A program made the translations under genes and the position numbers. Of a DNA stretch of 34,539 nt, positions 1 to 34,539 are shown piece after piece. This DNA comes from Clostridiales bacterium (GTDB lineage: Bacteria > Bacillota > Clostridia > Lachnospirales > Lachnospiraceae): the NCBI GenBank assembly GCA_023663185.1, contig JAMPHY010000030.1, forward strand, positions 1 through 34,539, written 5' to 3'. Every line of letters starts with the position of its first letter. The first letter of the stretch is position 1. The notes beneath the pieces are model-generated. The model did no database searches. It was not told the origin of the DNA and saw nothing but the letters and a program-made list of their open reading frames with translations.

Positions 1-53
1 GCTTGGCTTGGCTTGGCTTGGCTTGGCTTGGCTTGGCTTGGCTTGGCTTGGCT
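1..53. repeat. Pentanucleotide tandem repeat (GCTTG)n, cut by the window edge
   Basis: Ten perfect copies of GCTTG run from base 1 to 50, followed by a partial GCT. The array probably continues to the left. It lies 127 bases beyond the 3' end of the ATPase gene on the minus strand. An open frame runs through it (repeating Ala-Trp-Leu-Gly-Leu), but nothing shows that it is translated. It could be a variable-number repeat, a phase-variable tract in a gene outside the window, or an assembly edge artefact. Confidence 0.9.
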
Positions 54-179
54 AACGATTGTAGTTTTTCTGCCCATTTCCTGTCAACTCCTTTTTTCAT
101 AAAGTATCACACAAATGAGCAAACATCAACCATTCCGACACACTATGCACTTTTTTGGGTATGGATTGTAATTTTTATG

Positions 180-1778
180 TCACACGACTGCTTCTATAAT
201 TGTTTTATCGCCGACTGTTATTGTCTTCACACCAGTTTCCTTTTTCTTATTGAAATTAAAACTCAACAGATACCCTTTCGTCTGGTGGAAATAGTCAAGA
301 TATTCCGTAAGCTGCCTTTCACCGCGCTCGTTGTACTCGTTTCCACGCCAAATTTTCATCTCGACAATAAACTGTTCGCCCGCATAGTCCACGATGACAT
401 CCGTCCGCCTCTCGTCCCTGGTCTGCGCCTCGACATAGTAATTGCCGGTACCGTTTATGATTGGTCGCAGGTACAGCAGGAACAGCTTCCGCCCATCATT
501 CTCTGCGAATTTCTCAGAGTTATCCCCATATATGTCCTCAAAATGCTGCACGAACCGTTCCAAGACGCGCTCCATATCGAGTCTGCCATCTAAAACGAAC
601 TGGTTCTTGTCCTGTTTTGCTTCCCTGCTCATCGCGCTTGACAGTTCTTCCTCAGATAAAAAAAGGTTATATAAATTAATCTCAAAAATACGGTTTGCCA
701 CCTGCACCCTCGCACCATTTCCAACAACATATCCAAACATACACGCCAGTTCTATCGCATGGTTATACTGGTTATATGCCACGCTTTCTCCCTGAAACAG
801 CATCAAATACAGCATTTCCTTCAAATCCGGATACTCACTAATGTGTTTCATCATACTGTCAAACAATGTTGACCTCGTCCGCAGAATCACCCTGACTGCC
901 TCTCCAACCCCTGCTTTCGTCCAAATATTTTTCCCGTCCGAAAAAGCATCCATATATGGCAGTTCTTCGTCCATAATCTTACAGATTGCAGACACCAGAT
1001 ACGGATAACCCGAAGTATATTGATAGATTTCTCCGGCAATCGCAGACACATCCATTCCAGTACCATGCTCCGTCTCATACTCTGCAAGCATAGCGCCAAT
1101 CTGTTCCACCGAAAAACTCATGTCAATATTGAAATTAGCCGCGATATTCCACGGACTGTTATACTGGTGCTCTGAATCGGGGCGTATCTTCAATTTCAGA
1201 TTCTTGATATCATAAACCCCTGCCAAAATCACGGAATGAAAAATCGGGCTGTTCTCCCTATCCAGATAGTATCCCCTTAGCTGTGCAAGAAAATCAACAA
1301 ATACCTGATTATTTGATGCGCTGTCCACCTCATCAATTATCAGCACAATCGGCTTTGCTGCACTTTTGCAGATTCTACTCAGACATCGGAACATTTCATC
1401 CATAGAGCGCTCCTGCTGCCCTGCTAAAGCAATCAATTTCTGATAGTTCTCTACTGCAACAGACTGCATTAAAGCTTCATTTTTTAAAAACAAATCTTCC
1501 ATATAATTAATAAACGCTTTCACAAAAGCCGGCTCATCCCTAAAGCTTGCCGTGCTCATTTTCTGAAAATCCATAGCAATCACTGCATAATCGTCACGCA
1601 GATACTCCGCCAGTGCCATCAACGTCGTCGTCTTGCCATACTGACGCCCCCTGTTGATGACAAAGTACTTTTCCCTGTCCACAAACCGCTCTTTTATCAG
1701 CCGCAGCCGTTCATCAAGCTGCACCATATAATGTCTGTCCGGTCTGCACCGTCCCTCCGTGTTAAAATAACGCTCCAC
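180..1778 (-). CDS. AAA-ATPase-like protein with C-terminal PD-(D/E)XK nuclease-like domain
   Basis: This 532-aa protein matches the widespread AAA-ATPase_like family that carries a C-terminal PDDEXK_9-type domain; the function of the family is unknown. Seen directly: a P-loop of the family's variant form (RGRQYGKTT, about residues 43-51), a Walker B strand (IVLIIDEVD, about 144-152), and near the C-terminus an Asp (D460) followed by VEMKIW (E473, K475), the D...ExK core of PD-(D/E)XK folds. The start is GTG at 1778, chosen because AGGAGGAG sits six bases upstream; no ATG fits better. The gene stands alone, with 154 bases separating it from the toxin gene upstream. Families of this kind are abundant in Lachnospiraceae and Bacteroidetes and have been suggested to be mobile or conflict-related, which is inference. 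Confidence 0.88.
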   Translation of the reverse strand: MERYFNTEGRCRPDRHYMVQLDERLRLIKERFVDREKYFVINRGRQYGKTTTLMALAEYLRDDYAVIAMDFQKMSTASFRDEPAFVKAFINYMEDLFLKNEALMQSVAVENYQKLIALAGQQERSMDEMFRCLSRICKSAAKPIVLIIDEVDSASNNQVFVDFLAQLRGYYLDRENSPIFHSVILAGVYDIKNLKLKIRPDSEHQYNSPWNIAANFNIDMSFSVEQIGAMLAEYETEHGTGMDVSAIAGEIYQYTSGYPYLVSAICKIMDEELPYMDAFSDGKNIWTKAGVGEAVRVILRTRSTLFDSMMKHISEYPDLKEMLYLMLFQGESVAYNQYNHAIELACMFGYVVGNGARVQVANRIFEINLYNLFLSEEELSSAMSREAKQDKNQFVLDGRLDMERVLERFVQHFEDIYGDNSEKFAENDGRKLFLLYLRPIINGTGNYYVEAQTRDERRTDVIVDYAGEQFIVEMKIWRGNEYNERGERQLTEYLDYFHQTKGYLLSFNFNKKKETGVKTITVGDKTIIEAVV

Positions 1779-1932
1779 TTTTCTCTCCTCCTGCTAACGC
1801 TTAAAACAACTGCCACATTTCCCTGACTGCAGTCCACATCAATATTTTATGTAACAAAGCCCACTCTTGCCTGTGCTGCCTGCACTTATTTTATCAATCT
1901 GCAAATCGACTTTATCGTTTTGTAAGAGAAGT

Positions 1933-2277
1933 TCACTTGTTGATTTTCTGCATTTTCTTTATAATTGACTGCCAATACATGCGGTCTTTTAAAACTCTAA
2001 TCACCGTAATTGTGGAATCTTCTACGACAAAGAAGATTAAATATGTACTATAAGGCTTAAAATATACGCTTAACCCTTCGATTACATATCCTGTAGCTTC
2101 ATAAGCTTTCGGAAAAGAATCCAGCTCCTTTATTGCTTTCTTTATCTTCTTTGAAAAATTTTCAGCATATTCACGGTATTTAAATGTATCAAGAATATAC
2201 TTTTTTGTTGACTTAATATCAGAAAGAGCATCTTTAGAAATGATAATTTTATATTTCTTTGGTTTATTCGTAGGCAT
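1933..2277 (-). CDS. RelE/ParE-superfamily toxin
   Basis: The 114-aa basic protein has the RelE/ParE plan: an N-terminal strand (KYKIIISKDALSDI), two long helices rich in Lys (KYREYAENFSKKIKKAIKEL), then the strands YLIFFVVEDSTITVIRVLKDR. ParE-type members poison gyrase and RelE-type members cleave mRNA; the YILDTFKYREYAENF helix and the VIRVLKDRMYW end look more ParE/YoeB-like, but the target cannot be decided from sequence. Its ATG overlaps the stop of the upstream antitoxin ORF by one base (TAATG), a typical translationally coupled antitoxin-toxin arrangement. It appears intact, so an active module is plausible. Confidence 0.85.
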   Translation of the reverse strand: MPTNKPKKYKIIISKDALSDIKSTKKYILDTFKYREYAENFSKKIKKAIKELDSFPKAYEATGYVIEGLSVYFKPYSTYLIFFVVEDSTITVIRVLKDRMYWQSIIKKMQKINK

Positions 2278-2447
2278 TATATTTTATCGATTTCCTCCCA
2301 TGCTTCATCAATCGTATAGACATCGCCTTTTTTCATACTGTCTATTCCTTTTGACAATTCCTCATATAATGCACCTATGGCTGCTCTTTCCGAATATTCT
2401 GTTTGCAGAACCTCACTATTGCTTACTGTCTGTACTGCAGGTGCCAT
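2277..2447 (-). CDS. Antitoxin of the ParE-type pair (56 aa)
   Basis: This short gene of 56 codons begins MAPAVQTVSNSEVLQTEYSE and ends with an acidic tail containing TIDEAWEEIDKI. It starts at ATG 2447-2445 after AAAGGAAGTG and ends in TAATG, overlapping the toxin start by one base. Size, acidity, position directly upstream of a ParE-like toxin and the coupling make it the antitoxin. It lacks an obvious ribbon-helix-helix or Phd N-terminus, so the DNA-binding class is unclear. The good promoter at 2478-2507 serves both genes, and autoregulation is expected from how type II systems work. Confidence 0.8.
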   Translation of the reverse strand: MAPAVQTVSNSEVLQTEYSERAAIGALYEELSKGIDSMKKGDVYTIDEAWEEIDKI

Positions 2448-2477
2448 AATATCACTTCCTTTTCAACTTATGACTTT

Positions 2478-2507
2478 ATTATACGGTATTTAGTATTAGA
2501 TTATCAA
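2478..2507 (-). promoter_or_regulatory. Sigma-A promoter of the toxin-antitoxin pair
   Basis: On the minus strand TTGATA (2507-2502), an 18-base spacer and a perfect TATAAT (2483-2478) lie 30 bases upstream of the antitoxin ATG. The spacer holds ATAC-G-GTAT (2481-2489), a short dyad that could be the operator. Confidence 0.7.
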
Positions 2508-2551
2508 CCGATTTTTATTAAATCTTTCTAGACATTTTTTACAACCACAAA

Positions 2552-2596
2552 ACAAGCCGCCGCTTATACAATTAAAATTGCAAGGCGGCAGCTTGT
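2552..2596 (-). terminator. Long imperfect hairpin, possible terminator of a minus-strand transcript
   Basis: ACAAGC...GCTTGT arms enclose a long stem with GCCGC/GCGGC in the middle and an A+T-rich apex (AATT/AATT). Read on the minus strand it is followed by TTGTTTTG, a weak U-tract, so it may terminate a transcript from the small lipoprotein ORF at 2708-2872. It could equally be a structured RNA element. It does not look like a strong canonical terminator. Confidence 0.45.
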
Positions 2597-2707
2597 GTAA
2601 TCTATATAAACTAAAATAATTTTTTGGCGAAGCCATTGGAACCGAGTACCCCCTGTAAACAACCCCACAGCTTCTTTTGATATAAATATTGTAGCAGGAA
2701 AATATGT
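2597..2707. other. Non-coding stretch between hairpin and lipoprotein ORF
   Basis: Together with its flanks this belongs to a spacer of almost 600 bases (2448-3037) that holds no gene longer than 60 codons. It contains a G+C-richer block (about 2631-2675, with GAAGCCATTGGAACC and GTACCCCCTG) inside very A+T-rich DNA. Read on the minus strand this block lies between the lipoprotein ORF and the hairpin. I cannot assign it; a non-coding RNA or dispersed intergenic repeat are the two options. Confidence 0.4.
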
Positions 2708-2872
2708 CTAAATCATGTCAAAATCATAAAAGAAATCTAAACTTTCTAAATGATTTATAATAGTTATATTATTCCGTACCATCTCGCCCGTCGGCGTGCT
2801 TTCGCTGCAGCCTGTTATTGTTATAAGAAGAATTGCGCTTAAAAAAATTTTAACTATATTTTTCTTAATCAT
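2708..2872 (-). CDS. Very small putative lipoprotein (54 aa)
   Basis: The translation starts MIKKNIVKIFLSAILLITIT and continues with Gly-Cys: a positively charged N-terminus, a hydrophobic core and a lipobox (ITGC) with the lipidation Cys at residue 22. Only about 32 residues would remain after processing, ending YDFDMI. ATG is at 2872-2870; upstream is a modest GGGGA. The signal sequence is too well formed to be chance, but the mature part is unrecognised and may be a truncated remnant of a longer lipoprotein. The length fits either a decayed gene or a genuine mini-lipoprotein. Confidence 0.5.
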   Translation of the reverse strand: MIKKNIVKIFLSAILLITITGCSESTPTGEMVRNNITIINHLESLDFFYDFDMI

Positions 2873-2965
2873 ACTTATGTCCCCGCTTCTTTATTATAAT
2901 TCCCATTCTTACTTAACTTACGTGTGAAAAATTTATTATTCACTCATTTTATGGGAATATTATCA

Positions 2966-2994
2966 TTGTATCCATTTTCCTTATTTGGTATACT
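2966..2994 (+). promoter_or_regulatory. Promoter of the MBOAT-SGNH-exoA unit
   Basis: TTGTAT (2966-2971), a 17-base spacer and TATACT (2989-2994) preceded by TG one base upstream (extended -10). Transcription would begin near 3001. That places the upstream in-frame GTG (2924) outside the transcript and supports the internal ATG at 3038 as the start of the first gene. Confidence 0.65.
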
Positions 2995-3037
2995 ATTCCA
3001 TATTAAGATTGTAGTATTTATATTATCGGGAGCGCTT

Positions 3038-4546
3038 ATGCTGTTTAACTCTTTTATATTTATTTTCATATTTCTGCCGCTTACGCTAATCGGCTGGTAT
3101 CTCCTAAACCACTATAGGCGCTACGAGATAGCGAAGTTCTTTTTAACCGCTATGTCCTTGTGGTTCTATGGATACTTTAATTTATCTTATCTTACAATCA
3201 TTATAGTAAGCATCGCCGTCAATTACTTATTGAGCGTTCTTCTTACTCTGGATAAAAATGCGCTATGGACGCGGATAAAGTGTCGTTTCTGTCTGTTTGC
3301 AGGGATTATCTTTAATCTGGGACTGCTTTTCTATTTCAAGTATTATGACTTTTTTATAGAAAATATCAATACCGTCTTTCATGCGGATTTTGCGTTTAAA
3401 AATATCCTGCTGCCGCTTGGCATTAGCTTTTTTACCTTTCAGCAACTATCTTATATCATAGACAGGTGTATGGACAGGGCTAAGCATTATCCTCTTATTA
3501 CCTATGCGGCATATGTTACCTTTTTCCCACAGTTGATTGCCGGACCTATCGTTCTGCATACGGAAATGATTCCGCAGTTTGAGAATATTTCTAACCGCAG
3601 ATTTAATGCCCGCAATTTTGCGCAGGGGATTGTCCTTTTTGTCCTCGGACTTGGGAAAAAAGTTCTGATTGCGGACGTTCTTGCGCTTGTCGCTAATTAC
3701 GGCTTCGAGCAGACTTATTACCTTGATACTATTTCAACGATTCTTGTTATTCTGGCTTATGCTTTTGAACTTTACTTTGATTTCAGCGGATATTCCGATA
3801 TGGCTATGGGGCTGGGAAGAATGTTCAATATTATCCTTCCGGCAAACTTCAACTCACCGTACAAGTCCTGTTCATTCAAGGAAGCATGGCAGAGGTGGCA
3901 TATAACGCTGACGAGATTTTTTACCACCTATGTGTATATTCCGCTTGGCGGCAACAGAAACGGCAGGCTGCGGACCACTATAAATATCCTTATAGTCTTT
4001 TTATTAAGCGGGCTATGGCACGGCGCAGCGTGGACGTTTGTCGTATGGGGCGTCCTGCATGGCGTTCTGGTCGCGTGGGACAATCTGGGAATCGTCGGCG
4101 TCAAGGGACGGGAAGAAAAGCGTCCGGCAAAGTATCACATTCCGGCGTGGCTTGGCTGGTTTATCACCTTTACCGTCTTTAATCTGCTATGGGTATTTTT
4201 CCGCAGCGAAAGCCTTCCGGACGCCATACAGATGTTTAGAAACCTCGCCGAATTTAAGTACACGGGAAAGGTTTTCGATATTGCCGCGAAGATGGATATT
4301 GCTGAATTTTATATTGTAAAAAAAGCTTTGCAGGTTATCGCGCCAAACATGATAAATTATGCGTTTGTACTGCTTCTTGTCTTTTACCTGCTTCTATCGT
4401 TTTTCCTTATTTCCCGCAAAAACGCGCGGGAGATTGCCGAAAATGGACTTTTAAATTCAGGTAAATGCTGGGGCGTATGTATTATTTTCATATGGTGCAT
4501 AATTTCGCTATCGCAGGTAAGCACCTTTTTGTATTTTAATTTCTAA
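3038..4546 (+). CDS. MBOAT-family membrane O-acyltransferase (AlgI/DltB-like)
   Basis: Polytopic protein of 502 aa when started at ATG 3038, which follows GGGAG by seven bases and begins MLFNSFIFIFIFLPLTL, the usual N-terminus of this family. An in-frame GTG at 2924 lacks a ribosome site and lies upstream of the predicted promoter. Diagnostic motifs are PLGISFFTFQQLSYIID, the QRWHITL loop (His288) and LSGLWHGAAW with the invariant His328 that MBOAT enzymes need. AlgI/DltB-type MBOATs move acyl groups across the membrane for transfer to extracellular polysaccharide or teichoic acid. The next gene encodes a membrane-anchored SGNH-like protein, the usual partner that completes the transfer. The acceptor is unknown, and no glycan biosynthesis genes lie nearby. 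Confidence 0.9.
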   Translation: MLFNSFIFIFIFLPLTLIGWYLLNHYRRYEIAKFFLTAMSLWFYGYFNLSYLTIIIVSIAVNYLLSVLLTLDKNALWTRIKCRFCLFAGIIFNLGLLFYFKYYDFFIENINTVFHADFAFKNILLPLGISFFTFQQLSYIIDRCMDRAKHYPLITYAAYVTFFPQLIAGPIVLHTEMIPQFENISNRRFNARNFAQGIVLFVLGLGKKVLIADVLALVANYGFEQTYYLDTISTILVILAYAFELYFDFSGYSDMAMGLGRMFNIILPANFNSPYKSCSFKEAWQRWHITLTRFFTTYVYIPLGGNRNGRLRTTINILIVFLLSGLWHGAAWTFVVWGVLHGVLVAWDNLGIVGVKGREEKRPAKYHIPAWLGWFITFTVFNLLWVFFRSESLPDAIQMFRNLAEFKYTGKVFDIAAKMDIAEFYIVKKALQVIAPNMINYAFVLLLVFYLLLSFFLISRKNAREIAENGLLNSGKCWGVCIIFIWCIISLSQVSTFLYFNF

Positions 4547-4615
4547 GTAAGCTTATAAAGATTAGGCATTTGCGTAACTGCCTATGCCTCGGAACGCCGG
4601 AAGGAGCTGTTTGTT

Positions 4616-5665
4616 ATGGAGCAAAAGTTTATTAAATCTTTTTTTATACGAAGCGCAGTCTTGCTTTTAGCAATCATTGCGATTGTTATTATATTTGATC
4701 CTTTTTATCAATACCACAAACCGCTGCCATGGCTTAAAAGCGTGCTCACAGATAAAGAATATCAGTGTATCGGAACCTTACGCAACTTCGACTACGACAG
4801 CCTGATAGTTGGTTCGTCCGTATGCGAAAACTATAACAACCGCTGGTTCAGCGACGGTTTTAACTGCACGGCGATAAAGGCAATCCGCTCTTATGGCGCA
4901 ACTGCGGATTTATGTTATCTGCTGGATATCGCTTATCAGAGCCATGACATAAAATATATTTTTTATAATATTGATCCGCCTTCGCTCTGCGCCGATACGG
5001 AACCTACCTTTGAGCTTACCGGCTGCCCTATGTATCTGTATGATACGAATTACCTTAACGACATTCCTTATGTCCTTAACAAAGACATATTAATGGAAAA
5101 AATACCCTATATGCTGTTCTTTTCCCTGCAAAAAGATTATGATGAAGGCACCTCATACAACTGGGCGCAGGATAAAAGCTTCAACGCGGAACAGGCGTTA
5201 GGCTTCTACGGACGTCCCTCGTCCATCACGCCTATGTATGAGAAAACCCGCCACGCAGATAAACTTGCTGAAAACATAGAATTATTAACCTCACTTATAG
5301 AGGCGCACCCCGAAACTAATTTTAAGTTTTTCTTCTCACCCTATTCAATGCTATGGTGGGACTATAACTGCCGAAGCGGAGAACGTGACGCTTATCTTTA
5401 TAACGAAGAACAGACGATTGCCGCCATTTTACAATACGAAAACGCAGAAGTCTATTTTTATCAGGGCGATGAAGAAATTATTACAGATTTAGATAATTAT
5501 ATGGACCCTATTCACTTTTCCGCCGACATTAACCACTTAATCTGTGATAAAATGATAGCAGGCGAAGGGCGGCTGACTTTGGATAATTATAAAGAAGCGA
5601 TTCAAAATATGTATAATCTGACGGAAAAAATAGAGGGAGAGTATATATTGGAATATTTTCCCTGA
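4616..5665 (+). CDS. Membrane-anchored SGNH-hydrolase-like protein, partner of MBOAT
   Basis: 349 aa with one N-terminal membrane anchor (about residues 11-28) and an extracytoplasmic domain. The block-I nucleophile region reads LIVGSSVCEN (Ser68 in GSS), and near the C-terminus MDPIHFS supplies the Asp297/His300 pair, so a Ser-Asp-His SGNH triad as in DltD and AlgJ/AlgX-type acyltransferases is plausible. AAGGAG lies ahead of the ATG. The gene follows the MBOAT by 69 bases on the same strand. The inferred role is transfer of the acyl group delivered by the MBOAT onto an extracellular acceptor. The final residues show no further domain. Confidence 0.78.
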   Translation: MEQKFIKSFFIRSAVLLLAIIAIVIIFDPFYQYHKPLPWLKSVLTDKEYQCIGTLRNFDYDSLIVGSSVCENYNNRWFSDGFNCTAIKAIRSYGATADLCYLLDIAYQSHDIKYIFYNIDPPSLCADTEPTFELTGCPMYLYDTNYLNDIPYVLNKDILMEKIPYMLFFSLQKDYDEGTSYNWAQDKSFNAEQALGFYGRPSSITPMYEKTRHADKLAENIELLTSLIEAHPETNFKFFFSPYSMLWWDYNCRSGERDAYLYNEEQTIAAILQYENAEVYFYQGDEEIITDLDNYMDPIHFSADINHLICDKMIAGEGRLTLDNYKEAIQNMYNLTEKIEGEYILEYFP

Positions 5666-5725
5666 TTATCATAAGCGAAGTTTAGACAAATGAATAAACT
5701 ATGGTTGTTAAAAGGAGGAAATTTA

Positions 5726-6478
5726 ATGAAATTAATATCTTGGAATGTAAACGGGCTTAGGGCTTGCGTAGGCAAGGGATTTATGGATTTCTTTAATGCG
5801 GAAGGCGCGGACATCTTCTGTCTTCAGGAAACCAAACTGCAGGAAGGGCAGATTAATCTGGAACTGCCCGGCTATTATCAGTATTGGAACTATGCCGAGA
5901 AAAAAGGCTATTCAGGGACGGCGATTTTCACTAAAAATGAACCGCTCTCCGTTACATACGGAATAGGCATAGAAGAGCACGACCACGAGGGGCGCGTAAT
6001 CACGCTTGAATTTCCTGATTTCTATATGATTACCGTATACACGCCCAACTCACAGGACGGTCTTGCCAGACTGCCCTATCGTATGAAGTGGGAAGATGAT
6101 TTTCTTTTTTATATAAAAGGACTTGAGAAAAATAAGCCTGTCATTTTCTGCGGCGACTTAAACGTGGCGCACAAAGAAATCGACTTGAAAAACCCGAAAA
6201 CTAACCGCAAAAATCCGGGTTTTACAGACGAAGAGCGCGAAAAATTTACTATTATTACAGAGTCGGGGCTTATTGATACCTTCCGCTATTTTTATCCCGA
6301 TTTGGAAAATGCTTATTCGTGGTGGTCTTACCGCTTCCATGCAAGAGAAAAGGATACCGGCTGGCGTATCGACTACTTCGTAGCTTCCGAATGTCTTAAA
6401 GACAGGCTCGAAGACGCCGTTATCTATAAAGACATAATGGGCTCAGATCACTGTCCGGTGGGACTGCTGCTTAAATAA
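5726..6478 (+). CDS. exoA: Exodeoxyribonuclease III / AP endonuclease
   Basis: This 250-aa protein is a clear ExoIII-family enzyme: it cuts DNA 5' to abasic sites and has 3' repair activity in base-excision repair, acting in the cytoplasm. Catalytic landmarks are all present: ISWNVNG (Asn7), CLQETK (Glu35), VYTPNS (Tyr105), CGDLNVAH (Asp144, Asn146), RIDYF (Asp216) and GSDHCPV (Asp241, His242). The start is ATG 5726, directly after AAAGGAGG; the longer in-frame extension to 5690 has no ribosome site. It lies 60 bases after the SGNH gene with no terminator between, so it may share the transcript, though a functional link with acylation is not expected. Confidence 0.96.
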
Positions 6479-6523
6479 GCACCACAGTAAGCAGTAAAGC
6501 ATCAACCTTAAAAAGCCACATTC

Positions 6524-7417
6524 TCAAATTGTTAGAAATTCCTTGAAAAAGTTGCATTCTTCATCATTACACAGCTTAGCTTCGTCCAGCTTCATATTGC
6601 AATGGAATACATGCCCAAGTTTATTTTGGCAGTCTCCATAAAACCTATAAATAAAAGGCACATTGCAGGACGCAAGCTTAGCTGCCATGAGCGGCGCCTG
6701 TTCTCTTAGGAAATCTCCTACAGAGGTCATGAGAAAAACAGGCGGATATTTTTCCGTCACATGACGGATTACATTAATCAATTCCAGCTCTTTAGGGCTT
6801 CCCTGTTCTTCCAGAAAATCTGCCATTAGAAGCTTCGTCCGCTCGTCCGTAAGGTCTCCTTCAAGCGTCATCTCATATTTGCCGCAGTTGAGCGCAATCG
6901 CTGCAAATGCAAATCCGTCGGGAACTTTAAAAGAATACTCCGCCGCATATTCCTTATTTGTGCAGATATCTGTATAAAGTCCGAGGATATGGGCTCCCGC
7001 AGAGTCACCGACCGCAAATACATGCGACGTATCAAATCCATATTCTTTATCGTGGCTAAAAATCCATGTAAACACCAGATTTGTATCCTCTAACGGCGCA
7101 GGAAATTTGTATTCCGGCGCCAGACGGTAAGTAAAATTTACTACCGCAAACCCTCTTTGCGCCAAACTCATGCAATAATATTGATAAAGCTCTTTATCGC
7201 CATACACCCACGCGCCGCCATGTACGCTCACAATTACCGGCAGCCGCTTCCCTTCTTTATCCTTCGGGCGATATACGTCTAATGACTGCCACTTGGGGTT
7301 ATCGCCATATACGATATCGTCATACCGTACTATATCGTCAGGCGTCACTAAGCCCGCGTCTCTTATGTCGTCGGATTTTTTAAATTCTTTTCTAACACTA
7401 TCGCTTGTTTTGGACAT
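6524..7417 (-). CDS. Alpha/beta hydrolase, hormone-sensitive-lipase-like esterase
   Basis: 297 aa with the HSL-family oxyanion motif VSVHGGAWVYG (HGG 66-68), the nucleophile elbow AVGDSAGAH (Ser139), TSVGDFL for the acid (Asp235) and a late His in KLGHVFH (His269). These are carboxylesterases of small acyl esters; the substrate cannot be predicted. There is no signal peptide, so it is likely cytoplasmic. AGGAGG lies eight bases before the ATG. It converges with exoA (45 bases apart) and follows the CLC gene by 91 bases on the same strand, so co-transcription with it is possible. Confidence 0.9.
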   Translation of the reverse strand: MSKTSDSVRKEFKKSDDIRDAGLVTPDDIVRYDDIVYGDNPKWQSLDVYRPKDKEGKRLPVIVSVHGGAWVYGDKELYQYYCMSLAQRGFAVVNFTYRLAPEYKFPAPLEDTNLVFTWIFSHDKEYGFDTSHVFAVGDSAGAHILGLYTDICTNKEYAAEYSFKVPDGFAFAAIALNCGKYEMTLEGDLTDERTKLLMADFLEEQGSPKELELINVIRHVTEKYPPVFLMTSVGDFLREQAPLMAAKLASCNVPFIYRFYGDCQNKLGHVFHCNMKLDEAKLCNDEECNFFKEFLTI

Positions 7418-7508
7418 TTGAGGTTCCTCCTACATTCTTGTTCAACGCACGCCATTCACAAAATCGCGCGTTTTACGCTTTCTATTTCATAATGCTCTGG
7501 CTGAACTG

Positions 7509-8768
7509 TTATTTCGCCATCTTGTTAATATAACTCGTCTTATTCTTGGAATACATAATCTTCTGGCTGTGGTAGAGTCCGTAGTATCCTGAGAACATAT
7601 AGCTGAAAGCCACCGCCAGCAAGTAATACGGCATTCCCGCGTAGCCAAATAATTCAAAACTTACGAGCAGCGACGAAATCGGGCAGTTGGTTACGCCGCA
7701 GAACACAGCCGCCATTCCGACCGCAGTACACAACATCGGTGAGAATCCAATCAGATTTCCGAACAGGCAGCCAAACGCCGCTCCGATACAGAATGACGGA
7801 ACAATCTCCCCGCCTTTATATCCAGCGCCTAAAGTCAACGCCGTAAAAATCATTTTCATGATGAAGGTTGCCGGAGCGACATTTCCATTCATGCAGACCG
7901 CAACTACATCAATTCCCGAACCGTTATATCGCTGGTCGCCCACAATAAATGTCAATATGGCAATTATACAGCCGCCTGCGACAATTCTTACAAACGGGTT
8001 TTTAAAAAATTTCTTATACATATGCCCCGCCTGATGAAGCAGTATACAGAACAATATGCTCACAAAAGCGCAGAGAATCGCAAGCGCGGAAATTTTTACC
8101 GCCGAGCTGATTGTAAATGCAGGCGCCGTATCAACAGGAAAAAACTCCGCTTCTGCGCCAAAGTATTCAGCAATGCCATGCGCGATAAACGACGCTATCA
8201 CACAGGGTACAAGCGCGGAATAATGCATAATGCCTACGCTCACTACTTCCATCGAGAATACTGCGGCAGCCATCGGCGTGCCAAACAATGCCGAGAACGC
8301 GGCGCTCATGCCGCACATAGTCATAACATGTCTGTCCTTATCATCAAAGTGAAACCATATCCCCAGCTTATTGCCAATGCTCCCGCCAATCTGTAATGCC
8401 GCGCCTTCACGTCCCGCGGAACCGCCGAACAAATGCGTTACCAGAGTGGAAAAGAAAATCAGCGGAGTCATGCGCAGCGGCAGATTATCTCCTGAATGAA
8501 TTGAAGATAACACTAAATTGGTTCCGGTACTATCTTCATCGCGCAGAAGCTTATATGCTCCCACAATTAAAATACCGCCTATCGGCAACAGCCAGACAAT
8601 CCACGGATTTTTCGCGCGTGTCTGTGTTACAAACGCCATGCAGAAGGAAAACAGCGTTCCAACCCCTCCCACCACTACGCCGGAAACAGCCGCAAAAACA
8701 ATCCACTTCATAGAATCCTTAAGGTAGTATAAGCCGTTAATAACTTGTTGTTTTATGTGTTCTTTCAT
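7509..8768 (-). CDS. CLC-family anion channel/antiporter, CLC-F-like sequence
   Basis: 419-aa polytopic membrane protein. The CLC signature GGSAGREGAALQIGG is present with the gating glutamate at Glu121. The GSGIP selectivity motif of chloride-type CLCs is missing: the corresponding stretch reads DSTGTNLVLSSIH. This stretch, the LRMTPLIFFSTLVTHLFGG context and the late FCGVTNCPISS resemble the fluoride/proton antiporter branch (CLC-F) as I remember it, where a GNNL-type motif replaces GSGIP. The characteristic Met just before that motif is Thr here, so fluoride specificity is not assured. No fluoride riboswitch is visible upstream; only 47 bases separate it from the HD-PRTase gene. A purine-rich GAGGGAG lies about 12 bases before the ATG. 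Confidence 0.88.
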   Translation of the reverse strand: MKEHIKQQVINGLYYLKDSMKWIVFAAVSGVVVGGVGTLFSFCMAFVTQTRAKNPWIVWLLPIGGILIVGAYKLLRDEDSTGTNLVLSSIHSGDNLPLRMTPLIFFSTLVTHLFGGSAGREGAALQIGGSIGNKLGIWFHFDDKDRHVMTMCGMSAAFSALFGTPMAAAVFSMEVVSVGIMHYSALVPCVIASFIAHGIAEYFGAEAEFFPVDTAPAFTISSAVKISALAILCAFVSILFCILLHQAGHMYKKFFKNPFVRIVAGGCIIAILTFIVGDQRYNGSGIDVVAVCMNGNVAPATFIMKMIFTALTLGAGYKGGEIVPSFCIGAAFGCLFGNLIGFSPMLCTAVGMAAVFCGVTNCPISSLLVSFELFGYAGMPYYLLAVAFSYMFSGYYGLYHSQKIMYSKNKTSYINKMAK

Positions 8769-8815
8769 ATGTACATCAAACTCCCTCTATCGTATATCAT
8801 ATCATTTCTTTCATG

Positions 8816-11533
8816 CTACTTATCAGTCCTTCGAAAAAGCGGATTCCATTTAAATCCGTTATATATTCCTTCTTTCCAAAATGCGGTAATTGTATATGTA
8901 GGAACACTTGACTTCAAAAAAACCATTTGCTGGGAATCATTATAGCCCAATGCCGCATTTTTTACCCGTTCCTCGCTCCAACCATCTTTATATTTTTCAT
9001 CTACTTTCTTGGTTGAGTTCATTAATTCAAATCCCACATTTTTCAACAAGTTTTTCACGCCTTCCCTTTGTTCATCATTTTTGAATGCCAAATTAGTCTG
9101 TTCCTCCAAACATTTATTACTCATATCATTAATATACTTAAAACTAATATTTGTTAGTCCCAATTCAGATAATTCTAATTTCAGTTCTTTCTCTTTGGAT
9201 TTATTAAATGCAATCAAGAAAAACACCAATTCCTTTTTACAAAAAGTGTCCCTAAGATTTTTCGGCAATACCTGAACATGCTCTTCTTTTGTCTTTTTAT
9301 CTTTTATTCCTAAGTACTCCTGCATAATGGATGTCAATTGTGTACCCGAATATGAACCGTCATCAAAAAACATAATTTTATCTGTTTTTCCATCCTGTAT
9401 AATCTCTTTTAATGATGTTTCTGTCTCGATTGAGAAACCAAGATCCTTAATATCATTCCAAAAATACATCATATGTTTTCCACTGTCCATCAAGCTTCCT
9501 AGCGGAACAACATATAAGATGTCATCTCCGTCAGCAATTGTCCGTAAAGTCTCTGATATAGTATTAGCTATATATTCGCGATTAATAAACAGCGCTTTAT
9601 CCAGCAATTTATAAACACCTTCAACCACTATATTACACATATTTTTATCTAAACATGCGCTCATAACTTGTTTGAAAAAACTTTCAATTTCCTTTTCTGT
9701 TACTTTATATCCTTTTGGTCCTTCATAACTACTATATTTTTCTTTAATCTTTGACACTTTGCTTTTAGAAATATGATTATACAATAGTTCATCTCTAATC
9801 AATAATGGTGCATCGTTGTAGTATCCGCTTTTAAATAAGCTGTTGCACCTATTATTAACTTCTTTCTGCTCAAATTTTCCGCACGCAATTCCTTCTTTTT
9901 TAATGCGTATATCATATTTCTTATATAGAATCTTTTCTATCGCTAAGAATAAAAGCAGCCTATCATTTTCATTAGAAACAATATAAGACGCAGAACTACT
10001 CGTCTCGCGGCTGCTTACCAATTCATATCCCCTAAAATCTCTTTTTATTCCATTTCTTAAGTCAATTGGGACCTGTATCTTACTATGTCCAAAAATATTT
10101 GTAGGCGCCTGTATAACATAAATCTGTATATTATCAATATCACTTACTTTTTGATTACATAACTTACAAATATTTATATACTCACCCTTTATTTCTTGAA
10201 TTAAAGTTTTCTCTTCTGATGAATCAATTGTTGTTAATATTGAGTCAAACAGGTTCTCCTTGCAACTCTGTGTTCCTTCAAGATACTCCGGCATAAGGCA
10301 CACAACTCTTTTTGCCATATTGCGATTGTATAAATCTACCAATTGATTATATATACAATCTAGTTTATCGCAATCAGCTTTTTCTCTATCAGCCTTCATA
10401 GCCTCAAAAAAGTAATAGTTAAAGTCTTCATCTGTATAATTAAGTATTTCTGAAAATGTAGTAAACAAGGGCTTATTTAGATGTGATAGTTGATTCAAAA
10501 GATTACGCATACCAGTTTCTGCTGTCAAGACTTTATGATGGTAATAAACACTATCGAACATTATAGTCCTTGCTATGCATAACTGAAACAATGCTTTTTC
10601 AGCAGAGTCTACCATCGCAAGTTCATAAAATTTATTGCTTACATCTGCATTATCATGCCAAAGCAAAGACATATTTATATCATTTGTCTCCACAACGCTC
10701 AATTTTTGTGTTATTCGGGAAATATCTACCGCAACCGGAACACGTGTTGCATGGGAATCACGTGAAAGATAATCACATTTATCTGCATCAATAGGTCCGT
10801 TAATAATGCTGGAATATGGGAGAATTCCCCTATCAACCGGAACTCCAACTATCAAGCATGAAATATATTCTACTAATTCATTGATTTCCTCATCAGAAAC
10901 TGCTCCTATTTCAGGAATTCCCGCAGAAACATATTTCAACAAAGTATGCACGGCATTCGTATTTACAATCATACAACTAAGCAGTTCATGCAATGCGGTC
11001 TCTTTTCCTGCCTTTTTTTCAAAACTCACAAGTGCAGACTCTATAACGTTACTTCGAGGATATAGCGGACTTTTACCAAAATAGTGTTCTGAAACATGAC
11101 TTAAAAACATATGCCCGACATCATGAAAAATAGCCGCAAGCCGCACAGTTTCCCTAAAGTAATTTTTCTTTTTATCATCTATACCAAGTTCACAACGATT
11201 AATAGCCTCCGCCATTCTATTAGCTAAAAAAGTAACTCCTAACGTATGATAGAATCGAGAGTAATCACAACCGCAATACACATAATATGCCAATCCAAGC
11301 TGTTTTATTTTTCTTAAGCGCTGCAATAATGGTGAGTCCAATATATATACTTCCCCGCCGGAAAACTCTATATTTCCCCATACTGCATCAAATATTTCTT
11401 TTCGATTATTACCAAGGTTCTTCTTTAAACATATTTTTTTATTATATTCGCATAACATATCGTCTGAAAATCGCGAAATCTCTTTGTAGATTTCTGCAAA
11501 TTCAGTTTCTTCAAACAGTTCGCTAAATGTCAT
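8816..11533 (-). CDS. HD-domain (SAMHD1/dNTPase-like) and phosphoribosyltransferase-like fusion protein
   Basis: 905 aa, no signal or membrane segment. The N-terminal third is an HD phosphohydrolase: YHTLG (His96), AIFHDVGHMFLSH (His137-Asp138) and PIDADKCDYLSRDSHATR (Asp251), the last very close to the active-site stretch of SAMHD1 and dGTP triphosphohydrolases. The C-terminal third has a PRPP-binding-type motif, IMFFDDGSYSGTQLTSI (about 720-736), after the strand DDILYVVPLGSLMDSGK. It ends with LGYNDSQQMVF and FKWNPLFRR, reminiscent of the PRTase domains described in predicted bacterial conflict systems (PRTase-CE type, from memory). The gene is visibly more A+T-rich than the CLC gene beside it. 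It lies 23 bases downstream of the 132-aa gene and is probably coupled to it. Inference: nucleotide-targeting defence or stress effector. Both domains and their residues look intact. Confidence 0.85.
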   Translation of the reverse strand: MTFSELFEETEFAEIYKEISRFSDDMLCEYNKKICLKKNLGNNRKEIFDAVWGNIEFSGGEVYILDSPLLQRLRKIKQLGLAYYVYCGCDYSRFYHTLGVTFLANRMAEAINRCELGIDDKKKNYFRETVRLAAIFHDVGHMFLSHVSEHYFGKSPLYPRSNVIESALVSFEKKAGKETALHELLSCMIVNTNAVHTLLKYVSAGIPEIGAVSDEEINELVEYISCLIVGVPVDRGILPYSSIINGPIDADKCDYLSRDSHATRVPVAVDISRITQKLSVVETNDINMSLLWHDNADVSNKFYELAMVDSAEKALFQLCIARTIMFDSVYYHHKVLTAETGMRNLLNQLSHLNKPLFTTFSEILNYTDEDFNYYFFEAMKADREKADCDKLDCIYNQLVDLYNRNMAKRVVCLMPEYLEGTQSCKENLFDSILTTIDSSEEKTLIQEIKGEYINICKLCNQKVSDIDNIQIYVIQAPTNIFGHSKIQVPIDLRNGIKRDFRGYELVSSRETSSSASYIVSNENDRLLLFLAIEKILYKKYDIRIKKEGIACGKFEQKEVNNRCNSLFKSGYYNDAPLLIRDELLYNHISKSKVSKIKEKYSSYEGPKGYKVTEKEIESFFKQVMSACLDKNMCNIVVEGVYKLLDKALFINREYIANTISETLRTIADGDDILYVVPLGSLMDSGKHMMYFWNDIKDLGFSIETETSLKEIIQDGKTDKIMFFDDGSYSGTQLTSIMQEYLGIKDKKTKEEHVQVLPKNLRDTFCKKELVFFLIAFNKSKEKELKLELSELGLTNISFKYINDMSNKCLEEQTNLAFKNDEQREGVKNLLKNVGFELMNSTKKVDEKYKDGWSEERVKNAALGYNDSQQMVFLKSSVPTYTITAFWKEGIYNGFKWNPLFRRTDK

Positions 11534-11556
11534 CTATCTTCCGCCTTTATAAAATT

Positions 11557-11955
11557 CTATATATTAGCACCTTTCCTGAAACAATTAGCCAGTTCGAGAA
11601 AACAGCTTTGGTCTATTCCCAGTTCGGTGTTTTGCAACAACTCATCCGCATAATCTGATTCCAGTTTAATGTTTGCCTTTACATAATACGGGTTTTCAAG
11701 GGATACTACTCTTCCGTTAAAACTTTCAATTACTTTTGAAAACTGCTCGTAATTACCTTTAGTTGAGTATTTAAGAAATAGAATATCCAGCTTATTTACA
11801 TATGGACCAAATTGTTCGACATGATGTGTAAAATATTCTGACATATTTTGAATGCCACATTTAAAAGCATCATTATTAATCGGTATTGTGGTAACCTGAT
11901 CATGAAACAAAACTGCCAAAAACTGCTTTACAAACAAAATCTTTGGATCTCTCAT
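11557..11955 (-). CDS. Uncharacterised 132-aa protein, partner of the HD-PRTase fusion
   Basis: I do not recognise this family. The protein is soluble, without signal or membrane segments, and looks mixed alpha/beta: LDILFLKYST, RVVSLENPYYVKANIKL and a C-terminal helical stretch with SCFLELANCF. The ATG at 11955 follows AAGGGGGA by seven bases. It is the first gene of the minus-strand unit and lies 23 bases before the 905-aa protein; its low G+C matches that gene. By position it could be a sensor, inhibitor or adaptor of the nucleotide-acting partner, but that is only context. Confidence 0.75.
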   Translation of the reverse strand: MRDPKILFVKQFLAVLFHDQVTTIPINNDAFKCGIQNMSEYFTHHVEQFGPYVNKLDILFLKYSTKGNYEQFSKVIESFNGRVVSLENPYYVKANIKLESDYADELLQNTELGIDQSCFLELANCFRKGANI

Positions 11956-12264
11956 AATCTGTCCCCCTTAATTAACTTTATCTTATCTTATAACATTTTT
12001 TACTATTTGTACATATATCTATATTAATTTTTATAATTTTTAATATGGCTATCGTCATATATGCCAAAATTTATTAATAACTGCTAACTTATTTTAGTTC
12101 CTTTCAAAGTGAAAATCAAGAAATATCTTTGATGTTTTTACTCTTTCATAATAATTCAGCTCATAGGCACATAAACACATATCGTTTTACTTTTTATCTT
12201 TTATTTCTCGCCTTACTATTCACCCCTAGTACATGCAGTAATTCTCCATGCATTATCGCTCTAG
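11956..12264. other. A+T-rich intergenic region between divergent operons
   Basis: About 310 bases without a convincing ORF. It must carry the promoter of the minus-strand HD-PRTase unit; a TATAAG hexamer close to the 132-aa gene is a candidate -10, but I see no good -35 with it. No RNA gene is recognised. Confidence 0.4.
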
Positions 12265-12299
12265 AATAAAAATTTATTGTTTTTCAATAAATTTTTATT
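12265..12299. promoter_or_regulatory. Perfect 15-bp inverted repeat overlapping a -35 box, candidate operator
   Basis: AATAAAAATTTATTG (12265-12279) and CAATAAATTTTTATT (12285-12299) are exact reverse complements around a five-T loop. The right arm runs into the TTGACA of the next promoter (12298-12303), so a protein bound here would touch the -35 region. The small HTH protein encoded by the same operon is the obvious candidate ligand. As an RNA hairpin it would lie upstream of the transcript and so would not act as an attenuator. Confidence 0.65.
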
Positions 12300-12326
12300 G
12301 ACAATCAAATTCAGCTATGCTATATT
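12298..12326 (+). promoter_or_regulatory. Strong sigma-A promoter of the DUF2975-HTH operon
   Basis: Consensus TTGACA (12298-12303), exactly 17 bases, then TATATT (12321-12326). Transcription should begin near 12333, giving a leader of about 77 bases before the first ATG. It overlaps the inverted repeat at 12265-12299. Confidence 0.8.
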
Positions 12327-12409
12327 ATGGAAAATGATATAAGAAACGCCCTATAATATGACATTTTTACAGGCAATTCGCAGATTGAGAAAGGAGCAAG
12401 ATTATCCCC

Positions 12410-12856
12410 ATGAAAGACAAACTTACCTTATTCACCAAATACCTATTAGATTTTATGAACTACTCAGGCATACTTGTTATCGTAACCCTGCCTCTTAGCA
12501 TTAAACTCTACGGTAAATTCAACACTTATTTTGCCGATAACTATTACTCTCTTTTGGTTGTATTTTTCCTTGCGGGCATATTCGCTTTATTAATTGTCCG
12601 TGAGCTTCGCAAGATGTTTAAGTCGGTAATAAACGACGACTGCTTTATTAGGGAGAACGTAAGAAGCCTTGAGAAAATGAGCATATATAGTTTCTTTATT
12701 GCAGTTATTATGGCATGTCGGCTCTTTATCTATATAACGCCGTCCGTCCTGATTTTGATTCTGGTATTCGTAATTGCGGGGCTGTTCAGCAAAGTGCTGG
12801 CACAGGTCTTTGATAAAGCTGTAACTTATAAACTGGAAAACGATTTGACTATATAG
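12410..12856 (+). CDS. DUF2975-type membrane protein
   Basis: 148 aa with four predicted membrane segments (about residues 17-33, 44-63, 90-108 and 112-132), charged loops and a short basic/acidic tail. The order DUF2975 protein followed by a tiny Cro/CI-type HTH protein is the yoaS-yozG arrangement known from Bacillus and many Clostridia; the function is unknown. The AAGGAG upstream lies 14 bases from the ATG, further than usual, while an in-frame ATT codon sits at a better distance, so the exact start is slightly uncertain. Nine bases separate it from the HTH gene. Confidence 0.82.
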   Translation: MKDKLTLFTKYLLDFMNYSGILVIVTLPLSIKLYGKFNTYFADNYYSLLVVFFLAGIFALLIVRELRKMFKSVINDDCFIRENVRSLEKMSIYSFFIAVIMACRLFIYITPSVLILILVFVIAGLFSKVLAQVFDKAVTYKLENDLTI

Positions 12857-12865
12857 GAGGGCGCC

Positions 12866-13099
12866 ATGTCAATAATAATTAATCTCGATGTTATGATGGC
12901 AATGCGCAAGAAAAGCCTCACGGAGCTTGCCGGCGAAGTAGATATAACTCTTGCCAATCTGTCCATTTTAAAAAACAACAAAGCTAAAGCGGTACGCTTC
13001 TCCACACTTGAAGCCATCTGCAAGGCGCTTAACTGTCAGCCCGGCGATATCATTCAGTATGTCGATGATGAAGACGAGCCGCCGGAAACAGTACAGTAA
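12866..13099 (+). CDS. YozG-type Cro/CI-family HTH regulator
   Basis: The 77-aa protein is almost entirely one HTH_3/Cro-C1 domain: MIS-type N-terminus IIINLDVMMAMRKKSL, the turn region LTELAGEVDITLANLSILKN, and the family hallmark LEAICKALNCQPGDIIQY, followed by an acidic tail. AGGAGGG lies just before its ATG. Small regulators of this type are usually encoded directly after a DUF2975 membrane protein and presumably regulate their own operon; the perfect dyad at 12265-12299 is a ready operator candidate. The target is inferred, not shown. Confidence 0.9.
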   Translation: MSIIINLDVMMAMRKKSLTELAGEVDITLANLSILKNNKAKAVRFSTLEAICKALNCQPGDIIQYVDDEDEPPETVQ

Positions 13100-13120
13100 A
13101 AAGTAAGAAAGGGGCTTTTT

Positions 13121-13435
13121 ATGAAAGCAAATAAAACACTACAGATATTAATAATTGCCATAAATATTATTGGAATTATCTGCTTAATTTATTTTGCCAT
13201 TCCATACCTTACCCATGATACCACTATAGCGTACCCTGATGCAATGCTGCCTGCTGAGGCATGGGATAAGGCTGGTATGACATTAACGTTTGGATTTATA
13301 CCGCTTCTTATTGCCAATGTTTTTAATTTTTTAGTTGTAAAGATGAAGCAAAAATTTGCAGGATTTCTGTTTTTCATTCCCAGCTTAGTATGTTTGATAA
13401 TAGTGATAAGCTATTGGATAACAGCTCTGACATAG
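13121..13435 (+). CDS. Small membrane protein of unknown function
   Basis: 104 aa with three predicted membrane segments: near the N-terminus (LQILIIAINIIGIICLIYFA), in the middle (LTFGFIPLLIANVFNFLVV) and at the C-terminus. The loop between the first two is short and contains TIAYPDAMLPAEAW. I do not recognise the family; it loosely recalls DUF1648-type or immunity-like small membrane proteins. AAGGGG precedes the ATG. It sits 21 bases after the HTH gene and 25 before the next, so it belongs to the same operon. Confidence 0.72.
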   Translation: MKANKTLQILIIAINIIGIICLIYFAIPYLTHDTTIAYPDAMLPAEAWDKAGMTLTFGFIPLLIANVFNFLVVKMKQKFAGFLFFIPSLVCLIIVISYWITALT

Positions 13436-13460
13436 AAGTCAAACATAAAGGAGGATTACC

Positions 13461-15095
13461 ATGAACAATCAACAATTTTCAACACCAACCCCCTACGCAC
13501 AGGGGACACAACAGCCTTACCCAAGCACTCAAATGTATCAGTCAATAACCGAGCCAGACGAAGAAACCCTTATGACGAAAAGCATGAAACGCCAATTTCC
13601 ATTTTTTAGTCTTACTACCGCAGTTTACGCCGTCTTCTATACATTCTGCCTATATAAAAACGCTTCGGGGATTACCTACCCTTTTTTCGTTATCGGAACC
13701 CTTTGTTATTTCTTCTTATCTATGAAAAAGCTAGGGGTTCCATTCAAAAAAAGCAGTCTTTTCTACGTGATTAGCATTGTACTGTTGGGAATTTCCAACT
13801 GCTGTACGGCTTCTTTACAGCTTCTTCTCTTAAATAAAGCCGGCATATTCCTTTTAAGCCTTATTCTTATGCTGCACACGATTTATCAGGATAAGTCGTG
13901 GAGTATATCTAAATATGTCAGCGCAATTTGCAGCACTCTCAGCAGCATTTTCGCCTGCCTTTTAAGCCCTTTTGAAGACATGGTTTCTTTTTTTGCTGCC
14001 CAAAAACAAGCGGATCGTAAAAAAAATAACAATTTTATCTATATTTTAATCGGCGTGGCAATCGCCATTCCGCTGCTTGCAGTCATTATTGCCTTGTTAT
14101 GCAGCGCGGATATCGTATTTCATAAGATACTAAACCAACTCTTTCTGGATTTCAGCTTTGCAGAAAGTTTTTCGGAGCTTTTTAAAATAGCGTTACTTAT
14201 TGCCGTTGTATTTCTTGTATCCTACGCGCTGTTGACCGCATTATGTCAAAAGAAAGTTACCGAAGAAGACACCGATAAAAGAGTTTTTGAGCCTGTAATT
14301 GCAATAGTCGTTACCGGAATGTTATCGGCAGTCTATCTCATGTTCAGTCTGGTTCAAATATTGTATTTATTTATCGGAAATATGCAGCTTCCCGACGGCT
14401 ATACTTATTCCGCCTACGCGAGACAGGGTTTCTTCCAGCTTCTTGCCGTATGTATACTGAATCTTATCATTGTGCTGCTTTGTCTGGGACTTTTTAAAGA
14501 CAACATGATATTAAAAGTAATTCTCACTATTATAAGCGGCTGCACATTCATTATGATTCTTTCGAGCGCTTTAAGAATGTTTATGTATATCGCACAGTAT
14601 AATCTGACTTTCCTGCGGATTTTTGTTTTATGGGCTCTTGTGGTTATATTTTTACTGATGTGCGGTGTAACCGCCTATATATATTTCCACCGCTTTCCAT
14701 TGTTTTTCTATAGCGTTGCGGTTACGACTGTCCTTTATATCGGGCTGTCGTTCTCCCACCCGGACTACTGGATTGCCTTATATAACCTGAATCCGCCGTT
14801 TAGTCATGAACAAACCGATAATATCGGCTACAGTTACGCCTATATCACAAGCCTGTCCGCAGACGCTGCGCCTGTTATATTGGATAAAAGATATAATCCG
14901 TATCTTAATCTTCCTATAGAAACGATGAAGGAGTCCGCCGCGCTTGATGAAAGAAACATTCCTTGTGACGATACAAATGACCGCCTTACCTATTATTATT
15001 ACAAAGGCATTTTTGATGATTCGGAGAATATGAATGTTAGGAGTTTTAACTTTTCGATATATATTGCCGCATGTACTGCTATGTTGTTGGATTGA
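13461..15095 (+). CDS. Polytopic DUF4173/DUF4153-type membrane protein
   Basis: 544 aa. The first 44 residues are hydrophilic and rich in Gln, Pro, Thr and Tyr. About a dozen membrane segments follow, ending near residue 435. The final 110 residues are soluble and include PVILDKRYNPYLNLPIETM and an acidic/tyrosine-rich stretch. The layout and the SADIVFHKILNQLFLDF-type loop fit the DUF4173/DUF4153 family often found beside YozG/DUF2975 proteins in Firmicutes; the molecular role is unknown. AAAGGAGG precedes the ATG. It is the last gene of the operon, closed by the terminator four bases after its stop. Confidence 0.82.
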   Translation: MNNQQFSTPTPYAQGTQQPYPSTQMYQSITEPDEETLMTKSMKRQFPFFSLTTAVYAVFYTFCLYKNASGITYPFFVIGTLCYFFLSMKKLGVPFKKSSLFYVISIVLLGISNCCTASLQLLLLNKAGIFLLSLILMLHTIYQDKSWSISKYVSAICSTLSSIFACLLSPFEDMVSFFAAQKQADRKKNNNFIYILIGVAIAIPLLAVIIALLCSADIVFHKILNQLFLDFSFAESFSELFKIALLIAVVFLVSYALLTALCQKKVTEEDTDKRVFEPVIAIVVTGMLSAVYLMFSLVQILYLFIGNMQLPDGYTYSAYARQGFFQLLAVCILNLIIVLLCLGLFKDNMILKVILTIISGCTFIMILSSALRMFMYIAQYNLTFLRIFVLWALVVIFLLMCGVTAYIYFHRFPLFFYSVAVTTVLYIGLSFSHPDYWIALYNLNPPFSHEQTDNIGYSYAYITSLSADAAPVILDKRYNPYLNLPIETMKESAALDERNIPCDDTNDRLTYYYYKGIFDDSENMNVRSFNFSIYIAACTAMLLD

Positions 15096-15098
15096 TTT

Positions 15099-15139
15099 AA
15101 AGCCATATGTAATCTGCAATAATTACATATGGCTTTTTT
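15099..15139 (+). terminator. Rho-independent terminator of the DUF2975-DUF4173 operon
   Basis: A perfect 15-bp stem AAAGCCATATGTAAT / ATTACATATGGCTTT around an 8-base loop is followed by a T-run (15134-15139). The A-run on the left arm means it could also serve the converging HEPN remnant on the minus strand. Confidence 0.9.
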
Positions 15140-15178
15140 GTAATGTTAATAATTTCCGACAGTATGATACTGTCATCA

Positions 15179-15555
15179 TCATTTATCTACTTCATCCTCC
15201 AGCAGAGCATATACCCATTGCACTATTTCCTCTGCATACAGAATAGCTTCTTTGGCATGACGTTCCTCCAAAAACAACTCATTTGGATATCTGACAGCCA
15301 CACCATACGGAGTAAGTGTATCCGCGTAATCATAATATTTATCTTCAATCTTCACATAATTTTTAACTTGATTTAGCAAAAACGATAAAGTGTCCCTCTC
15401 AATACCACTAATGCCTTAATAGCTTTTTCCGCAGCTTGTTGACAATGGTAGCAAATAATCTCCAAAGGCTTCGGATAGTAGTTCTCCATCAAATGCTTTG
15501 CAACTCCCAAATCCATATCGACCATATCAAGCCACTGTTTCGTTTCCTGCCTCAT
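15179..15555 (-). pseudogene. Broken HEPN-domain toxin gene
   Basis: Two minus-strand frames together encode one HEPN protein. The first (from ATG 15555) reads MRQETKQWLDMVDMDLG...CYHCQQAAEKAIKALVVLRG and stops at 15373. The second carries LSFLLNQVKN...YYDYADTLTPYGVAVRYPN...YAEEIVQWVYALLE and ends at 15179. The frame changes somewhere in 15376-15414. The region where this family normally has its Rx4-6H catalytic motif (usually followed by THDL) is missing or scrambled there. AGGAG lies before the first ATG, which overlaps the MNT gene by 29 bases, the usual MNT-HEPN layout. Likely a frameshift with a small internal deletion, giving an inactive toxin, although a sequencing error is possible. 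Confidence 0.8.
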
Positions 15556-15859
15556 ATAACAGCACTCCTTTTTCAAACACTTCATTTTCTACAGACACCA
15601 TATTTTTTCTTTCATTGAATCGGCTGCTAGTTCCTACGATAATATCTACAGGTCTTTGTTTCGTTGTACGAATCGCTTTATATGCACTCGCAGTCATTTC
15701 CACCAAATCAGTCACCTTATCATCTACTACAATATAAAAATCAAAATCGCTATTCACTGAATTTGTTCCATTCACAAATGAACCAAATAAATATATTTTT
15801 ATAGGCGATAACTGCTTTACAAATTGATTTTTTAATTCTTCAATTTCATTTATCGGCAT
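15527..15859 (-). CDS. MNT-domain nucleotidyltransferase antitoxin
   Basis: 110 aa from ATG 15859. The minimal nucleotidyltransferase motif is clear: IYLFGSFVNGTNSVNSDFDF, the GSx10DxD core that binds metal and nucleotide, with a later Asp in RPVDIIVG. In MNT/HEPN pairs the MNT protein AMPylates and silences the HEPN RNase, or binds it. A longer frame to 15934 exists, but its first codons fall inside the promoter at 15906-15934, so the shorter start is preferred; GGAAA lies upstream of it. The catalytic residues look intact although the partner toxin gene is broken. Confidence 0.9.
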   Translation of the reverse strand: MPINEIEELKNQFVKQLSPIKIYLFGSFVNGTNSVNSDFDFYIVVDDKVTDLVEMTASAYKAIRTTKQRPVDIIVGTSSRFNERKNMVSVENEVFEKGVLLYEAGNETVA

Positions 15860-15905
15860 GATAATGATTTCCTTTCCATTTTTAATAGACGTACTTTTAA
15901 ATTTA

Positions 15906-15934
15906 ATTATATACAGATGTCGGGCTTTTATCAA
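15906..15934 (-). promoter_or_regulatory. Promoter of the MNT/HEPN pair
   Basis: On the minus strand TTGATA (15934-15929), 17 bases, and perfect TATAAT (15911-15906). The predicted start of transcription is near 15899, 40 bases before the chosen MNT ATG. Confidence 0.75.
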
Positions 15935-15980
15935 CGAATATCCTCATGATTTTTTAGCATTAAATGCCGCCTTTTCCACC

Positions 15981-16574
15981 TTATCGCCCCAGCTGATATT
16001 CAATGCTGACCACAGTATCATTCTCGGCAATAATGATTAGTGAAGTCTCTCCCCTTGTATAGATATAGGATGTTCCCTCTGTCTCATAACCTTCCCCGTA
16101 GAGCGTTTTCATATCAGCTACACTATCTCCCAGACTCAGCCCTTCTGTCGTTGACAAATCAGGGGTTATAAAATAAATGGAATAAATACGCTCCTCTTCC
16201 TGAGCAAAATATGCCGTCAGTTCAAATGTCTTAAAATCATATACATTATCGTTCCCTTCAAATGCACAGCTTGGAACTTCTGCGACACTAGTATATTCCG
16301 GCAAAGTATCGTGATCTAAAAGTTCTCCCGGAACCAATGTGGCTCCTTCATATACAAAGCCAAACTCCCTCTCCTCTTCCTTCACCTTTTCCTCTTTTGC
16401 CAACTCTACTTTCCCATCGTCCTTATTTAAACCTTCCGCTCCGGCATTTTCCAGACTGCCAGGCTCCATACGAATATCCTGTGCTAAATCTACGGAAGCC
16501 GCACCTTGTCCGCAAGCCGATAATATTCCGGCAATTCCACATACAACAACCAATTTACTTATCTTCTTCATCAT
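15981..16574 (-). CDS. Lipoprotein, last gene of the BlaI-controlled minus arm
   Basis: 197 aa with a lipoprotein signal: MMKKISKLVVVCGIAGILSA followed by Cys21. A charged linker rich in Glu and Lys follows (about 40-72), then a domain ending in LSLGDSVADMKTLYGEGYE and TSLIIIAENDTVVSIEYQLG, whose layout recalls SmpA/BLIP-like folds that sense or bind partners. The family is not recognised. Its ATG lies inside the 3' end of the SGNH gene (20-base overlap) with AGGGGA ahead, indicating coupling. It is probably anchored on the outer face of the membrane beside the acylation proteins. Confidence 0.82.
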   Translation of the reverse strand: MMKKISKLVVVCGIAGILSACGQGAASVDLAQDIRMEPGSLENAGAEGLNKDDGKVELAKEEKVKEEEREFGFVYEGATLVPGELLDHDTLPEYTSVAEVPSCAFEGNDNVYDFKTFELTAYFAQEEERIYSIYFITPDLSTTEGLSLGDSVADMKTLYGEGYETEGTSYIYTRGETSLIIIAENDTVVSIEYQLGR

Positions 16575-17607
16575 TTTGTCCCCTCAGACTTTCTTCTATT
16601 ATAATGTCATAGCATTGTAGTTTTTCATCATAGACAGCCGCGATTTCCGAATCTTGACGATGGTCCGAAAGCCCATACTCTTCCGACAGAATCTTTCCGA
16701 AATAGCGGGAAAGTTTGACAGCGCCGGACAGGTTGAGATGGTAGCCGCCATCATAGGTATCCTGTGAAAAATCCAGTCCGATCTCTTCAGGACAGCCCGC
16801 AAAATTATAATACGACAGCCCATATTCCGCGGCATACTTCCTAATCTGTTCATCGTATTCTTCATACCAGTACGGATAGAGACTGGGTGCTTTTACAAGA
16901 ACCAGTTCCGTCCCATTTTCCTCGCATAGCAAACGCAGTTTATCCAAATATTCATAACAGACATCCGCAAATTGATAATCCGCCAGAACCTTTTTTGTCG
17001 GAAGCGCCCCTTCCGGTACCGTCTCTGTGTGCAGTTGAAAGCCGTTAAAGGTATGGTCTTTCACCCGAAAAAGCCAGAAAATGTCCTCCTGTGTCAACTG
17101 ATCAAAACGTGAATGGTAGCGAAGAATGGGAAATAAATAAGAAAGGAACTGTTCTTCCTCCGTCATGGAAGCCATAATTATCCCCACCTTGCTGCCTGAC
17201 CAGCGCATCTTATCAATCGTCAAGCGGTTATACGCTTCGCTGACCGGCTCAGAGTAGCGCATCGCATTCACATTAAATACCATAACTCGCGGCGTCTCAT
17301 AACGAAAAGTTTCCTCCGCCACATAATAACTCATCCAGACAAGTTGCTGCGGCGTTCCCCTTATATACGCCGTTATACCATAATCCCGGTACAGCTCCAT
17401 CGGTGAATAATTTGCATATACTTCACAGTCTCCAAGAAATATAACATCATGTCCGCCCACCTCACGATAGTATTGAGAGATAAAACTGCCCTCCACCAGA
17501 TCCGTCATATATTTCGGCTGGAGAAGTCTGGATATTAACACAAATACTATACAAAAAACAAACAGAACAACGCCAATGGACAGAATCTGTTTTCCTTTTT
17601 TCTTCAT
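16555..17607 (-). CDS. SGNH-hydrolase-like protein with Cys in place of the catalytic Ser
   Basis: 350 aa from ATG 17607, which follows GGGGAGG; the longer frame begins with TTG 17625 and lacks a site. One N-terminal membrane anchor (about 8-27) precedes an extracytoplasmic domain. The nucleophile block reads VIFLGDCEVYANYSP: the GDS of SGNH enzymes is GDC (Cys61). The C-terminal block DTYDGGYHLNLSG keeps the Asp/His pair. As the gene directly follows an MBOAT (14-base gap), it should be the extracellular partner that passes acyl groups to an acceptor, as DltD, AlgJ and PatB do. Cys could act as nucleophile in a thioester mechanism, or the protein may only bind. I recall GDC variants in other Firmicutes proteins, so this may be a subfamily trait. 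Confidence 0.82.
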   Translation of the reverse strand: MKKKGKQILSIGVVLFVFCIVFVLISRLLQPKYMTDLVEGSFISQYYREVGGHDVIFLGDCEVYANYSPMELYRDYGITAYIRGTPQQLVWMSYYVAEETFRYETPRVMVFNVNAMRYSEPVSEAYNRLTIDKMRWSGSKVGIIMASMTEEEQFLSYLFPILRYHSRFDQLTQEDIFWLFRVKDHTFNGFQLHTETVPEGALPTKKVLADYQFADVCYEYLDKLRLLCEENGTELVLVKAPSLYPYWYEEYDEQIRKYAAEYGLSYYNFAGCPEEIGLDFSQDTYDGGYHLNLSGAVKLSRYFGKILSEEYGLSDHRQDSEIAAVYDEKLQCYDIIIEESLRGQNDEEDK

Positions 17608-17621
17608 ATCCGCCTCCCCTG

Positions 17622-18893
17622 TCAAAACCGGCTGTATATAAACTCTGACGCCGAAAAACCAATCCCGTACATACCAAAAGTAAGAACCAACAACGTCAGC
17701 AGGCAGATTACACTTAGCTTTGCCGCCGGGGAAAATGCACAGAACCGCTCTCTCAGGCTTCCGCTTTTCCAGTCATACAGCCAAAGCAGCAGACACGCCG
17801 CACCCATGACCACCCAATCCCCCACGGTAAGCCCCATTCCGCCGATCCCGGCAAAGAAAACAGGGTAATTAAAAACTGTAAATACGGAACCTATCATCCG
17901 CAGCGCAACAACTGTATCAGGCCAGATAAAAAACGACCATAAAAAACTAACTAACAGAAACGTGATCACGCGGTTTAACACCTTGCTTCCCGTTTTCCAT
18001 TTATCCCCGCAAAATACGAAAATGCCATGCAATAGTCCCCATAAGAGATAACCTTCCCCATGCCAGATACCAGAAACCAAAAATACCGTCACGGTATTTA
18101 AAAATGTCCGCAATTTTCCCCTGCGGCTGCCGCCTAACGGAATATACACATATTCCCGGAGCCAGCTGCCTAACGTCATATGCCAGCGTCGCCAGAACTC
18201 CGAAACCGACTGTGAAAAATAGGGTGCGTCAAAATTCTCACTCATTCGCACACCCAACATTCGCGATATGCCCAGAACAATATCAATCCCACCGGAAAAA
18301 TCAGCATATAGCAAAACCGCATAGAAAAGCATTGCCGCAAGAGCGTATGCGCCGTTATAGCGCCCCCAGTCCGCAGATATCGCAGATACGATTACTTCCA
18401 ATCTGGCAGCAATCACCAGCTTTTTAAATAATCCCCACAGACTGCGAAGCGCGCCTTTCAAAAGATTATCCCCACTAATATGCCTTTCCGCCAGTGCCTT
18501 ACGCATCTTAGGGTATGGCTCAATCGGTCCGATAAACATATGCGGCAGCCATGTAACAAACAGTCCAAACCGCAGTATATTTTTCTCCGGCTCATATCTG
18601 CCCCGGTACAGATCCACATGATACGCTATGATCTGGAGCGCAAAATAGGAAATACCAATGGGCGCAGTGACAGACGGATATGGCAGCCAATGCTGCAGCC
18701 GGAAAAAAAGCAGCAGTAATACCTGCAGAACCGTACATATCCACATAACCTGACGATGTTTTGGAATCAGCCGCCCCGCCAGATAACTTAGCAGGGTTGC
18801 CGCCAACAGATACAGGACCGATATACCATATCCGGCATAGACCGCCAGCCCTGCTATGAAAAATATCAGTTCTATCATCATTGTTCTATTCAC
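17622..18893 (-). CDS. Second MBOAT-family O-acyltransferase
   Basis: 423-aa polytopic protein. Family motifs are APIGISYFALQIIAYHVD, FWRRWHMTLGSWLREYVY (His238) and VSGIWHGEGYLLWGLLHG with the invariant His278. It is shorter than the MBOAT at 3038 and only similar in these motifs, so the two are not a recent duplication. Its GTG start overlaps the end of the transglutaminase-like gene by eight bases; ATG codons at 18881 and 18878 are alternatives, and none has a strong ribosome site, fitting translational coupling. Predicted function: transfer of an acyl group through the membrane to the SGNH partner that follows. Confidence 0.9.
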   Translation of the reverse strand: MNRTMMIELIFFIAGLAVYAGYGISVLYLLAATLLSYLAGRLIPKHRQVMWICTVLQVLLLLFFRLQHWLPYPSVTAPIGISYFALQIIAYHVDLYRGRYEPEKNILRFGLFVTWLPHMFIGPIEPYPKMRKALAERHISGDNLLKGALRSLWGLFKKLVIAARLEVIVSAISADWGRYNGAYALAAMLFYAVLLYADFSGGIDIVLGISRMLGVRMSENFDAPYFSQSVSEFWRRWHMTLGSWLREYVYIPLGGSRRGKLRTFLNTVTVFLVSGIWHGEGYLLWGLLHGIFVFCGDKWKTGSKVLNRVITFLLVSFLWSFFIWPDTVVALRMIGSVFTVFNYPVFFAGIGGMGLTVGDWVVMGAACLLLWLYDWKSGSLRERFCAFSPAAKLSVICLLTLLVLTFGMYGIGFSASEFIYSRF

Positions 18894-20769
18894 ACGCCGG
18901 CCACGCAGAGCGGTCCCAGTTCCTTCCCTGTAATATGGAATACCTCTGAGCGTCCGTCATCAGACTGTACTTCGTATGTAAGCTGCCCGGCGTCGCGTCG
19001 ATATGCCGCCAGACACCGTTCAAATTAATGATGAGCCAATAATGCGACTTGTCAGTCACCCATATCAACTGGGTTTCATAGCCCTTTCGCGTCAAAAGGC
19101 TCTGTAGGCAGAGGGCGTGCACCAGACAATTTCCCGACTTATTGGTAAATCCGTACCACACCGGATCATCCCCACCGGCATTATGACTGTACTTGATGGT
19201 GTTACGGACATAATCCCTAATTGCTTCCGGATCATTACTAAGCCCTGCCGCTATGGAATCCGCCAGCGCGTCTGTATCTTCTTTATCATGCTCCACCACT
19301 ACTTTCCGCTTCGACGTAGCTGTGTTTCCATTTTTATCCTTTGACGTATAAGTGACATAATAAGTGCCTGCCGTAGTGACGTCTACGCCACCGGCGTCAC
19401 AAGTCACCTCGCAGACGCCATCTTCTGTATCGACTGCCTTGACTCCTGCAAGATAATTCGGCGTCGAATTTTTAGTAATGCTTAAAGTGGTAAGTCCTTT
19501 AATCACCGGCGGAGTCTTGTCCTTCACAACTGCCAGTGTTGCTGTGGCCGTGGCGATATTGCCGTTACAGTCCGTGGCTTCAATCGTCACAGTCTGCCTG
19601 CCAAGCGTATTCACATCCGGCTCTGTTACAAGGCGCACCTCCACATCACCAGACAAATCAGAGCAGGACTCTATGAAATCATCTACCGTGACCTTTTCCC
19701 TTTTGAAAACAGCAACATCCGTTACAGACAATTCCGGCGGTGTGGTATCCTCCACATGAATATGGCAGACCGAATCATCCACGAGGCTTTTAACCATATA
19801 ATCGCCCACCCCGGATTCATTGATCTTGTCAATATCGGTCTGCGCAATCTTAGAACTGTCCAGTTCCGGAACATAGAGCAGTTGCTCTTTTTCAAGCAGC
19901 TCTCCCAGCTCCATTGTATAATCGCTTAACATCCATACAATAGAAAGCGTGCACTCCTGTGAAACCGCATTTCCATATGCATCTTCCACTACCACGGTTA
20001 CGCTCTGATCTTTATAATCCGCCGGGATAGTCACCTCTTTTGCAAAAGAAACCGTAACTTCCGACAGGTCATAGCAGGACGCCACAAAATCAACGGAATC
20101 CGGAGTATAATCAGGCGTCTTCTGCAGCCATGGGATAAACTCCGCTTCCGGGGGCGTCGTATCTTCTACGGTCAGTGTAACCGTTTCGTTCTTATAACCG
20201 CTTCTCAGTGTCAAAGAACTGCTTCCCACCACACTAATATCTATTGTGGAAAGGTCTGTAACGATACCGGATCTTCTGGGATCCGCATACTTTGTCATAA
20301 AAGCTTCGACGCCGATAGTTTCTGTCCCCAGTTCCACTGTCAGATCATGGAATCTCGGCTGACTGTAATACCAATACGCAACACAGCCAAAGACCACAGC
20401 AGGCACAGCGCAACACCACATCCATTTACGGCTTTCCAAAAAATATGCCGCTATTGCATTTCTCTTTTTAACTGTTCCTTTCTCTTCCGGCTCTGTCTCC
20501 TCCCTGGCCTTTCCGAAGTTCAATTCCCATTCGAAACACTTACAATGCCGCAGATCCCCTCTTATAAAGTTTTCACATGTTGCACATTGCGGAATGACAA
20601 ATGATTCAATATCATCGCTGCAGGCTCCTATATCCATCAGGCTTTTTCTCCATCGTTCATGCTTTTTCGCGAATTTTTTACAATTATAGCATGTCTGCAA
20701 ATTCCAGTCAAATAAAGCCTGGTTCTTACACGATACTTGATACTGTACACCTTGAAGATTTAAGAACAC
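18886..20769 (-). CDS. Membrane protein with Ig-like repeats and transglutaminase-like C-terminus
   Basis: 627 aa. The first 110 residues are probably cytoplasmic and Cys-rich (Cys 14, 27, 30, 50, 62, 65, 76, 78, including CYNC and CATC), as for a metal-binding head. A membrane segment lies at about 115-135. Several DUF5011/HYR-like Ig repeats follow, each marked by DTTPPE or DKTPPV and GNAV/GNIA/GNTA. The end is a transglutaminase-like domain with the full triad: GNCLVHALC (Cys548), KSHYWLIIN (His576) and WRHIDATPG (Asp591). Such domains act as peptidases or acyl/amide transferases at the cell surface. The GTG start directly follows the BlaR1 stop (TAAGTG) without a ribosome site; ATG 20637 (residue 45) is the alternative and would remove four of the Cys. 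Confidence 0.85.
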   Translation of the reverse strand: MFLNLQGVQYQVSCKNQALFDWNLQTCYNCKKFAKKHERWRKSLMDIGACSDDIESFVIPQCATCENFIRGDLRHCKCFEWELNFGKAREETEPEEKGTVKKRNAIAAYFLESRKWMWCCAVPAVVFGCVAYWYYSQPRFHDLTVELGTETIGVEAFMTKYADPRRSGIVTDLSTIDISVVGSSSLTLRSGYKNETVTLTVEDTTPPEAEFIPWLQKTPDYTPDSVDFVASCYDLSEVTVSFAKEVTIPADYKDQSVTVVVEDAYGNAVSQECTLSIVWMLSDYTMELGELLEKEQLLYVPELDSSKIAQTDIDKINESGVGDYMVKSLVDDSVCHIHVEDTTPPELSVTDVAVFKREKVTVDDFIESCSDLSGDVEVRLVTEPDVNTLGRQTVTIEATDCNGNIATATATLAVVKDKTPPVIKGLTTLSITKNSTPNYLAGVKAVDTEDGVCEVTCDAGGVDVTTAGTYYVTYTSKDKNGNTATSKRKVVVEHDKEDTDALADSIAAGLSNDPEAIRDYVRNTIKYSHNAGGDDPVWYGFTNKSGNCLVHALCLQSLLTRKGYETQLIWVTDKSHYWLIINLNGVWRHIDATPGSLHTKYSLMTDAQRYSILQGRNWDRSAWPACE

Positions 20770-22116
20770 TTAATGCGGACATTTAGCATAGGCAATCTGG
20801 TTATCAAGACTTTCCTGCAGGCAAAAGCCGCATTTCTTACAGTAGATTCCTTTATAGATATACATAGTACAACCACTGCCTTGCTGAGCGTGATGATATT
20901 TGTCTGCACTTATATATTCGTGAGAACATGAACGGGCAGTCTCTTCGTCCACGGCGGTAATAGCATACTGATTGCCATATTCATCAATTATTATGTCAGA
21001 CGACAATGTAAAATCAAGCTGCATCAAAATATGATCTGACTCAAAGGGAGACTGTGCCTCATCAAAAACAATATACATATCGCCTATGCCTTCGTTAAAT
21101 TCGTAAGATGGCGCATTGCGGTAGACCGAAACCGGTTGATAAGCCAGCACGGATATAGGCATTGACAAGGCGGCTAAGAATATCACCAGCGCGGTTATAA
21201 GTTTTCGATAGGGTGATTTGTGATTTTTTCTTGTCATAAATAGTAATCTCTCCTTTGTCCGTTTTTTATTGGCAGAAAAAGCACCTGCAAACAACAGATT
21301 TATATCGTTCTGATACTTGGCGGCTTCAATAATTAAATTCTCATACTGTCCTTTTTGAATTTCGTCCAAAGATTGTGTTACCATTTCATCACAGTTCTTT
21401 TCACACGCAGTACACAGCTCATAAAAAAGGAGATAAACAAGCGGATTATACCAATGAATCAGCATTGTAAGAAAGGCAATAGATTTCCACAATATATCGT
21501 GATTTCTTATATGGGATAACTCATGTGACAGATATAGAGATAAATTTTCCGTATCATTTTGTTTAGGCAAAACAATAATAGGATAAAATAAACCGATGGT
21601 AAATGGGGCTCTCACAAATGGACAATACATGGTTTTCACTTTTTTTGCCCGCTTATGCAAGGTAATATCCGAACATTGCCTTATAATATCAGAATCTTCA
21701 GGATTGAAGCTTTCCGAAAACTGTAAAAGACTGTCTCTACAGAACCGATATTTTTTAATTTGCCGATATAGTGTGATTGTGACCGCAGCAAGCCATATGA
21801 CAGAAAAGATTAACAGCGGAAGCCAATATTTATAGCGCAGTCCACCGTCACTTGTTATGTAGATAGTATTCTTCCCTTCAAATACCATTATACCGTTACT
21901 CAGTGAATCCGGCTCTTTGGTTTTAAACAGAAAATTATAGAGTATGAGATATTTATCCCGAAAACATTGATAAGGAATCAGATAAAATAAAAGACATATC
22001 CTTATGAAATTATATTGCCAGCGCGCAGTAAGTAAACGATTAGCGAGAGGCTTTGTAAGCAGATATAACAGAAAAACAATACTGCCACTTATAGACATGG
22101 CAAAAAGAATGTTCAT
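20770..22116 (-). CDS. BlaR1/MecR1-like M56 membrane metalloprotease, signal transducer
   Basis: 448 aa. Membrane segments lie near residues 3-21, 36-52, 99-116 and 211-232, with the zinc-protease motif LSHELSHIRNHD (His198, Glu199, His202) and a later CEKNCDEM giving the third ligand. A last membrane segment (about 308-330) leads to an outer domain. That domain is not a penicillin-binding domain: it is about 115 residues long and ends in a Cys/His-rich tail (CSHEY, CTMYIYKGIYCKKCGFC, KCPH) suggesting a zinc-ribbon fold. In BlaR1, ligand binding outside triggers the protease, which leads to loss of the BlaI repressor. Here the ligand is unknown. ATG overlaps the BlaI stop by four bases. Confidence 0.92.
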   Translation of the reverse strand: MNILFAMSISGSIVFLLYLLTKPLANRLLTARWQYNFIRICLLFYLIPYQCFRDKYLILYNFLFKTKEPDSLSNGIMVFEGKNTIYITSDGGLRYKYWLPLLIFSVIWLAAVTITLYRQIKKYRFCRDSLLQFSESFNPEDSDIIRQCSDITLHKRAKKVKTMYCPFVRAPFTIGLFYPIIVLPKQNDTENLSLYLSHELSHIRNHDILWKSIAFLTMLIHWYNPLVYLLFYELCTACEKNCDEMVTQSLDEIQKGQYENLIIEAAKYQNDINLLFAGAFSANKKRTKERLLFMTRKNHKSPYRKLITALVIFLAALSMPISVLAYQPVSVYRNAPSYEFNEGIGDMYIVFDEAQSPFESDHILMQLDFTLSSDIIIDEYGNQYAITAVDEETARSCSHEYISADKYHHAQQGSGCTMYIYKGIYCKKCGFCLQESLDNQIAYAKCPH

Positions 22117-22496
22117 TTCTTCTTATTCCTTTCTCGTAGTAGTTTACGGAGTTCTTTTGCATCTTCCTCTGACAATCCTTCGCCTCCTGACAGCGCCGAC
22201 ACAAACGTTTTTAAAGAGCCGTTAAACAACTGGTTTAACAAGTTATTTGCAATCAATTTATCATATTCTTTCTTGGAGACTGCGGGGGTATATATTTTAT
22301 GGCGGTCTTCTCCGGAAGCAGTAAGGATTTCTTTAGCGATTAATGCTTGTATAAAGCAGTTGATTCGCTGGCGGGATTCTTTCTTACCGAGGCTGTTTAC
22401 ATAGTCGTGAATTTCGCCAAAAGTTGCACCATCTGGGGCGTTGTTCCATATGAACTTCATAATTTCATATTCTTTTGGTTTTAAGTCATAATTCAT
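22113..22496 (-). CDS. BlaI/MecI-family repressor
   Basis: 127 aa with the typical winged-helix start: LKPKEYEIMKFIWNNAPDGA, then GEIHDYVN and RQRINCFIQALIAKEIL, followed by a dimerisation helix region after HKIYTPAVSKKEYD. Members repress as dimers and are inactivated by proteolysis dependent on their M56 partner, here encoded with a 4-base overlap. The gene opens the minus arm. Two 20-bp dyads upstream (22531-22550, 22597-22616) are the expected operators, one within its own promoter. The C-terminal tail is long and Lys/Arg-rich. Confidence 0.93.
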   Translation of the reverse strand: MNYDLKPKEYEIMKFIWNNAPDGATFGEIHDYVNSLGKKESRQRINCFIQALIAKEILTASGEDRHKIYTPAVSKKEYDKLIANNLLNQLFNGSLKTFVSALSGGEGLSEEDAKELRKLLRERNKKK

Positions 22497-22528
22497 CAGG
22501 TCACCTTGTTCATTCTTTATTTTATATC

Positions 22529-22557
22529 AGTGTAAAATATTCTTTTTACAATGTCAA
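22529..22557 (-). promoter_or_regulatory. Promoter of the minus arm (blaI-like gene)
   Basis: On the minus strand TTGACA (22557-22552), 17 bases, TACACT (22534-22529). Operator 1 fills the whole space between the two boxes, so bound repressor would block the gene's own transcription. Confidence 0.65.
22531..22550. promoter_or_regulatory. BlaI-type operator 1
   Basis: TGTAAAATATTCTTTTTACA is a dyad with arms TGTAAAA and TTTTACA around six bases. It lies between -35 and -10 of the minus-arm promoter and differs from operator 2 at only two of 20 positions. The size and the TGTA/TACA ends resemble bla/mec operators. Confidence 0.8.
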
Positions 22558-22566
22558 GGCGGCATA

Positions 22567-22595
22567 TTGACTATGCGCGTGTGGATTGGTATAAT
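22567..22595 (+). promoter_or_regulatory. Promoter of the plus arm (S41-like lipoprotein operon)
   Basis: TTGACT (22567-22572), exactly 17 bases, and perfect TATAAT (22590-22595). The predicted transcription start near 22602 lies inside operator 2. Confidence 0.8.
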
Positions 22596-22596
22596 T

Positions 22597-22616
22597 AGTA
22601 AAATAATCTTTTTACA
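22597..22616. promoter_or_regulatory. BlaI-type operator 2
   Basis: AGTAAAATAATCTTTTTACA begins one base after the plus-arm TATAAT and covers the predicted start site. Arms GTAAAA and TTTTAC flank six bases. It lies 66 bases from operator 1, six helical turns or slightly more, which would allow the two dimers to sit on a similar face. Confidence 0.8.
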
Positions 22617-22646
22617 AAATAAGATTGAAACATAAAGGAGTATCTT

Positions 22647-24137
22647 ATGAAAAAAAGAGTTTGTCTACTTATATTGCTTTTCTGCCTGCTTCCCCTGCTG
22701 CCCGCCTGTGCCTCTTCGGTTCAGACAAGCATGGACGCCGATATGGAAGCTGTTTCCGTATCTGAGGAACAGCCTGCGGATTCTGATATAGAGATTTCCT
22801 CTACATCTGAGGAACAGCCTGCGGAGTCTGACACAGCAATTTCCTCTACATCTGAGGAACAACCCGCGGAGTCTGATATAGAGATTTCTTCCGCAACAGA
22901 TGATGAGACAGCTCCGGAGCTGTCAGAACGAGCGCAGAATTGGATTACCGACATTCACTACCTGCAAAGTCATTATAAGAAATATCACCCCAATCCTTTT
23001 CTATTTTGCTCAGAAGAAGACTTTGACTATAAGATTGACAAGTTATGCAAAACAGTGGAGAGCTTGTCCGACAATGAAATATTTTTCGAGCTGGCGACAA
23101 TCATCGCCGGAATGGGCGACCTTCATACAAGCCTTACGCCACCGGACTCTATTTATGAATACCTTTTCCCTTTTAGCGTCTCATATTTCGACGGTAAATT
23201 ATATCTGATTGGTTACATGGAAGGATATGAACAATTCGAGCCATATATGCTGCGGGAAATCGTTGCCGTTAATGGCGTGGATATCAGCTATATTGAAGAA
23301 AAATTTAAGAATCTCATTGATCCTAATAATATATGGAGAAGCAGAGAAATATTTTGTGTGGCATATTTTGTTCCGGCATTTTTTGACTGGGCGGGCTGCG
23401 ATTATCAGGTTGGATATACCTTTCAAATTCTGGACGAAAACCAGATGGTTCAATCTGTAGAAGCTCCCCTTGTGCCGTATGATGAGAGTGCAGCAGCCCA
23501 AATTATCTATCCTGAAAGCTGGGCTTCTTCTCTCAGTGCGGAAGAAGGAAACTGGACAGAATACCGCGAAGGTGAAAACGGCGGATACGTCTATATGAAT
23601 CTGGAACAGTTGGAGAGTCGCTCTAATGATATTTACCGAGCTCTGTTTGAAAAAACAGCCGAGCTTATAAAGATGCACCCTGACTGTTACAAGTTAGTCA
23701 TAGACCTTCGACGCAATTCCGGCGGTTATCTGGGCACTATTGACTTTATGCGTGAAGACGTGCAAATCCTAAAAGAGCTTTCAATCGACCAGATATATGT
23801 ACTCATCAACGGCTATACAGCCTCCGCCGCTATGGGCTGTCTCAGTGTATTCAAGGAAGAATTAAATGCAGTTACGGTAGGCGAGCCCACCGGACAGTTT
23901 ACTTCCTTTTTCTACCATAGATTATCCATGAATCTTGTTCTGCCGCTGTCACAGCTTCCCGTTTCCCTCTCTACCGGTTGGTATGAAGGATATAATTATG
24001 CAGGAGCTGTATATGACGAAGACGGCAAGCTATATGAATGGGAAAATACCGTCCTGCCGGACGTATATATCCATCAGGACATAGAAGATATCCGTCAAGG
24101 TAAGAACAGCGCACTGGAATGGGTGCTGGAACAGTAA
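22647..24137 (+). CDS. Lipoprotein with S41 (tail-specific protease-like) domain
   Basis: 496 aa. The signal peptide ends in LLPAC (lipidated Cys21). An acidic, repetitive linker (about 37-92) follows, then a catalytic domain. S41 landmarks are MGDLHTSL (His160), LVIDLRRNSGG (352-360), LINGYTASAAM (nucleophile Ser393) and VGEPTGQF. The usual PDZ is absent or very diverged, although IVAVNGVDI recalls the end of one. It would act outside the membrane, cleaving peptides or proteins; the closest group may be the short S41 family common in Lachnospiraceae. AAGGAG lies six bases before the ATG. It is the first gene of the plus arm under operator 2. Confidence 0.9.
   Translation: MKKRVCLLILLFCLLPLLPACASSVQTSMDADMEAVSVSEEQPADSDIEISSTSEEQPAESDTAISSTSEEQPAESDIEISSATDDETAPELSERAQNWITDIHYLQSHYKKYHPNPFLFCSEEDFDYKIDKLCKTVESLSDNEIFFELATIIAGMGDLHTSLTPPDSIYEYLFPFSVSYFDGKLYLIGYMEGYEQFEPYMLREIVAVNGVDISYIEEKFKNLIDPNNIWRSREIFCVAYFVPAFFDWAGCDYQVGYTFQILDENQMVQSVEAPLVPYDESAAAQIIYPESWASSLSAEEGNWTEYREGENGGYVYMNLEQLESRSNDIYRALFEKTAELIKMHPDCYKLVIDLRRNSGGYLGTIDFMREDVQILKELSIDQIYVLINGYTASAAMGCLSVFKEELNAVTVGEPTGQFTSFFYHRLSMNLVLPLSQLPVSLSTGWYEGYNYAGAVYDEDGKLYEWENTVLPDVYIHQDIEDIRQGKNSALEWVLEQ
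22761..22895 (+). repeat. Three in-frame 45-bp direct repeats in the S41 lipoprotein linker
   Basis: Units start at 22761, 22806 and 22851, each beginning TCTGAGGAACA and encoding SEEQPA(D/E)SDxxISS(T/A). The copies are nearly identical in DNA, pointing to recent expansion. The segment is acidic and unstructured and tethers the protease domain to its lipid anchor, so copy number would change reach without shifting the frame. Confidence 0.9.
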
Positions 24138-24180
24138 GTTTTGTCATGGCAATAGCTCAAAATATGAAGGAAAAAATATT

Positions 24181-24690
24181 ATGCTCAACAAAAAATGGAA
24201 AAAGGCATTATTTGTTTTCGTCTCCATATTCATTCTATACAGCGCGGTATGGAGCGCATATGTGACATACCGCTATGAGCCGTTTCGTAAAAAACTTGGC
24301 GCTACGGTTGGGTGCAGCAAATCATATCTGCAAAAAGACAGCTATACCTATAGCGTATTTAAGCCTCATTTTTTATCTTTCACGGGAAATCTGCATATTT
24401 CCGAATATATCACGTCAGGCGATAATCAGGACGAAGCTGTATCCGCGGATTTGATTATCTGGCCCCGCGGAATCAATGATTATGAAGTAATGGTTGGAAT
24501 TATCACGACAACTACATATAATAACGGTCATTCAACGCATAGTATCTGTACGAATATGGCGCTTGATAAGAATATGAACCTGTTAGACGACACGCCGGAA
24601 AACAGGGCATTGTATGAACAAAATCTGGATAAAATAGAGAATTTATATCACCTTGCATATGATATGTGGGGGATTTTAGAGTTGCCATAG
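24181..24690 (+). CDS. Small membrane-anchored protein of unknown function
   Basis: 169 aa with an uncleaved-looking N-terminal membrane segment (about 9-29) after a basic start, then an extracytoplasmic domain with two Cys (SKSYLQKDSYTY region and HSICTNMA) and a helical end (ENRALYEQNLDKIENLYHLAYDMW). Family not recognised. It stands between the S41 lipoprotein and the permease, 43 bases from each, in the place where related exporter operons often carry an accessory or substrate gene. It is too long and too unlike lactococcin 972 to be called a bacteriocin. AAGGA precedes the ATG. Confidence 0.8.
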   Translation: MLNKKWKKALFVFVSIFILYSAVWSAYVTYRYEPFRKKLGATVGCSKSYLQKDSYTYSVFKPHFLSFTGNLHISEYITSGDNQDEAVSADLIIWPRGINDYEVMVGIITTTTYNNGHSTHSICTNMALDKNMNLLDDTPENRALYEQNLDKIENLYHLAYDMWGILELP

Positions 24691-24733
24691 GGTACACAAA
24701 TTTGCAGGGCGAGAAAGGGGCGCGGCTATTGTA

Positions 24734-26683
24734 ATGAAGCTTGTCAGGTATTTATTCAGCGGCTTATTAATTGCCGCGGCATTATGTGTCAGTTGTGACC
24801 TTTTTCAAATATTCCTATACGCTTTTGACGACTTCTGGCAGACTTCTTTTTATGTAAAGGAAGAAATTAACACTGAACAGATGAAAGAGCAGATTTTTGA
24901 ATCTGCCAAAGGATACGGATTAGAAATTATTTACATAGATAAGCGTATCGTGGGAGATTATTACACACAGGTAGACATTTATTGCAGTAACGACGCCAAA
25001 GAAATGTTTGCCAAAGAATACCAGATAAAAGAAGGGCGTTACGGCAGCCTTCTTTCAGGGTGGGCGGATATATTTTTTTATTCGACGGAAGAACTGGACA
25101 GGGAATTAATGATAAAAGACGCTGAAGGATATTACCTTTTGGGACAGACGGAAAATGCCATAGAGTATAAAGCCACTCTGGTCGATACTTACGGCGGCAG
25201 TATGCCGCGCCCGAAAGAAAGGGACAGCATACGTGAAGCCCTCGTACAGATTATTTGGATTTGGTTTGCAGTCGGCGTTCTAATCTGGCTATTGACATAT
25301 TATAAAACCGTCGGGATTAGAAAAGAAATCGTGGTACGGTTATCGCTGGGCGAATCCATAGGCAGAATTGTATTATACCATTCCATTAAGGATACCTTGT
25401 GGTATTGCGCTTGTTTTTTGCTTACGTCATTAATTATCTATCGCACATATCACTGTCTGTTTTTGCTAAATTATGCGGCAGCAGCTTTAGCCGTCATTAT
25501 CTTAGGCTCAGTTTTGATTTATGCTTCACTGCTGCGCTGCGATATCAAGTTAGGATTCTCAGGAATAAAAATGTCTCAGAAACTTCTGGATGTAAGTTAT
25601 GTCCTCAAAACAATACTTACTTTCGCACTTGCCGTCTCCGCAGCGTCAACAATCGCCCTATGGGTAAGCTATTCCGAGATGGAGAAGCAAAGGGAGTTCT
25701 ATGAAGCGCGTAAAGAATATTTTTATTTAACTTTAGCGGGACCGTCCGGATTCAAGGATTCAATCAATACCGATGAAACATGGTTTTACAGAAATTATTT
25801 TTCCAAGTTCGATATGCAGTTTATATGCGGAAACGGCAGTTATGACATAACGAACCAGAGTAAACTGGCAATTTGTATAAATGCCAATATGAAAGACTAT
25901 CTGTGTGAAAATCTGCCTTCCGTAGCAAACGAAATCAGTAAAAGCAAGGCGTGTGTGCTGATTCCGGAGCAGGAATCCATGTCTGACGAAACGCTGAATT
26001 TTCTAATCGGCATTTCAGCGGACTTTGCCAATCTGCCAAAAGAAGACGCGCAGGCAATTTACTACAGCGACCGCGCGTATATAATTAATTATGATGTATA
26101 CAAGGGCTATGTCAGGTCATATTGCCCTGTGATTATTTACAACAACTGTATCGAAGATGCCAGACCGATTGAAGAAGGTCAGTCTATATTTGAATTAGAT
26201 TTCAGCAAGGTTATGATGAAGCCTGACATTGCAGAGTTGGAAAGCTTCTGCACGGAGTATGAATACAGATATGTATTGGAAAACGTATGGCTTACTTTTG
26301 AGCATGAACTGAACAATCTTAAAAGAGGGGCGTTTATGAATATGCTCATTCTGCTATTCCAATGTACTGTGGAGTTATGTCTGAGTTTCGCCATTATCCG
26401 CTTAGAATTTGAAACGAACCGCCTCGAAATCATGGTAAAGAAGATACTCGGCTATTCCGTAATAGGAAGAATTAAAAAGCAACTGATACTGACCTTAGTA
26501 TCTGGGGTTTTCGGAATTATTGCGGCAGTAATCTTCTATATAATCTTTAGCCTCGCCCACATCGCTATTGTGTGCGTCGTTATTTTAAGTTTAATGCTTA
26601 TTGAATTATCTGTGATAGTAGTTAAATTTCTCCATATGGAAAAAGAGAGTATTCAGAAAACACTGAAAGGCGGATTTATATAA
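24734..26683 (+). CDS. Bacteriocin-associated-type ABC permease (DUF1430/FtsX-like)
   Basis: 649 aa. A first membrane segment (about 6-28), an outer domain to about 165, a cluster of membrane segments at about 165-310, a second large outer domain (about 320-525) and three final segments (about 530-635). This is the layout of MacB/FtsX-like permeases; the sequence style, including SLGESIGRIVLYH and ILGYSVIGRIKKQ after the segments, fits the bacteriocin-associated integral membrane proteins found with lactococcin-972-type ABC ATPases. Such exporters give immunity or move peptides and lipoproteins out of the membrane. The AAAGGGG site is rather far from the ATG. Stop and the next ATG overlap (TAATG). 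Confidence 0.85.
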   Translation: MKLVRYLFSGLLIAAALCVSCDLFQIFLYAFDDFWQTSFYVKEEINTEQMKEQIFESAKGYGLEIIYIDKRIVGDYYTQVDIYCSNDAKEMFAKEYQIKEGRYGSLLSGWADIFFYSTEELDRELMIKDAEGYYLLGQTENAIEYKATLVDTYGGSMPRPKERDSIREALVQIIWIWFAVGVLIWLLTYYKTVGIRKEIVVRLSLGESIGRIVLYHSIKDTLWYCACFLLTSLIIYRTYHCLFLLNYAAAALAVIILGSVLIYASLLRCDIKLGFSGIKMSQKLLDVSYVLKTILTFALAVSAASTIALWVSYSEMEKQREFYEARKEYFYLTLAGPSGFKDSINTDETWFYRNYFSKFDMQFICGNGSYDITNQSKLAICINANMKDYLCENLPSVANEISKSKACVLIPEQESMSDETLNFLIGISADFANLPKEDAQAIYYSDRAYIINYDVYKGYVRSYCPVIIYNNCIEDARPIEEGQSIFELDFSKVMMKPDIAELESFCTEYEYRYVLENVWLTFEHELNNLKRGAFMNMLILLFQCTVELCLSFAIIRLEFETNRLEIMVKKILGYSVIGRIKKQLILTLVSGVFGIIAAVIFYIIFSLAHIAIVCVVILSLMLIELSVIVVKFLHMEKESIQKTLKGGFI

Positions 26684-27291
26684 TGATAGAGATTAAACAT
26701 TTATCTAAAAGCTTTGATGAAAAGCAACTGTTTGAGGATTTTAATTTAACTATAGGTGACGGAGAGTTCGTTGTTTTCTGGGGAGAAAGCGGCTGCGGGA
26801 AAACAACCCTTCTCAATATGATAGGTTCATTGGAAAAAATCGATAGCGGAGAAATTCTTGTCAACCATAAGGACATTTTTCTTAGGAAAAACCAGCGGGA
26901 ATATTTAAAAAACGAAGTCGGATTTTTATTCCAGAATTTCGCGCTGATTGAAGCAAAAACCGTGCGGGAAAATCTGGAAATGGTAAAAAAACAAACCCGC
27001 TCTGAATATACCACAGAACAGGCTTTAGAGTATGTAGGCTTATCGGACGTTATAGATAAAAAAGTATACAAACTCTCAGGCGGAGAACAGCAGCGGGTTG
27101 CATTGGCAAGACTGATGATTAAAAAATGTTCTATCATATTAGCAGACGAGCCTACAGGTTCGCTTGATTCAAACAACGCGGATAAGGTGATAGAATTATT
27201 AAAATCGTTAAACGGCATGGGGAAAACCGTTATCTTGGTAACACATGTTGAAAAGTACAAGCAGATGGGGTTTCGGACGATAGAAATATAA
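26683..27291 (+). CDS. ABC transporter ATPase of the bacteriocin-export type
   Basis: 202 aa, the size of LolD/MacB-type and lactococcin-972-group ATPases. Walker A GESGCGKTT (34-42), Q-loop FLFQNFALI, signature LSGGEQQRVALAR, Walker B SIILADEPTGSLD and switch His in LVTHVEKYK are all intact. Coupled to the permease by a one-base overlap, so the two form one transporter, with energy supplied from the cytoplasmic side. It ends the plus arm; no terminator is apparent before the converging MATE gene 16 bases away. Confidence 0.95.
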   Translation: MIEIKHLSKSFDEKQLFEDFNLTIGDGEFVVFWGESGCGKTTLLNMIGSLEKIDSGEILVNHKDIFLRKNQREYLKNEVGFLFQNFALIEAKTVRENLEMVKKQTRSEYTTEQALEYVGLSDVIDKKVYKLSGGEQQRVALARLMIKKCSIILADEPTGSLDSNNADKVIELLKSLNGMGKTVILVTHVEKYKQMGFRTIEI

Positions 27292-27307
27292 TCCCGCGGG
27301 ATAACTT

Positions 27308-28663
27308 CTACTCCCTGCTCTTTTGCATCTCATGGATTACGCTGAGTCCTATCGGCACTGATATCGCCAGCGTCAATACGTCTGATACCCCCTGACACAT
27401 CTCCACGCCAGTAAGCCCGAAAAAGTGCGGAAGAATATAAATAAGCGGAATAAAGCAAAGCCCCTGTCTTGCCGAAGCGACTATCGAAGCTTTCAAACCT
27501 TTTCCTATCGACTGTAACATCATGTTGCACATTACAATCCATGCGTTCAACGGAAAAGCTGCCGCCTGATACCGCAATGCCGCCGTTCCGACCACGATTA
27601 CCTCCGGGTCCCCTTTTCTGAACAGCGCTACCACTTCCGGCGCAAAAATAATTCCCGCACCGCCTATAACGATTAAGAATAACAGCGCATATTTTACGCA
27701 GAACCAAAATGCTTCCAGCACCCTGTCATATTTTCCTGCTCCATAGTTAAATCCGCATACCGGCTGAAATCCCTGTCCGAATCCAATCAGCGCAGAGTTG
27801 GCAAACATTGCTACCCTTGACACAATGGACATTCCTGCGATAGCTGCGTCACCATAAACACCCGCCGCATGATTCAAACAGATTGTCGCCACGCTTGCAA
27901 GCCCCTGTCTGCACAGCGAAGGCGTGCCGCCGCGTATAATTTCCTTATAGTAATGAAGGCTCGGCTTGAAATTACGGAAACGAATCTGAATATTTCCGCC
28001 TTTTTTTATCATGATAATAAGGATAATGAAGCTTACATACTGGCTGATTACCGTAGCTAGCGCCGCTCCCGCGATTCCCAGTCCGCATGTAAAAATCAAC
28101 AACGGATCTAAAATAATATTGAGTACCGCTCCTGACACTATCCCTATCATCGCATAAAAAGCGCTCCCCTGAAAGCGCATCTGGTTATTCAGAACCAGCG
28201 AAGAAGTCATTGCCGGCGCGCCTATCAAAATTATTCCCAGATAAGAAACAGTATAGGGCAGTATCGTATCCGTAGAACCAAGCGCATATGCAAGCGGTCT
28301 GACAAAAACCAAGCCTGCTGCCATCATTACTATCCCTGCGATAAACGCAGAAAAAAATCCTATCGACGACATTTTCTCCGCCTCTTCAAGTTCCTGCGAG
28401 CCAAGTTTTCTGGATATGTAATTGCCGGAACCATGCCCGAAGAAAAATCCGACTGACTGAATAACCGCCATCATGGAAAATACGATACCCACGGCTCCAG
28501 TCGCCTGCGTATTGATTTTCCCCACGAAAAACGTGTCCGCCATATTATAAAAAGAAGTAATCAGCATACTTAAGATGGTCGGTCCCGCCAGCGAACACAC
28601 CAGCGTCCTTACAGGCGCCTCCAACATATATTTTCTTTTCTCTTCCGCATTATTAAATTTCAT
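27308..28663 (-). CDS. MATE-family multidrug/sodium antiporter (MepA-like)
   Basis: 451-aa protein with 12 membrane segments in two related halves. Typical MATE features are the N-terminal TILSMLITSFYNMADTFFVG, the SQYVSFIILIIM region and the second-half GFNYGAGKYDRV, which places it near MepA-type exporters that expel cationic drugs in exchange for ions. GGAAGGGA lies before the ATG. It converges with the ABC ATPase. It is monocistronic, with a possible promoter at 28765-28793 and a leader of about 95 bases. No MarR-type regulator is next to it. Confidence 0.93.
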   Translation of the reverse strand: MKFNNAEEKRKYMLEAPVRTLVCSLAGPTILSMLITSFYNMADTFFVGKINTQATGAVGIVFSMMAVIQSVGFFFGHGSGNYISRKLGSQELEEAEKMSSIGFFSAFIAGIVMMAAGLVFVRPLAYALGSTDTILPYTVSYLGIILIGAPAMTSSLVLNNQMRFQGSAFYAMIGIVSGAVLNIILDPLLIFTCGLGIAGAALATVISQYVSFIILIIMIKKGGNIQIRFRNFKPSLHYYKEIIRGGTPSLCRQGLASVATICLNHAAGVYGDAAIAGMSIVSRVAMFANSALIGFGQGFQPVCGFNYGAGKYDRVLEAFWFCVKYALLFLIVIGGAGIIFAPEVVALFRKGDPEVIVVGTAALRYQAAAFPLNAWIVMCNMMLQSIGKGLKASIVASARQGLCFIPLIYILPHFFGLTGVEMCQGVSDVLTLAISVPIGLSVIHEMQKSRE

Positions 28664-28982
28664 AACAATGTCCCTTCCTTAGCCTGAGAATTTGCGATTG
28701 AAAAATTTTAATATTTCAAGCTCTCCCACTGTATGTAAGTATAAAATAAAATATTTCTTCTATAATAATATATTAATAGCGTATCTTTTACAAATATAAA
28801 ATTTTTAGCATTGTAAAAATAGCAATAATAAAGTTTTAACAATTGCAAAAATACCATTATTAATATATTATGAATATATACCTCTTTTGGTTAGTTTCAA
28901 CCAAATCAACAACCCCGGTGCAAGCAGTCGCTTGACTCGCTGCCGCGGGAATTATACTATGCGCAAGCAGAAAGGAATAACT
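28664..28982. other. A+T-rich divergent intergenic region
   Basis: About 320 bases between the MATE gene and the flavin reductase-rubredoxin gene. It holds a TTTTACA (28786-28792)/TGTAAAA (28812-28818) inverted pair, two related ATTGYAAAAATA direct copies near 28811 and 28841, and a TTTGGTT/AACCAAA dyad (28886-28905). The last 80 bases are much richer in G+C, with short CAAGC/GCTTG complementarity. No gene is seen. Confidence 0.5.
28765..28793 (-). promoter_or_regulatory. Possible promoter of the MATE gene
   Basis: On the minus strand TTGTAA (28793-28788), 17 bases, TATTAT (28770-28765). The surroundings are so A+T-rich that chance matches are likely; the left half of the TTTTACA/TGTAAAA dyad overlaps the -35. 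Confidence 0.4.
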
Positions 28983-29594
28983 ATGAACCAGAAAGCTTTT
29001 TTCCAATTATCCTACGGTCTATATGTAGCGGCTTCAAAATCGGAGCAGAAAATGAACGGCTGCATTATTAACACGGTAACGCAAGTTGCAGATAATCCGA
29101 AACGGGTTATTCTTGCAATAAATAAGAACAACCTTACAGGCGAAATTGTTAGGGAGTCAGGAATCGTATCTATTTCGGTTCTTTCCGAAACCGCGCCTTT
29201 TTCCCTTTTTCAGCATTTCGGCTTTCAAAGCGGCAGGGAAGTTGATAAATTTGTAGGCGTTAATTTTGCTATGACGAAACAGGAGCTGCCATACTTAACC
29301 GAACATACCACAGCTTATTTTGACTGCAAGGTTATAAACTCCTATGACTTAGGCACGCATACGATGTTTCTTGCTGAGGTATTGGACGCCGATGTTATTT
29401 CCAATGAAAAGGCAATGACCTATTCTTATTACCATGAGGCAGTTAAGCCTAAGCCGGCGCCAACTGAAACTGATGCGCCTAAAGGCTGGCGCTGTACGGT
29501 CTGCGGTTATGTATATGAAGGCGAGGAGCTTCCGCCCGACTTCGTATGTCCGTGGTGCAAGCACGGCGCAGATAATTTTGAGAAAATAGTGTAA
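28983..29594 (+). CDS. Flavin reductase-rubredoxin fusion (high-molecular-weight rubredoxin type)
   Basis: 203 aa from ATG 28983 (AAAGGAA upstream; the longer frame to 28887 has no site and runs through non-coding DNA). Residues 1-150 are an FMN-binding split-barrel flavin reductase domain (LYVAASKSEQKMNGCIINTV, SVLSETAPFSLFQHFGF). The last 40 residues are a rubredoxin: GWRCTVCGYVYEGEELPPDF and CPWC give the four iron ligands. In Moorella-type anaerobes this fusion (Hrb) carries electrons from NADH to flavodiiron proteins that remove O2 or NO. No flavodiiron gene is in the window. The second ligand pair reads CPWCK where CPxCG is more usual. Confidence 0.93.
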   Translation: MNQKAFFQLSYGLYVAASKSEQKMNGCIINTVTQVADNPKRVILAINKNNLTGEIVRESGIVSISVLSETAPFSLFQHFGFQSGREVDKFVGVNFAMTKQELPYLTEHTTAYFDCKVINSYDLGTHTMFLAEVLDADVISNEKAMTYSYYHEAVKPKPAPTETDAPKGWRCTVCGYVYEGEELPPDFVCPWCKHGADNFEKIV

Positions 29595-30320
<726 letters not shown>

Positions 30321-30355
30321 TCAAAAAATATGCTTTTATGAGGGAGGAAATTACA

Positions 30356-31036
30356 ATGCAGTACAGAGTTATCGGAGACACAATGCCGGCAGTAGAGGTG
30401 CTTTTTGATGCGCCGGGAGAATCAATGTATACGCAGTCGGGCGGTATGGCTTGGATGAGCGAGGGAATCACTATGGATTCTAATATGAGAGGCGGTCTCG
30501 GAAAGAGTATCGGTAGAATGTTTTCCGGCGAATCACTTTTTATGGCTACATATAAGGCTGAACGTCCCGGAAGCATGGTTGCTTTCGCTTCTACGGTGGC
30601 AGGCGAAGTTCTTCCAATCGATGTAGGCGCAAACGGCGGCATGATTTGTCAGAAGGGCGCTTTCCTGTGTGCGCAGGAATCCGTAAATTTAAACGTAGCA
30701 TTTACTAAGAAACTTTCCGCAGGCTTATTCGGCGGCGAAGGCTTTATTCTGCAGGATATCAGCGGAACAGGTATGGTTTTCCTTGAGATTGACGGAAATA
30801 AGGTAGAAAAAAACTTAGCTCCCGGCGAAGTGCTTAAGGTAGATACCGGAAACGTAGTAGCTTTTGAGCGGTCAGTGCAGTATGAAGTTGAGACGGTTAA
30901 AGGTCTTAAAAATATTTTCTTAGGCGGCGAAGGTTTATTCTTAACCAAGCTCACAGGACCGGGACGTGTTATCTTACAGACACAGAACTTCAATGAGTTT
31001 GCAGGAAGGATTATACGGCTGGTTCCGTCGAGATAG
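30356..31036 (+). CDS. AIM24/TIGR00266-family protein
   Basis: 226 aa, cytoplasmic, Gly-rich beta protein. The family pattern is clear: MQYRVIGDTMPAVEVLFDAPGE-type start, GGLGKSIGRMFSGESLF in the middle and GEGFILQDISGTGMVFLEI and GGEGLFLTKLTGPGRVILQ repeated in the second half. ATG 30356 follows GAGGGAGG. The family is widespread in bacteria and is related to the yeast mitochondrial AIM24; its function in bacteria is not established. It appears monocistronic, with its own promoter and the terminator at 31086-31115. Confidence 0.93.
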   Translation: MQYRVIGDTMPAVEVLFDAPGESMYTQSGGMAWMSEGITMDSNMRGGLGKSIGRMFSGESLFMATYKAERPGSMVAFASTVAGEVLPIDVGANGGMICQKGAFLCAQESVNLNVAFTKKLSAGLFGGEGFILQDISGTGMVFLEIDGNKVEKNLAPGEVLKVDTGNVVAFERSVQYEVETVKGLKNIFLGGEGLFLTKLTGPGRVILQTQNFNEFAGRIIRLVPSR

Positions 31037-31085
31037 GATAGAAAGGGAAACGCCCTATATAAAGAGTAGATAAAAAATTAGAAAG

Positions 31086-31115
31086 ACTCTGCGTATGATA
31101 ATATGCAGGGTTTTT
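31086..31115 (+). terminator. Rho-independent terminator after the AIM24-family gene
   Basis: An 11-bp stem (ACTCTGCGTAT / ATATGCAGGGT, two G-U pairs) with a GATA loop is followed by five T. Confidence 0.85.
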
Positions 31116-31144
31116 CATTTTTAATGATAGCAGAAAAAATTAAA

Positions 31145-31179
31145 AACTACACATAGAACACAAATAACTATGTTATGCT
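31145..31179 (+). promoter_or_regulatory. Predicted response-regulator site and extended -10 promoter of the two-component operon
   Basis: AACTACACATAGAACACAAAT (31145-31165) is followed, six bases after CACAAA, by an extended -10 TGTTATGCT (31171-31179). There is no -35 consensus; the repeats occupy that place, as expected for an activator of the OmpR class. The same arrangement is seen ahead of the lipoprotein gene at 33369. Confidence 0.7.
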
Positions 31180-31197
31180 TATAGCGGAGGTGGTACT

Positions 31198-31869
31198 ATG
31201 CAAAGAATTTTAATTGTCGAGGATGATTTTGATATTCAGGAACTTTTGCAGAACTTCTTGCAAGAAGCTGGCTATGAAATAACTACTGCTAATGATGGCG
31301 TTGAAGCGATTGCCGCTTTTTCAAAAGGGAAGTATGATTTGATTTTGTTGGATATAATGCTTCCCAAGATTGATGGTTTTAGCGTTTGTGAATTGATTCG
31401 TAAACAATCACAAATTCCTATTATTATGCTCACTGCATTAAATGGCGAAGATGAACAGATTAGGGGATTGGACTTGCAAGTAGATGATTATATTACGAAA
31501 CCCTTTTCTATGCCAATTTTGATTCGTAAGATTGCAGCTGTTCTTCGTCGGAGCTGCCAGTCGCCAAACGATGAACATAAAACCATTTCTTACCAAAATC
31601 TTGTTTTAGACTGTGACAGTTATACAGCAATAATAAATCAAACTACTTATGAGCTGACACAACGGGAATTTGAAATCCTAAAAGAATTGTTGACACATCA
31701 GGGACGGATTTTGACACGACAAAATTTACTTGATAAACTATGGAAGTATGATTTTTATGGTGATGAGCGTGTAGTTGATACCCATATTAAGAATCTGCGG
31801 AAAAAACTGAATATTGACTTTATACAGACAATCAGAGGGGTGGGATACAAAATTGATAAAGAAAATTAA
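31198..31869 (+). CDS. OmpR/PhoB-family response regulator
   Basis: 223 aa. Receiver domain with acidic pocket EDD (8-10), phosphorylated Asp52 in LILLDIMLP, switch Thr79 and Lys101 in ITKPF. The C-terminal winged helix has ELTQREFEILKELLTHQGRI and RVVDTHIKNLRKKL, ending IRGVGYKID. The DNA-binding half is most like regulators that control responses to cell-wall antibiotics and peptides in Firmicutes (VanR-like), but the signal cannot be named. GGAGGTGG lies before the ATG. It overlaps the kinase gene by 17 bases. Confidence 0.96.
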   Translation: MQRILIVEDDFDIQELLQNFLQEAGYEITTANDGVEAIAAFSKGKYDLILLDIMLPKIDGFSVCELIRKQSQIPIIMLTALNGEDEQIRGLDLQVDDYITKPFSMPILIRKIAAVLRRSCQSPNDEHKTISYQNLVLDCDSYTAIINQTTYELTQREFEILKELLTHQGRILTRQNLLDKLWKYDFYGDERVVDTHIKNLRKKLNIDFIQTIRGVGYKIDKEN

Positions 31870-33271
31870 AAGCAGCCTATTTGCAAAAGTGTTTCTTATT
31901 ACTATGATTTTACTATTATGTATGTCACTATTGGTATTTGGTTTATTAACATGGTTGATGCCGCAGACTTATTCCAATAAGCTAAATACGGTTTTAGACA
32001 AAAGAACACAGGATTTTATTACTGAATTGGAACAAGTAGCTTTTTCAAACAGTGGCGGACTGTTCGATAACTTTGTTCAGGATATGGAAATTAATTTCGT
32101 TGAATTATATAATGGCAATGGTGATTTAGTGCCATTACCTACAAAACAATTTAACAATGTAGGGGAAGTAACAATTGCGCAATTTTCTGATGATGATTTT
32201 AGCGAAAACGCTCCTGTCTTATCAAATAATTATTATTTTTCCTTTTTAGATAGTGATGAGCGTTATTTACTTATTGTTTATGGAACGGCAGAGCAGGTTG
32301 CCGAGCTGCAACAATCCTTTGTTCTTGTTTTTCCCATAATTCTATTTTCTGTTTTAGTAGTTGCTTTTGCTATATCATGGCTATACTCTCTAATGATTAC
32401 GAAGCCAGTGTTGACAATCAGCCGTATATCAGAAAAAATGTCTGATTTACAAATGGATTGGGAAATTGATGAACAACGCACAGACGAATTGGGGATATTA
32501 GCGAAAAGTCTTAATACATTATCCCACAATCTTTCCAACGCACTTTCCGAGTTACAAAGCGCAAACAAAAAGCTTGAAGCCGATATTGAGCATGAGAAAG
32601 AATTGGAGCAGGCTCGTACAGACTTTTTTTCAGCGGTGTCCCATGAACTGAAAACACCTGTTACAATCATTAAAGGGCAATTAGAGGGTATGATACTTGG
32701 TATCGGAGCCTATAAAGACCATGAGAAATATCTATCAAGGGCACTGGAAATCGCAAACACTCTTGAATCAATGGTTCAGGAAATATTGACAATTTCACGG
32801 CTGGAAACCGCAGAAGAACAGTTTAGGTATGACCGTTTGGATTGTGTTCAAATTGTCAAATCCTATTTGAGCGAAACTGAAGATTTAATTGCAGAAAAAG
32901 ATTTGCAAATACATCTTGATATGTCACCAGCCACTTTTATAAGCGGTAATAAAATGTTGATGGAAAAAGTTTTTTCAAATCTCATTGGGAATGCAGTCAA
33001 GTATTCTCCGTATGGAGCGGTTATTTATATTTCTGCCCATGCAGATTATGAACAGGTAGAATTTTCTGTTGAAAACACGGGTGTGCATATTCCGGAGGAT
33101 AGTATTCCTAAACTGTTTGACGCATTTTATCGTGTGGAACAGTCCAGAAGCCGCAAAACTGGCGGAAGTGGACTTGGACTATATATTGTACAGGAAATCC
33201 TACATCATCATGGAAGTGAATGTACGGTCTGCAATACACAGTCAGGGGTAAAATTCTCTTTTGTCATGTAA
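31853..33271 (+). CDS. Sensor histidine kinase, partner of the response regulator
   Basis: 472 aa from TTG 31853, chosen because GGGGTGGGA lies at the right distance and the protein then begins IKKIKSSLFAKVFL; a longer frame to 31814 would extend into the regulator. Two membrane segments (about 13-34 and 155-179) frame an outer domain of some 120 residues. HAMP follows, then the H-box FFSAVSHELKTPVTIIKGQ (His264), N-box KVFSNLIGNAVKYS and G-box GGSGLGLYIVQEIL. All catalytic boxes are intact. The outer domain is acidic with FVELYNGNGDLVPLP and is not recognised. It presumably phosphorylates the regulator encoded just before it. Confidence 0.93.
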   Translation: MIKKIKSSLFAKVFLITMILLLCMSLLVFGLLTWLMPQTYSNKLNTVLDKRTQDFITELEQVAFSNSGGLFDNFVQDMEINFVELYNGNGDLVPLPTKQFNNVGEVTIAQFSDDDFSENAPVLSNNYYFSFLDSDERYLLIVYGTAEQVAELQQSFVLVFPIILFSVLVVAFAISWLYSLMITKPVLTISRISEKMSDLQMDWEIDEQRTDELGILAKSLNTLSHNLSNALSELQSANKKLEADIEHEKELEQARTDFFSAVSHELKTPVTIIKGQLEGMILGIGAYKDHEKYLSRALEIANTLESMVQEILTISRLETAEEQFRYDRLDCVQIVKSYLSETEDLIAEKDLQIHLDMSPATFISGNKMLMEKVFSNLIGNAVKYSPYGAVIYISAHADYEQVEFSVENTGVHIPEDSIPKLFDAFYRVEQSRSRKTGGSGLGLYIVQEILHHHGSECTVCNTQSGVKFSFVM

Positions 33272-33276
33272 TGATT

Positions 33277-33333
33277 AACTACATATAAATCACAAACTAA
33301 TCACAAATATATCACAAAAAAACATGATATTCT
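33277..33333 (+). promoter_or_regulatory. Predicted response-regulator repeats and extended -10 of the lipoprotein gene
   Basis: AACTACATATAAATCACAAAC (33277-33297) matches 17 of 21 bases of the site at 31145. Three tandem 11-mers beginning ATCACAAA start at 33289, 33300 and 33311. Six bases after the last CACAAA lies TGATATTCT (33325-33333), an extended -10 at the same distance as in the regulator promoter. An 11-bp period suits an OmpR-family protein binding one helix face. Confidence 0.75.
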
Positions 33334-33368
33334 TTAGCTATATTTAAAGAAGGGATGGTGTTTATTTT

Positions 33369-34286
33369 ATGAGTACAAAAAAATTATCTGCATTAAGTGT
33401 TGGCAGCATGCTGTTTATTGGGTGTTTAGGTGGGTGCGGCTTTGTGGCAGCTTCACAAAGCATGACTCCCCTAACTGAAATGAATCCTCAACAAGTAACA
33501 AGTGAATCTTCTCCCTGTCTTGCCGCGTTTACAGAAGATAATGCAGAGCATACCGAAGTTGCTGGCGGAGGATATCCTTATGTTAATTTCGAGGAACAAT
33601 TCAAGCCCTATGCACAATTTGGGCTGACATACGATGCCGGCAAAAATGAGCTACAATACAAGGGAAAAGTAGTACGCTGGTTTGAGGACTATTATCCTCT
33701 ATCAGAGGATGGGGCGCAGGCTGGTATGGATTTCTTTAATGAAAACGGCGTTGTCGATGTGTATGCTGTCCGTGACCTTAGCAATCTTATCCGTAATACT
33801 GACGGCTCCTTCGATCCAAGCGGAAAGCTAATCGGCGTAAAGGAATTTCCAGAAAAAGAATTTACTGCCCGTGACATTGAAGCAATCAAAAATCCACAAC
33901 CTGTTACCCTTATATCTGGTGATAGAATGCTAACCGCAGAAGAACTTGAAGAGATTGCAAAGGAATATGAGACGTTCGGCGTTACCTATGATGCCCAAAA
34001 TGACCAGTGGTATTTCAACGGCGAAAAAGTTCGGTTTTTCAGAGATGTTTTAACTTCCAACGGTGAAAGTCTGACGAGTGGAAATTTCAAAGGAACGATG
34101 CGCACTTTCAACAGTAATGGTACGATAGATATTTATACTGTTCGCGACTTCTTAAATTTGGATACATCTGGAAATGGAACATTGACAGGCATTGAAAAGT
34201 TTAGCCAAGAAGAATTTGATGCGCGTACACAGTCAAATATACAGGTACAAATCAGTTCCGGCGAGTGTACCGTAACTCAAGAATAA
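33369..34286 (+). CDS. Lipoprotein with two repeated domains, target of the two-component system
   Basis: 305 aa. The signal ends in CLGGC (lipidated Cys23). A low-complexity linker leads to two copies of a domain of about 90 residues: copy 1 (about 79-172) has FGLTYDAGKNELQYKGKVVRWF and ends FPEKEFTARD; copy 2 (about 198-287) has FGVTYDAQNDQWYFNGEKVRFF and ends FSQEEFDART. Both contain a VVDVYAVRDL/TIDIYTVRDF strand. I recall this FGLTYD...GKxVRxF pattern from outer parts of BlaR1/M56-type proteins of Clostridia, but cannot verify it. GGGATGG lies ahead of the ATG. It has its own promoter and terminator. A role as a surface decoy or sensor for the signal seen by the kinase is inference. Confidence 0.85.
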   Translation: MSTKKLSALSVGSMLFIGCLGGCGFVAASQSMTPLTEMNPQQVTSESSPCLAAFTEDNAEHTEVAGGGYPYVNFEEQFKPYAQFGLTYDAGKNELQYKGKVVRWFEDYYPLSEDGAQAGMDFFNENGVVDVYAVRDLSNLIRNTDGSFDPSGKLIGVKEFPEKEFTARDIEAIKNPQPVTLISGDRMLTAEELEEIAKEYETFGVTYDAQNDQWYFNGEKVRFFRDVLTSNGESLTSGNFKGTMRTFNSNGTIDIYTVRDFLNLDTSGNGTLTGIEKFSQEEFDARTQSNIQVQISSGECTVTQE

Positions 34287-34368
34287 AATTGTTGTACAAT
34301 ATCAAAATGTACGCAACGGCACATGACGATTTTATCAGGTGCGAAAATTAAATATTAATACAATCTCA

Positions 34369-34417
34369 GGACAGTTATAAACCTATTTATACTCATAGGT
34401 TTGTAGCTGCCCTTTTT
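34369..34417 (+). terminator. Rho-independent terminator after the lipoprotein gene
   Basis: A 15-bp stem (CAGTTATAAACCTAT / ATAGGTTTGTAGCTG with two G-U pairs) and an 8-base loop are followed by CCC and five T. It ends the plus-strand unit and lies before the 3' end of a converging gene. Confidence 0.85.
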
Positions 34418-34477
34418 GTATTGCTTATTTCCTCAGAATTTCGGCTCCGCCACAAAGACATAAGACCGGTCTTTTAG

Positions 34478-34539
34478 CTATTCCGTGTCCCATAATTCAC
34501 GATACGAATTAATCTGATATGCTATCATTTCAGGATAAA
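34478..34539 (-). CDS. 3' end of an unidentified gene cut by the window
   Basis: An open minus-strand frame runs in from the right edge and reads YPEMIAYQINSYRELWDTE before TAG at 34480-34478. The composition looks coding, and converging orientation with a terminator between is sensible, but 19 residues are too few to name a family. Confidence 0.3.
   Translation of the reverse strand, partial: YPEMIAYQINSYRELWDTE

Follow-up and report, generated by a model that had tools for sequence, protein, structure and literature searches.

A putative BlaI/M56 switch with a Cys/His outer domain beside bacteriocin-type transporter genes in a Lachnospiraceae bacterium

The window (the whole stretch of 34,539 nucleotides analysed here) carries, between positions 15,981 and 27,291, a BlaI/M56 switch that has a non-penicillin sensor and stands on bacteriocin-type transporter genes, a finding that we regard as real and partly new. 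To our knowledge, BlaI/BlaR1 signalling is known almost solely for beta-lactams. The Cys/His outer domain of the M56 protease is undescribed, and this gut bacterium appears to use the repressor and this protease to control a small set of bacteriocin-type transporter genes. As an overall explanation, a lactococcin-972/mediterrocin-type transporter switched by BlaI and M56 fits best, and we give it about an even chance of being right. The strands and coordinates of the ten open reading frames were re-checked in the sequence and agree with the preliminary description, as does the spacer of 150 bases between the divergent arms (22497-22646). The six minus-strand genes had been read there as one unit; the genes and their strand are borne out, but they fall into a two-gene and a four-gene unit. 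Unit 1, a BlaI-like repressor with M56, divergent from genes for an S41-like protein, a small anchored protein, a DUF1430-like permease and an ATPase, holds up. The transglutaminase, MBOAT, SGNH and lipoprotein genes are better described as unit 2, a four-gene neighbour of blaI-M56. The features are:

15981..16574, minus: lipoprotein, no Pfam family
16555..17625, minus: SGNH-like membrane-anchored protein (Lipase_GDSL_2, 18.3 bits, below the cut-off of 32.9)
17622..18893, minus: MBOAT O-acyltransferase (PF03062, E = 5.9e-28, 98.6 bits)
18886..20637, minus: transglutaminase-like Ig-domain protein, probable start ATG 20637 (core 30.5 bits, Ig-like 37.6 bits)
20711-20683, minus: promoter-like site TTGACT-17-TATAAT with TG before it, 5' of the transglutaminase block (scan)
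20770..20928, minus: C-terminal Cys/His domain of M56 (C397, H399, H409, C416, C426, C429, C446, H448)
20770..22116, minus: M56 membrane metalloprotease, 448 aa, BlaR1-type antirepressor without penicillin-binding domain (PF05569)
22113..22496, minus: BlaI/MecI-like repressor, 127 aa (PF03965, E = 2e-20)
22529..22557, minus: predicted BlaI promoter TTGACA-17-TACACT (pattern scan)
22532..22549, no strand: predicted operator 1, GTAAAATATTCTTTTTAC, between -35 and -10 of the BlaI promoter
22567..22595, plus: predicted plus-arm promoter TTGACT-17-TATAAT, extended -10 (pattern scan)
22598..22615, no strand: predicted operator 2, GTAAAATAATCTTTTTAC, starting two bases after the plus -10
22647..24137, plus: S41-like lipoprotein, 496 aa (PF03572, E = 1.1e-8, 35.2 bits)
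24181..24690, plus: small protein, 169 aa, one N-terminal membrane helix, no Pfam family
24734..26683, plus: DUF1430/TIGR01654-like seven-helix permease, 649 aa (models below cut-off)
26683..27291, plus: ABC ATPase, 202 aa, lactococcin-972 export/immunity type (TIGR03608)

A repressor gene beside an M56 protease gene, with a divergent target gene, is also the arrangement of BlaI/BlaR1 and MecI/MecR1. The repressor has a Penicillinase_R domain (Pfam PF03965, 73.7 bits against a cut-off of 22.6) and is 74-89% identical across five relatives, and its gene shares a four-base overlap with that of M56. The M56 match covers residues 3-293 (PF05569, 125.3 bits, E = 3.5e-36) and includes the protease residues H198, E199, H202, D207, E239, D243, Y258 and R290, all of them invariant in the 11 sequences compared. 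Every BlaR1 protease residue named in an excerpt of PMC9834060 (the gluzincin HEXXH, EXXXD, Asp, Tyr and Arg) is kept, and judging by these residues the protease is very probably competent. Unlike BlaR1 and MecR1, the window protein has a Cys/His domain in place of the penicillin-binding sensor. Pfam recognises M56 alone in it, with no match to such a sensor; a profile of the 11 M56 proteins aligns with residues 1-384 of the 602-residue chain of BlaR1 8exp and no further, ending before the sensor, and the window protein scores 100 of 400 bits against the NCBIfam model of BlaR1. The BlaR1 homologue of Mycobacterium tuberculosis, as excerpted from PMC9834060, is likewise an M56 protease without a beta-lactam sensor, but that excerpt reports no equivalent sensor domain for it, and the window protein has a different, conserved C-terminal domain.

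This domain follows the pattern C-x-H ... H ... C ... C-x2-C ... C-x-H and matches no Pfam entry. Its eight Cys/His residues are invariant in the 11 M56 proteins, some of which are only 24-26% identical to that of the window. A model of the domain matched in 42 of the 77 genomes that make up the genus, in 16 of 200 drawn from the family and in 2 of 291 drawn from the class (the window genome is included each time), almost always in frames of M56 length. The pattern is satisfied in 52 of 54 inspected loci, and a BlaI match adjoins the M56 gene in 48 of these 52. Taken together, the intact protease residues, the BlaI neighbour and the different outer domain indicate that the proteolytic switch serves other signals in gut bacteria. 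We infer from its residues that the domain may bind zinc. Tentatively, and with clearly less than even confidence, we suggest a distinct class of M56 antirepressors, widespread in one Lachnospiraceae genus, in which the Cys/His domain, likely with two zinc ions, replaces the penicillin-binding sensor, senses a signal from a peptide antibiotic, a metal or a thiol, and governs swappable cargo under a two-operator switch. If this is true, such proteins would form a general plug-in type of proteolytic sensor, and the beta-lactam version would be merely its best-known case.

A sensor for metal or redox state, with the transporter serving metal or envelope redox homeostasis and not bacteriocin immunity, seems unlikely to us. 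The eight conserved Cys/His residues would suffice for two four-ligand zinc sites, and the kin of BlaI include the copper regulator CopY (excerpt of PMC5772342), to whose NCBIfam model TIGR02698 the repressor scores 43 bits with a cut-off of 122. However, these sites are perhaps purely structural, the partner genes of the Cys/His M56 proteins are highly variable, with an ABC ATPase at most four genes away in 27 of the 52 loci, and no metal transporter was identified among the neighbours scanned, which are a part of all neighbours.

Control of both spacer arms by BlaI and M56, as proposed in the preliminary description, agrees with the layout of the spacer, from which two operators on two promoters are predicted with high probability. 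Two exact copies of GTAAAATAWTCTTTTTAC (22532-22549 and 22598-22615) lie there, and no further exact copy was found elsewhere in the genome. Both operators, with the pattern GTAAA-N8-TTTAC, are kept in the four relatives with a readable spacer (G160, G166, G161 and G213, where G166 and G161 are near-identical in this region; those relatives for which a named record was matched are Lachnospiraceae metagenome assemblies). They are spaced by 66 bases in the window and G160, 67 in G166 and G161 and 81 in G213. A repressor promoter TTGACA-17-TAC(A/T)(C/A)T spans copy 1 in all five, reading TTGACA-17-TACTAT in the four relatives. A TTGAC-17-TAT promoter precedes copy 2 in the window, G160, G166, G161 and a further relative, G185, and no site in G213 fits this pattern. 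When one mismatch was allowed, the observed count of the operator pattern was reached in 1 (G160), 16 (G166) and 2 (G213) of 5000 shuffled spacers each. For the spacer of the window itself such a test is circular, because the motif was derived from these very spacers; two matches with up to three mismatches occurred in 3 of 100 window shuffles, and at this tolerance the pattern and its reversed control each have 41 sites genome-wide.

Under a transporter switched by BlaI and M56, the repressor would repress its own operon (blaI-M56) and, through the second operator copy, also the divergent operon of S41, small protein, permease and ATPase. Autoregulation through operators in a shared spacer, predicted here from the sequence, and the retained protease residues are further likenesses to BlaI/BlaR1 and MecI/MecR1; the target differs, being a transporter and not a beta-lactamase or PBP2a. 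A signal would be sensed by the extracytoplasmic Cys/His domain, upon which the cytosolic metalloprotease would inactivate the repressor and both promoters would open. By analogy with the known systems, cleavage of the repressor is likely to be the switch. The resulting lactococcin-972/mediterrocin-type transporter would then protect from a wall-active peptide or move such a peptide. It is conceivable, with rather more doubt than confidence on our side, that the signal is a wall-active peptide of the lactococcin-972/mediterrocin type or the wall damage that it causes. G160 and G213 carry the same module of BlaI, M56 and operators opposite different cargo, and the cargo therefore does not fix the signal. 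Since the domain is small, two operators are mapped and the gene set is rare, the signal is directly searchable with a reporter.

The cargo resembles the lactococcin-972/mediterrocin pair of DUF1430 permease and ATPase in gene order and families. Among the family assignments made earlier, those of the BlaI, M56, transglutaminase, MBOAT and S41 domains stand, while the permease, ATPase and SGNH matches are below cut-off. The ATPase comes closest to its model (TIGR03608, 232.8 bits, just below the cut-off of 254.85, best of 204 models). The permease, which shows seven hydrophobic stretches in a simple scan, scores 27.6 of 28.2 for DUF1430 and 23.0 of 189.35 for TIGR01654, both under cut-off. Differences from the known pair are the extra S41 and small anchored proteins and the BlaI/M56 control; an excerpt of PMC12345188 includes a transcription regulator in the cluster described there, without giving its family. 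Moreover, no bacteriocin gene was recognised here: the profiles PF09683 and NF052268 matched neither in the own genome nor in the 77 genus genomes, and the controls matched nowhere either, so that these missing matches prove no absence of a bacteriocin gene. The small anchored protein, for which Pfam gives no family match, accompanies the permease and is 51-92% identical in six compared relatives. In contrast to the arm of outer proteolysis proposed in the preliminary description, the S41 gene, which is indeed present here, occurs in only 3 of the 77 genus genomes, and outer proteolysis is thus no fixed part of the system.

A distant permease-ATPase pair (G538, L144) has a mediterrocin-family gene nearby (NF052268, 125.2 bits, cut-off 40), and an excerpt of PMC12345188 gives DUF1430 proteins a likely role in immunity within lactococcin-972-type clusters. 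On these two grounds the transporter may serve immunity, and not export or another substrate, a reading that falls slightly short of an even chance. Export of a peptide or lipoprotein of the cell's own, with the S41 and small anchored proteins as processing partners, is improbable in our estimate. The name of TIGR03608, putative bacteriocin export, and the small secreted proteins next to related transporters in G538 and G448 would speak for it, but the plus arm has no secreted peptide gene, most permease carriers are without S41 (present in 2 of the 9 in the genus), and mediterrocin itself is predicted to be Sec-dependent in the excerpt of PMC12345188.

The permease is found in 9 of the 77 genus genomes and 5 of 392 genomes of the order, the window counted, which gives 12 loci outside the window (8 in the genus, 4 in the order). 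BlaI/M56 or a remnant adjoins it in five of these (G185, G161, G166, G187 and G448) and is not nearby in the other seven, among them G214, whose contig spans 6 kb, and the broken locus of G234. In G166 and G161 the divergent genes encode proteins of 311 and 290 aa, the permease, the ATPase and the small protein, and G163 and G168 have the permease set in surroundings like those of G166, with BlaI-M56 absent. Four proteins are encoded opposite the repressor in G160, the permease being absent. In G213 a first ORF, presumably transposase-like, precedes the genes of a secreted protein (137 aa), of three membrane proteins and of a further ATPase.

Some of these loci are of interest in their own right. 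In G185 (L046 9838-10517) a deletion removes all of BlaI, most of M56 and part of operator copy 1; operator 2 remains with its promoter, as do the transporter genes, and the locus is a natural test of constitutive expression. In G187 (L084 9857-12038) the transporter genes occupy the same genomic position and adjoin a different BlaI/M56 type, with an M56 of 613 aa and another spacer sequence, which is a regulator exchange; the contig with the close BlaI-M56 pair of that genome stops within the spacer. G448, from another family of the order (L145 8204-14165), has a candidate bacteriocin cluster under BlaI/M56: here BlaI and M56 stand in one row with a secreted protein of 128 aa, an anchored protein of 194 aa, the permease and the ATPase.

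When genes are adjacent and tightly spaced in a single genome, they can look like one combined system for which relatives give no support, and unit 2 is such a case. The junction of zero bases between M56 and transglutaminase in the preliminary description is not confirmed and stems from an overlong ORF (GTG 20769). In five relatives the start regions fit ATG 20637, and the gap between the two genes is then about 132 bases. A promoter-like site in this gap is one of three scoring 11 of 12 in 15000-27700; since the scan counted 45 sites in this region and 32.4 in shuffled sequence, a single such site is weak evidence alone. Close relatives of the transglutaminase (72-76% identity) occur in five other genus genomes. 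The transglutaminase, MBOAT and SGNH genes are consecutive in the four readable loci, with the SGNH gene beside MBOAT in all four and the lipoprotein gene, itself without a Pfam match, in two; the fifth is a 3-kb contig with transglutaminase and MBOAT only. None of the five has a BlaI or M56 match near the block. Moreover, the block is absent from the syntenic spot in G185, G187 and G164, where a DUF4153 gene runs straight to an M56 gene. The flanks in G185 are about 90% identical DNA, and the match resumes at 20760, ten bases past the M56 stop. The simplest history would be that this lineage acquired the block by insertion beside M56. The MBOAT-SGNH order resembles DltB/DltD-like or other such pairs; unlike in these, the MBOAT is far under the DltB cut-off (131.7 of 375 bits) and has a transglutaminase-like partner.

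No strong terminator was found between M56 and the block, and read-through is therefore possible in this genome. The first 70 bases after M56 fold with -8.8 kcal/mol here versus -22.5 in G185 and -21.1 in G187. The block may carry its own promoter and also be read through from BlaI, and it is quite probably an independent neighbour that may receive such read-through. A single BlaI/M56 regulon in which envelope acylation, surface proteolysis and export are induced jointly would fit the same strand and short gaps from BlaI through the lipoprotein gene, the weak fold after M56, and the co-occurrence of block (6/77) and permease (9/77) in 3 genomes (hypergeometric P = 0.019, relatedness ignored; on separate contigs in G161 and G168). 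Yet it is very unlikely, given that the block occurs without BlaI/M56 in all five other loci, is missing in three relatives and has its own promoter-like site, that the terminator scan did not list the G185 hairpin, and that G160, G166 and G213 have no comparable one. The claim of one system of envelope acylation and export is hence not upheld, and the genes of the transglutaminase-MBOAT-SGNH block do occur independently elsewhere, an outcome that the preliminary description itself had named as refuting its proposal.

Several smaller observations concern the block and its surroundings. The N-terminus of the transglutaminase has one CxxC...HCxC motif here (20530-20600, minus) and two in each of L080, L081 and L082. 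A second cluster of the transglutaminase-MBOAT-SGNH-lipoprotein type is present on contig C4 of the same genome (L089 2901-9896). Farther away, the minus-strand gene 8816-11533, possibly one for defence, has a 905-aa product in which HD and PRTase-CE domains were recognised; G185 lacks the gene at the syntenic position. The lipoprotein gene is adjoined, in the region 15179-15934, by a HEPN gene (15373-15585, minus, PF05168) and, next to it, an MNT-type nucleotidyltransferase gene (15527-15934, minus), both missing in G185; the HEPN frame looks split, with the ORF 15179-15379 as its second piece.
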